Part shown: piece by piece, positions 1 through 64,000 of the stretch
Layout: each line of letters opens with the position of its first letter
Position numbering within the stretch: the stretch's first letter is position 1
Origin: Antitrichia curtipendula
Lineage: Eukaryota > Streptophyta > Bryopsida > Hypnales > Leucodontaceae
NCBI GenBank assembly: GCA_951230915.1
Contig: OX579635.1
Coordinates: 43,276,001-43,340,000 of the forward strand
Direction of reading: 5' to 3'
DNA: 64,000 bases
Made by a program: the position numbers and the translations under genes
The notes under the pieces: model-generated
Databases searched by the model: none
The model's input: only the letters and a program-made list of their open reading frames with translations
Told to the model about the DNA's origin: nothing

Positions 1-1115
1 TCTAGAAAACAATAAGCTTAATTCCTTCCTTGTTGTCAATTCATTGAAGAATATTTGGAGGGATGTCACATTAGAAGGGTTTTTTTCCTGAGATGTGGCA
101 AAATTTTATCATAATTATTTTGTTGATCAAGTATATGATGGAGAAGCTTACAATGGCATAATATTGTTTATCAATGAAGGAAGGGTCTCTTTGGCATTTT
201 AAAAAAGGGGACTCCTACAATAAACAAAATTGTCTTGTATGACTCCTCAACCAACTCCAATCCTTATGTTAACTAAAAAGCTCTTTATAAACAACTAGGG
301 AGGTATAATACCTTCCCATAAAGGAGAAAACTTCATTGCTTGGTTATACAATATCATGGGCTTTCAAAATATTTCACACGTTTACAAAAATTGCCATAGC
401 TAATTAAATAATTAGAGATTTCCAACAAAATTTGGACATGTTTTGGTACAAATAATACATTTGTATAAATTTATGTGTCAATTTTTTCTAAAATCATAAA
501 ATTCTTTCAAAATGTGACACATAATTTTGAAAGTGTGAGAAAAGCTTTTAGAATTTTTTTAATTTAGAATTTTTTAAAATAAATTTACTATTGAAAAAAT
601 CCCTTTTATCCCCTAAACTTTGCGGATTTTCTCAAGATTTTATGATTTTCAAAGATTCATTATAAAACAAATTTGCTTAAGATAAATTAAATAACAAAGT
701 TTGAATAAAATTTGTCTATAAAAAACCATAGATTACATTTGAACAATTAGATATGTTCAAATTATCATCAATATTTTATATAATACAAAGAAACTAAAAA
801 TAATGAATACTTCAAAAATTTATTACAATCAAAGTTTTTGACATTCTTTTAATGATTTTTGGTAGCAAGATCCAAATGTAAAATCCTACCTATGAAAACA
901 TTTTCAAATTTAATTTTCAATCACAATCAAAATTCATCCTAATAAGACTTTTAAAGCAAGAAAGTCATAAAATACTTCAATTCAAAAATTCATAGAATGT
1001 TTATACAAATGACTTTCCAAAAATTATATGGTGAAAATATTGAATGATTAGCATACTCCATATAAAAAAATTGAATGGATGAAATAACAAATCCAAGTGA
1101 ATTAAATCATTTTTC
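1..1115. other. AT-rich non-coding repeat DNA left of the retrotransposon
   Basis: No convincing coding region. The last 90 bases (about 1030-1115) resemble 24835-24915, and the sequence after the retrotransposon (19199-19240) resembles the continuation there (24916-24960). The block is therefore a copy of a dispersed AT-rich repeat into which the retrotransposon inserted. Confidence 0.6.
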
Positions 1116-1120
1116 CTGTC
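1116..1120. repeat. Target-site duplication, left copy (CTGTC)
   Basis: CTGTC directly precedes the LTR at 1121 and recurs directly after the other LTR. Five bases is the usual length for Ty3/gypsy integration. Confidence 0.9.
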
Positions 1121-3461
1121 TGTAATCTAAGATTTTGCCTTCCTAGCAAAAACCCAGGACTAAGTATAGGGGTTCCAAATCCTAAGGGAATGGTCAAATC
1201 GTCTATCGTTTTGCAGCTAGAAGTCACATATAAATCGAAAGAAAATAGAATATACACACAAATTCAACTAGGAAATTACTTTATTCACTCTTATACCCAA
1301 GTTATAATTTAGTGGACAGTCCATTAAATAATGCTATGGACGCATGGAGTGCTGTCTCAGTCCTGTCTAGTATGCTACGGGTATTTCATCGGACAATTTG
1401 TCAAGGTAGACCGTCAATTTGTCATGCATGATCTAGACAACTAACAATGCATATTTATATAATAATAATTTTATATAATTATACACATTCCTTAATTATC
1501 ATAATCTTTATATTAGAACAATTTTTCCAGTCACTAATTAACTAGCCTATTTACTAGTTAAATGAGAATTCAAATCAGTATCAGTTTGTAGGACAATTTG
1601 TCTCTATCTAAATGCAGTGGGAATGTGTGTGTAATGCATTTCCTTCAATTGTTCCTTGAACATTCATCCATTTTCATCTACAACCATTTGTTAGTTCACA
1701 CATCAACACAAGATACACATACAATTTCAAAAGTTAGAATTAATTCGATAACTACTTCTTTTACTAATGAAATTATACAATTCACCAAACCAGGGCAATT
1801 TGTCTTGATAATAATTTTTATTAAAAAGAATTATTATCTATCTATTCAACAATCTCTCCTAAACCAATTACAATTTAATAAATACAATTTTTTTTTAAAT
1901 AAAAATTGTATTGGCTCATTTGTTTTTTTGTTTTTTTTCACATACAAATTATTTGAATTAATTCTTTATCTTTAATCTATACATTTGATTGATTTTTATT
2001 TTTATTTTATTTTATTTATTTTTATAATTTTTCAATTAATCAAATTATATTCTATCACTTTTGATATTTCAAACAATTAATTTCCTAGGACAATTTGTCT
2101 AATTTGGTTGATAATTCAACCAAACATAATTTTCTAAAAATGGTTTATAGTATTCAATTTGTATTTTTCTATCACTTTAAAGAATTCACTTCATCACTAT
2201 TTTGGACAATTTGACAAAACTTTAATTTTAATCTTAATACTTCTAATCTAATTACAAAAGAATTTCATAATTTGACAATTTGGCAATTTATTAATAATAA
2301 ATAATTATAATTAACAAACTTAACAGACAATTTGTCTTTCAATTTGGCAGCCACAATTTCCAATTGGTCTGCTCACAGTCTTCATTTCTGCTTCACTGCA
2401 CCTCGGACAATTTGTCTTGTTTCACCGTCTGCTTGGTCTTCACTCGATCCAGCTTCACTTAACAGGCAATTTGTTCATAATCTCACTCCTAATCTATAAT
2501 TTGCTCTCAGACTTTATTCTCTCAATATGATTTACAGCCAGTCAATTTGTCCAAATAAAATTATCCATACATTCAAACGCAAACTAATTCATTTACAATT
2601 CACATACATCCACTACTCGGACAATTTGTCAACACAAGAATTCATACAAATCACACAATAAAAATCTCAATCAAGAATTCAAAATTCATACATTAATTCA
2701 CTGTTCCATTTCAGATACATGGCAGCTTGGACAAATTGACTCTACACTATGTTTGTATACATAATACATGTTGCTCACACACACTGGACAATTTGACTCA
2801 GCCACACCTAATTCAGTTTCAATCCAATTCATTCCACACAATCATCATATAATAAGACAATTTGTCCATACCTGGTTTCCATCAACGGGAAACACAAATA
2901 TATACACTGATCACACTGATCATACAAAAATCCATTTAATACACATATTCCCAATTGACTTCAGACAAGTTGTCTACAAGTTTCACACACGAGAATTCCA
3001 CACTGGAATGAATACATACAAGGACAAATTGACTGTACATTCAACAGGAGCACAATCAGAATTCATATTCCAAGACATCATCAAACACACAAGACAACTT
3101 GCTGAAATTGAGAATTATATTCACAGAAGCTGATTACATAATATGTTTAGGACAAATTGACTCAGCCAGAGCATACGTAAGTGCGTCAGAGCATCGGAAA
3201 AATTCAGTATGAGAGAGAGATTCGAGAGAGAGAGAAATGACAAATTGACTTCTTATATTCTCCGACTGTGGCAACCCTTCGAACTTGGATACCAAGTCAA
3301 ATTGTCTGTATAGATCCCTATTACTACAATTTTCTCTAATTCTCTTAAAGTTCGACAATTAGTCTGTATTACCATTCTAATACCGAGTCTGTAAGTCAAG
3401 TTGTCCCTATTTACACTATCCTCAACAAATCGCCCAAAAATGAAAAATTTAGAAGACTACA
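1121..3461 (-). repeat. 3' LTR of the gypsy element (2,341 bp)
   Basis: Begins TG and ends CA on the plus strand and repeats at 16853-19193 with a constant offset of 15732; no difference was seen in the stretches compared. It is AT-rich, has a GA-rich stretch at about 3210-3236, and carries seven exact GACAATTTGTC sites (starting 1392, 1592, 2089, 2326, 2406, 2620 and 2856) plus many variants. The small plus-strand open frames inside it are identical in both LTRs and do not look like proteins. Confidence 0.95.
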
Positions 3462-3476
3462 TGCCCCCCTACTTAT
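3462..3476 (-). other. Polypurine tract next to the 3' LTR
   Basis: On the minus strand AAGTAGGGGGGCA directly abuts the LTR start (TGTAGTC), the position of the plus-strand priming site in reverse transcription. The accessory ORF ends only about 17 bases upstream of it. Confidence 0.8.
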
Positions 3477-3492
3477 CTTATTGACGGCCTCG

Positions 3493-6291
3493 TCAATAAT
3501 GGCGTTGTCTCTTCTGATTCAAATGATGGTCTTGGCGACGTTGCTGTTGTAGCTCGGCTCTTTCCACTGTGCGCTTTACCACTGGATCTCGTGCTAAAAG
3601 CTGCGGATTCCCCATCCTCTGCGAATCGTACCAATACTGCCAAGCCGAGAATCTCGTGCATGGAAATTCATTGATAAAGCATAAATGAGCACCCGCCCAA
3701 AAATGGGTGATGGCCATGATCTCTACCAATCGATGGCATCTGGTCGCCTGGTGCTGAATCTTGAGCATAAGATGGAACTCAGGTCGGTTAATGTCAAATT
3801 GATTGATGTCGATAAGGATCTTGTGCTGGCGACACATCTCTGTTAAGAATCCGCAAAACACTGCAGCTCTGAAGCATACTGGATCCGTATGGTGAATGTG
3901 CCGCTCATGGAAAGCAGCATAAGTCTCCGCGCACTGCTCCGGTGTAGCATATCGTCCTGGAATCAAGGGCCAATTGTACTCTACAGAATCTATGGTAGCA
4001 TCCGGTCTCCACTTATGTCGCCTCTTGCAAGGACAAAAATGACCATTTGTCAAAACCGCAGCCGGTGGGTTTAGTTGCCAGTCGTGGGAGAGGTTCGGAT
4101 ACACCTGGTCATACGGTACACTCTCCTTCAATGTCTGCCCATAATCTTCAACCAGCCATTCCAAAGCCCTCCAAGATGGAATCGGGCGCTCCACCTCATA
4201 ATCCCCAAACATGCACTCGTAATTACCCAAAAAGTATTGTGTGAGTTCAGTTCCCATCACCGGAGGTGTTACTCGCAACCAGGCTGCTGGAACAAAGTTC
4301 ACAGGCGGCAAGGCAATCTCAGAAGAAATCCTGGTGTTTGGAATCACTATCATCTTCTGATTCGCCTTATCCACGATGTTTTCCAATCGCTGATACGTCT
4401 TCTGCAGGTTATACACATAATGGCTATTTGACAATTCGCCTCTTTGCGCAATAGCTTCCCGCTCAAGACAATTTGTCTGGACTTCGTGGATGATGCGGGC
4501 TTCTCCTGGGGTCTTGATACAAGTCTTCAAATAAAGCAGCTCCTTCCTTCTCTCCTCGGACAATTGGTCGGTGATCTCGCTTGACGGACGAATTGTCAGC
4601 TGATGATCTATAATTCGTACTTTCCTAAATTCTTCCTCAGCTCTGTCAATTTGTCGCTGGTGATGAAGCTGCTTCTCCAAACCAACGTAATACAATAATG
4701 CCCGTGCTCCCACATCGACAATTGGACAAAACAGAAGAGACCAATCGTCCAACAAAAGATCTCCGCGAACCAACATCTCACAAATCAAATTCCTCTGGTT
4801 TTCCACATTCTCAGCTTCAGTCCACATTTCTTCAAACACCTGTGACTCCAGCAAGGCAAATCGTTCCAATCCCACCATGTCCAGAAACACACCACGTTGT
4901 AACTCGTACTCATGGAAAAGAGAATATGATGGTGGAGAACAAAGCTGATGCTTCTACAAAGACTTCTTCAACTCGTCATTTTTCTCCTTCTGCACCTCCA
5001 TCTGAGACTGAAACTCATCATTCAATGCGGCTAATTGCTTCAAGTCTTCCTGCAGCTCCTTGTGGTCGAATGAAGTACCACAATCCACCGTCTCCACTGG
5101 TCTCGCCGGTCTCTTGAGTTCAGTAGCCTATTGTTGGTTTTTGAGCTCCAAGTCCTGAACTTTGGCCACGTGACGTTGTTCTTGCAATCTGATTTTCTCC
5201 AAAAATCCAGCTTTTACAGCTTCCCACTCCTAACGGTCTCGATGCATTGTAGCCTGAAGTGCGGTCAAATTGCCTTTCTGATCCTCACTCTCCTGCTCCT
5301 TATGTTTAAGCTGCACCTGCAATTCGCCCTCGGCGTCCAAGCTCTTCTGAAGCTCCTCTGTCAGCACTGTAACCTTCACTTGCAGGAGTTTATTTTGCTG
5401 TACCAAATTTTGCTTTGGCATAGGACTATTTGTCAAGTCATGCTCTGTACTCCTTACTTGCTGGACTACCTGCTCTGCCATACGCTCAGGTGGTGTTGGA
5501 GGTGGCGGGGTCTCCTTTAGACAAGTTGTCGAAGCTGGAGCTGAACGAGTTGACTTAGTAGGCTTCGGGACAACTTGACGGTCGATAGCTGGTTCTTTAA
5601 ATTTCAATGGCTGAATCTGCAAATCGTGCTTGGCTGAAGACTGGCACAAAACCGAAAGGTAAGTAGCCGAGATAAGGGAGATGGGATTTCAGGCACTCTT
5701 CAACATCATCTCCGACTTCACCTGCTGATAGACAATTTGTCCCCAATCCAAATGTTGCCCATTCCAAGCAACTAAGCCAGCCGTAAGTGCTTCCAAAGTA
5801 GCCAGCTCCGCCCTACTTGCCATGAATAACCTCTGATTGACAAATTGCAGCCAATTGGACAAGGGTGCTGAGATCCTCATTAAATCCCATCCCCCAGTCT
5901 TCTTAGCAGTCTGATATTTCTCTCCAAAAAGTTGAATCTTCATGGTCTTAATAAGAGCGGGAATGGTCTTCAAGGGCCGGCCACCTTCCACAATACCAAG
6001 GAGTTCAGTAAATCTGGAACCGTCAAATTGGCAAGGGACTCCTTGGACTTGTATCTTGTCGACAATTCGTCCAAAATTTGTAGTCAGGACAAATTGTCGA
6101 ACACGCTCCAGGTTAGGCTGGTCCCATACTCGGTGGATGTAAGTCCACATTCCAGTTGCTTTCATCTCTGTCTTCCGCTCCTTATCAATTTGCTGTAGAA
6201 TCTCTGGTGGAAGTTCATATAGGGCTATTGCATAGGCCTTCAGCTCTCCTTTAGGTGCCATCTGACAATTTGTCGAAAGCATGTTAACCAC
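3493..6291 (-). pseudogene. Accessory ORF of the gypsy element, one frame broken by four stops
   Basis: From the ATG at 6291 a single reading frame of 933 codons runs to 3493 with no frameshift but four in-frame stops: TGA at 5689-5691 and TAG at 5230-5232, 5128-5130 and 4954-4956. The longest open pieces are 200, 139 and 465 codons. The first 200 residues have a pattern (P..ERVRQF, VQGVPCQFD, FTELLGI) resembling the plant-transposon-associated domain found beside many plant retrotransposons; this is inference. Residues about 215-280 are proline-rich. Residues about 285-450 are rich in Glu, Gln, Lys and Leu and look like a long coiled coil. The last 465 codons are a globular-looking segment of unknown function. 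It occupies the place of the env-like ORF of Athila elements, but I see no signal peptide or membrane segment. GACAAATTGTC sites lie inside it in different codon phases. Confidence 0.65.
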
Positions 6292-8983
6292 TTACTCCCT
6301 GGCTACTTATAATTTTAACTATTATCTCGACAATTTGTCTTCAGCTTGTCCTTAACTTTCAACTGCAGCTCTCACCTTACTAGAAAGTCATTTTCTCTCA
6401 ACGCTCCTTTTCTCTTTCTATTATCAGCTATTATCTCACTTTCAGTCAATTTGTCTTACTGCTTACAAGGATTACTTCCTTAATCACTCTGAATTCTTAC
6501 ACTCTCAGCAAATTGACTTCCTCAGGCTTCCATTAATTCTCTTATCTTCTTCTTGAGTTGTGAAACAATTAAATTTAGACAATTTGTTTCAATTTATCAT
6601 GTTTTTGTTTTTTGTTTTTTGTTTTGTTTTGTTTTTTGTTTTTTTTTGTTTTAAACTTTACAATTCTTAATAATGACAAGAAAAAGTTTTCACTTATAAG
6701 ATTTCTTCATTCAGTCATTCCTTTCAAAGCACTCATTTTCTCTCAACTTTTATTAATTTGACAAATTATCTAATAAGGATTCACTCTGGTCAATTTGTTC
6801 AAAGTATTAGAGAAAGGTCAGGCTCTAATTGTTCTTTCTTTGGCAATTTAATCCCCTGATTCACTCACAATTTTATCATGTTCTCTTACCTTCTCTACAT
6901 TTTATTTCCACTCGGCAAATAGACAAACTAAATTGAAAAAGAATACATCAAACTTAATACAAATTTGACCATTTGACGCACTTTAAAATATTCACTCGGC
7001 AAGTAGACAATTTGACCGTGACACTTACCTTAATCTTAAAGCTACGCTCACTGTACTTCTTCACTCAGGCAATTTGCTTTTAAAATGAATCCTTTGACAA
7101 CTTGTCAGTAGTTTAGGCACTCTGTAAGAAACACAAAAGGTTCAGTATAAAATTGCAAGAATCAGTATTAAGAATCTCAAATTCACTCGACAATTCGTTC
7201 TAATCCTTGGTCTCTCTTTTATTATCTTGTACTTTCAACTAAAACAAGGTCAATTTGATCAACTTAACAAGATTCCTATTGCTCCTTTCTCTCTGCAAAT
7301 TATAAAGTCAAATTGTCTGTATCTCACCTCAGCCTTCCACTTGTCTGTACTCTTGTCAATTTATCGTGGTCACTCCTCACAGTATGCAGTAGTCAGCTGG
7401 AACAAGGACAAGTTGTTAATATGTTAGTTGATTCTTTATCTACAATTTTCAACCTTCTCGTCAAATTGCCTCACAGACTACAATATTGATTCAGCAGAGC
7501 TACTCGAGGTTCAATTAGTCCTACTTAACTAAGTTTCAAATTTTATAATCAAGTTCTATCAGGACTGAAGACTAATTGTTCTTTTCCTCTACAATTTCCA
7601 CTCAACAATTTATTTCTTCTTGCTCCTCCACTACTTGTCAATTGTTTTTTTTTTTCTTAGCATCAAATGGACAAGTTGACAGACTCTTCTCAGCTATACT
7701 TAAGCTCACACTCATCAATTTCTTTGACAATTTGTCTGTTTGTTTATAATTCCTTCTCACAGGCTATTTAACTAAGTACATTAAAAACAAAACAAACTGA
7801 TTGCAATGAAGAGTCTCTCGGCAATTTGTCTGTATTTACTTCATTTTCATTTTTTTTTTTTTTTTTTAGACCATTGAAAACGTTCTCTTTTACAAGTTTT
7901 TGACAACTTAACAACCATCTGCAAATACTAACACTTTAAGAGAACAAAAATTACAACTTATCTTCTCAATCAACCTGTTTTCGACAATTTGTTCACTCAC
8001 CGTAAAGAAACAGTCATGCACTCCTCTCTTACTGGACAATTTGTCTGTGACTCCACGACTCGTCAAACCCTAAACAATTTGCCACATGAAAAACAGTCAA
8101 TTGGTCAGCTCTTTGTAAAATTTCTTACTCGATTTGGCCATTAGTCCAGCATCTCATGTCCATTACCTGCACATCTTTCATTTCACAATACATTGTGTGC
8201 ACAAATTCAGACAAATTGCCTTTCATTACCGTTTTACAGATAAATTGTCCCGATTACAACCCTAATCTTGTTAATTCGTCCACTAAACACATACTTATCG
8301 GATAATCCTACTTATCCTAATCTTCCGCTAATTCAGGATTTACATTCTGATTAGTCTTAAACAATGTTCTCTTTTCTTCTTACAAGCTAGGGTTTCGTCA
8401 ATTCGTTTACACTCTGAACAATTTGTTAATCAATTTGTAACTGAAATCAAAATGACAAGGAATCGCCAAAAACTTACTTACCAATTTACAAACACCACCG
8501 TAATTCTCCTCGCAAGTTTGGAACAATGACAATTTGCCTTGATCGCTCACTCAATTGGGTTTAACAACCTCAGACAATTTGTCACTCTTGAAAATTCGTC
8601 CAGTTCTACGACAAATTGATGGCGCGAGGTTCAAGATACTCTGGTAACCGGATCGGCCGGTAACCAGTAACCTACCCAGTTTCTAATCATAATACTTCAA
8701 ATTGTCTTGGCATTTAATGCCCTTAATTATTTTCTTGATTTCCCTCCCCTTAGATCTTCTTATTAATTGTGAGTCAATTTGTCCTCATTTCTATTTGCTG
8801 TCAAATTGTCATTATTATTATTATTATTATTTTATTAAAATAAAAAAATTAAATTAAATCCTTTTTCTATTTTAAAGTGATCCACACAACATATGGTGAT
8901 TATAGTTATTTTTAACATAAAAATTTTCTAAAAAGAAAGAATCATGAAACAAAATTTTGCTAATTAATACAATTGTGTTTAGC
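6292..8983. other. Motif-rich non-coding region between pol and the accessory ORF
   Basis: About 2.7 kb with no substantial ORF on either strand, containing exact GACAATTTGTC sites at 6329, 7726, 8035 and 8573 and dozens of variants. It also contains a TTTTG-rich low-complexity run (about 6600-6652) and poly-T runs near 7850. Being upstream of the accessory ORF on the minus strand, it may hold that ORF's promoter. Confidence 0.7.
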
Positions 8984-9001
8984 CTGCCCCCTACTTAATC
9001 C
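8984..9001 (-). other. Second polypurine-tract-like site just after pol
   Basis: The minus-strand sequence GGATTAAGTAGGGGGCAG nearly repeats the tract beside the 3' LTR (shared core TAAGTAGGGGG). It lies 12 bases after the integrase stop. The accessory region is therefore bounded by a tract on each side. It could act as an additional plus-strand priming site or mark how the region was acquired. Confidence 0.6.
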
Positions 9002-9012
9002 ATAACTTGCCC

Positions 9013-9864
9013 TCAAGTTATGTAGGGCTTAAGGCGATAGCCATTATAGCGTGTTGCATGTTTATTTCCGGCAAAATCTTGTATTTCAACTGACCCATTA
9101 GGATATGAATTTAAAACTTTATAAGGGCCAAACCATCTTGTTTTAAATTTTCCCGGAAATTTTTGAAATCTACTATCGTACAAAAGTACTAAATCGTTAG
9201 GTTGTATTTTCTTTGGAATCAATTTACTATCATAGTAAGATTTCCTTCTTTTTTGTATGGCTTGCATATTCAAAAATGCTTTGCGGCAAGTTTCATCTAA
9301 TTTTTCTAACATATAATACCTTTCTTTTAAGGATTCTTCATCACCAAGTCTATTTTCAAGCGCAATTCGTAAGGATTGGACTTCCAGTTCTAGAGGGAGA
9401 ATTGCCTCTTGACCATAGACTAATTGAAAAGGGGTACTCTTGGTAGTAACCTTATATGCTGTCCTATATGCCCATAAGGCATCAAACACTCTTGCATCCC
9501 AATCTGTGTTTGATCCTTGGACTGTCTTTGTAATAATTTTACATAAAATACCATTAGTCTTCTCAGTTTGTCCATTGGCTCTTGGGTGGTAGGGGCTTGT
9601 TTTTCTATGTTTAATGGAATATTTTTCTGTGAGTTTTGCTATAATATTATTTAAGAAATGCGTTCCTCTATCACTAACCAATTCTTTTGGACAACCAAAC
9701 CGGGTAATAATGTTTTCATATAAGAATTTAGCAACAGTGTGGGCATCATCGCTTTTTGTAGCACTTGCTTCTGCCCATTTTGTAACATATTCGGTGGCTA
9801 CCAAAATGTATCGTTTTCCACCATTTCTACTTGGTGGGTTAATTGGGCCAACAAAATCTATACC
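9013..9864 (-). pseudogene. Integrase core and C-terminal domain (pol after an in-frame TAG)
   Basis: This segment continues the pol frame after the TAG at 9865-9867. It holds the integrase catalytic domain: the first Asp in the GIDFVGP segment just after the stop, the second in VSDRGTHF, and the Glu in the NGQTEKTNG segment. A basic C-terminal region follows, with KFKTRWFGPYKV as in gypsy integrases. The first internal Met is at 9804, but that start would lose the first catalytic Asp. The integrase joins the cDNA to the chromosome, so without readthrough of the stop this copy should be non-autonomous. The ORF stops at 9013, just before the polypurine-like site. Confidence 0.85.
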
Positions 9865-12825
9865 CTATTTTTCAAAAGGAATTTGGGCTAAAATGGGTGT
9901 TAGGGGCATAGAAGTTGTCGGAGTAGGTTTCCCTACTCTTTGACAAGGATCACACTTTTTTGCAAATGCTATAGCATCAGCAAATAAGGTTGGCCACCAA
10001 TAACCTGCTTGCAAAGCTTTTTGAGCTGTTACTGTTCCAGCAAAGTGTCCTCCACAGACTTGACTGTGACATCCTTCCAAGATCAAGGACACTTCACTTG
10101 GATTAATGCATCTTCTAAGAAGTCCATCTTTACCCTTTTTATAGAGGACTTCATTGATTAATGTGTAAGGACTAACCTTATACATTAATTTTTTCTTTTG
10201 TTTTTCTGTAAATTCTATAGGGAATTGTCCTGATAATAAATAATGAATAATTTCTGCATAATCTGGAGGAATGACATCGACGTGGAATAAATCAGCATCA
10301 GGGAAATTATCATCAATTGGTTCAAGTCCTAATTCAGAATTTATACGAGAAAGATGGTCAGCATTAGCATGACTCTTTCCAGGTCTTACCTGAATGGTAA
10401 AATTGAACTCTTGAAGCAATAATACCCATCTGGCAATTCGTCCACTTAATTGAGGTTTGTTAATCATGTATTTCAGTGCATCATGATCAACATGAAAAAC
10501 AAATTTGTATCCTAATAAATAGTGTCGAAATTTTTGAACCGAAAAGATCATTCCTAACGCTTCCCTTTCAGTGACAGTGTAATTTTTCTCTGCCGCTGCT
10601 AATTGACGACTAGCAAAATAAATTGGTCTATCATGTCCTTTTTCATCTTTTTGACTTAACACACTACCTATGGCAACATTTGAAGCATCTACATATACTT
10701 CAAAGTTCTTATCCCAATCTGGTGGAATCAATACAGGGGTTGTGATTAATTTTTGTTTTAATATTTCAAAAGCTTGAGTACAAGCTGGTGTCCAAATAGG
10801 TGCAGTATCAGACTTTTTAGTTAATTCCGTAAGAGGAATGGCTATGTTAGCATACTTATAGATATATCGTCTATAGTATCCAACATGGCCTAAAAAGGCT
10901 CTTACCTCTGTGACAGTATTTGGTTGTGGCAATTGTACTATTATTGCTACCTTATCTGGGTCTGTAGCAATTCCTTGACTAGACACTATATGACCCACCA
11001 ATTTGCCAAATGGTACGGCAAATTGCGATTTAGCGGCATTAATAGAAATTCCATACGTTTCACATTGTATAAAACATTTTTCTAAACACTCTGCATGTTT
11101 TTCTTTGGAATTATAAACACAAAAATCATCCAAAAAGATTTCTATAAATTTTCGTAAATATTTTTGAAATGCGATGGTCATTAGCCTTTGAAAAGTCGCT
11201 GGGGCATTACACAAGCCAAAAGGCATTTTAGTATGTGCAAAAATACCCCAATCTGTTGTAAAGGCTGTTAACAATCTATAGATTTCAGCAATTTGGATTT
11301 GATTATATCCAGAGAAACCATCCATAAAAGAATAACACTCATAACCCGCAACACAATCTAAGAGAGTGTCTGTAAATGGTAAGGGAAAATGATCTTTCTT
11401 TGTAACACTATTCAATTTTCTATAATCCTGACAGATTCTAATTTTTCCATTCTTTTTAGGAACAATTACAATAGGTGATACCCATTCACTGTATGGCACC
11501 TCAAAGATGAATCCACAAGCTAAAAGTTTGTCAATTTCTTCTTTGACCATTAGTGAATATTTGGGATTCATTCTATATTGTCTCTGTCGGACAGGTTTTA
11601 CATCAGGTTCTAGAATTATTTTATGCTCACATATATCGGGTGGAACACCTTTTAGATCTGCATAAGTCCAAGCAAAAGAACTTTTATGTCTTTTAAAGAA
11701 TCCCTTCCAATATTTAAATTCTACTTTAGTCATTTTTGAATAAATTTTAATAATTTGCGGATTTTCGTTAGTACCCAAATTCATATCTTGAACTGGTTTT
11801 CTTAAAGATTCTTTAAAAGTTTTCCTTTGCAAAAAGGTGGATTCACTATTAGCCAACATGTCCTCAACTTCCTGAGTATCAGAAAGAAATTCTGGTTCTG
11901 AATCAGATTTTTCCTCTAAACTGATATTAAAAACCTCCGAATTTTCCCATGCCAATATGGCATCATCAGAATCCTCGATTTGGGCTAAAGGAGTGAAATA
12001 TTCACCAAATCCTAAGCTTCTATAAGGTAGTTCCTGATTAATCTTTTGTGTTTGTTCTATCTCACTTCCACTTCCAGTTTGTCTTTCAGAAGTGACATCA
12101 CTATCTTCTGGTTGAGTTTCACCATGGTATGTTATAGGATATAATGGTAACACAATTTTATTTTCTCCTGTTCCAATTGTAAGTGTCCCTTTTCCCCAAT
12201 CATCCTTAGCTTTTGCTAAATACAACCATGGTCTTCCCAGAAGAATAGGATAAGATGAAATTGACTCTGATAATTTGAAAACAATGTAATCAATTTTATA
12301 GTTAATTCCACCTATATTAGTTTCAACTTGATTTACTATCCCTAACGGTTTGACTCTACTTTGGTCAGCCATTCGGAGTATTATAGGTGTTGGGGTCATA
12401 GTGGTTAATCCCAATTCTTCCATTGTTTCAAAATTCATGAGATTAACACTAGATCCACTATCTATTTGAACATTTTGGATTAAAGATCCATCTATCACAA
12501 CATCCACCGTAGGAGCTCTAGGGTCTCTAGAAATTTCATGTATTTCCACAGTCTTGGATCTCTTCTGTATTAAAGATGTACTTAAGTCACTCCTACATTT
12601 AGGTGAAATTGCTAGAAATTGTTTCATACTAATCAAGGGTTGAATTCGATCAAGATTAGCCAAAATATTATAAGGTTCCATCCCTTCTACTAGTTTCATA
12701 GTCCGTAAAGCTCTTCTTTTTGTTAATCCTTGGCTATTAGATCCTAGGTTTACTCGTTTTGCAGGAATTTGATAAAAATTAGGTAAAGGTACAGAATTAG
12801 TTACAGGGTTTTTATCTTTTAACAT
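9865..12825 (-). CDS. Gypsy pol: aspartic protease, reverse transcriptase, RNase H, integrase zinc domain
   Basis: A 986-codon frame starting at ATG 12825, immediately after the gag stop and in the same frame. Aspartic protease DSGSS is at residues 122-126. The reverse transcriptase spans about 430-620, with PFGLCNAPATFQ and catalytic FLDDF (about 566), the F.DDF form typical of the Ogre/Tat/Athila branch rather than YxDD. RNase H runs about 705-830, with YVDAS, TEREAL and ANADHLSR. The His/Cys zinc-binding part of integrase follows (CHSQVCGGHF to CDPCQR). The frame ends at TAG 9865-9867, inside integrase, where the family has no boundary, so this looks like a nonsense mutation. Confidence 0.93.
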   Translation of the reverse strand: MLKDKNPVTNSVPLPNFYQIPAKRVNLGSNSQGLTKRRALRTMKLVEGMEPYNILANLDRIQPLISMKQFLAISPKCRSDLSTSLIQKRSKTVEIHEISRDPRAPTVDVVIDGSLIQNVQIDSGSSVNLMNFETMEELGLTTMTPTPIILRMADQSRVKPLGIVNQVETNIGGINYKIDYIVFKLSESISSYPILLGRPWLYLAKAKDDWGKGTLTIGTGENKIVLPLYPITYHGETQPEDSDVTSERQTGSGSEIEQTQKINQELPYRSLGFGEYFTPLAQIEDSDDAILAWENSEVFNISLEEKSDSEPEFLSDTQEVEDMLANSESTFLQRKTFKESLRKPVQDMNLGTNENPQIIKIYSKMTKVEFKYWKGFFKRHKSSFAWTYADLKGVPPDICEHKIILEPDVKPVRQRQYRMNPKYSLMVKEEIDKLLACGFIFEVPYSEWVSPIVIVPKKNGKIRICQDYRKLNSVTKKDHFPLPFTDTLLDCVAGYECYSFMDGFSGYNQIQIAEIYRLLTAFTTDWGIFAHTKMPFGLCNAPATFQRLMTIAFQKYLRKFIEIFLDDFCVYNSKEKHAECLEKCFIQCETYGISINAAKSQFAVPFGKLVGHIVSSQGIATDPDKVAIIVQLPQPNTVTEVRAFLGHVGYYRRYIYKYANIAIPLTELTKKSDTAPIWTPACTQAFEILKQKLITTPVLIPPDWDKNFEVYVDASNVAIGSVLSQKDEKGHDRPIYFASRQLAAAEKNYTVTEREALGMIFSVQKFRHYLLGYKFVFHVDHDALKYMINKPQLSGRIARWVLLLQEFNFTIQVRPGKSHANADHLSRINSELGLEPIDDNFPDADLFHVDVIPPDYAEIIHYLLSGQFPIEFTEKQKKKLMYKVSPYTLINEVLYKKGKDGLLRRCINPSEVSLILEGCHSQVCGGHFAGTVTAQKALQAGYWWPTLFADAIAFAKKCDPCQRVGKPTPTTSMPLTPILAQIPFEK

Positions 12826-15309
12826 TCATGGGGTTTCTAATGATTTGTTTAATCTTTCCTGGCGTTCTTTCCAAGTCATTTCTTTAGTAGGATGAACTAA
12901 CTCAAGTTCTACTATAGTTGTTTCTTCTTGTTCTATAATAGGTTCAACAATCATAGGAATTTCTTTTCCCTTTTCTTTTTGATGTTCTACTATCGGTTGT
13001 TGAGCCTTAGTTGCCCTCGTGGCAACAAAAACATTATCAAGTTCATCTTTTGTCAGAATATGAGAAATATGGTTAGAGGGTCTAGTATTATCTTGATTTT
13101 GAAATTGTACTTGTTTGTTCCTAGGATAATCTCGCTCCGATGGTGGAAATTGTCTGGGTGGGGCAGTGCAGTCTTCTGGTAAATGTCCATCTTGACGACA
13201 TCTGCCACACCAAGGAGTGTATCCTACTTCTTTCTTAGGATTAGGACATTCATTTGAATAATGTCCATATTCCCGACATCTAAAACACAATACATTTTTC
13301 TTTCTCTCCGTTTGATCATACCTTGATTTAAAATTTGACGATTGTTCCCTCTCATTCCATCTTGGACGATTTCCATTAGACCTAGGAGGTGACCCCTCGT
13401 TTGGTCTTAGGAATGGTCGTTTATTTGAATTATTTTTATTTACCCAGGGTTTATTGTTATCAATTTGAAGGACTTGTCTGACAGCTTGCAAGTCTTGTTT
13501 GACTGAAGCTAAATTCCAACATTTGTCTGTAGGATGATTTCCACCACAATAACCACAATGAGGTTTTTGATTTATACTAGGAGAAGGACATTCAGAGGGC
13601 AAATGGCCTTGTCCTTGACAATTTGTGCACCACACATTTGTTCTTGTGTTAGAGGGTTTTCCCCTTTTAACTGGTGCATTAGTAATTTGCACTCTTAAGT
13701 CAGCCATTTCTTCTACTAATTTATTAAGTAAATCTGTTTTAGTATCCTTAACCTCAAGTACTGGAGGTACCTTAACTATAGGTTGTATAGGATAATTTTT
13801 AACTGGTTGTGGTGGATGCTGGTATGGTGCAATTTGCATTCCCATTTGCGGATACATCACATCCGCTGGGTATAAAGTAGGATCTATTATTCCCAATTGT
13901 TCTTCTCCTATACGTGCCTCTTCATACTGTTTGGCATATTGTACAGCAATAACCAGGTCAGCAGGATTCTTTTCTTTAATTGCAATTTTGAATTCTGGGG
14001 GATATAATCCTCCCACAAAAATTCCAGTTAAATAAGCGTCTGGAATCCCATGACGAGTCCACCTCTGTAGAATATATTCCATTCTCCCATAATAACTATT
14101 CACACTCTCCCCAATTCCCATTCTTATCGTTCTTAATCGTTCCTGTAAACTTTCCCGGAAGGCTAATGGTCTAAATCTGGTTAAGAAAGCATCCCTTAAT
14201 GCATTCCAGACTCCAAAAGGACCATTAGTATGATACCATTCTTGTGCTATACCAATAAGAGTAGCGGGGAAAGTAGTCAGGAAACTAGCCTCAGGTATCA
14301 TATTAGCCCCACAGACTATGTTAAAACGATTCAAATGGTAATCAGGATCTGATCCTGCTTGTCCATTATATTGTGGTAAATGTACCAAATTCAATGGTCG
14401 TGGTTGAGCCATTGGATAATCGTCCAACCACGGATCCTCTTGTAAATCTGGAGTTTCAATATCTAAATCCAAAGTAATTGGTAATTGGGGTACTAGTTGA
14501 TGCACTTGTTCTGGTGCAGGTTGATAAGGTCCCAAATTTGGTTGATATGGGGGTGTTTGAAAACTAAAAGGATTAATATTTTCACTGTAATTATAATCCA
14601 AATAATCTCCAAGGGGTATTTCTAATCGGGGTGGTGATCCAAATGTTTCCGAAACTACAAAAGGAGTTTTAGAATTTTGTATATCTTCCCTTATAGGTGA
14701 TAGGTAATCTTCTAACCTACCCGCTATATTCCCACTACTTTGATTCCATGTATTTCTCAGATATTCTGTGAGAAATACATTGGCTTCAAAAAGTTGTGGC
14801 TCTGATTTAGGAAAATAATATTCTAATGGTGATATTGTAGGTGGAGTATTAAGAATACTCAGAGGTGAAGGTTTCGAAGTTCCTTCAAGTGAATAATCTA
14901 AAGTTCTACTAACAGAAGATTCACTAATAGGTGTGATAGCACGATTTATTATCTCTAAGGAAGTAGCAGTATCTTCAATTGGTGTTCCTTGACCTACTCG
15001 TTCATCTCTTGAGGTTTCTTCAAGACCTTCTAATATGGTAGAACTAATTTCAAAGTCAATATCAGATTCTAACAATTCACTTTGTGGTTCTTCCAATTGC
15101 GAATTAGCAATTAAATTTTGAAATTGTCTGATTGATTCCGAAGTTCCTGGTTCTATTGGACTAGAAGGTATCCTAACATGTGGTAATTTAGGTGGTGAAA
15201 AACAAGGGTTTACGTAAACAGAGGGATTTCTCCTATGTTTAGGTTTTCCCCATTCTGCTATTTTCTTAGCAGCCTCTTTTAATACTTTATCAGGTGTTCT
15301 ATCGGACAT
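12826..15309 (-). CDS. Gypsy gag with four zinc knuckles
   Basis: 827 codons. The first 290 residues are Ser/Pro-rich and acidic with no recognised domain. A retrotransposon gag (capsid) domain follows, about 295-470 (LPQYNGQAGSDPDYHL, AQEWYHT, FLTRFRP). Then come four cysteine knuckles: CTNCQGQGHLPSEC (about 559), a variant CX2CX3HX4C (CGYCGGNHPTDKC, about 585), CFRCREYGHYSNEC (about 675) and CGRCRQDGHLPEDC (about 700). Gag packages the element RNA into cytoplasmic particles. The stop is TGA at 12826-12828, followed directly by the ATG of pol in the same frame. Pol could be made by stop readthrough or reinitiation, or the TGA could be a mutation. Confidence 0.92.
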   Translation of the reverse strand: MSDRTPDKVLKEAAKKIAEWGKPKHRRNPSVYVNPCFSPPKLPHVRIPSSPIEPGTSESIRQFQNLIANSQLEEPQSELLESDIDFEISSTILEGLEETSRDERVGQGTPIEDTATSLEIINRAITPISESSVSRTLDYSLEGTSKPSPLSILNTPPTISPLEYYFPKSEPQLFEANVFLTEYLRNTWNQSSGNIAGRLEDYLSPIREDIQNSKTPFVVSETFGSPPRLEIPLGDYLDYNYSENINPFSFQTPPYQPNLGPYQPAPEQVHQLVPQLPITLDLDIETPDLQEDPWLDDYPMAQPRPLNLVHLPQYNGQAGSDPDYHLNRFNIVCGANMIPEASFLTTFPATLIGIAQEWYHTNGPFGVWNALRDAFLTRFRPLAFRESLQERLRTIRMGIGESVNSYYGRMEYILQRWTRHGIPDAYLTGIFVGGLYPPEFKIAIKEKNPADLVIAVQYAKQYEEARIGEEQLGIIDPTLYPADVMYPQMGMQIAPYQHPPQPVKNYPIQPIVKVPPVLEVKDTKTDLLNKLVEEMADLRVQITNAPVKRGKPSNTRTNVWCTNCQGQGHLPSECPSPSINQKPHCGYCGGNHPTDKCWNLASVKQDLQAVRQVLQIDNNKPWVNKNNSNKRPFLRPNEGSPPRSNGNRPRWNEREQSSNFKSRYDQTERKKNVLCFRCREYGHYSNECPNPKKEVGYTPWCGRCRQDGHLPEDCTAPPRQFPPSERDYPRNKQVQFQNQDNTRPSNHISHILTKDELDNVFVATRATKAQQPIVEHQKEKGKEIPMIVEPIIEQEETTIVELELVHPTKEMTWKERQERLNKSLETP

Positions 15310-15499
15310 CTAAAACATGCCATAGATCCAAAAAAAACAATATTTTTGTTTGGCGAAGCAAAACCCGGGAAACATTGGGGACACGCTATCTCAACAAGGA
15401 GGTAATGGGTGCCCAATGTTCACCGAGTTACCTTCTTCACTCAATCTTAGGATCTTATAGCAGGTTTTCCTGCTTTGCCAAACCGTATGGGATAAAGTT
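15310..15499 (-). other. Leader between the upstream ORFs and gag
   Basis: About 190 bases separate ORF B from the gag ATG. The sequence is moderately GC-rich compared with its surroundings and has a CCCGGGTTTTGC/GCAAAACCCGGG-containing stretch near 15350. No domain is recognisable. Confidence 0.4.
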
Positions 15500-16018
15500 C
15501 TACAGACTAACGTACTCGAAGGTAACAGGACAGATCGAACTAAAAGAAGGACTCATTGAATTGGCTCTTTCTTTACATACAAAATCTGGAATTAAGGGTG
15601 TTACTGCAGGATTCATTGGACCATAGGTAAATTTATAAATTTGTTCCAAAATTTTGGCCCCAGTCCATGCAGCATAAGGATGTGGTATTTTATCCTTAGT
15701 TTGAAATTTTAGTTTCCCATACTGACTAAATAGATAATGTAAAGAAAAGTCCAACAATAGTTCGCCTCTTTTAACTACAAACCCTTTTTGTATTTCTATT
15801 TTTTCCCAAATCTTACTAAATATAATTCTTTTTACATCCAATGGAAGGTTTTCTATTCTGACTTTTAATTGGTTATCCTTTATGTGGTGTCCACTTAATT
15901 GGAAACCTTGCCCAAAATATGCATTTTTATAAAGGCGATACAGGGCCATAAATAGACAAGGGCCAGAATAAAAATCCTTTATTACTTTGGTTGTTTCCCA
16001 AGGAAATATGTGATCCAT
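15500..16018 (-). CDS. Upstream accessory ORF B of the gypsy element (172 aa, unknown)
   Basis: Starts at MDHIFPWETT, ends at 15500. No domain recognised. It is rich in aromatic and basic residues and has no signal peptide or zinc motif. It is in the same frame as ORF A but separated from it by two stops (a TAA and a TGA within 30 bases), so the two are probably distinct proteins. Ogre-type elements characteristically carry an extra ORF before gag, which fits its position, but I cannot align it to a known family. Confidence 0.6.
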   Translation of the reverse strand: MDHIFPWETTKVIKDFYSGPCLFMALYRLYKNAYFGQGFQLSGHHIKDNQLKVRIENLPLDVKRIIFSKIWEKIEIQKGFVVKRGELLLDFSLHYLFSQYGKLKFQTKDKIPHPYAAWTGAKILEQIYKFTYGPMNPAVTPLIPDFVCKERANSMSPSFSSICPVTFEYVSL

Positions 16019-16045
16019 TTTGTTTCATTTGAACTTAATGCAACT

Positions 16046-16588
16046 TTAGTATAATTTAAGGTTAGATTTTCGATTATTTCGTTGGGATGGGTGAGAATAT
16101 ATTAGTGTATTTATCACAGTCCTAAGTTGAAGTAATTCTTCCAAAGGAATATGGGGTCCCCCTATTAAATCTAATTTTCTTGATAATATGTCAAAAACTA
16201 GATCATATGGAATATAGTTCTGTTCTTTAGGCTTAAAATTTTGTAATGGGTCAATAGTTTTCTGTTTGGTATTATCAAAGGCTTGTTTCTTAAAACACGT
16301 GCTTTTGATATGTCCTGTCTCTCCACACCAATGACACTGGTTCCCTTCTCTAAACCCTTGAATTTTGCCTGGTTTATAAGCTCTAGTGTTTCCAAAATTT
16401 GAACAGTTAAAATTTGTATGTCTACAATTAAGTTTTTTACTAGATTCTAAAGAGGGTCTAATATTTTGAAGAAAAGTATTACTATACTTAAATGTAGGAA
16501 CTTCTTTCTTAAAATTTTCCTTTATTGAAAAGATTGATGTTAATACATCTTCTATTAATTCCTCTCCTATCTTTTTCCTAGTCTCCAT
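16046..16588 (-). CDS. Upstream accessory ORF A with a CCHC zinc knuckle (180 aa)
   Basis: First ORF after the primer-binding site. It starts METRKKIGEE and carries one zinc knuckle, CHWCGETGHIKSTC, at residues 85-98 (C-X2-C-X4-H-X4-C). The protein is basic and Asn/Lys-rich, consistent with nucleic-acid binding. It lacks a capsid domain, and the real gag with its own four knuckles follows, so this is an additional ORF as in Ogre/Tat elements. It could be a duplicated nucleocapsid fragment or a separate RNA-binding protein. Confidence 0.65.
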   Translation of the reverse strand: METRKKIGEELIEDVLTSIFSIKENFKKEVPTFKYSNTFLQNIRPSLESSKKLNCRHTNFNCSNFGNTRAYKPGKIQGFREGNQCHWCGETGHIKSTCFKKQAFDNTKQKTIDPLQNFKPKEQNYIPYDLVFDILSRKLDLIGGPHIPLEELLQLRTVINTLIYSHPSQRNNRKSNLKLY

Positions 16589-16832
16589 TCTCCAGTATCA
16601 TAATAATTTGTGTAATGAAATTTTTCTAAAATAACTTATTATTTTTCAAAATTAAGAGCTCAAATAAGAATATTTAATATAAGAAAATTCACATGTCATT
16701 CTTGAATTATTAATTCAAAGAAGCTACATAGTTTGATTTTCTTAATTATTCTCAAATTTGTTTCTTTTAAATTTAAAAATAACAGTTTAAAAAAATCTTT
16801 TCTACATTCTAGCCACCGTTAGCCAGGACCAT

Positions 16833-16850
16833 TCCCCGGCAGCGGCGCCA
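16833..16850 (-). other. Primer-binding site, tRNA-Asp type
   Basis: On the minus strand the 18 bases TGGCGCCGCTGCCGGGGA lie two bases inside the 5' LTR. They are complementary to a tRNA 3' end finishing CGGCGCCA, as in plant tRNA-Asp, the primer of several plant gypsy elements. One base (C in GCCGCTG) differs from the form I know best, GCCGTTG. Confidence 0.85.
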
Positions 16851-16852
16851 AA

Positions 16853-19193
16853 TGTAATCTAAGATTTTGCCTTCCTAGCAAAAACCCAGGACTAAGTATA
16901 GGGGTTCCAAATCCTAAGGGAATGGTCAAATCGTCTATCGTTTTGCAGCTAGAAGTCACATATAAATCGAAAGAAAATAGAATATACACACAAATTCAAC
17001 TAGGAAATTACTTTATTCACTCTTATACCCAAGTTATAATTTAGTGGACAGTCCATTAAATAATGCTATGGACGCATGGAGTGCTGTCTCAGTCCTGTCT
17101 AGTATGCTACGGGTATTTCATCGGACAATTTGTCAAGGTAGACCGTCAATTTGTCATGCATGATCTAGACAACTAACAATGCATATTTATATAATAATAA
17201 TTTTATATAATTATACACATTCCTTAATTATCATAATCTTTATATTAGAACAATTTTTCCAGTCACTAATTAACTAGCCTATTTACTAGTTAAATGAGAA
17301 TTCAAATCAGTATCAGTTTGTAGGACAATTTGTCTCTATCTAAATGCAGTGGGAATGTGTGTGTAATGCATTTCCTTCAATTGTTCCTTGAACATTCATC
17401 CATTTTCATCTACAACCATTTGTTAGTTCACACATCAACACAAGATACACATACAATTTCAAAAGTTAGAATTAATTCGATAACTACTTCTTTTACTAAT
17501 GAAATTATACAATTCACCAAACCAGGGCAATTTGTCTTGATAATAATTTTTATTAAAAAGAATTATTATCTATCTATTCAACAATCTCTCCTAAACCAAT
17601 TACAATTTAATAAATACAATTTTTTTTTAAATAAAAATTGTATTGGCTCATTTGTTTTTTTGTTTTTTTTCACATACAAATTATTTGAATTAATTCTTTA
17701 TCTTTAATCTATACATTTGATTGATTTTTATTTTTATTTTATTTTATTTATTTTTATAATTTTTCAATTAATCAAATTATATTCTATCACTTTTGATATT
17801 TCAAACAATTAATTTCCTAGGACAATTTGTCTAATTTGGTTGATAATTCAACCAAACATAATTTTCTAAAAATGGTTTATAGTATTCAATTTGTATTTTT
17901 CTATCACTTTAAAGAATTCACTTCATCACTATTTTGGACAATTTGACAAAACTTTAATTTTAATCTTAATACTTCTAATCTAATTACAAAAGAATTTCAT
18001 AATTTGACAATTTGGCAATTTATTAATAATAAATAATTATAATTAACAAACTTAACAGACAATTTGTCTTTCAATTTGGCAGCCACAATTTCCAATTGGT
18101 CTGCTCACAGTCTTCATTTCTGCTTCACTGCACCTCGGACAATTTGTCTTGTTTCACCGTCTGCTTGGTCTTCACTCGATCCAGCTTCACTTAACAGGCA
18201 ATTTGTTCATAATCTCACTCCTAATCTATAATTTGCTCTCAGACTTTATTCTCTCAATATGATTTACAGCCAGTCAATTTGTCCAAATAAAATTATCCAT
18301 ACATTCAAACGCAAACTAATTCATTTACAATTCACATACATCCACTACTCGGACAATTTGTCAACACAAGAATTCATACAAATCACACAATAAAAATCTC
18401 AATCAAGAATTCAAAATTCATACATTAATTCACTGTTCCATTTCAGATACATGGCAGCTTGGACAAATTGACTCTACACTATGTTTGTATACATAATACA
18501 TGTTGCTCACACACACTGGACAATTTGACTCAGCCACACCTAATTCAGTTTCAATCCAATTCATTCCACACAATCATCATATAATAAGACAATTTGTCCA
18601 TACCTGGTTTCCATCAACGGGAAACACAAATATATACACTGATCACACTGATCATACAAAAATCCATTTAATACACATATTCCCAATTGACTTCAGACAA
18701 GTTGTCTACAAGTTTCACACACGAGAATTCCACACTGGAATGAATACATACAAGGACAAATTGACTGTACATTCAACAGGAGCACAATCAGAATTCATAT
18801 TCCAAGACATCATCAAACACACAAGACAACTTGCTGAAATTGAGAATTATATTCACAGAAGCTGATTACATAATATGTTTAGGACAAATTGACTCAGCCA
18901 GAGCATACGTAAGTGCGTCAGAGCATCGGAAAAATTCAGTATGAGAGAGAGATTCGAGAGAGAGAGAAATGACAAATTGACTTCTTATATTCTCCGACTG
19001 TGGCAACCCTTCGAACTTGGATACCAAGTCAAATTGTCTGTATAGATCCCTATTACTACAATTTTCTCTAATTCTCTTAAAGTTCGACAATTAGTCTGTA
19101 TTACCATTCTAATACCGAGTCTGTAAGTCAAGTTGTCCCTATTTACACTATCCTCAACAAATCGCCCAAAAATGAAAAATTTAGAAGACTACA
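16853..19193 (-). repeat. 5' LTR of the gypsy element (2,341 bp)
   Basis: Second copy of the LTR, adjacent to the primer-binding site, so it is the 5' LTR of the minus-strand element and should contain the promoter. It carries the same GACAATTTGTC array as the other LTR. I could not place a transcription start with confidence because TA-rich stretches are everywhere. Confidence 0.95.
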
Positions 19194-19198
19194 CTGTC
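19194..19198. repeat. Target-site duplication, right copy (CTGTC)
   Basis: Matches the five bases at 1116-1120 and closes the 18-kb element. Confidence 0.9.
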
Positions 19199-19584
19199 CA
19201 TCATTTTCTCTAGGAAAATTTTGACTTTACTAAATTTTTTTTCACGATTCTCTTATTTCTCTAGTAAGTGGAATGGGAATTCTTTTTTAATTCTTTTGGT
19301 AAGAATTTCACAAATTTTGTACTTTTACTGCATAAAATAATACTAACTTACATTTACTCCCAAAATCACCACCAATGTTTTCTTTATGCAAGATTTTTTG
19401 CTAGTTAGCTACATTCAAAAGATGTTGACTATTTTCCATCAAAGAATTTAATTTTTTTAAATTTTTTTTCGTGTTAAAATAGCTAGATTACTCCTATAAT
19501 TTAAGGCTAGTAGCCAAATTGTACCTAGGTATTACTTAATTTTGATATAGATATCACCAAGTATCACGAGTATTGAAGAAACAA
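19199..19584. other. AT-rich non-coding DNA right of the retrotransposon
   Basis: No coding signal. The first 45 bases continue the repeat interrupted by the retrotransposon, matching about 24916-24960. Confidence 0.5.
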
Positions 19585-20341
19585 CTACACTGAATAGTGA
19601 AATTAGGTCGCTCCTCACTAATTTCTCGACATTCCACACTATTTAAATATTTATTATTTCTATACAAAAAAATACTACTTTTGAATTAATTTTTTTAATG
19701 TAGTTGGAACTCATGAACCTCCATGTATATAAATGGAAGTACTTGTAGAGATATTTTTGACTTTGATGGCTTACACAATAACTTTTGGGGGGTAAGGGCA
19801 TTTGCAATGCAGCCCCTGTATATGGCCCGATATCGGTATAACTAACTTTTGAACGGTAAATAATTAGAACCTAAAAATTGTCTCATTGGAAGCGCATCAG
19901 AAATAACTTGGAGAAGGTTCAAGAAAATTCAAAATTAAACATTGGACAAGTACTTCAAAAGCAAGGTAAAAATCTGAAATTATAGAGGTCTTAGCAAATC
20001 GCAGATACCAAAGCAACATTTGGCCATTGACCCTCTAAATATGGCCAAATGTGGGGGGTCAATGACCAAATGTTGCTTTGGTATCCGTGATTTGCTAAGA
20101 CCTCTATAATTTTAGATTTTTACCTTGCTTTTGAAGTACTTGTCCAATGTTTAATTTTGAATTTTCTTGAACCTTCTCCAAGTTATTTCTGATGCGCTTC
20201 CAATGAGACAATTTTCAGGTTCTAATTATTTACCGTTCAAAAGTTAGTTATACCGATATCGGGCCATATACAGGGGCTGGATTGCAAATGCCCTAAGGCA
20301 ACCTAATTGTAAAGGCAACCTAATTTCACTATTTAGTGTAG
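19585..20341. mobile_element. Outer inverted-repeat element with a nested MITE
   Basis: CTACACTGAATAGTGAAATT at 19585 is matched in inverted orientation by AATTTCACTATTTAGTGTAG ending at 20341. The pair encloses a second, complete foldback element (19796-20293). It is probably an older TIR element; no clear target duplication is seen. Confidence 0.5.
19796..20293. mobile_element. Tourist-like foldback MITE (PIF/Harbinger type)
   Basis: Nearly the whole 498 bp is one hairpin: the left arm 19796-20033 pairs with 20055-20293 around a loop of about 20 bases. Ends are GGGCATTTGCAAT, and TAA flanks both sides (19793-19795, 20294-20296), the target duplication of PIF/Harbinger MITEs. No ORF. The high arm identity suggests a recent insertion or homogenisation. 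Confidence 0.8.
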
Positions 20342-20436
20342 CTACTTCTCCCAAATGATGATAAAAAAATCAATGACTGCCCCAAAAAACTGTGGAAATT
20401 TTGAAAAGTGTATACCGACAGTCTGTGGGATAGGCT

Positions 20437-20575
20437 TGCATTAAATTAGTATTACTGAATATTACTGTTCTCCATGAGCGAATGTTCACGCGCAGTTGCT
20501 TGTGATTGCGCCACGTGGCGAATCATCATTTGACTTCCCTGAGATGCCCCACAACACGCTCAATTTGGATGATTT
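20437..20575. repeat. Dispersed repeat, copy 1 (relative at 27479-27612)
   Basis: About 135 bases, including ATTACTGTT, CACGCGCAGTTGCTTGTG, CATCATTTGACTTCCCTGAG and ATGCCCCACAACA, recur with scattered differences at 27479-27612. This is an ancient duplicated segment or an element end rather than a gene. Confidence 0.65.
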
Positions 20576-20968
20576 TATCACGTACTGTACTTTTCCTTTT
20601 CCTTTTTGGGGGGCAGAGGTTTTCTTTTCATTTATAAGACCAACCGCGCAGTGAACATAACATTCAAGAGCTGTGAGAGCAGCTGCCTTCCCTCTGACGG
20701 AATGATGTGGAATATTCCACACCCAACATTAGCTAATAAGTCACGCGTCAATAATGTCAGACTTCTGCTCAGTGCCAAGGTCATGACTGCACAATCAGGT
20801 TACTAGGAAATTGAACACCCCCAATTCAGGCAATACAAAAAAAAATAGCTTTGAACCAATCAATTCATTGTGGTCAGTAATTTCACTATTTGAATTTCGT
20901 CACAATGTTTTGTTAGCCATTCATACTCTGTGATTTAGAATTAGAAGACAATTATTTATGTACATATG

Positions 20969-21506
20969 GGGTGGTAGGAGGTAGAACAACCCATGTGGGA
21001 TATGTAATTTAGAGTTTGTAATTTTTCAACCGCTCATATTTAAGTCTAAAGTAGGAATTGTGTTAAAACTATAATTTCAGACCTCATTTAGGCTTAGTAA
21101 AATAACTTTTTCCAAAATACTTTGAACTAAAATAAGTTGAAGAATCAAGTTAAATTTCATCTCCAAAAATCCGTTTGAGATTTTAATCTTCCACTCAAAA
21201 GTTATAGACAAATTTCATAGAGGGTTTTTTTTTTTGACATTTTCATACATCTTCTCTGAAATTTGTCCATAACTTTTGATTGGAAGATCTAAATTTAAAA
21301 AGGATTTTTGGAGATGAAACTTAGCTTGATTCCCCACCTTTTTTAAGTTCAAATTTAAAAAAAAAAAGGTATTCCACTATGTCTAAATGAGGTCTGAAAT
21401 TATAATTTTAACACAATTCCTACTTTAGACTTAATTATGAGCGTTTGAGAAATTACAAACTCTAAATTACATATCCCACATGGGTTGTTCTATCTCCTAC
21501 CACCCC
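20969..21506. mobile_element. Long foldback element, about 540 bp
   Basis: GGGGTGGTAGGAGGTAGAAC at 20969 pairs with the inverse complement ending at 21506. The arms continue with few differences (CCATGTGGGATATGTAAT) almost to the centre near 21230. A transcript would form one very long hairpin. Target duplication is not clear, so the superfamily is not assigned. Confidence 0.7.
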
Positions 21507-21539
21507 AAGTTTACATAGAGAGCTTCTCTTTTCTACAAA

Positions 21540-22700
21540 AACAATCAAAATAAATTATTGATGACAAATGGTTAGATTTTTTTGGTAGAATACTCAATGA
21601 ATTCTTTGGGGTTTTGACAGACCATCTATTTCATAATTATTTGTTTGTATATTTTGTCCTAGAATTAGCCCAAAAAAAAGATCGCACCATAAATGTACTG
21701 CCATTGTCTCGGTCCTGAAGCTTACATTAATAATATGTGGATGCATTTCGTGGATGAAGACTTCAGAGAGGCAAAGGCAGCCTCTCTGAAGGCTCTTGAA
21801 TGTTATGAAACGGAAAATGAAGAGGACGGAATAGGTTAGAGCCTGTTCGCATTGGGGCCTGACCCGATGTGGAGGTCGGGTGACCTGATCCCCAGGTCGG
21901 GCCCCCCACCTCCATGCGTCCATGTTATGCTGGAGCTTCAATTGATATCCTGTCAACTGTGACAACTTTAGAGAAAGGGTGCTTTAAATTCAAGAAAAAA
22001 ACGAAAAAGGGGAGGTAAAAAGAGAGATAATAAAACCAAGAGTAATTACTTAAGATGAAGTTTGAGAGAGAAACATGCAAACTCACACAAAAGTAAGGAC
22101 TATAGCTTGCACTTTAATGTAACACGGAGACAAGTGGCAGATAATTGAGAGTTTATTTAGAAGATCGGGTTGATGGGAACGACATCGGGCTTGAAATTCC
22201 TACTTCCAAGGGTGGAAGAAAATGGGGTGGACCGGAGCTCCACTTCGGGTTTGGGGCGCAATATTCCCCCATGCAAACCCCCGACCCGACACCCAAGGTC
22301 GGGGTCGGATCCTCCATGCGAACTGGCTCTTAGGACGTGACCATTTACCAAACATAAGAGCATGGCCACTGTTGCCTGGTCAAATGGGCACGGGCAACTA
22401 AGTTTGGCAGGCATTTTTTTCTCACAATGCCTAGTGAGGATGGCTTCCCGCATTGTTGGACAAAACCGAACCCACTTGAAAATGGTCACCACTCCTTGTT
22501 TCGTCAGAGCTCCAGTCCGATAATTAATATACATTAACTCGGATTTGAATTAGAAGCTACGAAAGACAACGACAACCTACAGCTGTGAATGACGACCTGT
22601 TTTGACTGTGGCGTTTTTTAGCTTTGGCTTCTTTGCCTCTTTTCAAGCAAGTTTTTTTCTAGAATTTTTGTAGAACTCTTTTGTCTGCATTTTTTTGTAT
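21540..22700. other. Intergenic DNA with GGTCGGG-type GC-rich islands
   Basis: No supported gene. Short GC-rich stretches at about 21850-21910 and 22240-22330 contain related elements (GACCCGA, GGTCGGG and CCTCCATGCG) in opposite orientation, suggesting an inverted repeat pair around 21840-22330. The open frames here have no recognisable protein features. Confidence 0.4.
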
Positions 22701-22794
22701 TTGCAGAGAGTGTGTAGGGATGGATGCTTGGAGGGCTCGCTTTTGAGCTAGTCATGATTTATTTACTGATAGTGATGATGAGGAGGAGTTTACT

Positions 22795-23290
22795 GCAAAC
22801 TTGAATTGACAATGACTTTTGCAATTTTATATGTTAGGATGCTTCTATAGGGTTTATTCTAACTATTGGAAAGTTTTTGGGCCAATTCAAAATACAAAAG
22901 GCAAGAAGTTTGGGAAATTGGCAAAACTGTGATTAATGTGACTAATGCCCCTAAGGGGCATTAGTCACATCAGTCACAGTTTGTTGAATTGACCACAACT
23001 TTTGCATGCTTAGGTTAAACTTCATAAAACTTTTCATATTTGCTCTTCACTATTAAAAAGACCTACTTGACAATTTGTGGGAGTATTGGATACTTTTTGA
23101 ATATTTTAGAAATATTTGATTGATTTACCTCCATATTAAAAAATAAATAGGAATCGGCAATGACTTTTGCAATCTTATATGTTAGGATCCTTTCAGAGGA
23201 TTTATTCCAACTATTGGGAAGTTTTTGGTCCATTTCAAAATACAAAAGGCAAGTATTTTGAGAAATTGGCTATACTGTAGATTATGTGAT
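22795..23290. repeat. Direct repeat pair of about 130 bp with an embedded hairpin
   Basis: A unit beginning CAATGACTTTTGCAAT at about 22809 and running through AATACAAAAGGCAAG recurs at about 23157-23285. The copies are similar but diverged. Confidence 0.6.
22925..22982. repeat. Short near-perfect hairpin
   Basis: The arm AAACTGTGATTAATGTGACT and onward pairs with its inverse complement around the centre CCCCTAAGGGG at about 22953. Arms are about 28 bases with two mismatches and almost no loop. Confidence 0.7.
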
Positions 23291-23614
23291 TAATAAGCAT
23301 ACTTTCTGCAAAATTTAGATATCAATGAGTTTAGGTCTTTAATGATGTACATCACCAAGAAATAATATTTTCATGTTTTGATAGCTTGGGGAATTTGTAT
23401 ATCAAGTTTTAAAGTGATTATGAAACAATCCTCAAAAACTAAGTCTTTTAGGGTGGATTAGCCTGCGAAGCTCCACTCCTTGCGCCGCATTGATTCCTCC
23501 CCCTTCTACGCCCTCCAACAACACTCCGACCACGCTCAGCCATTATGAAATTTTTTATCTCACCAAACCCACAATCAAAACTCTCTCAAAATTGGTCAAC
23601 ACATATTGGACAAT

Positions 23615-23928
23615 ACTAATTTCATAGTGGATGAAATTGGACAATGATTTTTGACAATCTGGAAAAATTTCACCAAAAAAAGAAGCAGGAGACTCTTCAT
23701 TGTAACCTGGAATGCCAAATCAATTTCCCTCATAAGTCACAACTTTCAGAGACAGATTTCTTTACTGCTCCTTCCCCGCTTATTATTTACATTCATGGCA
23801 ATAAATGAACCTACAATATATAGATGAAAATTTATTTAATCATCCCAAAGAGTGTACATTCATCCAAAATAGAGCTATACTATTCTAAGATTTGGTAGTA
23901 TTGTCCAATTTCATCCACTATGAAAACT
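23615..23928. repeat. Inverted repeat with about 30-base arms
   Basis: TTTCATAGTGGATGAAATTG at about 23618 reappears inverted as CAATTTCATCCACTATGAAA at about 23907. The space between is AT-rich without an ORF; probably the remnant of a foldback element. Confidence 0.55.
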
Positions 23929-24009
23929 GAAGAGTATCTTACCAAAATATTCTTTGAAGAAAGAAAAATTCATCACTTTGTAGCAAAAAATTGCTCAAAA
24001 AAACACCAT

Positions 24010-25150
24010 GTTGGGGCACCCCACAAAGTTTAGAATTATTTATAATTTAATGGACAAATAGTTTTCCAGCAATAAGAAATCCCTTGTAGCTGAGGATACA
24101 AATGCAGAGGACAGACCAATGTGGATTGGGTTGTTTGCTTTTGATCAATATGTGTATCCCATAGGTAGACAAATACTGGATTTTTTAAAATAAAAAAATA
24201 AAATGTATTCCTTTATTTGAGAAGGGGAATGAAGTGGTAAATTTGTTGTAATCCTACCTGGGTACATATCTTTATTGACCACTTTTACCACTAATTCATA
24301 AGGTATGAATATGTGAAATGAAAGGTGATCTATGAGAAGTTGTAATGAGGCTCACTTTAAGTTGTATATTCATATCATATTTACTTATTTTTCAAATTTT
24401 TAAACTTTTCAAATGAAATTCATCCTTTGCATGGATCTAACAAGTATTTGGAAATTAAATCAACATGAATTATCTCTATAATATCATGAATGCCAAAGAA
24501 GAACATGCCTTTGTAATGCATAATTTTGACAATGGATGAATTCAAACTTGTCCTCTACATACCATGATTTATTTGCGTTTGTCCATTCAATTATATTTAA
24601 GTTTTAGTGTCAATTTTTGAAGAACTCATAGAATATTGATTTTGGAAACTTTCCTTTATAAAAAAATTGTAATTCAAAGAATAGAAGAATTGTGAATCCC
24701 TAAAAAAAATTGGCCTCATTTCACTTGTCACCATTGTCACCTCCAATTGTGCATTTCTAGTGCAACCAACTAAAAACCAAAACATTGCCAATATTTATAC
24801 AACTGAATTTTCAAATTTATACTCTTACAAAATATTAGACAATTAGCATATATACTCTATATAAAAGAATTTGAATGGATGTAATAACAACTCTAAGTAG
24901 ATAAGATCATATATTCCATCCATCATCCTCTTCAAGGACATTTTGACCTTTAGGAGATAATATAAGTAGATTTTTTCAAAGATTCTTTAAGAGAAATGAA
25001 TTTTTTATATTGGAATTTCCTAATAAGAATTTTCATAAGTTTTGAAAATTTATTGTATGAAACATTACTACCTTAATATGACTCTAAGTATTTACAGTTT
25101 TTATAATTTATTCCAAAAATTCCCCAATTTCTTTTGGAAATTAAAAAAAA
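24010..25150. repeat. Dispersed repeat block (relative at 27690-29190 and at the retrotransposon flanks)
   Basis: Segments such as CCACAAAGTTTAGAATT, AATAAGAAATCCCTTG, AATGAAGTGGTAAATTTGTT and GTGCAACCAACTAAAAACCA occur in the same order at 27690-29060. The stretch 24835-24960 corresponds to the sequence either side of the gypsy element, giving its empty site. Non-coding. Confidence 0.7.
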
Positions 25151-26280
25151 TGTGTACCAATAGCATATAGAATAAGCAAGACATTATGTACCTCCCATCG
25201 AGCAATCACGCTTTTTGAGCCCCGCCACGTTCTAACTTCATTGCTATCTGAACAAGGGCTTGTGAAACTCCCTTTTAAGACGATTCGCTCATATCCAACT
25301 CACCGCTTGTAGTCGTTCTCAACTTTTCTCATGTTCAATCTGGCATCCTTCCATCTTCTCGCCTATCCCATCCAAAGCTTGTTTTTTTAACGCAATGCTG
25401 GTTGTTGGTTGCAATACTATGCAATGCTTGTTGTCAATTTGTCAATTTTCAACAATTGTAATGAGGATTGCAAGCATTCACTTTACTTATATTGGTGACA
25501 ATTTTTTGAGGGTGACAAACTCCTAAACTTAATCCCAAATGACTAAAGCAACCATTTTCTGGTTGCTGCCCCACTTTTTTGAGCTGCCCGTTCTCAAATA
25601 TAGAATTTTTTTTTAATACAAAAATCATTATCAAAAAAAATAGACACCATTGTGAATCTAGTGGCGGTAGTTTCATCAAATTCTAAATTAAACTCTACCT
25701 TGTCAGTGGGATTTTTTTAAGTTGAATAGTACATTGTAGTTCACGGTTCAATTTTTTTTCTTGGAGGGAAGGTGTCAATTTGGACATGGACTAAAAAGTC
25801 AACCAATCAATGTGATTGTTGCCCACCTCAGAAAGGCGGTGGATCCAAGGAGATCAAGGAGAAGATAAGTGTGCCCATTTTCTGTAGTGTTTCTTACAAA
25901 CACTACTCTCATTTCAGTGACCACCTTGCATTACAAGCTCTACCATGATTTGAGAAATGCTCGGAATGTTGTGAAAAGTTTCAGATGAGCATTTTCAACC
26001 CTCCTATCTTTCAATGAGTACAAAAAGGTCCTCATTTGAAAATATTCTCACTATGATATGCTCCTTCCAAGTGCACTTCCCTGTTTCTCCATTGATCCAA
26101 ATCAAACACCAAATTTACTCAAATATCTACAATAGAAATTCGGAAAATTTTATTACCACGCAACTTACACTCTGTTTTTTGTTTATTGTTGTGCCGCAAC
26201 TTTTTCCCTACTCCACATCTTTGAATGAAAATTGTACTGTACATAAACGCTGCTACTCAAGCTGCAGTGTTTCCTAATCC
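25150..26280. other. Intergenic DNA without supported features
   Basis: AT-rich with short GC islands. I see no gene, RNA gene or clear repeat. The HMA gene on the minus strand ends at 26390, so its 3' untranslated region probably falls between 26280 and 26389. Confidence 0.4.
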
Positions 26281-26389
26281 ATGTTTGTGTTTCCCGGGAG
26301 GGCCGGGATCGATGTTTCCTTCCTATGAAACAGATTCGTAGTCAAAACTGGATGCAATGGCTTGCAAAGTTGAATCCCCAATCGGCAAG

Positions 26390-26881
26390 CTACCGATCTT
26401 GCCAGAACACGGATCGATCCATATGCGAAACTCGTTGCAGACGCCGAAGCACCTGCTCCGGTTGCAGATTCTCCCCCACCACCACCACTTTCTTTTCCCA
26501 CTGGTCAGTACCAACGTCCCGCACGTTTGGGAAATCCCTCAGTGCCTCCACAACTCGGTGCTCGCAGTTGTCGCAACAGAGCTGCGGCGCGTAAAGCGTC
26601 ACTGTAATTTCGACTGCTTCCCTCGGGGCTTCCGTTGGGTACCCGTACCCGCCGTGAGGGAATTCGTGGTTGCACCACCAGGGATCTTCCCGTCGAAGGA
26701 AGACTTGCTCGTAGTTAGGGTTGAAGTGGCCGCCATAGCTGGAATCTGCTGGGTGTTGGTCACGATAATCTCGCCGGTAGTAGTAGACGTTGTCGTAGAA
26801 GGAAGCCTCATGGAACGTCACTGGAAATCGGGGATTCGGGAAGAAGAAGTATGGAGACTGACCCTGATAGTAATTCGCCAT
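26390..26881 (-). CDS. HMA-domain metal-binding protein (163 aa)
   Basis: Single-exon ORF from ATG 26881. Residues 1-88 are rich in Tyr, Phe, Pro and His with no known domain. Residues about 91-155 form a heavy-metal-associated fold: EITVTLYAPQ strand, metal loop LCCDNCEHRV with Cys103 and Cys106, helix VEALRDFPNV, strand KKVVVVGENL, helix PEQVLRRLQRV. Such domains bind copper, zinc or cadmium in plant HPP/HIPP-type metallochaperones. The usual MxCxxC loop appears as LCCDNC. There is no C-terminal isoprenylation box (it ends FWQDR), so it is HPP-like rather than HIPP. GC content is much higher than the flanks, supporting a real gene. A tandem repeat array lies just upstream. Confidence 0.75.
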   Translation of the reverse strand: MANYYQGQSPYFFFPNPRFPVTFHEASFYDNVYYYRRDYRDQHPADSSYGGHFNPNYEQVFLRREDPWWCNHEFPHGGYGYPTEAPREAVEITVTLYAPQLCCDNCEHRVVEALRDFPNVRDVGTDQWEKKVVVVGENLQPEQVLRRLQRVSHMDRSVFWQDR

Positions 26882-26969
26882 TATGTTCGAACTTTATAAA
26901 ACTGGAGCAATTGCAATCTAACTGTTGATGGAATGCGAGGCAGCTTGGTTTCAGTTGAATGTGACAACG

Positions 26970-27290
26970 ACGGAGTGAAATTCACAGAATGGGAAGTACG
27001 TATGACTAGCTGAGGCTCTGAACACGTACGTAAGGCGTGAAATTCACAGAATGGAAAGTATGTCTCGATCAGACCCTGATCGAACTCGACGTGAAACTTA
27101 CAGATTGAAGGAAACTTAAGTATGACTCAGGTTCTAAACTCGACGTGAAAATTTACAGAAGGAAAGTGTGACCAAGCTCTAAAGTCAGACGTGAGAATTT
27201 ACAGAATAGACGGTATGACTCAAGCTCTGAACTTGACGTGAAATTAACAGAATGGAATAGTATGACTCAGGCTCTGAGCACGATTGAGTG
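26970..27290 (-). promoter_or_regulatory. Six-unit imperfect tandem repeat upstream of the HMA gene
   Basis: A unit of 46-64 bases, of the form GTGAAATTCACAGAATGG...GTATGACTCAGGCTCTGAAC, repeats six times with units starting near 26974, 27037, 27088, 27142, 27188 and 27235. Four units contain GACGTGA (27088, 27142, 27188, 27235), an ACGT-core site of the type bound by plant bZIP factors. The array begins about 90 bases upstream of the ATG, so it is promoter or 5' leader. A regulatory role is inferred. Confidence 0.6.
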
Positions 27291-27478
27291 TCGATCTACG
27301 TGGACAATTAATGGAAATGAATGATGTTGGGGTTTGAGCAACGCTGGTTTATATTCATAAGAAAAACAGTTGATGTTCGTGCGCTGCAAGCATCTTCGTT
27401 GTGAAGTTGCTGACGTCCAGGTACAGACTCCAGGGCAGTGATCGGGAAGGTCTGTGACCCGGGTGCAGCTTGGCAAGC

Positions 27479-27612
27479 TAGTATTAAATTAGTATCACTG
27501 AATATTACTGTTTCCGTGAGGCTCTTTTCGAATGTCCACGCGCAGTTGCTTGTGGTTGGGCCAAGTGGCGAGCCATCATTCGACTTCCCTCAGATGCCCC
27601 ACAACAGTCTCA
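27479..27612. repeat. Dispersed repeat, copy 2 (relative at 20437-20575)
   Basis: Matches copy 1 with scattered substitutions and a small insertion after ACTGTT. A G-rich stretch follows at 27640-27672 (runs of 6-9 G). Confidence 0.65.
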
Positions 27613-27689
27613 CTTTGGGCACCAAGTTGACCCCCTTTGGCTTGGGGGGGGGCTTGGGGGGACTTGGGGGGACATTGACTTCCGTTACA

Positions 27690-29060
27690 ACGCGCCCCCC
27701 ACAAAGTTCAGAATTCTTTACATTTTAATTAACAAATAATTTTCCACCAATAAGAAATCCCTTGCAGCCAGTGTTGATCATAACATTATTCACCTTCCCT
27801 GGGGACTTCCCTTTTCCTCCCCGCAACATCAGGAGTCCCCAGCGACTGCTATTGGGGAACTGTTGTCATATACAGTAAAATACTGTGAGCCTAGCCAATC
27901 CAGCTCATTCGATTTAAACTAAATTCTCCCCCTAGGTATCCAGGGGGGGATTATACCTCATGTCAGAGGGTCATGCTGAGCCCAGTTAACAATGTTATGA
28001 TTGGGTCGTTTGGCTTTTACCAGTATGTATGCACGTACAGGTAAACTATCTCATACATAGAAGGATATTTGTTTTTAAGAAGAAAAAAAACTATTTTGAC
28101 AATACCCTTGTTTGGGAAGGTAATGAAGTGGTAAATTTGTTCTAAATCCTACTGGTTGTGTACAAAATTTCCCACTAATTGATAAAATATGGATATCTTA
28201 GATGGAAGGTAGGGTTGTTTTGCCAAACATGGCAACATCGCGACAAACAGACGTCACGCGACGTCTAGTAGACCCCTTGTGACGTCTAATAAATTCAACT
28301 TTAAGTTGACTTTTAAATAAATTACCTCCCAATTATGATTTTGACATATTCAGGTCTCATTGTAATGATGTGTCTCAATTTAATGAACACATATTACATT
28401 CTAAATTTAGATTCATAATTATAGTGAACCCTAAAATTGTCTCAGCTGTTTTTCATGGCCTTATACGACGAGTTTGTCACTCATACTCGACACTTGTCAT
28501 ATACGACACGCGACGTGACACGTCCAATACGTCACCGAAACCCGAAAACCCGTCCGACAAGACAACCCTGATGGAAGGTGATGTGGATATGTAATGAAGC
28601 TCGCTTTAAGTCATAGATATTCACATCATAATACTTATTTTTTAATTTGTTTATTTTTTTGAAACAAAATCCAATCAATGCATGTATCTAATAGGTCATT
28701 TGGAAATTGGAAACCAAATTGATATGAATTATCCCTACAATATCCATGAATGCCAAACATGTATGTAGCTTTGTGGTGCAATGTTTCGACAATGGATGAA
28801 TTCAAATATGTTCTATATTTACCATGACTTATTTTTCTTTGTCCATTCAATTTGATTGAATTTCTTGTGTCAATTTTCAAAGAATTCACATATTAATATT
28901 GATTTTGAAAACCCCTCTTTGCAAATATTTTGCAGTTCAAAGTGTATAAGAATGGTTTAATTCCTAAAACTCTTTTAGCTTCATTTCACTTGTCATTTTC
29001 ACCATCATTACTACAAATTGGATATTTTTAGTGCAACCAACTAAAAACCAAAATGTTGCT
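27690..29060. repeat. Dispersed repeat block, second copy, interrupted by a DNA transposon
   Basis: Corresponds in order to 24010-24800. Relative to that copy it contains one extra block, the MULE-like element at 28211-28569. No coding region is supported. Confidence 0.65.
28211..28569. mobile_element. MULE-like non-autonomous element (359 bp) with 10-bp target duplication
   Basis: Ends AGGGTTGTTTTG and CAAGACAACCCT are inverted repeats (one mismatch in 12). GATGGAAGGT lies on both sides (28201-28210 and 28570-28579), a 10-bp duplication as made by Mutator-like transposases. The related block near 24330 lacks the insert, giving an empty-site comparison. Subterminal regions are rich in ACGTC/GACGT motifs (CACGCGACGT on both sides). 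No ORF. Confidence 0.8.
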
Positions 29061-29355
29061 AATACTTTAGGATCCACAAATTGAATCTTATTCTTTACTT
29101 TGATATGTAAATGATTCAAAATTAAAAGTTGCCTTACAAATAGAAATATTATAACATTTAAAGGAGATATCAATATTTTTGGAGTGACTTTTTTCAATTA
29201 CATAAGTAGGCTTTTATTTTCAATATGAATAATTTACTAGGGCAATATGGGTAGTTGCAAGAAACACTTGCTGTTTTCTAGCCAAAATGGCTTTAGTACT
29301 AGAGTACTATGACCTTTTGGAATAATTTTTTTTTTTAATTTTTAATTTTAAATAA

Positions 29356-29358
<3 letters not shown>

Positions 29359-29421
<63 letters not shown>
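29359..29421. repeat. (TA)n microsatellite
   Basis: About 31 uninterrupted TA units. Confidence 0.95.
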
Positions 29422-29423
<2 letters not shown>

Positions 29424-32400
29424 TAAAATAATATAAGGGTGAAAATTCAGGCCTAAAAAAATTTATCTCTAAAAGTTATGCACAAAAAAAGTGTAATGGA
29501 AAAATACAAGAAAATAGATACTTTTGAATTCGATTTTTAGAAATTAGTCAAAAAATTCTCAAAAATAAAGCCATTTTTACTAACATTAAGATGCTTCTTC
29601 TCAACCATTTTCATCTTGGGAAAAACAAAATTGTGTTCTCTACGCATGCGCAAAGGTAGTGCACTTTGAGCACATGTGGAAGGTGGAAAATTTACTATTT
29701 AAATAAAATCCTTTGTGAGCTTGAGTAACTTTAGTACAAATCCTTATATCCCAATTTAGAGCTTCAAAATTGCATTTTTGGATCAAAAATAGGACTAAAA
29801 AACTCCAAAATGGCCAAGGTAGACATCCAATTGGGGGCAGTTTAAAAATTGTAAATAAATTTTTTCAAATTTGAAAAAATTAGAGAATGTCTAAAACTAA
29901 TACATATATCTTCCCTTCAAATTTTATAGAGAACGAGCATACGCCGCAAAAGTTATGAGCCAAAAACCACTTGTTCGAGACCAAGGGGACAAGAAATAGG
30001 ACAAGTGTTTCTTGTAGTCACCCATATAGTAAAATTTGTGTTGGTGTGGATGTTATTGAAATAAAATATCACATCACAAATTTTGAAGAGACTTTAAAAT
30101 TTGAAATATTTAAAAAAGAGGCATTTAATAAATGAGAGTATATGATTATGGACAAAACTAATTTAATACATGTAACTTTATAATAGAATTGAAAAATTTT
30201 CAATTTCAATGAAGAAAATCTTTTAGCAAGCACCTATATATCCTAGGAATTTCTTGATTTTTTGAAGATTCTTAAAATTGATCTAAAAAATGAATATTGC
30301 AAGTATATTTAGCAAAATGATAAAGTTATTCAACATTAGCAATCTAAAAAATTCTTATATTTCATCTTAGTAATGCAAATGGAATGAAACAAAGTCTTGT
30401 GCATCTAATTAACAAAATATATTTAAATAAAAAATATGAATTCATTGTTGCCTTATTCCACTATTGATATTTTCAAAATCTAATAAAGTTTGACTTGCAT
30501 GCAAGAATGTCTTTAAATTTTCCTGTATGTTAGATGTTGGTTTATGAAACTTTACAGGAGAACCCCCTCAAAAACACACAAAGTCTAATTGCATCAACTT
30601 TCCTCCAATAGCTAGCAATAATCTTTGGGTTGTTTGGAATTCATGGAATAAACCTCAAAAGACAACTTTACCAATTCCAAAAATGACTCTTAAAGATGAC
30701 TTTTATAAATATGAAAGATAATCATATTTTAAAATAATTACATTTAGAGCTTTAGATTTTACCTCCTTAGTAGTATAAAAGAGGTAGCTTCAAATTGGGT
30801 CCAAACTGCCAATAACTTGTACAATTGGTTTGATATTTCTAAATTTAGATTTGATGGAATGTAACCGCATGATATTGTAGTTCATATTGCCAAAAAGTGA
30901 GTCCTTCGAAAACAATCAAAGTATTTGTCTACGCGATATTGTATACATTTAAATTTGAAGTTTTACTTAGGTCAAGAAAAAATCAAAGCAATCTACTTTG
31001 GATAGACATATCTTAATGTAAACATATTGAAATGATGTTTCTTTTGTTCTTAGTGAAAGATAAGAGAGTTGAAATTGCTTCCCAAGAATTTCACAATATT
31101 TCAACCATTTTTAAATTCATGGTGGGGTTTGCAATGCACGGTGGGCACTAAGATGAGAGTAGACTTGAAAAATCACAAGAATGGATACACTCATCCTTTT
31201 GAGGTGGCAACAATCCCATTGGTTGGCTGAAAATTTAAGCCCATGTCCAACTTGAATAAGTCTAAACCATGATCCTTGAACCACATTACACCATTCAACT
31301 TCAGAATTTTTCACAAGGCAGATTTTAACCTAAAATTCAATGAAACTATTCCCATTAGATTCATAATTAGTTCATTTTTTTGTAGGTATATTTAATTTTT
31401 TAAATAATATAAAATCTTAAAATAAGAAGATTAAAAAAGATGAATTCTAACTAGTAAATGGTCAATTGGTTCATTAGAGGAAAGATTTGTAAGTAAAAAT
31501 CTTTTAAACATTATTGATATTTAAATCATGATCAATTCAAGAGAAAATTTTAGTTAGGCAAAATATTTACTTATAGGGCATATTGAACATAGCAACAATT
31601 AGCAAAAAAGAAGCTTCTTATATTAAAAAGTTAGAGGCATTGTCCCCCCAAAAGAGTCATCCACTCATTTTGATTCTCCCATGCCCTCTTTGAATAGATT
31701 GTGGTTGTAAATTTATGAGAGCCGTTGATTTGCGTTGGGAGACCTTTGAAACTAAAAATAGAAAACCGTTGATGCATTCATTGGAAATTAAAAGATCTCT
31801 ACTTTGATCGTATAGATTGCACTAAATAATGGAAAAGAAGTTGAGTTGATAACATCTGAAACAACATCCTTTGTTGGTTGTGCTAAAGAAGGATTAGAGT
31901 AGCAGTTGATCATGATGTTCTTGTGAATTTGAACAAAGATTATTGGTTCCATATACTATCAAATTCAAGATTTATTAGGAAGATTTGATTCCCAAATGTG
32001 CACAAAAAGTTTGCAATGATTAGAAAAGATTGTACTAGGTTAGAACCTCTTCTTGATGATTAGTTAATATATATTAGAAGTATCTAAATGCAATATTTTT
32101 CATTATTTGACAGCTAGAAAATGGTTTTGAATGAATATTCCCATCACTCAAAATTCCTTCAAAGGTGTCTATTTAAGATGAGTTTAGTATTATAATATAA
32201 TCTATCTTATGTTTTCAACTTTAAAAATTTGTAAAATATGATTGAAGTCTCATAAAATTATGAAAGTATTAGGTTTTCATTTTTCTTGAGTTTGTTAATA
32301 ATGTTATTAAATTCATTTGGTCATTCAACCTTTGAAGTAGTGGGAATAGAAAAAAATAATATTTAACTAAAACTCACCTTGAATGGACACCTTTGAAGCA

Positions 32401-33255
32401 TTTTTAAGTGATGGGAGCATCCATCCAAGATGAGTTTAGATAATAAACCATTAAAGAGCATATATATTGTGTTGATTTAAGATGATGCACTAATGCTATT
32501 TTAAAAAGTAATATATTTGCTTTGGTACTTGAGTTTTGTATCATTATGATATAATGCAATTGCACTAAAAGTAATTACTATATATACCTATTAAATGAAC
32601 CTTCTTCCCTATTGTGTCTCTACCTACCTCTGCTCTACATTTAAGCCATAATGGATACATCAACCTTACTTATAACTCATTTTTAAAATTGACCACTAAA
32701 AATTCTTGCTTAAATATATAGTTTCTAATTCGAGAAGTATTTAGGGTCAAAATTGGATACATCTATTTTCAACATATTCAAAATTCATAGTTTATTCTTA
32801 AGAACCTAAGGTCAATTTTGGTACATTGCTTTTTAACACTTAAAAAATTAATAGTTTAAAAAGTAACCCAAATTTGAAATCTCTTTTTGACTTCCAATAA
32901 GAGTATAAGACACAACAAAAAACCATGCTCAAATTGCGTTCAAAGAGAGCCTAGGGGTGCTTTAAAGTACACCAATTTTCAACACTTTGAAAATTGATAG
33001 TTTATTCATACAATGTCCAAAAAAATCCATAAGAGACTCTAGAATCTTCTCTTGACTTCCAACAACATCCAACAAAAAAATAGGAAATTTGAAAATAAAA
33101 ATAATGCTTAATTGCTAATTTGGAGGCATTTAGGTGTAGTTACTAGAATCACACCTAATGAGCAGTTTGTGCTTCTAACATGTAAATTGAGATAGAAACA
33201 CTTTTTTAGTGATTATATGTTATCTAATCAAATAGTGAGATATACTTAAATTACA
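29422..33255. other. AT-rich intergenic DNA, no gene supported
   Basis: Very AT-rich. The open frames present are short and protein-unlike. The only clear structure is the inverted repeat at 32130-32440. Confidence 0.5.
32130..32440. repeat. Inverted repeat (foldback remnant)
   Basis: The stretch from CCCATCACTCAAAATTCCTT to AAGATGAGTTTAGTA at about 32140-32190 recurs inverted at about 32370-32420 (TGAATGGACACCTTTGAAGC, AAGTGATGGGAGC). Arms of about 55 bases are diverged. GATGAGTTTAG also follows as a direct copy at 32429. Confidence 0.5.
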
Positions 33256-33259
33256 TATA

Positions 33260-33345
33260 CTCCCTCTGTCTCAAAATAAATCTGTGGATTCTAGTGGGAA
33301 ACTATGGGAGTACCATGGATTTAATTTTTTTTGAGACAGAGGGAG
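33260..33345. mobile_element. Very short Stowaway-type MITE (86 bp)
   Basis: Ends CTCCCTCTGTCTCAAAATAA and its inverse (TTTTGAGACAGAGGGAG) are typical Stowaway/mariner termini. TA precedes the left end; the right flank is CA, so the duplication has decayed. Two end regions are left with about 45 bases between them. Confidence 0.8.
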
Positions 33346-33695
33346 CAATCCATACTGATTATATGCTCCACAACTGGATTATACCCGTGGAGCATCAACC
33401 GGAAACTTGTCTCCAAATTCTCAGCTAATGCATAATGTTAAAGGCAGCGTTTTTGATTCCAGTGTTTGATTCCAGTTAGAACACGAACAAGAGCCTCGAT
33501 GTCAAAAAACTTGTAGCTTTCTTTTATACAAGAACAGAGAAGCTCAATTTCTTCTACACATTCCATACTGTACAAAGACAGTGGTCGGGATCAGCAAAAC
33601 GGAAACATCAAGGCAGCAAAACGGAAATTGCTACCTCAGAATTCTGCACCTCAAAGGTAAGCTGTGGATGCGACAAAGCTGCATCATGGTTTAAT

Positions 33696-36600
33696 TTACA
33701 GCTTTGCCTTGGCTTTGCCTTTCCCATCTCCAACTGGAAGACCTTTGAAATATGTCAACATACGATGGCAGTACTACAACAGTTAGTCCTTCAGTTACAA
33801 CAATTAGGACAAAAACTCTCCCCAACAGCGACAACCATGTAAAATCTGTGCTTTAAAACCTTTTTATTTGATTGTTTTTCACACTCGGTGCAAAAACAGG
33901 AAATCGTTGAGGTTCTACTAGCTCTTAGAGAAAAGCTTCGGCAGCTGGGAAAGAGTGAGCTGAACACTACCAGCCTAAGTAATCCTAAAGGTGATGATAA
34001 AATAATTACATACCAAGGGCTTTTGCATTGACGATACTTGGGGCAGCAGAGGGTGCAGGGTTGCTCGCATCAAGGAAAGGCTCGATGTTGTTCGAGTTCG
34101 GCCACACCGGGTACCCCTTGAGCTTAGCCTGTAGAAAAAAATGAACATTCATGCAATCATGCCACTGTGTAACTGAGTTCTCTTACTTGACAGGTTACGT
34201 ACTAGAGAACTGGGTTTTTGAGGACTGGGAGGTCAAAGTTGATTATTGGATTTATAACCCTCTCCTCTAGATTAAATCAGGATCATCAGATCTTGAAAAT
34301 CAATGGCTCTCCGAAAGTGTGGGGTTATGACTCTAGATCCTCATCCTCTTTTCCAACTTCAATGAATGAAAGCAGCAGGAGAAGGATATAAACTAGCACC
34401 CAAATTAGTAATATTGATCATAACCACACTTTTATGCAGCTAAGAGATCATACACAAGAGAACGGGAAATGACAAGGGCGAACTCACCGCAACATTCTGA
34501 GCAGCAAGCGTTGCCATTCCTTCTCTCGTCCACTGTTCCCAGTCCATAGCCCCATATCAGTGTGCACAACTTGGTAAGATACATGGCCCCCAGAAAAGAT
34601 TCGAATGAATTGAATTCTACTGCCCACAAGATGAGCACAAGATGGTGTTGGAAGACAAGTTAGATTACCTTTGAGGCGGAAGCAATGTGAGGAACAACCA
34701 CAGCGTTTGGAAGGTTACCAAGGCCAGGTTTCATGTAAGGCTCGTCCTGCAGACCAACCCAGTCATGTGTACTGTTTACTCGCCAAGTCACTCATCCATG
34801 GATCTGCTCAAGCTCAGGACCTAAATGCAGGACTAGAGCAATTAGCAGAGAATGTTGCGTAACCTTCACGTAATACCCCTGAAATGTTCAGATTTGCTAC
34901 TTTTGCAGTAAAAGAAGAGCCGCCTACCTCGAATACATCTAGCCCAACACGGAACATGGGGTTGGCTTTGAGATGTTCCACCAACGCCACTTCGTCCACG
35001 ACAGGACCTCGGCTTGCGTTCACAAGAATTGCCTCCTGTTTCACCCAAATTCCATAAAAAATTTAGCCCTTGATGGATCAGAACGTGCACCCTTTTGCTA
35101 ATTTGAATCTCTCAAAAACGTTCTCCAGAAGTCTTCTATACGATCAATACCCTCTAAGAACTGGGAATATTTCCTCAAGTGAAGAATAGTCTCCTTAAAT
35201 TCAATGGAATGGCCTAAATAGGGTGCAACTCAAACACAGAAGTTAAGAAAGTAATATAAGAAAGTACCTTCTTCATAAGAGCCAGCCTCTCTTTGTTGAT
35301 GAGGTGAAATGTTGTCTTGTCCAGGATAGGATGCAAGCTCACCTAAATTCCCAAACCCCAAAGCGACAAATATCAAGGAATATATCAACTAAATTTTTGC
35401 TGGAGAAATCGAAAAATCTTGAAGTCCAGCTGTGAGGGTTCAGAATTGGAAGTGCTCCCACAAAAACCCAAGCTTGCACTTCTTCATGCATTACTATACT
35501 TCAGTAGCAGGTTAGGCACTTCTCCTTGCCGAAATGAACTTGTCCGTTTGCTTATCACGAGTGTTGGCATTCAAATGATGCCACATGGCACTCATTGGTT
35601 AAAAATAATTCATCATTTTGTCCCGAACCTGCTACCAAAGTATGGTATGCAATTTAGCAGTAGATATCCTGAAACTAATATCCTCCTGATATCCAATAGC
35701 ACTTCTTACCACATCAGCTTTCTGCAAGACCTCCTCCGGACTGGATGCTCGGCTCCAATGTACAGGTTCCTCGCCCTGCCCCTTCAGGAATTCGCCGTAG
35801 GCTGCCATAAAAAACACGCTCGTTTGAGTTTGATTCATGTGATGGTAAGTGATTCTACAAAATGAGGTAAGCTATTTTCTGTACAAGGCTACATCTTCTG
35901 AAGTGCTTCGATGAAGTTACCAGTAGGTGAGTCGAATAATAACTGTCGACATGACAATCCCATTATAATTACAAATGATTGTGGATCTCAAAATGCATGT
36001 CAAGGCTAACGCACTGCACAAACCTGTAACGAATTTCTCTAGTCTTGTCGACTGATACAAGTCGTAGTAGATTACGTTCATCTTGAAGCCTTCGACCTAC
36101 CAGGAAACAACGAACTTCAGGCCACGTGCACCTCAAAGATAGGAGAAGGGGTCAGAATGCGGGTTACAAAAGCATAGATTCAGAATTCTCAAGACAGCAG
36201 CGTAACCTTCATGAAAGGAAAAGCGAACATCTTGGGACCAACTGCTAATTCAAGGAAGAATCAAGGTATCCAATATCGCTCTGCTTCTTTGACAATTTTG
36301 TTTTTACACAGATCCTCTCATATCTTGAATTCAAGAATTCGAGTGTTAATACTTGGATAAATATTATAGAGAAGTGCAGTTATTATTAACCAAAGTGCAG
36401 CTACACAGTGTAAAGGGTAGCGCGGTCAACAGTGCTCGAGAATATAATGAAAGTGAAACATACCATCATACGTGCATAGGCAGTCCCGATTCTTCCGGCA
36501 CCAATAATGCCCACCGTTTGTCCCTTCAGTAGATTTCCCACAAACCTGAATGACAGCACTTGTCATGAACTCTATTTCACGCTTGTCACATCCACATCCA

Positions 36601-39600
36601 TAATATAGGAATAAGATTTCATGATTTCATGATTTCACAATGACCAATTTGACTGATCAGAATGTGGAAGAATATAATCCTAGCTTCTGTATCCCCAGGA
36701 TCAGTGTTGGTCAAAAAATGAAACTGAACAAAAGGAAGTTCCCATGTGATGGACTCAATACTCTAACAATGATATTTAGTGTTACCTACACAAATTGATT
36801 TTAAAATGCTATAAGATTTTACTTTTGATGGATATTTTTACCACGATCGCAGATATCAATACCTTTCAAAGAGGAGGATCTCTATAAACAAAGTTGGAAA
36901 AATTATTCATGGAGAGAAAAAACTTATAGCATTTTAAAGTCAATAAGTGTAGGTAACACTAAAAATCATTGGCGCTAAAAGAAAATGAAGCCCAATCTGC
37001 GGCTCTTGGACCTGAAGGGGTTGATAATGAACTCTAGAAAGTAAGAACGTACAGAGTAGGAAGCCATCCATCGTATTTGCCAGCACGCATGAAGTCATCG
37101 GCTTCAACAACACGCCGGGCTGCTGAAAGAGTCAGAGCTGCTGCCAATTCTGCTGTTGTCTCCGTGAGTACACCCTACAGAGCACACCCAGTAGAAAATC
37201 ATACCTCTGATCCATGTGAAATCTTTACAACTTCTTTCCTGACATGCAGTGAAGAAACAATCCAATTACTGGAGAATGCCTTGAAGGCTCTGTTTTCAGC
37301 TGCCTCATCCAATTCATAAGCCTATTGACTATCTTGCATATCTTTCACAGTAGCACCCTCTTCATTCTATTTAGTGAGGCCTAGAAGAACTTTTACTTCT
37401 TGTTTTTACACCACGCAGTATGTTTGATACTTGAAAAGTCAAGGAAACCAGTAAAAACATTTAGTATGATGTAACACCACGCAGTATGTTTGATACTTGA
37501 AACGTCAAGGAAACCAGTAAAAACATTTAGTATGATGTAAAACAGGAAGTAAAAGCTTACACTAAAAAGAATGGAGATTGCAGTCAAGAAAAGAAACTAT
37601 TCCCATTCACAGACAAAATCTCAGAAGAATATGCATTTGGGAGCAGGATATACATACAGGAGTGTTGCCAACCGAAATGCCATGTCGAGTAGCTGCTTCC
37701 ACATCCACGTTGTTGTAGCCTACGGCCATGTTGCTGAAGGCATGGCCACCAGCCTTCTTCAGGGCCCCGAAAAGGGTGTCACCCCAATCCTCTGTCAACT
37801 GCACACACAACCATTCACTCACCATCCACAAAGAAGGAACTGAAACCAATGAGAGGAAGAAAACTAAGGTACTAAGACTAGCATGAATGCAAAGTTTGCT
37901 ACTAACCACGACGCATGGACGCAGATACCAAATTCTAACCTAGGTGTCTCTTTGGAGTAATCTCTACGACACAACTGAGAAGGGAAAAAGTTCTGTGAGA
38001 AGAAAAAAAAAAGATGAAGAATGACATTGATCCAAAATGAAAGTGAATAAAGAGTCTCTTTAAGGAAAATTCTACCAACTACACCTTTTGGACATTGATA
38101 GCGAGTGCTACACTTGGTGTCTCCTTTCGGAGGTAGACTCTATTATTCGGACTAATATCCAGTAGCCAATAAACTAACTGGCTACAATAATGGTTCTCCA
38201 TACAAAAATCCTAGCCTACCTGCCCAATGACACCGTCGCACTTCGCTCCAATGAGAGACACAATGTCATCCACGCTGAGTATGGTCTTGTTCTCTGTGCA
38301 TATCTGCATTAGCAAACTGTATAAGAACCACCTGGTGATGGATGATTCAAAAGAGGCCAGATGAAGCTGGTCAAAACCTGGCATTCCAATACAACAGAAC
38401 GACGTAACGTTCAAACTCAATCCAAAATAAGAACAAGGGAAAGGAAGATCAAAACGAACAACTCAGCGCTCTTTAATTCGACATCACAAAAGCTCATGCG
38501 GTTTAGGCAATCTGAAACTTAACTGCCATGGAGGCAAATATATCACTTATTCTAATGTATGGTTTTCTACCATTAACTCATGTACCAAGTCCCACCCCAT
38601 ACTAAACAACTGGCACTTAGAATACTTGAGGTGGCACATGGAGCTATGGGCGATGGAATGTAGTCCGTCTGAATTGCGAATTTACACACATAAGGTCCAG
38701 TTAGTGTGGCCCGAGTTAATGTACAAAAACATTTCTGAAGGGAGTACTTCTTATCCACATATAGGGGGAAAAAAATGGAAGTATGAAAGCTCTCTCGTCC
38801 TCGCATACTTGAATCCGTTTTCAATACACACATGCAAAGATTATGTAAAACAGATAGTAAAGTCCACTGTAGGCCACACTAAATAGAATTAAGATTATGG
38901 TGTCTACAGCCTGCAGGCATTCAGCTTCTGATGTAACAGCCATAAAATTCTTGCGAGTCAGTTGGAATAACATCTTCGTCGGGATGAAAAAAACATGCGT
39001 ATCCTGACGTGGAGCCATACGAAAAGAATAGTGCAGAGGACGATAAGGATTCCTGTAAGGATGGTCTATCCATATTACAAAGAAAGGTCGAATATTCCAT
39101 ATTTGAGTTTCTTCGACTGCATTTTTAGTACTTAGTAATGCATTTTCGTCTCCAAATTTCAACATCCTGTCTATTTCAGCTGCAACACTCCGATGTAATT
39201 GAAAAACGGGACAGCTGAAGAATCCAGAACCTCCGCTGCCAGATGTCTCTGCGAGAGGCATCTTGAATCGGAGACATCCAGGGGTGCTTGAGTATACTGC
39301 AGGGGGAGGTGCCAATTCTACATTCTACCCTTCAAAAATGTTGAAAATGATTTCGAAATGGCACTGAGCTACTAGAAAGAGAACTTTTCGTAGCTATGGC
39401 TAAAATTCACTTCCAGAGTCTCTGCAAAGCGAATTCAAATTTTAAAATCCCACAAAGACTTCATGCCATAACGTTCAAAACAACGGAAGCTCAAGAAGCT
39501 CAGCCACTCCAACAAAACCAAAAGGACAGTCCTCGAACCCCATAGTCAAATTCCCACGCAACAAAAGTCGTAAACCACACGGAATGCACACAAATTTCGG

Positions 39601-39747
39601 GAAGAATTGAATGGAACATACTTCAACTCGGCATCCCACGCTGGTGAGCGCTTTGATCCACTGCGTCCCGGGCATGGGCTTGGTGCTAACGACGCGCAGC
39701 GACCCGCCCGCATTGTGCACCTGCACTGCCAGTTGCCTTGCTGCCAT
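33696..39747 (-). CDS. HPR1: Peroxisomal NADH-dependent hydroxypyruvate reductase (HPR1)
   Basis: Reduces hydroxypyruvate to D-glycerate in photorespiration. Thirteen exons with GT-AG junctions join in frame to 395 aa: 39622-39747, 38220-38303, 37658-37798, 37053-37174, 36464-36545, 36024-36096, 35710-35801, 35268-35342, 34928-35035, 34669-34746, 34488-34532, 34014-34128 and 33696-33742. The protein matches plant HPR1 along its length (N-terminal RVVSTKPMPGT, then SNMAVGYNNVDVEAA). NAD-binding GAGRIG is at 173-178. The D-2-hydroxyacid dehydrogenase catalytic residues are Arg274 (NASRGP), Glu303 (DEP) and His321 (PHIASASK). The C terminus is AKL, a variant of the SKL peroxisomal signal. The start is the ATG at 39747; an upstream in-frame ATG (39777) would add ten residues not seen in the family. 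Intron 1 exceeds 1.3 kb. Confidence 0.95.
36768..36971. mobile_element. Small foldback MITE in HPR1 intron 4
   Basis: AATGATATTTAGTGTTACCT at the left is matched in inverted orientation by AGGTAACACTAAAAATCATT at the right; arms of about 45 bases with a few mismatches. It lies between exon 5 (36464-36545) and exon 4 (37053-37174). Target duplication is not evident. Confidence 0.6.
37408..37539. repeat. 66-bp tandem duplication in HPR1 intron 3
   Basis: Two nearly identical adjacent copies (37408-37473, 37474-37539) beginning ACACCACGCAGTATGTTTGA. One base differs (AAAAGTC versus AAACGTC). Confidence 0.9.
38821..39282 (-). other. Unexplained ORF inside HPR1 intron 1
   Basis: An open frame on the gene's own strand starts MAPPPAVYSS at 39315 or MPLAETSGSG near 39261, and ends after a hydrophobic tail at 38821. 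Composition is protein-like (WIDHPYRNPYRP, MAPRQDTHVFFIPTKM), but I recognise no family. It could be a pseudogene fragment of a nested insertion, an alternative exon, or chance. Confidence 0.25.
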
Positions 39748-39970
39748 CGCTCCAAAAAACTGCAATTGCGATTGCAACGAAAACCGGTTCCCTTTCTCAC
39801 TCTACAATTGCAAGTGCACACAAATCGACAGCCGTTTGACTTAGAGAATTGGGGAAGTACATGGCTGAGGCGGAGGCTTTGGGGCGCGGGGACGACGACG
39901 ATGAGAGTGGATGAAATTAGATTTGTCGTCGGTTTGGGGGGATGAATGTGGCGGGGAACTTGTGCCTGGG

Positions 39971-40008
39971 ATTTAAAGAAGGCGAGGAGAGGTGGTGAGA
40001 GCCTTATC
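39971..40008 (-). promoter_or_regulatory. Candidate HPR1 core promoter: I-box and TATA-like element
   Basis: On the minus strand GATAAGG (40002-40008) lies about 25 bases upstream of TTTAAAT (39971-39977), some 225 bases before the ATG. GATAAGG is the I-box found in light-regulated plant promoters, which would suit a photorespiratory gene. Assignment is by motif only. Confidence 0.4.
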
Positions 40009-40109
40009 TGGGATTCAAGGCTGCGGACTGGGCTGGGACTGGGGTGGTGCACGTTGTTTTTGTGGCAATGGGGGCTTACCCCCCTAAGCGTCCCCCAGCA
40101 TTTTGTGGT

Positions 40110-41127
40110 TTAACCCCTAAATGACGGACCTATAACCACTGATTTTAGGCCTCAGTGCCTATCACTCAATTTGCTGCCATTTTGCAACTAGACATGTATG
40201 AAAAAAATTTAATTTATTTTTCAGAGACGAAATTACATGTCTTCTTTACTTCACAAAAAATTTAGATTTATTTGTGGAAAATTGATTTTTTTGAGAATTT
40301 TTGAAGAAAAAGAGAAGAAAAATCACATCAAATAGAAAATTATTTCAAAAAAAATGAAAATTTCACCATGTGTGTATATTACAATGACAAACATCATGGT
40401 GTAAACTCAATTTCCGTCTCATTCTATAATTAGAAAATAATAGACATTGAAAATACACCCAAAGTTCAAATTGCAATAAAATGTGCAATATTAAGAATTT
40501 TTCCAAAATTCAAATTGGAGAAGAAACTAGATTAGATGACCTTCATTTTTTTAGTTGGGCTCAAACTCAAAAAATATCATTTTTGTGGAGAAATTTCAGA
40601 CTTAGAGCAAGGAACAATAACTTCCCAAAATACACTAAAATAGCGTATTCTGTGATTCGTTTTTTTTAATAACTTCTCATTTATGTGAAGATAGACACTT
40701 GCATGACCACAAATTCAACTAAGGTAGGCACCCCAAAAATGGCACCTGACCTTAAAGCGCCATCTACAGGTTGGGTACATTTCCAAAATCAGTTATGTAC
40801 CTATTTGGATGGAGCGCTTTCAGAAACAAACTTTGACCCTTAATAACTTTTGCATACAATGTCCAAATGCCATGTTCTCTGGTGCGTTGGAACCTCCTTT
40901 CACTTGCCAACAAGAATATATGAAAATTTGACCAGTCGAATAGTAGTAACTAGGCTCAGTAGCAAAAAGTGGCGGTTTTGGGTGTACCCACCTTATACAC
41001 TCTTTGTAATCCACCATGGAGGGTGAACAAAAATGAAATGGATGAAAAAAAGTTTTCAAGCAATGTACAGATGACTGCACAATCATCCAAACGCCAAAAA
41101 TTGGCATCCTCGGCGTTCCAGGGTTAA
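40110..41127. mobile_element. TTAA-flanked element A (about 1 kb)
   Basis: Bounded by TTAACCCCTAAATGACGGAC and the inverted counterpart ending CCAGGGTTAA. TTAA on both sides with CCC/GGG ends resembles piggyBac-type termini, though the inverted repeat beyond CCC is weak. It has no internal similarity that I could see to elements B-D and contains no long ORF. Confidence 0.4.
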
Positions 41128-43100
41128 AAACATCACTGCTTTTAAAGTGTTGTTATAGGTCTAAATGTCATCAAGTTTTAGAAATCTCAACTATAAAATC
41201 TTATAGTGTATGTATTGTAGATGACGTGAATCTAATTTGGAGCCATTTGGCCACATAGATTGCAAGATTGTAATGTTTTGGAGTTGAAAAAAAGATGCTG
41301 AAATTTTCCTAGCAACATATTAGAGGTAAAACTCGATATCTACACCTACTCAAATGAAAAAAAACTTAAACTATAAAGTGCTTCAAAATCAGCATATAAA
41401 CACATTGGTAAAAGAAAAATATCATTCAAATGACTTATTGTGTCTGCAAAATGGCATTGAAATGTTAAAAAGTAGCAAGACATAATCCAAACATTCAAAA
41501 CAACTTGGATTGATGTGAAAATTTTCCCACAATAACTATAGTAGACTTAAAGGGGAATCTAATTAAACAAGTTTTATTAGAAACAAACATTGGATTAAGG
41601 AGATACAAGACCCCAAAGTTGCAGCCATCAAAATGTAGTTGGATGAACTAAAATTAGACCCATAAATTTTGAATGGCTACCAAAAAATCAATACACCTTG
41701 GATTGATTGATCTAAAAATTTTACGACACAAACTAGAAGAGAGATGGTAGATTTAAGTTTAATTAAATTCAGAGATTAGATGCAAAAGTTACAAACACTT
41801 CAAATTGGACTTCCAAACTATGTGGGACACTTTTGGTCACCTAAGATGTTTAAGGATTAATATTCATTGTTTCTAGCCCTCTATCCAAGAAATTCCGAAA
41901 GGACATTATTCACCCAAAAGGTCCAATGGATGACTTTACTATCAATCCTTTAGTGCTACAACGTTTAAAATCTGGACAATGAACAAAGAGATTCTAAAGG
42001 CATTTTTTACTACAAACTTTCTCATTCATCCCAACTAATGCTTGACTTTTAAGAAACCAAACTTTTTATATGACGGATTTGATGAAATTGGAATAATTGA
42101 TATACATTTATAAAGATATAGCAAAAATATGCAAAAATTCAAAAAAAGATTCAGGCACTAAAGGATTAATTATAGAAATAAAAGGGGGAGTCACAATTGA
42201 TCAAGAGCATTGTAGTATTCTTTTGAGTTCATTGTGAAAATTCTTGTGTAGCAAAAAGTGGTTGATGCATAGAACTTGAAAAAATGAACTTGCTAAAGAA
42301 TCCTTCATTGTCAATGAAGGTCTTTAAACTTTCAACAAATTTGCAAAAGAATTTGAGAGGTAATGTGATTTCCCCTAAAAAAAACACTTATTGGTCCAAT
42401 AACCAAATTATTTGGTATCTACCTTGGTCGTGGGGGCCACATCTTACTAGGGTTAATATTGTTAGTTTTTTGCAATACTTTTATATTCTTACAATGTGCC
42501 CCAAAGTGGCAAGCACGCAATTTCCTCCCCCCCCCCCCCCCCTCCCTCTGGCTTGAAAAATTGAGTGCCGTTGATTAATTTTTTTTTTAAATCCTCCCCC
42601 CATGCTGTTGATCTTGGAAACAAACACAGATACAATTACGATACAAATACAAATACGGCACAAAATTGTTATAATATATATACAAGTACAATACGGTATG
42701 GGTACGAGATATGGATACGGGTGGGATATATCCCATATCAATTGGCACCTCACTCCCCCACCTGAAAATTATAAGAGGTGGGATGGTGGGATGTAAAAAA
42801 AATAGATTAGTTAAAAAAATTGAGCTCACCAGGGGTTGGGGGGTTGGGGGGGTAAAAAAAATTTGTTTTTTGTTTTTTTTGAGCTCATTGTGATAGTTTG
42901 GCCAATGATTGACACAAAATTTTGGAAGGACCATCAAACTGTGGCTATGGTTATAGTCTTGCATTGCAAAGAAGAAATGTTGGTTGTTGTAAATCTAGTA
43001 GTGACCCAATTCCATCAAAATGTATTGCGTGCATTTATTATAGAGCACCAATTTTGGACTTTTTGAGATATCTTACTATTGTAGCGCTTTTAGAATAAGA
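41128..43100. other. AT-rich intergenic DNA with small repeat elements
   Basis: No gene supported. It contains a 228-bp segment with inverted ends (41942-42169: ATCCTTTAGTGCTAC and GGCACTAAAGGATTAA). A C-homopolymer of about 17 bases (42526-42542) and a degenerate stretch of TACGG/ATACG units (42620-42725) are also present. Confidence 0.5.
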
Positions 43101-43344
43101 GATGCTAATCCTTTAACCCTTGAAAGGCCCTTGGAGTCCCTCTATACAACTTGTATTTAGCCTTATAACTCTTCAATTGTGGTTTACTATATGAATTGTG
43201 ATACATTTTTCTTTGCATACTATCATGATCATTAATCTACTTTGTACTAAATAATATTTGATCAATGTTTTTATGGTCAAATACCACCATATTTAATGGA
43301 ATTTACAACTTACCTTAATCCCTAACCGCTCCAAAGTCCATATT

Positions 43345-44418
43345 TTAATCCCTTAAGTTCCTTGACTATATTTTCCAAAACACTCAAAAACTGCCATTTT
43401 GAGCACAAGTTCCAAATTTTGGAATTTTTTTAATTTTTGGACACATTTTTGTAACCATAGAATCTTGTAGCACGATGGTTTGAAAAGATGTGGGAAAAAT
43501 TTCAAAATTTTTCACTGTGTGGATTGCAAAATATTAGCGTTTGAAGTGACAAAAAGCCTTTTTTTGTCCCTGAGAAAAAACAGGTAGCTGCACTTCACAA
43601 GGTCACATTTGTATGAAAAAATGTCCAAAATGGTGGTACTCTTTAGATTCATGCTTCAAAGCAAGTTGACTACATGCTTAAAAAATTTCAGATCATTTGG
43701 AATTGTATAACATATAGAAACAAAATAGTAAGTAGAAAGAAGTAGAGAATGGCTCAAAACACTAAATTATTATATAGTTAATTATGGAATTGAAAAATGC
43801 CAATCCCAATGATTGTAATTAGGTGTTTTTTTTTGGACCCATGTCCCCCCTGTTGGCTTCACGTAGTGGCTAGTTTTGGATGAGACAAAGCCAGAGAGGT
43901 CAAATTTCTAATAGTTTGGCAAAATTTCGCTACAAAAAAAGCCTTGGTTGCAATGTAATATTGCAATAAACAATATGCATCCTAAAATTTTATTTTATTT
44001 ACAAAAATATTAAAAATTGAATGAAATAAATGACTTCAGAGTTTTCTTTAGATTAGACAATCCATAATTGCCCACAAACTAAAATTCCTCATAACTTTTG
44101 ACTCATTGATCGATATGGAATGATTAAAAGCTTTCCACATATATATGAGTCTAGAAAACTAATTTCAAATTTTTATTTCTGAAAAAAATTATTTTAAAAA
44201 ATCTGCCTGAGTAGCCTGCCCCATATAAAAAATAACATATTAGGCCATAACTTTTGACTCATATTTCCAAATGTCACAAAATTTTGTTCACATGAAAGAA
44301 TTCCTTGTCTACAACTTCTACTAAAATTTGGGCCTAAAATATGCAAATTTCTAGTTATAGGTACATGTCCAAAATTGCTATATTGCTAAGAATAGCAAGT
44401 TAGTCCTTTAGTGGTTAA
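43345..44418. mobile_element. TTAA-flanked element B
   Basis: Internal blocks (AACACTCAAAAACTGCCATTT; GATTGCAAAATATTAGCGTTT; AGCTTTCCACATATATAT) match those of elements C and D in the same order, so it is a relative. The right end is GTCCTTTAGTGGTTAA. The left end could be TTAATCCCTTAAG at 43345 or TTAACCCTTGAAAGG at 43113; I cannot decide between them. No coding capacity. Confidence 0.5.
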
Positions 44419-44501
44419 ATGATGTATAGGATGTTTGAGGACAATGTTTTCTCCAAAAACTTCTCATTTGATTCATCAAAAGTGATGCTTGAATCTTTAA
44501 T

Positions 44502-45434
44502 TTAACCCCTAAAGTCCCAAGGCCCCCTTTCCATCAAAAAACACTCAAAACTGCCATTTCTATAGCAAAGAGCAATAAAAAAATTTAAAATATTCTTTTG
44601 GCATATCTAACCGTAGGATCTTGTACTAGACTAGTACAAGAATGTGTTAGAAAAAATTCACAAACTTTGACCGTATAGATTGCAAGATATTTGCGTTTCA
44701 AGTGAAGAAAACAAATTTTTTTACACCTTGCTCAACTACAATTTTTGGTTTTGAACCTCCATAACTTATAATTTTTTCTCTATTGATTTTGAATTTCTAA
44801 TTTTATATGATAAATATTTGAGTTGAGAATCTAGAAAAAAAAATTTTAAAAATAATCACTTAGTTTTCACTCATTAAAAAATTGTTAAGTAGAAGTAGGT
44901 TCAAGATTGAAAAAAAATCTAAATTGTTAATAGCTTTAAGATGGAATTGAAATACACCAATCTGACAGGTGAGATTGTTCTAGTAGAAGATCTTAACCTT
45001 GTGAAACTTTTTTTTTGAAAAATTGTGAAAATTGAGGTAAAAAATGAATCCTACAAGTTATTTTTTCAAGAAGGTTCTCTAATTGCCCGAAAAACAAGAT
45101 TGTCCATAACTTTCACATAACAAATCCAAATGAAATAAATCAAAGCTTCCCATGTACATAAAAATATAATATATACAAAACAAATTTTTTAAATTTTTTC
45201 CTTGAAGTTTTTTTGAAGTTTTTTTTCTGCCTGGCGAACTAAAAAAAGGGCTTTTTGTGCCATAACTTTTGCTCCCGGACTCTGATTGAAATAAAAATTA
45301 CATTTTTGGAAAGCTAATGACTTTTTCTATCTTTACAAAAATATTTCAGAAAATTATGACAAATATTGAGACCGTAGGAGCCGGCCCGAAATCCATTTTG
45401 TCCCCTGAGGGGACAATGGGACTTTAGGGGTTAA
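44502..45434. mobile_element. TTAA-flanked element C (933 bp), piggyBac-like ends
   Basis: TTAA-CCCCTAAAGTCCCA at the left and TGGGACTTTAGGGG-TTAA at the right form a perfect 14-base inverted repeat next to TTAA on both sides. Nothing beyond TTAA is shared by the two flanks, so TTAA is probably the target duplication. TTAA duplication with CCC-starting ends is the hallmark of piggyBac transposons. No transposase ORF, so non-autonomous. Confidence 0.65.
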
Positions 45435-46122
45435 GATCGTCATTTTTTTATAAATAATTTGATAAAATTGAGATAAATAATGTATATGTACAAAAATAAA
45501 AGTAAAAAGATTGACAATTTTTGGATAAGAAGTGAAAAATTATTTAACCCCAAATTGCCAATAGTAAGATCAACACAAAAAATGAATAATAGTAACTCCT
45601 CCAAAAAATTTAGTATAGTATTGATTTATGTAGAGTATTCTATCTTCATTGAAGCTTCTTCAAAACATTCATGAATCTATTTGGGTGGATGTTTTAACAT
45701 TTAGGGCCTAATGCTTGGACTTGTGGCTTCAGATATATTTTTTTTATCATGGCAAATAAACAATTTTTGGGAGGTAGCAACTTCTCAAAGTATTATTTTT
45801 CTTTTATAAGTAGTAAGTTGGCATAGCCGAGGGCATAGCAAATGATGGAGATTTTTTTTGGCAAATTGGGATACCTACAATTAGTCAAAAATTGATTTGT
45901 TGAATTGCAAAGGTGGAATATATAAACAAGTTAGACACCTTCTAAACAACAAGCCTCTTTTTTTTGACAAAATAAAAATTTGCCACACCAATGGAAGGGC
46001 TAAAAAACTTTGTATAGTACAAGTACAGCAACCACCTTAGATTTTAATATAATCATGCTTTCTTTTATTTGTTTGGGGACATTCTTTTTGAAAATATTTT
46101 TGTTAGAACTTGTTAGAATCTT

Positions 46123-46535
46123 TTAACCCATTAATGACCGTGGTTGATTTGGGGGGTGGGCAATCCTTTGTATGGCCAATTGGGAGCAATTTTAAAACTT
46201 TTGAATGCAAGTGCCTATTGGAGATCTAACCGTACGGATGGAAGTGTTGTATATGATATAGGATTTAGCATTGAAATTTTCGGTGAAGGTGCGTTGTAAA
46301 GTAGGAATTTTTAGCAAATCTTGGTGTAATTTCAGCCCCTGTTGTCTTTGTTTTTTCAACCATGTGGCCACATGCCACCTCAGATTGGCCTAATTATTGT
46401 CCTAAACTCTTCACTTTCCAATTCCCCAAACCCGTTCCCTTTGCCATGTCATCAAATTCATTGACATGCTCTCTCTACAAATCAAAAAGGACCCAAATCA
46501 ACCACAGAATGGTCGACCAGTCCTTAATGGGTTAA
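46123..46535. mobile_element. TTAA-flanked element E (413 bp)
   Basis: TTAA-CCCATTAATGACCG at the left and GTCCTTAATGGG-TTAA at the right. The inverted repeat extends imperfectly to GGTTGA / CAACC. It has the same terminal organisation as C and D but different internal sequence. Confidence 0.55.
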
Positions 46536-46565
46536 TGTAACAAATTTTTACATACTTTTAACAAA

Positions 46566-48067
46566 TTAACCCCTAAAGGACAAAGGGTGTTTTTTGTCCC
46601 AAAACTACTTCAAAGTACTTAAAGTCCAAGCAAGGCTAAAATTCATCTTTGTTTATTTATAAAACAAATCCAACCACATGATTCTTTAGTTAACTTGTTA
46701 GAGTACACCCTCCTAAAATTTCAAAATAATAAACCTTACCAATTGCAAGATTAAATCACTTGAATTTGAAAAATAATCATTTTCAACTCTTCCCAAATGG
46801 TGAGATTTCATCTTATAAACGTTTTACACAAAAATATGTAGATCCTAAAATTTGTTATTCTCCATAATCTGTTGAAGACCTAAATTAGGAATATATATAT
46901 ATATATATCATTTCAACAAAAAAAATTCATATTCATGCTAAGAAGAAATAGTAAGTAGACAGAAGTAGAATACGATTTAAAATACTAAATTGTTAAGAAT
47001 TGAGTTATGAAATTGAAAAATGCCAAATCAAATGATTGTAATGTTGTACTCCCTCCGTCCCAAAATGATCTTCCTATTAGACAAAATGTTCCGGATTAAG
47101 ACTAAAAATAACATTTTTAAAGCATGTTTTGCACTACATATAGAGTTTGGTGCACTCCTATTGCCCTTGAAACTTTGAGTTTTGAAGCCCTTTTTAAAGT
47201 GTAGTTTTGGATTATTGAAAAGTGAAATTTTTTGGGTATTTTCAAGGAGCACCAGTGGTTATTTAATTATTGAGTGTGAGGTTGTCATTTTGTGGGTAGT
47301 TAGTATAAGTCAAAGATCATATGTGGACCTATATTTTGCCTCCCAAAGCCTTCATCTCCTTCAATTAGATAATATTCAAAGAGATGCAAAAAATAAAAAC
47401 AAAAAGTGTTGATTGACCCCTTCAACCATTTTATTTGTCTTTTGATTAGTGATTGCATAGATGGAGGGGGAACTATCGCTTGGAATTGTTTTGTTAGTCC
47501 TAGAGAACAACCAAAAGTTAAATTTGACCAATTTGCAGCTCACAAAGTACAACAGGAAGATCATTTTGGGACAAAAAATGAAGGCCAACAGGAAGATCAT
47601 TTTGGGACGGAGGGAGTAATAAACAATCTACATCCAATGCATTTTTTTTTCAAAAACATTGAAAATTGAATTAAATAAAGGACTTCAAAGTTCATTTCAA
47701 AATAGAGATTCCATAAGGGTCCGTAAACTAAGACTCTTTATAACTTTAATCTTATTAACTAAAATAAAAGATTCAAAGCTTTCCACGTATATATAAATTT
47801 AGGAAAATAAATTCCAATTTTTATTTATTTTTGAACCAATTTTTTTGAGCTACCCAAGCTACCCGTCAAGCATTAAAAATTACATAGCATGCAATAACTT
47901 TTTAAACATGTAGTCAAAACTTATGAAAACTATTGCACCTTAAAGCTACTCCTTAGGCACATGTTGTGTGAAAATTTCAAATAAAAAAATAAAAACTCAA
48001 TTTGTAGTGAGCTACCTAAAATCGCCATGTTGCCAAAAAACCCAGTTTAGGTGCGTTTAGGGGTTAA
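46566..48067. mobile_element. TTAA-flanked element D, interrupted by a Stowaway MITE
   Basis: TTAA-CCCCTAAAGGACAAAGG at the left and GTGCGTTTAGGGG-TTAA at the right. Removing the nested MITE leaves about 932 bp, almost exactly the length of element C, and the right-hand parts of both are similar (AAGCTTTCCACGTATATATA; CATGCAATAACTTTT). That length agreement supports the element limits. Confidence 0.6.
47047..47618. mobile_element. Stowaway/mariner-type MITE (568 bp plus TA duplication)
   Basis: TA-CTCCCTCCGTCCCAAAATG at the left and its inverse CATTTTGGGACGGAGGGAG-TA at the right, extending to GATCTTCC/GGAAGATC. These are classic Stowaway termini with a TA duplication. The short frames inside have no transposase motif. 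Confidence 0.85.
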
Positions 48068-49740
48068 AAACAAAAATTTGTAAAAGAAATAAATCTATGG
48101 GTACATAATTATTTTTGTTGCATATTATAGGGAATTGAAAGAAGGTTTCAAATTTTTTTAGCATTTATTTGTGCAAAACTTGAAAATAAATTGTGAATAT
48201 TTAAAATGTCAATTATAAGTGTATTCAAAATGGTCTCTCAATACTTAGTGATGGAAAACATTTAATTCAAATTTTTACCAAAATTAGATACAATTCTCTT
48301 ATGATAGTCCTTTTGAAGAAAAATACAAAAACATATATTTATATTCTACAATGGATGATTAGATTAAAATAATTGAAATTATATTCCCCAACTTTGCAAA
48401 TAGAGATCTCAAAATTCAATATTAACCACTACAAAACAAGGTAGGACCGTAGGAGGTTTATAAAGTGCCCATTTAAAAGATGAAAAATAATTTGGAGAGA
48501 TTAGACTTCTTGAAATCTTTATTAATAAATTTTCCTTAAAAGACAATTAGATATGGCATCTAATCCTTTGTTTCATATTTTTGGAGATGTGTAGGATTAG
48601 ATATTAAATTTTGAAGTTGAAATGTAGTGGTTACTAAAAGCATCCACCTTCTCAAATGTACACTATTTGTACGTTGTTGAAGCAATGGAAAAGAAAAATA
48701 CATAAATAGTGTACATTTTAGGAAGAGAACACTTTCAGAGCCTGAGTGCTTTAAGGACCTCCTACCTTAACCTTTGAGTGGTACAATAGACACATTGTAT
48801 CTACAAAAGACTAAAACAAAAATTTAATACTGTATTTGCAACATCCTTCAACTATGTTAATGTGGGCACTAAGGCTCTTGGTTCTCAATGAAAAGATGAA
48901 AAAAATTGACCTTGGTGCAAGGTTCTACATCCTTTGAAACATAGTCTTTTTTGTATTTGTGCCCAAATACTAAACATTGGGACATAGGATGGGTAAGTTG
49001 TTGCATGCATTTATTTTCTTTCGTGTACTCTTAGAAGAATAAGTGTCCCCTCCATACTTATGCTGATATTGGTAGCCTTTGACTCATCCACACACTTTGT
49101 ATGTAGAGCTCGAATGGTATATCTGTGGGTATTTTAGTTCAAAGTGTTTCACAATTTTGCATGCAAGTATTTTACAATTTGAGAGAGCATGGTCATAAAG
49201 AGGTTTTGTGTGTATACACATGTGAGAAAAAATTGAAAAGAATTTGAATCCTTTTTTGTAAATTTGCCACCATAACAAAGACAACATATACACATTTTCC
49301 TCTCAATTAGGGGCTTTTCATGCATATAGTCAATTGCGAGAATTGTTGGACTTTTCATGAATACAATCAATTTTGAAAATTGTTAAGCAATGACCAAATC
49401 AATTATAATTTTTGGATTGCCTTAAAAGCGATGCAATGAATCTCCACCCCCAATTTCAAAGTGCTTAGAGCATTCTAACTTTACGTAGAAAAATTTGTAT
49501 TCAAAACTACACCTCATACGCCAAAAAGTGAAAAGCTTGAGTGGACGCCGTCAACCTGCCGTCGTCTCCCTTGAGATTCCATTCCCAGGCTCACTCTCCG
49601 ACAACTGTCACACCCCACTCTGTTTTTTCCGATGGTTTCATTGCTGCAAAACACCTCCAATTCCTGCTTCAAGCTCTTCTGTGAATTCTTGTCTCTGCTT
49701 TTCTTACGATTTTGGGTTTCGTAGCTTGCTCAGAATTCAA
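48068..49740. other. Intergenic DNA upstream of BASS1
   Basis: AT-rich; no gene supported. GTACACTATTTGTACGTTG at 48659 and CATAAATAGTGTACATTTTA near 48700 form an imperfect inverted repeat. The last 250 bases become GC-richer and probably include the BASS1 promoter and 5' leader. Confidence 0.45.
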
Positions 49741-49752
49741 AATTGAGCTGAG

Positions 49753-51546
49753 ATGGCCATGGCGATGGAGTTCCGATCCGACGTTTCTCGTTGCTGCACC
49801 TCCCCCTTCAACTCTACCACTACAATCTTGCACTGCCATGATGCTAACCTTCGTTTTTCCCGAAATCGGAGCTTTCGAAGCTCCTCTCTCCGTCCGGATG
49901 CAGCTTTGGCCATGGTAAATTGCAATCAGCCAATTTCAAGGTTAAGCTCTTCTCGGCATTCGGCGATCGTGTGCAGTGCGACGAAGGACCATGGCAGAGT
50001 CAATGAGAACGAGCGAGGGTTTGAGAAGAAGATTGAAGCATTCGGGGAGGCGCTCTCGGCGGGGTTTCCCTTCTGGATAATGGCAGCGTGCGCTGGGGGA
50101 ATGACGAAGCCATCGGCGTTCACATGGATCCAAGGACAAGTGCAGATTGTCGGCTTGAGCATCACGATGTTAGGAATGGGGATGACAATCTCCCTGGATG
50201 ATTTGAAAGGCGCCCTGGCGATGCCGAAGGAGCTTGTGGCGGGGGTGTTGTTGCAGTACACCGTGATGCCAACTGCGGGGGCGTTGATTAGTTGGATGTT
50301 GAAGCTGCCGCCGCATTACGCCGCAGGTCTCATCTTGGTGGCGTGCTGTCCTGGTGGAACCTCCAGCAATGTGGTTACGTATCTGGCGAAAGGGAACGTG
50401 GCTTTGTCTGTGCTCATGACGGCGGCGAGCACGTTCCTGGCGGTTGTTATGACGCCGATGCTAACGTCGCGCTTGGTAGGGCAGTATGTTGCTGTGGACG
50501 CGGGATCGCTCTTCTTCTCCACCTTGCAGGTTGGCATTGTTCGTTTGAAATCTCAAAATTAGGTCATTCGTATCAAATTATTGTTAAATTGTTAGAGATT
50601 CGAATTTACTCTGAGGGATTTACATCAATCCATTCCAGAGAATCAAAATTAGTTTGCTGGCGCAAATGACTATTAAATTGCTAGAAATTCTAATTTTACA
50701 CTGAAGAAACCACATCAATCCATTCTAGAGTATCACATTGGCTCAAATTACTGTCAAATTGCTAGAAATTCGAATTTACATTGAAAAAACCACACCAATC
50801 CATTCGACAGAATCCTTGTGCATGCCAATCCTCTGAATTGGCATGAAAAGGAATCACTGACGACTTGTTTTGCAAAGTTGAGCTCATTTTGAACAAGTGA
50901 GAGATTCGTAGGCCAATGAGACAATGGCTACACATGTCACAGTTTGAATTGTGCTTGATTTGCTCTGTTTTGGCATGACTTTGCTCGTAAAACACCTACT
51001 ACTCACGATTGTTTTGATTGTTTGTACTTGTGAGAAAATGTAAGTTGTAATGCTGCTAAATGTAGCCAGTTTTGGGACCACTGCTTGCAGGTCGTGTTGC
51101 TTCCCGTGACAGTGGGTGTCTTGTTAGCACAATATTTTCCAGGATTGGTGCGACGAGTGATCCCGTTGGCTCCTTCCCTCGCTGTGCTCGTCGTCTCGGC
51201 GATCTGCGCGGGCGCCGTTTCGCAGAGTGCATCGACCATTCGTCAGTCGGGTGGTCAAGTGCTGGCAGCAGCGATCGCCCTCCATGTGGCTGGGTTCTTG
51301 TTTGGCTACCTCCTCTCGCACACTCTCGGGTTTGAAGAATCCACGTCGCGCACGATCTCTATTGAAGTAGGGATGCAGAATTCGGTTCTGGGCGTCGTCC
51401 TTGCGAGCAGGCATTTTGGGAGTCCGTTAACGGCAGTCCCGTGCGCTGTATCCAGTTTTTGCCACCCCATTATCGGCAGTGCCCTTGCAAGGTTCTGGCG
51501 TTCTCGTACCGCTAAGCTGCCAACCGTTGACGATGCCATTTCGTAG
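49753..51546 (+). CDS. BASS1: Plastid sodium/metabolite cotransporter, BASS1-like
   Basis: Two exons, 49753-50529 and 51091-51546, joined at CTTGCAG|gttggc...cttgcag|GTCGTG, encode 410 aa. Residues 1-85 are Ser/Arg-rich with few acids, like a chloroplast transit peptide. The rest is the bile acid:sodium symporter fold with about ten hydrophobic segments. Family signatures are TMLGMGMTISLDDLKGAL, PPHYAAGLILVACCPGGTSSN, GNVALSVLMTAAST, SRTISIEVGMQNSVLGVVLA and NPLTAVPCAVSS-like GSPLTAVPCAVSSF. Among plant paralogues these fit BASS1 best; its substrate is not settled. BASS2 (pyruvate) is a less likely alternative. The first of three clustered ATGs (49753) is taken as the start. Confidence 0.92.
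50575..50815. repeat. Three-unit tandem repeat in the BASS1 intron
   Basis: A unit of about 80-90 bases starting AAATTA(T/C)TGT(T/C)AAATTG and containing AATTCGAATTTACA and ATCAATCCATTC is repeated three times with scattered differences (from about 50575, 50664 and 50744). Confidence 0.75.
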
Positions 51547-53130
51547 TAGAGATCTTTATTTTTATTACTTCCACACCCATTCACGTCTTGCTACTTGAAG
51601 GAAGTTTTCGGTACCTGGGACTCGAAGGCACAATGTATATGTCCGTAGCACGTAAGAAAGATTCTATGATCCTCCTTTGTTCGCCCCCCCTTCTTTTTTT
51701 TCACTTACAGACTTATAATGTTTCATTAGTTGTCACAGTAATAGAATTATTTGAGGAAATTTAAACAGGTAGTTTAAGTTCCTGGATGATCGTATTGAGA
51801 GCCGTCCGGTTCTATTTGTATTGACGATGGCGGTTGTTATGTAGGTTGGACGATGTTCTCTATGCAAGATGGAATGTTCGTGGGTCAGGTGGACAAAATT
51901 TTAGTGCGAACAATTAAATGTGTCTAACAGTATAATGAGTTATCAAGCAGAAGAGGATGTATTCTCGTGTTCACAACAGAATGTAAGCGATTTTCCAAAG
52001 TGTGTTTTGGATTGAAACTCTATCTTCACCTTCTCTGTCGCTCCCGATTTCTTGTGAATTGAAGGAAACCTGCACACCATTGCCATTCAGTTTCATGTTC
52101 AATACCATTGCTCAACTTAGAAATCGTGTGAGTGCTAAGACTTCTTATACCGGTAGTTTTTTCTCTGCTACAGCACTACTGGTTTTCTTGCTTCAATGTA
52201 GTTTGTTCCACCTGTATGTTGAATGCTCAACAATTAAACTGGGTTTTGGCAGAAACGAACTCCTGATGATGGTGTGTACTGTTACTTTGGAGATGAGCCC
52301 ACCGTAAACGCTATTATCACATCAGCGGCTAACAACGGTAGTAAACTCGAACTTGGAAGCCCCTGTAGTTTAATACTTGAGTGTCCCATGTTACTCGTTC
52401 ATGATTATTAGTCGCATTAATCGTAATCTTCGCTCAACTACATTGCTTCATGCTCAAATGATCAAGGCCTCAAACTTAATGTGTGATGGAATTCGTTTCA
52501 TTTGTTTCCAGAAAACAACTTAATGTTTGATTTGTACTGGACGAAATGAGGAAGTCACGAGTGTTGATTACGTATTTACAACAGTACCTGCGTTCCGTGG
52601 GGTACATAAGGCGACCGAATCTTGTCCAAAGTATGGAGGACTCTATCATACCAGCAGTGTTTGTAATTAAGAACTCAGGGACCCCGGTTGTGTTAATTTA
52701 TTGTCAAAACTCGGGCAGCCTGCGTGGCCTAGTAAGTTGTTCCAGGCTTATCATAAATCCAATTCTTTCTGCTCTGTAGGATTTGTGCTTTATTTACGGG
52801 AGTCTTTGAAGAGCGTTGAAGCGGGAATCCAAGATCTTTTTTGGGCCTGAAGGAAGAAAATCCTGGTTTCATTCTGCGGGACCTCTATCGTACAAAGTAC
52901 TCCCATACCCTACATACCCTACCTTACATGTTTGTCAACTTTGTGCTCATGATTAATTAAAATTAGTGCCGTTTCGCATGTTAGCAATGGCTCAGATCGA
53001 GTATTATTATTAAATCCTGTGACACTTTGAAAACTAGTTTTTTGGTCACCTGGGTGTCTGAAACTTACCAGGCATTTACGGTGCCGAATTATCATTCAAT
53101 TTGAAGGGGCAAACATAACATAATTCCACT
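51547..53130. other. Intergenic DNA downstream of BASS1
   Basis: The first few hundred bases should hold the BASS1 3' untranslated region. Beyond that I see only short frames without recognisable domains. Confidence 0.4.
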
Positions 53131-53131
53131 A

Positions 53132-53544
53132 TTAAGGTAGAACCACCTATAGCCGATCAAATAAGCAACTACAGATATGATCTAGAGAAGTGCAAGGCAA
53201 AACAAATATTTTTAGAGGTGCATCAATAGAAACAAGGATTGCAAAAAAAATTGGAAATTTTATCGCCTGAACTGAAATTACTATGAATTTTGGGAAGCAA
53301 AAAGTGTGCCGGATCCATAGCCAATGTCTAGACTCTTCCAATTCCAATCATTCAAGAACTAATTTTTTACTCATTACTTCTTACTTCCTTTCTCACTATT
53401 TTGGGACATGTGTCATGAGCTTATTAGTTCTAAGCTTGACTAGTTAAAAAAAAACATTCCAAGCTTCAGAAAATGTGATCGGAAATAACTGCACCTACAG
53501 GTTGGGAATGGGTCACTGATTAGGAATGGGTGGCTCTACCTTAA
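53132..53544. mobile_element. GGTAGA-type TIR element, copy 1 (413 bp with TTAA flanks)
   Basis: TTAA-GGTAGAACCACC at the left and GGTGGCTCTACC-TTAA at the right form inverted ends. Two relatives lie at 57225-57655 (inverted) and 58088-58498 (direct), sharing AATGTCTAGACTCTT, ATTCATTACTTCTTACTT-like and TTCCAAGCTTCA segments. TTAA may be the target duplication or part of a longer palindromic end. Confidence 0.65.
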
Positions 53545-53942
53545 AAGTTATTTGGGGAAACGCCACCTCAAACTGATGTCCAGTCGTCAGTATACCCATG
53601 TCGAGTCGCTGACCACTGATCCTGGAGAGGCTGTCAGTACCCATCCCTGATCCCGGAGTTGTGGGCGCGCTGTCCAAGTCCTATAGGTCGAATCTAGGGC
53701 TTTTTTAAGTGTTCCAATCTACAGTGGAGGCAGTTGGAAAAGTACCACAGTACGTTTTTTATGTGTGAAAAATGCACACCGGCCAGCCACAGGTGGCCTG
53801 GCCGGGAAAGAACCCACCCAACACGAGCCAACACGACGACGAAAGTACTACGGTTTCATTCTTGTGACGGGCGTTGCAGGATATTATTTATCGCCGTTGG
53901 AGCTGCTGCCACCGAGGCACTGATCTTTACCAGTTCGGTTCT

Positions 53943-53952
53943 ATATAAACTC
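53943..53952 (+). promoter_or_regulatory. TATA box (TATATAAACT)
   Basis: CTATATAAACTCC is a strong plant TATA match in locally GC-rich sequence. It lies about 380 bases before the ATG at 54325, so it could drive that ORF with a long leader. Confidence 0.45.
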
Positions 53953-54324
53953 CGTATAAGCCTGATCAGTGCTCCTTTCCTGTGTCCTGTACAATCCAGG
54001 TCTCCTCTCAAACCCCAACTTCGTCTTTTAGTTCGCCACTTCGCCGTTATTATACGGCCTCGCTGCTTACTGATTCTGTACTAGTCCATCTTTACGAGGT
54101 TTGAATGTCTCTGCAGTCAATGCAATTAGATTGCGTGTCACACTGCAGTCTGTGCGTTTCTGACAACGTCCTTTGCTAGTTGTATAGGTTTTCACATGCC
54201 TCTTTTCTGCTCTTTCTCTTTTTTTTTAATTGAGGGAACGTTAGTCTAAAACTTGCAAGTCTCTGGGAGCTTCTGAGGAGACTAGTCTATTGCGGCGTCA
54301 GAAGAGCTTGGTACGGTTGTTGTC

Positions 54325-54735
54325 ATGGCTTCTCTTCTTCAATTTGAGGGCCTGTGTGAAGTTCCGAGGGTCCTGTCAGTGGCCACCATCCTTAGGAGCT
54401 CGGAGTATTTCACGCCAATTCAGAGTCACTTCTGCGACAGTACGCCAGACCCTGATCTTCCTGCGTCAACGGCTACCACGGTCCCTTCCTCCTCAGTGTA
54501 TTCCACTTCGTACATTCAAAGCAGCAGGAGCGTCACTTATAACTGTGATGCGAACTATTTCGAGGACCAGGCTTTGAAAGACTTTTGGAGCGAGTTTGAA
54601 TTTTCTGGGCTTGCTATGAATCAGCGAGGAGTTGATGAGATCAAACAAGAAGTCGAAGACGATCAGATGGGGCGTCCTGTATTGGCCAGTCGGAAGCGAC
54701 ACAAAGGACTCCTGGGTGGGGTTACAGAATTTTAG
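54325..54735 (+). CDS. Orphan 136-aa ORF, function unknown
   Basis: Starts MASLLQFEGL in a good plant start context (GTCATGGCT) downstream of a TATA box. The protein is Ser/Thr-rich in the middle with an acidic patch (DEIKQEVEDDQ) and a short basic C terminus (ASRKRHKG). I recognise no domain. The acidic region followed by KRH recalls the segment before an AP2 domain in some ERF factors, but no AP2 domain follows, so this is only a thought. Its GC content exceeds the flanks. It may be a real small gene, a truncated gene, or chance. Confidence 0.4.
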   Translation: MASLLQFEGLCEVPRVLSVATILRSSEYFTPIQSHFCDSTPDPDLPASTATTVPSSSVYSTSYIQSSRSVTYNCDANYFEDQALKDFWSEFEFSGLAMNQRGVDEIKQEVEDDQMGRPVLASRKRHKGLLGGVTEF

Positions 54736-55403
54736 CCCACTGTCTAAAATATTGTGGCCACAGGAAAAATTCTTTCAGATTTGTGTATATTTTTTGGTTT
54801 TCCATCTAGGGCCAGCTTCGACCTTCGTCAGATTCGAGTAAGAGGTTCCTCCTTACACAATCTGTTTGTACTTAGATGTACACACGAAATTGCTGTAGAT
54901 CGTAGGATTAGATGATTAGTTCAGTAGGTGAGGAATACATCATCTGATGATCCTTGTTGTAATCTCTTACAGGGGAATAATTTCAGGAGTCCCCTTGATT
55001 TCCACTTTACTCCCCGGTACACGCCGGGGGAAAGCATATCTCCAGTCATTAGACACTGCGGTCATCAGAAAGCAGAAATGGAGACAAACCAAGAACTCTA
55101 AATTCTTGGTGACGTCTATCGTTTGGTTGAAAGATTTCGGAGAGGAACGCTTGTTCGTAGTTGAGTTATTCTGGACTGGCAGCAACTAGTGGGATGTCTG
55201 GTTGTGTGCAGCCTTGTTGAAGTGCGAATTTCCATGCATGCGAACACTAGTAGAAAGCCCACCTCAGAGATATTCTAGAAAATGTTGTCGCTTCACAATT
55301 GATAGGGTTTATGGTAAAAACTACCCCTAAGAGCTTCACAAATCACAAGTGGCAGAGTTTAATGAGACTAGGTTTTCTAAGTTTCCTCCCGGCTACTTTT
55401 CTA

Positions 55404-55590
55404 CTAGTCTTTTTCCGTAGGGGTTTGCAATCTCGAGATGCAACCAAGACCTTCCATTTGAAGAACAGAAGCTCATTACATTGTGAGTCCATACCCTAAA
55501 TGTTAGACAAGTTTGAGGCATGCATCCTTTGTCCACCGGCAGGCAAAACTCAAGCATCTCGAGATTGCAAACCCCTACGGAAAAGAGACT
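55404..55590. repeat. Inverted repeat with about 37-base arms and a 112-base loop
   Basis: AGTCTTTTTCCGTAGGGGTT at about 55406 continuing through TTGCAATCTCGAGATGC pairs with GCATCTCGAGATTGCAAACC at 55554 onward. The arms differ by about one base plus one indel. Either strand transcribed would form a small-RNA-like hairpin. The symmetry ends abruptly at both sides. Confidence 0.75.
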
Positions 55591-55599
55591 AAAGAGTTG

Positions 55600-57220
55600 C
55601 ACAATAAGACAACTAGGGTCAGTGGCGTACGTGGAAGAGAATTCATTAGGTTGCCGATACTTACAGTTCTTTGACCGGGGTGCTCCACTATAGGCCCTTC
55701 TTCAAGTTTCTTCCATTAGATTGAAAAACGGCAACAAGAATTGCAACCAAGTGCTTTTCTTCTACCGGCATTGGTGAGTTGCAAGTTTCCGGACCTAGAA
55801 GCCCACCCTAATTAAGACTGTGGCGTAAGCTCAATTCCGGAACAAGAGTTGGAACTTGCCACGAGGTGTGTAATGCAAACGTCCAAGTAATTAGCGATTC
55901 CACCATCTCTCGGAGACTCTTGCAGCTGGGTGTTATTCTCGGAAGACGACCAGGCAATTTCCGGGGGCTGGTTGTGTGGAGGGAGATGGGGATGAGGGTC
56001 GTGATCAGCACAAGCTCAACACGGACGCGTGAAAGGCAACCGCGTTGAAGAAGAGGAACAACCTGGGCACCACCAGGCATGTGGCAAAAGCAATCCCATT
56101 GGCGAATTCCGTTCAAATGGCCGCGGCGGACCCGCAAGCAAGGAAATGATCTATGGAGACAGAAAAGGGAATGGGATGGAAATCTTAGCTTAGCAGCGCA
56201 AACTGTTGTGGATGAAAGCGCAATGTGCATATTGATTTGCGTATTTATCGGCACAGGAAGGCAACATGTAAATGTTAAAATGGCGTATGGCGCATTGGCG
56301 GCATTGGTGACGTGGGCGATGAGCGTGGCCACAAATGCCCACCAGACTAATTCCCTGGATGCACACACCTGATGGAGATTCTTTTTCTTTGAAATGGCAT
56401 CCGCAATTTGATGCTCAACCAGTGAGTCCTTCGTAGCAACTAGTAGAGGTCTACTTTTTTTTAGTTGGGTACAATTGCACAAAACTTTGTCAAGGGCGAC
56501 TGAGAACTTCCAAAATGAATGAACTGAGGCTTAACCTCCTCCCTGTTTTCCCCCAGGTCACCGTTGTGAGATGTTGGCCAGGACCACACAGGCAAGTCAG
56601 TTACCTTCTTCAGGTAATTGAGTTGTATACTTGGAGTGTCCTTTGTGCTCCAAAGAAGAAGAAATGGCAAGAATGCGCTCTTGTAAACAGAGGGGACAGG
56701 TACCTGTGCTCAAGGATACGTCTGTTGATAGGTTAAACAAACCTTCACACCAATTTTTGAAAACACTAGTGCGTGCCAGTTTGGTTGCAAAATAGCTTGA
56801 GAGCTAGGAGGCTCCAGAGCATTATCAGATCCAAAGCCAAGTTCTACTCAAACAAGAACGTTCCTACATGTGTTTACGGACTTGCAATATAAAGGATTAT
56901 GCACCTGTAATAGTTGCCTCAAACACCAAACTTGACATTATGTTTTACTGTTGTGTAGTTTAATTCTCATTTGTGTTGCCTAACAACATCTTTTGTAGAG
57001 AAAGATAATCTCCACGCAGTGAGCTCTCCGCAAATCAACCAGGCTCGATGTTAATCGATTTTTAGTCCTTGTGTCTAGATCTCTAGCTATTGTATTTGCC
57101 CAAAAAATCACTTCCTTTGATCTCCTCAGTGGATCGGAGCCTCCCAAATTTCACTCCAACTACCTTCGGTATTTGTAGAGTTGCCTGCGTTTTTGAAGTA
57201 GCATTGAGCTAGAAAGAATC
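55600..57220. other. Intergenic DNA without a supported gene
   Basis: A 224-codon frame on the minus strand (55808-56482) and a 97-codon frame on the plus strand (56079-56372) overlap. Neither shows a domain, and I do not call either one. Confidence 0.4.
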
Positions 57221-57224
57221 TATG

Positions 57225-57655
57225 TTAGAATCACCCATTCCCAACCAAGGATCCATACCGAACATGTAGGGTGCATCTATTTCCAACCAAGGCTAGAACA
57301 AATTTCCAACCAAAACTTGGAATGCAATTTTTTTCCCCTTTCTAAGATTGGAACTAATAAAATCATGACACATGTCCCAAAGTAGTGAGCAAGAAAGAAG
57401 GAAGTAGTGAGTGGGAAAGTAGTTATGGAATGATCGGAGTTGGAAGACTCTATAGATCAGGTGTGGGTTGAAGTCAACTTTTGGCTTCAAAAAAATTCAC
57501 AGTAATTTCAATTTAAGGCATAAAATAACCAAAAAAATTGCAATTCGTGTGATTTCTATCTTCCTACATGACAAAAATTTTACATTGCCTTACACTGCTT
57601 TAGAATATGCACATAATCATGTAAGTGGTCAACTATAGGTGGTTCTACCATACAT
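57225..57655 (-). mobile_element. GGTAGA-type TIR element, inverted copy
   Basis: In reverse complement it aligns with 53132-53544: it starts ATGGTAGAACCACCTATAG (from 57655) and ends near AATGGGTGATTCT. Together with the direct copy at 58088-58498 it forms a large inverted pair around 57660-58087. Confidence 0.6.
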
Positions 57656-58087
57656 TATGTTTTTGATACTGTCTCTTGGTTTATGAAGTAGGTATACTTT
57701 TCTAAGGCCTTGCTTACCCACCGGATAACCAAATAGCAGCTTGAGCTACCTGAAATAGCCATTGGATGCCTACAATGCCAAAGTAGTGTCATTGGCAATT
57801 TGATAAGGTAAATCCACCTAAAATGGACCACTCTTCAAAATCGCCCCCTATTTTTTGAAGGGAAATTGAATAGGGAGGATACCCAAAATGAAGTGCATGA
57901 CAAGAACAAATTCACACTACAAGGCCCACTTTCTATAACCATTGTAACGTCCTACAAATATAACAAATTCACTATGAAAATTATTTGAAAAAATAGCGCC
58001 CTCAAATTGATGCCCAATCAAGTAGAAGGCATCATTTGACGAGTCTCTGACCATCCTAGAGTTGTGGGCATGCTATCCAAGTTCTAA

Positions 58088-58498
58088 GGTGTAGCCACCC
58101 ATGAGCAATAACTTAAGCCATAGCGGACATGATTTGGATAATGTAAAGCAAAGCAAATATTTTTAGAAGCGCATTGATAGAAATGATAGGGATTGCAAAA
58201 AAATTAGAAATTTTATTGCTTGAACTGAAATTACTATAAATTTTGGGAGGCAAATAGTGGGCCGAACCCATAGCCAATGTCTAGACTCTTTTATTTCCGA
58301 TCATTCAAGAACTAATTTTTTATTCATTACTTCTTACTTTCTTTCTCACTATTTTGGAACATGTATCATGAACTTATTAGTTCCAACCTTGACTAGTTAA
58401 AAGAAAACATTCCAAGCTTCAAAAAATGTGGTCAGAAATAACTGCACCTATAGATTGGGTATGGATCACTAATCAAGAATGGGTAGCTCTATCTTGTA
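58088..58498 (+). mobile_element. GGTAGA-type TIR element, direct copy
   Basis: Runs from GGTGTAGCCACCCATGAGC to AATGGGTAGCTCTATC and is clearly similar to 53132-53544 (for example CATAGCCAATGTCTAGACTC). The sequence before it (57980-58080) also resembles 53555-53690, so the copies belong to larger duplicated blocks. Confidence 0.6.
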
Positions 58499-58710
58499 GG
58501 TCAAATCTAAGGTTTTTTAAAATGTAGGATGGCAAATACCATCCTAAGAAATGGATCCTATAGGTTGAATTTTGTGTGTTGCAAGATAATTCTAAAAAAA
58601 ATCCCCTATTTTGTATCATGTTAAATTCTATATTCTTCAGTTCTCCATGCTAATTTGGAATCTTTGATTGCAAATATAAATTCAAAAATTACAAATTTTA
58701 TCATATGTCA

Positions 58711-58735
58711 AAAATAAATAAATAAATAAATAATA
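58711..58735. repeat. (AAAT)n microsatellite
   Basis: Six consecutive AAAT units. Confidence 0.85.
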
Positions 58736-58861
58736 TTTTCTCCATAGATTGGTTTACATTGGGACATCCAGTGGTAGTGGACAAGATGAAAAGAAAGGCA
58801 TTTTCATTGATCAAAGCATAGGGTTTCATGCTTAAGGCATTCACACCCAAGATATGACCAT

Positions 58862-59054
58862 TTGACAAAAAGTCCACTTGACAAAAAGTCCACGTCATCA
58901 ATCACTCCCGCCAAAATTGAAGATAAAGTAATAGTTGTAGCGGACAAATTTGGGATCCCCTGGGGAGGTGATTCCAAATTTGTCTCGAGGACAAATCACC
59001 TCGGCGCCTGCTCTTCTTCGCCGCGGCGCCTTCAAGCTTCTTCCCAGGTGCGAT
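58862..59054 (+). promoter_or_regulatory. Probable UMPS promoter and first non-coding exon
   Basis: A GC-rich, CT-rich island (CTCTTCTTCGCCGCGGCGCC) ends at a possible donor CCCAG|GTGCGA (about 59047). The UMPS start codon lies two bases after a good acceptor (TATTGTGCAG|CG ATG), so a 5' leader intron of about 1.5 kb is plausible. Upstream are a 17-base tandem repeat (TTGACAAAAAGTCCAC twice, 58862-58895), CCACGTCATCA, and inverted halves GACAAATTTGG / CCAAATTTGTC at about 58943-58983. The boundaries are inferred. Confidence 0.45.
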
Positions 59055-60562
59055 TTCGAAGCAGACTTTTTCTTCTTTCCCGTTTTCGCTAAAAATGCAG
59101 TGTAGCAAGGATCCCGATCATGAAGACGCTTATTCGCTCATCAGTTGCGCTCAATTAGCTCATTAGTTGCGCCAATTTGCCAAATCCCGTCTGAAATTGG
59201 ACAAACCCTGCTGTCCGGCTGTGTAAAGGCTTCGGCGGTCAGATTCGAGAAGATGATGGCGAATTTTATTCCTGTGGCGTTGTAGGAGCCCTGGACGACA
59301 ATGTTGCATTTTCACTACCAATAGTATCACATTCTGACTATTATGACAATTCATCTTCGTTAATGTCTTGCAGTTTTGTAGTTTTGCCGCAGTCTCTTGA
59401 GTTTTGCGGTAGTAATCAATTCCTTAGTCATTCTTTTTCCTTCCCGCTGGAGGATTAAGACTTTGTTTCCAACGGACACTTTTGATGATTTCAAATCTTC
59501 ACTTTCATTTTGAGGCTCTTGTTAGGTGCTGACAGGTTCGAAGTTTGACTGTGATAGTGGCTGGAAATTGATGAAATTGTTGGTTTCTTATGTATGTGGA
59601 TCATCGGCTGTTGTATGATCGCCCTGTTTTGAACGTGACTTGGTCCGTCTTGTTGGAAAGAGCCAGTTTATCAGGTTTTTTTAAGATGAGATGCATTTAG
59701 ACGCTGTCCAGGCTGCTTGTTCTTTCCAGAGGACCTAAAATATTGTGAACAACGATTGCAGACACCCTTGTTGAGAGCGGAATCTCTTGAAGAGGAAGAA
59801 TCACTTCAAAGGTTTCTTAAAGGTGTGTGCCCTCCCCTAATTTCCAAGTCAGTTGGTAGCAATTGCAGTTCGTTTCCATTCATGAAGTTAGGGTTTCATC
59901 ATAGAAGTGGATTCAGTACTTCCAGGTACTCCTACTTTGCCTACAGATTACAGTCGCATAGTCGGAGGTTTCAACCTTGAACATCAATTATATCGATTGG
60001 ATACTGTCAAATTGAGGAGACATCAAGTTATTGTGAGCATTGATAGGTAGCGTCAGCATTAAATTGATTTGGAATGTCTTCAGAGTTCTGCTGCTGTCAC
60101 TTAGGACAGATCTAATATTGAGAGAAAATTACGTCGAAATTCTGTGTCACTTGATACCGCATTGAAGATTATTTGATTTCGTTTCATTTCAGGGGTCAGG
60201 GTGTCTGATGTCGAAACTGGTAGCTTCATCGCTTTATTTGCTAAAAATTATACTTTTGACTACATTGCGGTTCGTGTGTAACTTATTTGCTCGTACTTCA
60301 CGCAATTGTGACAGTAATCGTTTTTTTGTCTTTTTTTGCTTTTTTCTATTGACTTCTTTCTTGTTTGTTGCAGCTTTGAGTTTTGTTTCTTATTTCTTAC
60401 ATTTTTGCCTTATGTTATCTGGCTTAATGATATCGCTGTAATTCTAGGTATATCTATCAAACCATTTTTGGCCTGCTGGAATACTCAATTGAGTGAGTTA
60501 AGGACGAGGAGCCCATTACCTATCTCATTAGAGACTTGCATTGGGGTTCTGTATTGTGCAGC
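59055..60562 (+). other. Putative 5' leader intron of UMPS
   Basis: No convincing coding exon. A plus-strand frame at 59717-59980 is open but has no domain. The UMPS frame is open back to 60336, but residues before the chosen start are hydrophobic intron-like translation. Confidence 0.4.
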
Positions 60563-60563
60563 G

Positions 60564-61994
60564 ATGGTGGATGCGGCGGTGTCTAGCTTGGTGCTGGCCT
60601 TGCACAATGTGGAGGCAGTGAAGTTCGGTGAATTCAAGCTCAAGAGCGGCATCGTTTCCCCAATTTACATCGACTTGCGAGTGATAGTGTCCTACCCGAA
60701 GCTCTTGCAACAAGTTTCGGAATCTGTTTGGGCCACCGTCTCAGGTGTGGAGCAGGATGTGATCTGCGGGGTGCCTTACACGGCGCTGCCCATTGCAACC
60801 GCCATTTCGCTCAAGTACGATGTGCCAATGGTGATGCGGCGCAAGGAGGTAAAGGATTACGGCACGAAGAAGGCGATTGAAGGTTTCTTCACGCCCGGGC
60901 AGAAGTGCTTGATCATCGAGGATCTGGTGACTAGTGGGGCGTCGGTGTTGGAAACCGTGGAGCCTCTGGTGGCGGCCGGGTTGAAGGTGACGGACGTGGT
61001 GGTGTTGATTGATAGGGAGCAAGGCGGGCCGCAGACTTTGTCCAAGCAAGGGCTGAAGTTGCACGCGGCGCTGAAACTGACGCGGATTGCGGAGGTTCTT
61101 GTGCGCCATGGCAAATTGACGCAAGAGGTTGCGGACTCGGTAGGGAAGTTTTTGGCTGCGAATCAGACAACGGTGAGCATGCCGCTCGTTGCGCTAACCT
61201 CTGCGAAGGTGAGACGGTTGCCGTTCGGGGAGAGGGCGGGCTTGACGAAAAATCCTACTGGAAAGAAGCTATTTGAGATTATGGAAAGGAAACAGAGCAA
61301 TTTGTCGGTGGCAGCTGATGTGAACACAGCTCGGGAGCTTCTAGCACTTGCTGATGCCGTAGGACAAGACATTTGCGTGCTGAAAACGCACGTCGACATC
61401 TTCCCCGACTTTAATCCGGAGTTCGGCCGCCAGCTTCGTGAAATTGCTGACAAGCATGACTTTCTGATTTTTGAGGACCGGAAGTTTGCAGATATTGGAA
61501 ACACGGTGACCATGCAATACGAAGGGGGCATCTACAAGATAGTGGAGTGGGCAGATATCACAAATGCGCACATTGTCCCTGGTGCAGGCATTGTGGATGG
61601 TTTGAAGTTGAAGGGGCTTCCAAAGGGGCGTGGACTTTTGCTTCTTGCAGAGATGAGCTCGAAAGGAACCCTCGCCAAGGGGGAGTACACCCAGGCGGCT
61701 GCTCAGATTGCTGCAGATCATCCCGACTTTGTTATTGGATTTATCTCAACCAACCCCGCTGCATGGGTGGGAGGGCCTGGCAGCCCTGCGTTGATTCATA
61801 TGACTCCTGGCGTTCAAATGAGTGCTGGTGGGGATGCTCTCGGCCAACAGTACAACACGCCTAGCTCGGTAATTGGGGAGAGAGGCAGTGATATTATTAT
61901 TGTGGGACGTGGTATTATCAAGTCTGCAGACCCTGCTGCTGCTGCAAAGGAGTATCGCAAGGCGGGGTGGGCAGCGTACGAGCAAAGTCTGTAA
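60564..61994 (+). CDS. UMPS: UMP synthase: orotate phosphoribosyltransferase-OMP decarboxylase
   Basis: Catalyses the last two steps of de novo UMP synthesis: orotate plus PRPP to OMP, then decarboxylation to UMP. It is a single coding exon of 476 aa, the usual plant length. The N-terminal OPRT domain (about 1-205) has [21 protein letters not shown] and the PRPP-binding loop [13 protein letters not shown] (115-127). The C-terminal OMP decarboxylase domain (about 225-476) has KTHVD (274-278), the catalytic [10 protein letters not shown] with Asp305, Lys307 and Asp310, and the phosphate-binding end IIVGRGI (445-451). The start is the ATG at 60564 ([10 protein letters not shown]), which aligns with known N termini and follows a splice acceptor; the open frame extends upstream but is not protein-like. 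No frameshift or missing catalytic residue. The 3' untranslated region probably lies in 61995-62550. Confidence 0.97.
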
Positions 61995-62726
61995 GCTCAG
62001 AATTGTTTGCATTGCCACAGTACTCTCAATGTCAGCAAGTTTGGGTCTATCGAATCCTCTGCAAGGCTGGATTGTTAAGATAGTTGAGACACTGGGATTG
62101 TTTGCAACGTGAGCTTTCAAGAAGAAAGAGGAATTGTTTCCAATGCACCGCGGGACAGTGTTTTTTAGGTCACATTGCAGCATTGGGCTTCGTTCTGAAT
62201 TGATGTGCTGTCACTGCTGTGAGCGTGTGTTGTATTTTTGGAGATTAGTAAAGAAACACATGAAGAATTTGCTTCGTGCAAATGTATCAACTTTATTTGC
62301 ACTTCTATTGTCAAGCTGTCGATCCAGGAGCTCAACTTTGGTGATTGCAATGGTGGCTCATCAAAAGCATCAAGTGTGCAGATTTACAATCTTTCTGTGG
62401 TCATGTTCCTCAGTTGTTTTACACTTTGTTTTGCACTTGTCAGATGTTGAAATTTGAGTTTTGGAATAGCGCTTTTGCTCTTGTGGTTTTTATAATTAGG
62501 ATTTGGAATAATTTGTGTTGTTTTGTTGCATTGTTGTTCTGTGCTTTTGGAGCTTGTAATGGAGTGGCGGAGTGAGGGTGAGTGGAGGTGGTTATGTTAA
62601 GAGATACAGACAGGAAGGGAGAAGGATTCTATCGATTATTGTTGTGTGGGATTAGAGTTGCTTCGTGGTTCCTTGTTGCTCTGGCTTTCTTCCCAAATTA
62701 GGGTTTGCGGCTCTCGCTCCCCTGCA

Positions 62727-63106
62727 ATGCTGGCCAGACAGAGCCACGTTGTAGTGTCACGGGGAATTTGTTGCATTCGAAGGACGCATTATCCAAAGAG
62801 ATCGTCCTTTGAGGTTTTGAGTGTCAGGTCAGGTGTTGCTGCTGCTGCTGCTGGAGCGTCTTCGTCTTCGTCGTCATCGTCATCGTTGTCTTCGTCTTGT
62901 TGCTCCAGTTTGCGAAGCTCCACGGTTTGGGGTTGCGGGATTGGTGAAGAAGCCCCATTGAGTGGCAAGAGTTTCTGGACGAGCTCCGCGAGAATGGCAG
63001 GCGAGATGGATGGAGATGAAGGCTCTGCGCGCGTCGCACGAGCACACGAATCGTCTTGCGAAAGAGCACAGCCCTTACCTTCCTTCAGCATGCACACAAC
63101 CCTGTC
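62727..63106 (+). pseudogene. Frameshifted N-terminal fragment of a SPATA20/YyaL-type thioredoxin-domain protein
   Basis: HTNRLAKEHSPYL at 63043-63081 and LQHAHNPV at 63083-63106 are the two halves of the invariant opening motif of this family (DUF255, thioredoxin-like domain). They sit in different frames, separated by one extra base (a C in CCTTCCTT). The expected continuation (DWYPWG...) is not found in the next 600 bases, although a possible donor GTCAGT follows at 63104. Upstream, a frame from MLARQSHVVV (62727), with a Ser-rich stretch encoded by TCNTC repeats, could be an organelle-targeting leader but is in a third frame. It is either a degraded gene or one with sequence errors whose other exons lie beyond the window. 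Confidence 0.55.
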
Positions 63107-63688
63107 AGTGTAGCTTGGGGCTTGATGTTTTGTGTTTTACTTGTCTTTGATTGAATCTGAAATGTGCTTTATGTATCAGTAATGTGGTATGTGTTGGTGC
63201 TGATCCATAATTCTGGATACGAGGGTTTTCTTCAGGCACTTGGCTTGAGCACTGTTTCCGGCAACTTTATAAAAGTTGCTGGCTTCATAATACAGACTAT
63301 AGACTTTTGATGTCTTAAATGTTCATTTTAAATTTAAATCTTTTTTCAGACGTTTAATGGAGGTATGGGAATCAAAGGAGTTGTTGCGAGAAACAGGAAA
63401 GCAGGTTGTGTAACAACTAGCTGAAGCTACTGCTGCTGTGTTCCTGCACAAGCTGTTTCACTTTGTGCTATTCAGGTCCTTTCTATTGAGTTTACAATAG
63501 TAATGAATGGAAGAAAGGCTTTACTTAGATGGTAGAAGATACCAATACCCATGAGTGGGCTGAACATAAGGTAGAAGCCTTCCATAGTTATCCACAAACC
63601 ATATGGGATAACTAACCACTATGGGCTGCCTTTGACTACAAGCAATACCCATTACACCCTAAAGCTTACTAAGAGTCTAATGCTACTC
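63107..63688. other. Intergenic DNA, possibly copia LTR at its right end
   Basis: No gene supported. A small stem-loop (GGCAACTTTATAAAAGTTGC) lies at 63259-63278. The last 150 bases, following the copia pol stop on the minus strand, may be the start of that element's 3' LTR, but its limits cannot be seen. Confidence 0.35.
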
Positions 63689-64000
63689 CTAGGGCTGGTT
63701 ATGTACATGGTCTACAACAATATGTACATGATCTTCAACACTCCGACTTTGAGAGTGGTCAAAGGCTCGAAGGCCCATCTTCCCAATCATGTTTGGATGT
63801 TGTGGCTTTCCAAGGGACTTGGTCAGCACATCAGCAACCATAGCTTGGGTAGGCACATACTTGAGCATATGTTGACACACAACACACAGTGCAAAGGCCA
63901 ATTCAGGCCTTGTGGCTACCGTGGCATACATCAAGCCACCCACCGCTGCCTTGGAAGGCACACCTTGCATTTCAGCCCTCACCTCTCCAAATTCAGTATC
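63689..64000 (-). pseudogene. Ty1/copia pol fragment with internal deletion, runs off the window
   Basis: From the window edge the frame reads the end of a copia reverse transcriptase (AAVGGLMYATVATRPELAFAL, compare the family's SAVGSLMYAM.CTRPDIA). It then jumps directly to the end of RNase H (MVADVLTKSLGKPQH) and finishes DHVHNQP. Nearly the whole RNase H domain between is missing, so this copy is defective although the frame stays open. Confidence 0.8.

Follow-up and report, generated by a model that had tools for sequence, protein, structure and literature searches.

A dense array of a family-specific palindrome in a Ty3/gypsy retrotransposon of Antitrichia curtipendula, a candidate system of self-recognition

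We found that a young, 18-kb Ty3/gypsy retrotransposon of Antitrichia curtipendula carries a dense array of the 11-bp palindrome GACAAWTTGTC, concentrated in its LTRs and in the region between pol and the 3' LTR. The element lies on the minus strand at positions 1121-19193 of the window, i.e. the whole 64-kb stretch of contig OX579635.1 that was analysed. We put at about even the chances that a dimeric DNA-binding protein, encoded by the element lineage, binds these palindromes in a family-specific manner and serves anti-silencing self-recognition. The array touches on how transposons distinguish self from genome, and on whether LTR retrotransposons encode anti-silencing measures. In a single genome, related elements bear several types of motif built on one architecture, and other relatives lack a visible array; with probes (GACAANTTGTC, GTCAANTTGAC and TCCAANTTGGA), candidate proteins and negative controls all available in one plant, the question is directly testable.

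The two LTRs of the element (1121..3461, the 3' LTR in element sense, and 16853..19193, the 5' LTR, both on the minus strand) are identical over all 2341 bp, and the target-site duplication CTGTC is present on both sides (1116..1120 and 19194..19198). A candidate primer-binding site (sense TGGCGCCGCTGCCGGGG, 16834..16850, minus strand) adjoins the 5' LTR, and what we read as a candidate polypurine tract (sense ATAAGTAGGGGGGCA, 3462..3476, minus strand) adjoins the 3' LTR. Pfam domains identified gag (12826..15309, minus strand; Retrotrans_gag and zinc knuckle), followed by pol (9013..12825, minus strand) with reverse transcriptase, RNase H and integrase in this order, which together with the LTR pair and the duplication defines a Ty3/gypsy element. 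A Sirevirus, with its Ty1/copia gene order, was ruled out because the integrase comes after the reverse transcriptase. The gag stop codon is a TGA located immediately 5' of pol and in the same frame, and pol contains a single in-frame TAG at position 9867. Upstream of gag, the ORF list comprises leader ORF A (16046..16588, minus strand, 180 aa), in which we recognized a CCHC-like motif by eye and a Pfam scan returned no match, and leader ORF B (15500..16018, minus strand, 172 aa). Downstream of pol, a motif-dense spacer (6292..9012, minus strand) precedes an accessory gene of 932 codons in one frame (3496..6291, minus strand). We take the primer-binding site and gene layout to recall the Athila/Tat branch of plant gypsy elements.

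GACAAWTTGTC occurs at 22 exact sites in the 64-kb window, compared with a mean of 0.09 and a maximum of 2 in 100 dinucleotide shuffles, which bears out the preliminary description in its expectation of under one exact site by composition. The 15 exact sites that it had reported in the LTR and post-pol region were all confirmed at 1392-8583; the other 7 are their copies in the second, identical LTR (17124-18598). When the central base was left free, the 7.9 kb from 1121 to 9012 contained 18 exact sites, 52 with at most one mismatch and 77 with at most two. Among all 5-mer dyads with gaps of 0-12, GACAA-N1-TTGTC ranked first with 18 copies, the runner-up having 3. The array extends through the LTR (1392..3405; exact W-sites at 1392, 1592, 2089, 2326, 2406, 2620 and 2856), the accessory frame (4041..6274; 4467, 5731, 6088 and 6264) and the spacer (6329..8810; 6329, 7726, 8035 and 8573), and is the same in the second LTR (17124..19137; 17124, 17324, 17821, 18058, 18138, 18352 and 18588).

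With at most one mismatch, 20 sites were found in the LTR (0.04 expected from base shuffles), 11 in the post-pol reading-frame region (0.04 expected) and 17, including 4 exact ones, in the spacer (0.07 expected), versus none in pol (0.1 expected) and one in gag (0.07 expected). The leader and the sequence upstream of the element had no such site (0.04 and 0.03 expected, respectively), and the rest of the window had 2 (0.95 expected). Site density is thus unequal between gag-pol and the LTR and post-pol region, and the enrichment initially proposed for the latter holds, but gag-pol, described as poor in sites, is at chance level rather than depleted. Restriction of the sites to non-coding DNA did not hold, as they also occur in the accessory frame and in the pol gene of a relative.

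The flanks of the 77 sites with at most two mismatches are nearly empty of information, and therefore the palindromes were not copied as longer units. Half-site variants are tolerated equally on either side (9/52 each). Together with the odd-centred dyad, this symmetry is compatible with the dimeric binding initially suggested. Furthermore, the accessory frame holds 5 exact sites and 12 with at most one mismatch, the latter spanning all three codon phases, whereas synonymous-codon shuffles gave 1.29 and none of 3000 reached 12. Pol of the L047 element (10 sites with at most one mismatch vs 3.2, 0/600 shuffles), two open frames located on and next to the accessory match of L042 (9 vs 2.17, 0/600, and 4 vs 0.86, 2/600) and the L019 accessory piece (5 sites with at most one mismatch vs 1.08, 1/600) also exceeded their synonymous shuffles, while four controls using a different motif or a different element showed no excess. 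Such an excess at synonymous positions suggests that selection acts on the DNA motif itself; we know of no precedent for this in retrotransposon motifs.

The array is a real, element-specific feature and is retained in diverged LTRs of the family: outside the alignable tail, five of them, belonging to three sequence groups, have 7-16 sites with at most one mismatch against 0.07-0.17 expected. Within the tail, identity was 0.83 at the five sites vs 0.68 (P 0.03), and the three best sites alone gave P 0.10 for position conservation. Tested separately by region, the sites were spaced more regularly than expected by chance in the spacer (P 0.002) and LTR (P 0.02), but the accessory frame (P 0.74) and the stretch as a whole (P 0.69) showed no such regularity. 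Sense-strand RNA of the motif regions had no unusual folding stability in 150-base windows, with mean z values of -0.06 for the LTR, -0.26 for the accessory frame and -0.27 for the spacer (gag-pol, -0.82).

A search for relatives in the same genome (400 Mb) yielded 97 stretches matching the accessory gene, the best 30 of which (about 4 kb each; 29 places, as L035 and L046 overlap) comprised 6 loci with a clear array, 2 doubtful ones and 22 without. Some relatives among the loci chosen for comparison by element carry other palindromes, again built as 5-N1-5 and in most cases sharing a CAA-N-TTG core: one type mixes GTCAA and GTCTA, whereas the other is (T/A)CCAA and also fills pol of its element. 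At these chosen loci, exact sites and sites with at most one mismatch numbered 12/30 for GACAA and 0/2 for TCCAA at the window locus, 0/0 and 4/29, respectively, at L042 and L047, and 4/23 for GTCAA and 2/13 for GACAA at L019 and L049. L001-L004 were excluded from these tables as short copies of places covered otherwise. A lineage-specific motif is clear, at the level of sequence, for the window element versus L042, whereas the GTCAA/GTCTA type overlaps that of the window. The test suggested earlier, whether related elements carry different motifs, thus gave a positive answer for some relatives only, 22 of the best 30 of 97 loci showing no array in the roughly 4 kb covered.

In the accessory tree, built without L008 (short) and P0031, 21 of the 22 array-negative loci form a single clade (support 0.98). 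Pol of the window element lies nearer to that of array-negative L051 (80% over 89 residues) than to that of array-positive L049 (71%); the pol comparison used 33 of 60 rows, with at least 400 residues, and L020, L022, L023 and L046 were dropped as near copies. No array was seen in L020-L023, relatives with open accessory frames, or in the spacer of one of them (L051).

The accessory gene has an N-terminal block (5692-6291) and a conserved C-terminal block (3496-4953), both on the minus strand. The C-terminal block displays invariant Cys and His residues, and we read the middle part as coiled-coil-like. Pfam scans of three pieces of the protein with an E cutoff of 0.01 gave no match, a sequence test that distant relatives can escape, and neither a fold match nor a known DNA-binding domain was found. 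Antisense ORFs of 118-139 aa are also present in the accessory region; the Pfam scan covered the sense pieces. The accessory frame is interrupted by four in-frame stops (5691, 5232, 5130 and 4956). Since the LTRs are nonetheless identical, this copy moved without an intact accessory gene of its own, or needed none. Among the six loci with a clear array, stops interrupt the frame at five; at the remaining one, L038, a 179-residue piece is free of stops but a neighbouring piece contains three. Array-negative relatives among the best 30 of 97 include open accessory frames of 564-944 codons. The accessory protein is thus an unproven candidate for the binder of the palindrome.

We propose that the array provides dense predicted sites for a sequence-specific protein binding as a symmetric dimer. 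As far as sequence can show, the sites would be selected individually as DNA, alike in LTR, spacer and coding DNA, and specificity would be tied to the element lineage through a common 11-bp 5-N1-5 frame, mostly with a CAA-N-TTG core, whose outer bases differ. The binder would be encoded by the lineage itself, with the fast-evolving accessory protein downstream of pol as the leading candidate, and may act in trans on every copy bearing its sites. By analogy with VANC, it could open or activate the chromatin of these copies against silencing. Selection for recognition by an own factor would explain both the spread of sites over the element and the differences between families.

Binding by host transcription factors, with families tuned to different factors as proposed for Sirevirus repeats, is an unlikely alternative yet one that merits attention. 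For Sirevirus repeats, database matches to the sites of stress factors were reported, and according to the authors small motif changes may attract different nuclear factors (PMC2829016). The concentration of sites in the LTR and ahead of the accessory gene is where promoters would be expected. The GTCAA type also includes TTGAC, which we take to be the W-box core. However, a promoter would not need as many as 52-77 sites, some of which fall in the coding DNA of the accessory gene here and, in a relative, in pol, and a recurring 5-N1-5 frame and CAA-N-TTG core with shifting outer bases favors one evolving binder. We regard as rather improbable that the sites serve another protein of the element (the leader ORF product, gag nucleocapsid or integrase), for instance when cDNA is handled in the nucleus or RNA is packaged. 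The gag zinc knuckle and the CCHC-like motif of leader ORF A would suit such a role, as would the accessory-bearing relatives without visible array, but an odd-centred palindrome cannot self-pair perfectly as RNA, z values are near 0 in the array regions, and the close pol relative L051 shows no array.

Palindromes in the LTRs of maize Sireviruses have been linked to small RNAs, and the sites could likewise be structured RNA or by-products of silencing. We consider this very improbable, given palindromes of only 11 bp, the lack of excess stable sense-RNA folds and the fact that a silencing target is not expected to gain at synonymous positions. The same site excess at synonymous positions makes the neutral expansion of a short repeat hardly credible. 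Replication slippage or conversion can spread short motifs, but a search of window positions 1-12000 found no direct repeats of at least 40 bp (seed 15), the palindrome sites are not covered by a tandem array, flanks carry next to no information, and positions in the LTR tail tend to persist.

A search of the open-access literature for the exact 11-mer as a word returned unrelated titles only, and the work nearest to the topic concerns Sireviruses and VANC. The repeats of Sireviruses (PMC2829016) share with the array described here family-specific, short, dyad-symmetric palindromes, which occur many times in the LTR and in the linker ahead of an env-like or accessory gene, with diverged flanks and a shared core whose outer and central bases vary. 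Of 13 Sirevirus motifs, 12 have a CGG-CCG core, with 8-32 copies per element; Tnd-1 is a Sirevirus without the CGG core, and two Sireviruses have copies also at the start of the env-like gene (PMC2829016). In contrast, our element belongs to Ty3/gypsy rather than Ty1/copia and its motif has a CAA-N-TTG core; a single 7.9-kb stretch contains 77 sites when two mismatches are allowed, and sites extend into coding DNA, in one relative also into pol.

Retand elements (PMC11963269) are likewise plant gypsy elements in which pol and the 3' LTR are far apart, the intervening region holding an additional gene and family-specific repeats. However, their gene, for which DNA binding was suggested from prediction, is antisense and encodes a TRP28 domain, and their repeats are in tandem (PMC11963269), whereas the accessory gene here is in sense, without Pfam match, and the palindromes are dispersed. 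With the sense env-like ORFs found between pol and the 3' LTR (PMC7264820), the accessory gene shares position and orientation.

The likeness to VANC that had been put forward stands in part. As in VANDAL transposons (PMC5735166; PMC10398659), short motifs are concentrated in the element itself and vary between related elements (here between some of them only), and an additional, variable protein is encoded by the element. However, VANDALs are DNA transposons, their motifs are often arranged as tandem repeats and situated in non-coding DNA (PMC5735166), and VANC carries DUF1985, whereas our sites, on an LTR retrotransposon, are not in tandem and DUF1985 was not detected in the three accessory pieces (Pfam, E up to 0.01). 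Furthermore, motif binding and methylation loss were demonstrated for VANC and are proposed for the present system. We tentatively suggest, as a possibility that falls short of an even chance, that a group of plant Ty3/gypsy elements has its own self-recognition, in which a lineage-encoded dimeric factor and a private palindrome, dispersed across the element and into its coding DNA, co-diverge between families. If true, this would constitute a retrotransposon counterpart of VANC, of independent origin and with another way of spreading its sites.

The palindrome array lies within a complete LTR retrotransposon of the Ty3/gypsy type located at 1121-19193 on the minus strand. Its two LTRs (2341 bp) are identical throughout, with CTGTC on either side. 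In sense orientation, the element comprises an LTR, a primer-binding site, two leader ORFs, gag, pol, a 2.7-kb spacer, an accessory gene, a polypurine tract and the second LTR, and the pol domains follow the gypsy order of reverse transcriptase, RNase H and integrase. Gag-pol (pol at about 9013-12828) forms a single frame free of frameshifts, in which a TGA separates gag from pol and pol itself has a single TAG. The accessory gene (3496-6291), in the sense orientation of the element, likewise keeps to one frame throughout its 932 codons, and four in-frame stops break this frame, at 5691, 5232, 5130 and 4956. Together, the identical LTRs and in-frame stops indicate a recent insertion; the stops were probably present already in the source copy, or arose on the way. 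The leader ORFs (15500-16588, upstream of gag) are 172 and 180 aa long, and a CCHC-like motif can be made out by eye in one of them; neither had a match in Pfam or, by tblastn, in the loci used for comparison. Just beyond the element, two long inverted repeats of foldback, MITE-like appearance were noted by eye at about 19780-20300 and 20990-21500. Elsewhere in the window, a UMP synthase gene lies at 60336-61994, its 552-codon open frame joining orotate phosphoribosyltransferase to OMP decarboxylase.

The 64-kb window contains 22 exact GACAAWTTGTC sites vs 0.09 expected, and the genome (400 Mb, 303 contigs) contains 959 vs 63 for the reversed pattern. With a free centre, the stretch 1121-9012, made up of LTR, accessory gene and spacer, has 18 exact sites, 52 with at most one mismatch and 77 with at most two. 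An open search for dyads with gaps of 0-12 ranked GACAA-N1-TTGTC first with 18 occurrences, the runner-up having 3. Positions flanking the 11 bases carry at most 0.14 bits each in the 77-site set, so the sites have no longer common context. Half-site variants are balanced, as T occurs at left base 2 in 9 of 52 sites and A at the right mirror position in 9 of 52. At up to two mismatches, the sites are spaced more evenly than expected by chance within the LTR (P ~0.02) and within the spacer (P 0.002), each taken alone; the accessory frame (P 0.74) and the whole stretch (P 0.69) show no such evenness. No helical period was found in the site spacing.

Furthermore, the accessory frame contains 5 exact sites vs 0.11 and 12 sites within one mismatch vs 1.29 in synonymous-codon shuffles, a number reached by none of 3000 shuffles. 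These 12 sites are spread across all three codon phases, and the most conserved C-terminal part of the protein (about 3496-4430) has a single site within one mismatch, at 4041. Applied to three pieces of gag-pol, the shuffle test revealed no excess of the motif. The synonymous-shuffle excess in the accessory frame indicates, at the level of sequence, that the DNA motif itself is favoured, protein-coding sequence included.

To sample the family, 12 stretches were chosen for carrying exact sites; LTR similarity to the window element was found in 6 of them (L007 and L009-L013). L012, a solo LTR with the duplication GGATG, has an additional 135-bp alignment at the LTR start. Beyond the alignable LTR tail, L009-L013 (the low LTR end of L013 being set by eye) carry 7-16 sites within one mismatch vs 0.07-0.17 expected, and the non-tail window LTR matched them in only two short segments of L012, 31 bp and 22 bp long. 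Since L009-L011 are mutually close (79-94%), L009-L013 amount to three sequence groups. Within the tail, identity at five site positions was 0.83 vs 0.68 at random placements (P 0.03; P 0.10 for the three best sites alone). An F-box-like ORF, read by eye, adjoins the L010 LTR, in keeping with the plant origin that the kind of element suggests.

The accessory block matches at least 97 stretches in the genome, where one copy may count repeatedly; a protein database search yielded 30 relatives. The best 30 of the 97, the window's own included, were taken as loci of 3.5-4.4 kb and scored for dyads with gaps of 0-3 whose half-sites contain two or more G or C bases. A clear gap-1 dyad (z at least 10) was found in 6 of 30: GACAA in L017 (the window itself) and L030, GTCAA in L019 and L034, a mixture of GACTA, GTCTA and GTCAA in L038, and TCCAA with ACCAA in L042. 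L018 and L043 are doubtful, with GTCAA at z 5.6 and 6.7 and unrelated dyads reaching 7.4. The other 22 loci had no array in a view of the gene and about 1.5 kb on each side, from which an array confined to the far LTR would escape. Among these 22 are L020-L023, nearly identical to one another, whose accessory frames are open over 564-944 codons; the four probably represent a relative that was active recently.

Adjacent stretches confirmed TCCAA beside L042 (L047, 16 sites within one mismatch vs 0.5 expected) and GTCAA beside L019 (L049, 11 vs 0.1). At the opposite side of the L042 and L019 elements, L048 had no significant dyad and L050 just 4 GTCAA sites vs 0.2. Counted as exact/within one mismatch, the window locus has GACAA 12/30, TCCAA 0/2 and GTCAA 0/14; L042 with L047 has GACAA 0/0 and TCCAA 4/29; the L019 and L049 type has GTCAA 4/23 and GACAA 2/13. 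The window and L042 types are thus cleanly separate, whereas the L019 type overlaps that of the window. In the L042 element, TCCAA-type sites also run throughout pol (10 within one mismatch vs 3.2, reached by 0 of 600 synonymous shuffles), a frame without GACAA excess under the same control. TCCAA showed no excess in the window pol (2 vs 0.87; 59 of 300 shuffles gave at least as many) or in the pol of array-negative L051 (0 sites), a pol-end and spacer stretch that also holds an AT microsatellite.

The shared core CAANTTG alone reached 2.7 to 11 times its expected number in the 11 stretches with a clear or doubtful array, and 0.4 to 1.8 times in 8 stretches classed as array-negative. In a background set of five stretches, picked for a GACAA site, the ratio ran from 1.4 to 2.8, so that the lowest positive, L038 (2.7), is not distinct on this measure. 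Genome-wide, TCCAAWTTGGA occurs at 2149 places vs 123 reversed and GTCAAWTTGAC at 436 vs 46; part of the latter excess may be background, because the GTCAA places among those listed are mostly scattered.

In the accessory tree, the window falls together with L030, P0001 and L018, and L019 with L038 lies alongside. Support is weak (0.62) for the split that unites the window with L018 and L019, and a second analysis orders these two loci differently. All but one of the 22 array-negative loci fall with P0002 in one clade (support 0.98) next to L034 and L043; a single array loss in its ancestor would fit this topology. The remaining one, L045, and L042 are both far off. The window pol is nearer to that of array-negative L051 (80% over 89 shared residues) than to those of L049 (71%) or L047 (61%), a hint, from few elements, that pol relationships alone do not predict the array. 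Between the window and L021 and L051, accessory identity is 49% and 30% and pol identity 83-87%, a much larger difference in the accessory protein than in pol.

The symmetric, odd-centred dyad without flanking context, the synonymous-site excess and the differences between families argue strongly that the array is a set of dimer binding sites, a prediction we hold very probable. The foremost candidate for the binder is the accessory protein, on account of its fast change, its middle part, coiled-coil-like by eye, and the region that it has in common with the array. The open-frame relatives L020-L023 count against it by having no array, and no DNA-binding domain was recognized in the protein. 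Also against it, stops interrupt the accessory frame in 5 of 6 clear array copies, and likewise in many array-negative copies. A factor encoded by the lineage would bind the palindrome of its own family for self-recognition, in the manner of the VANC anti-silencing proteins of VANDAL transposons; from sequence comparison, we consider the chances of such a role evenly balanced.

Sireviruses, which are Ty1/copia elements, are described as having palindromic repeats in LTRs and before the env-like gene, in 8-32 copies and family-specific forms across 13 elements (PMC2829016). VANC21 is described as binding YAGTATTAY in VANDAL21 non-coding DNA, and VANC6 as acting on other elements (PMC5735166). 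Set against these accounts, the gypsy arrays presented here combine features of Sireviruses and of the VANDAL/VANC system, and add to these a surplus of sites within coding DNA.
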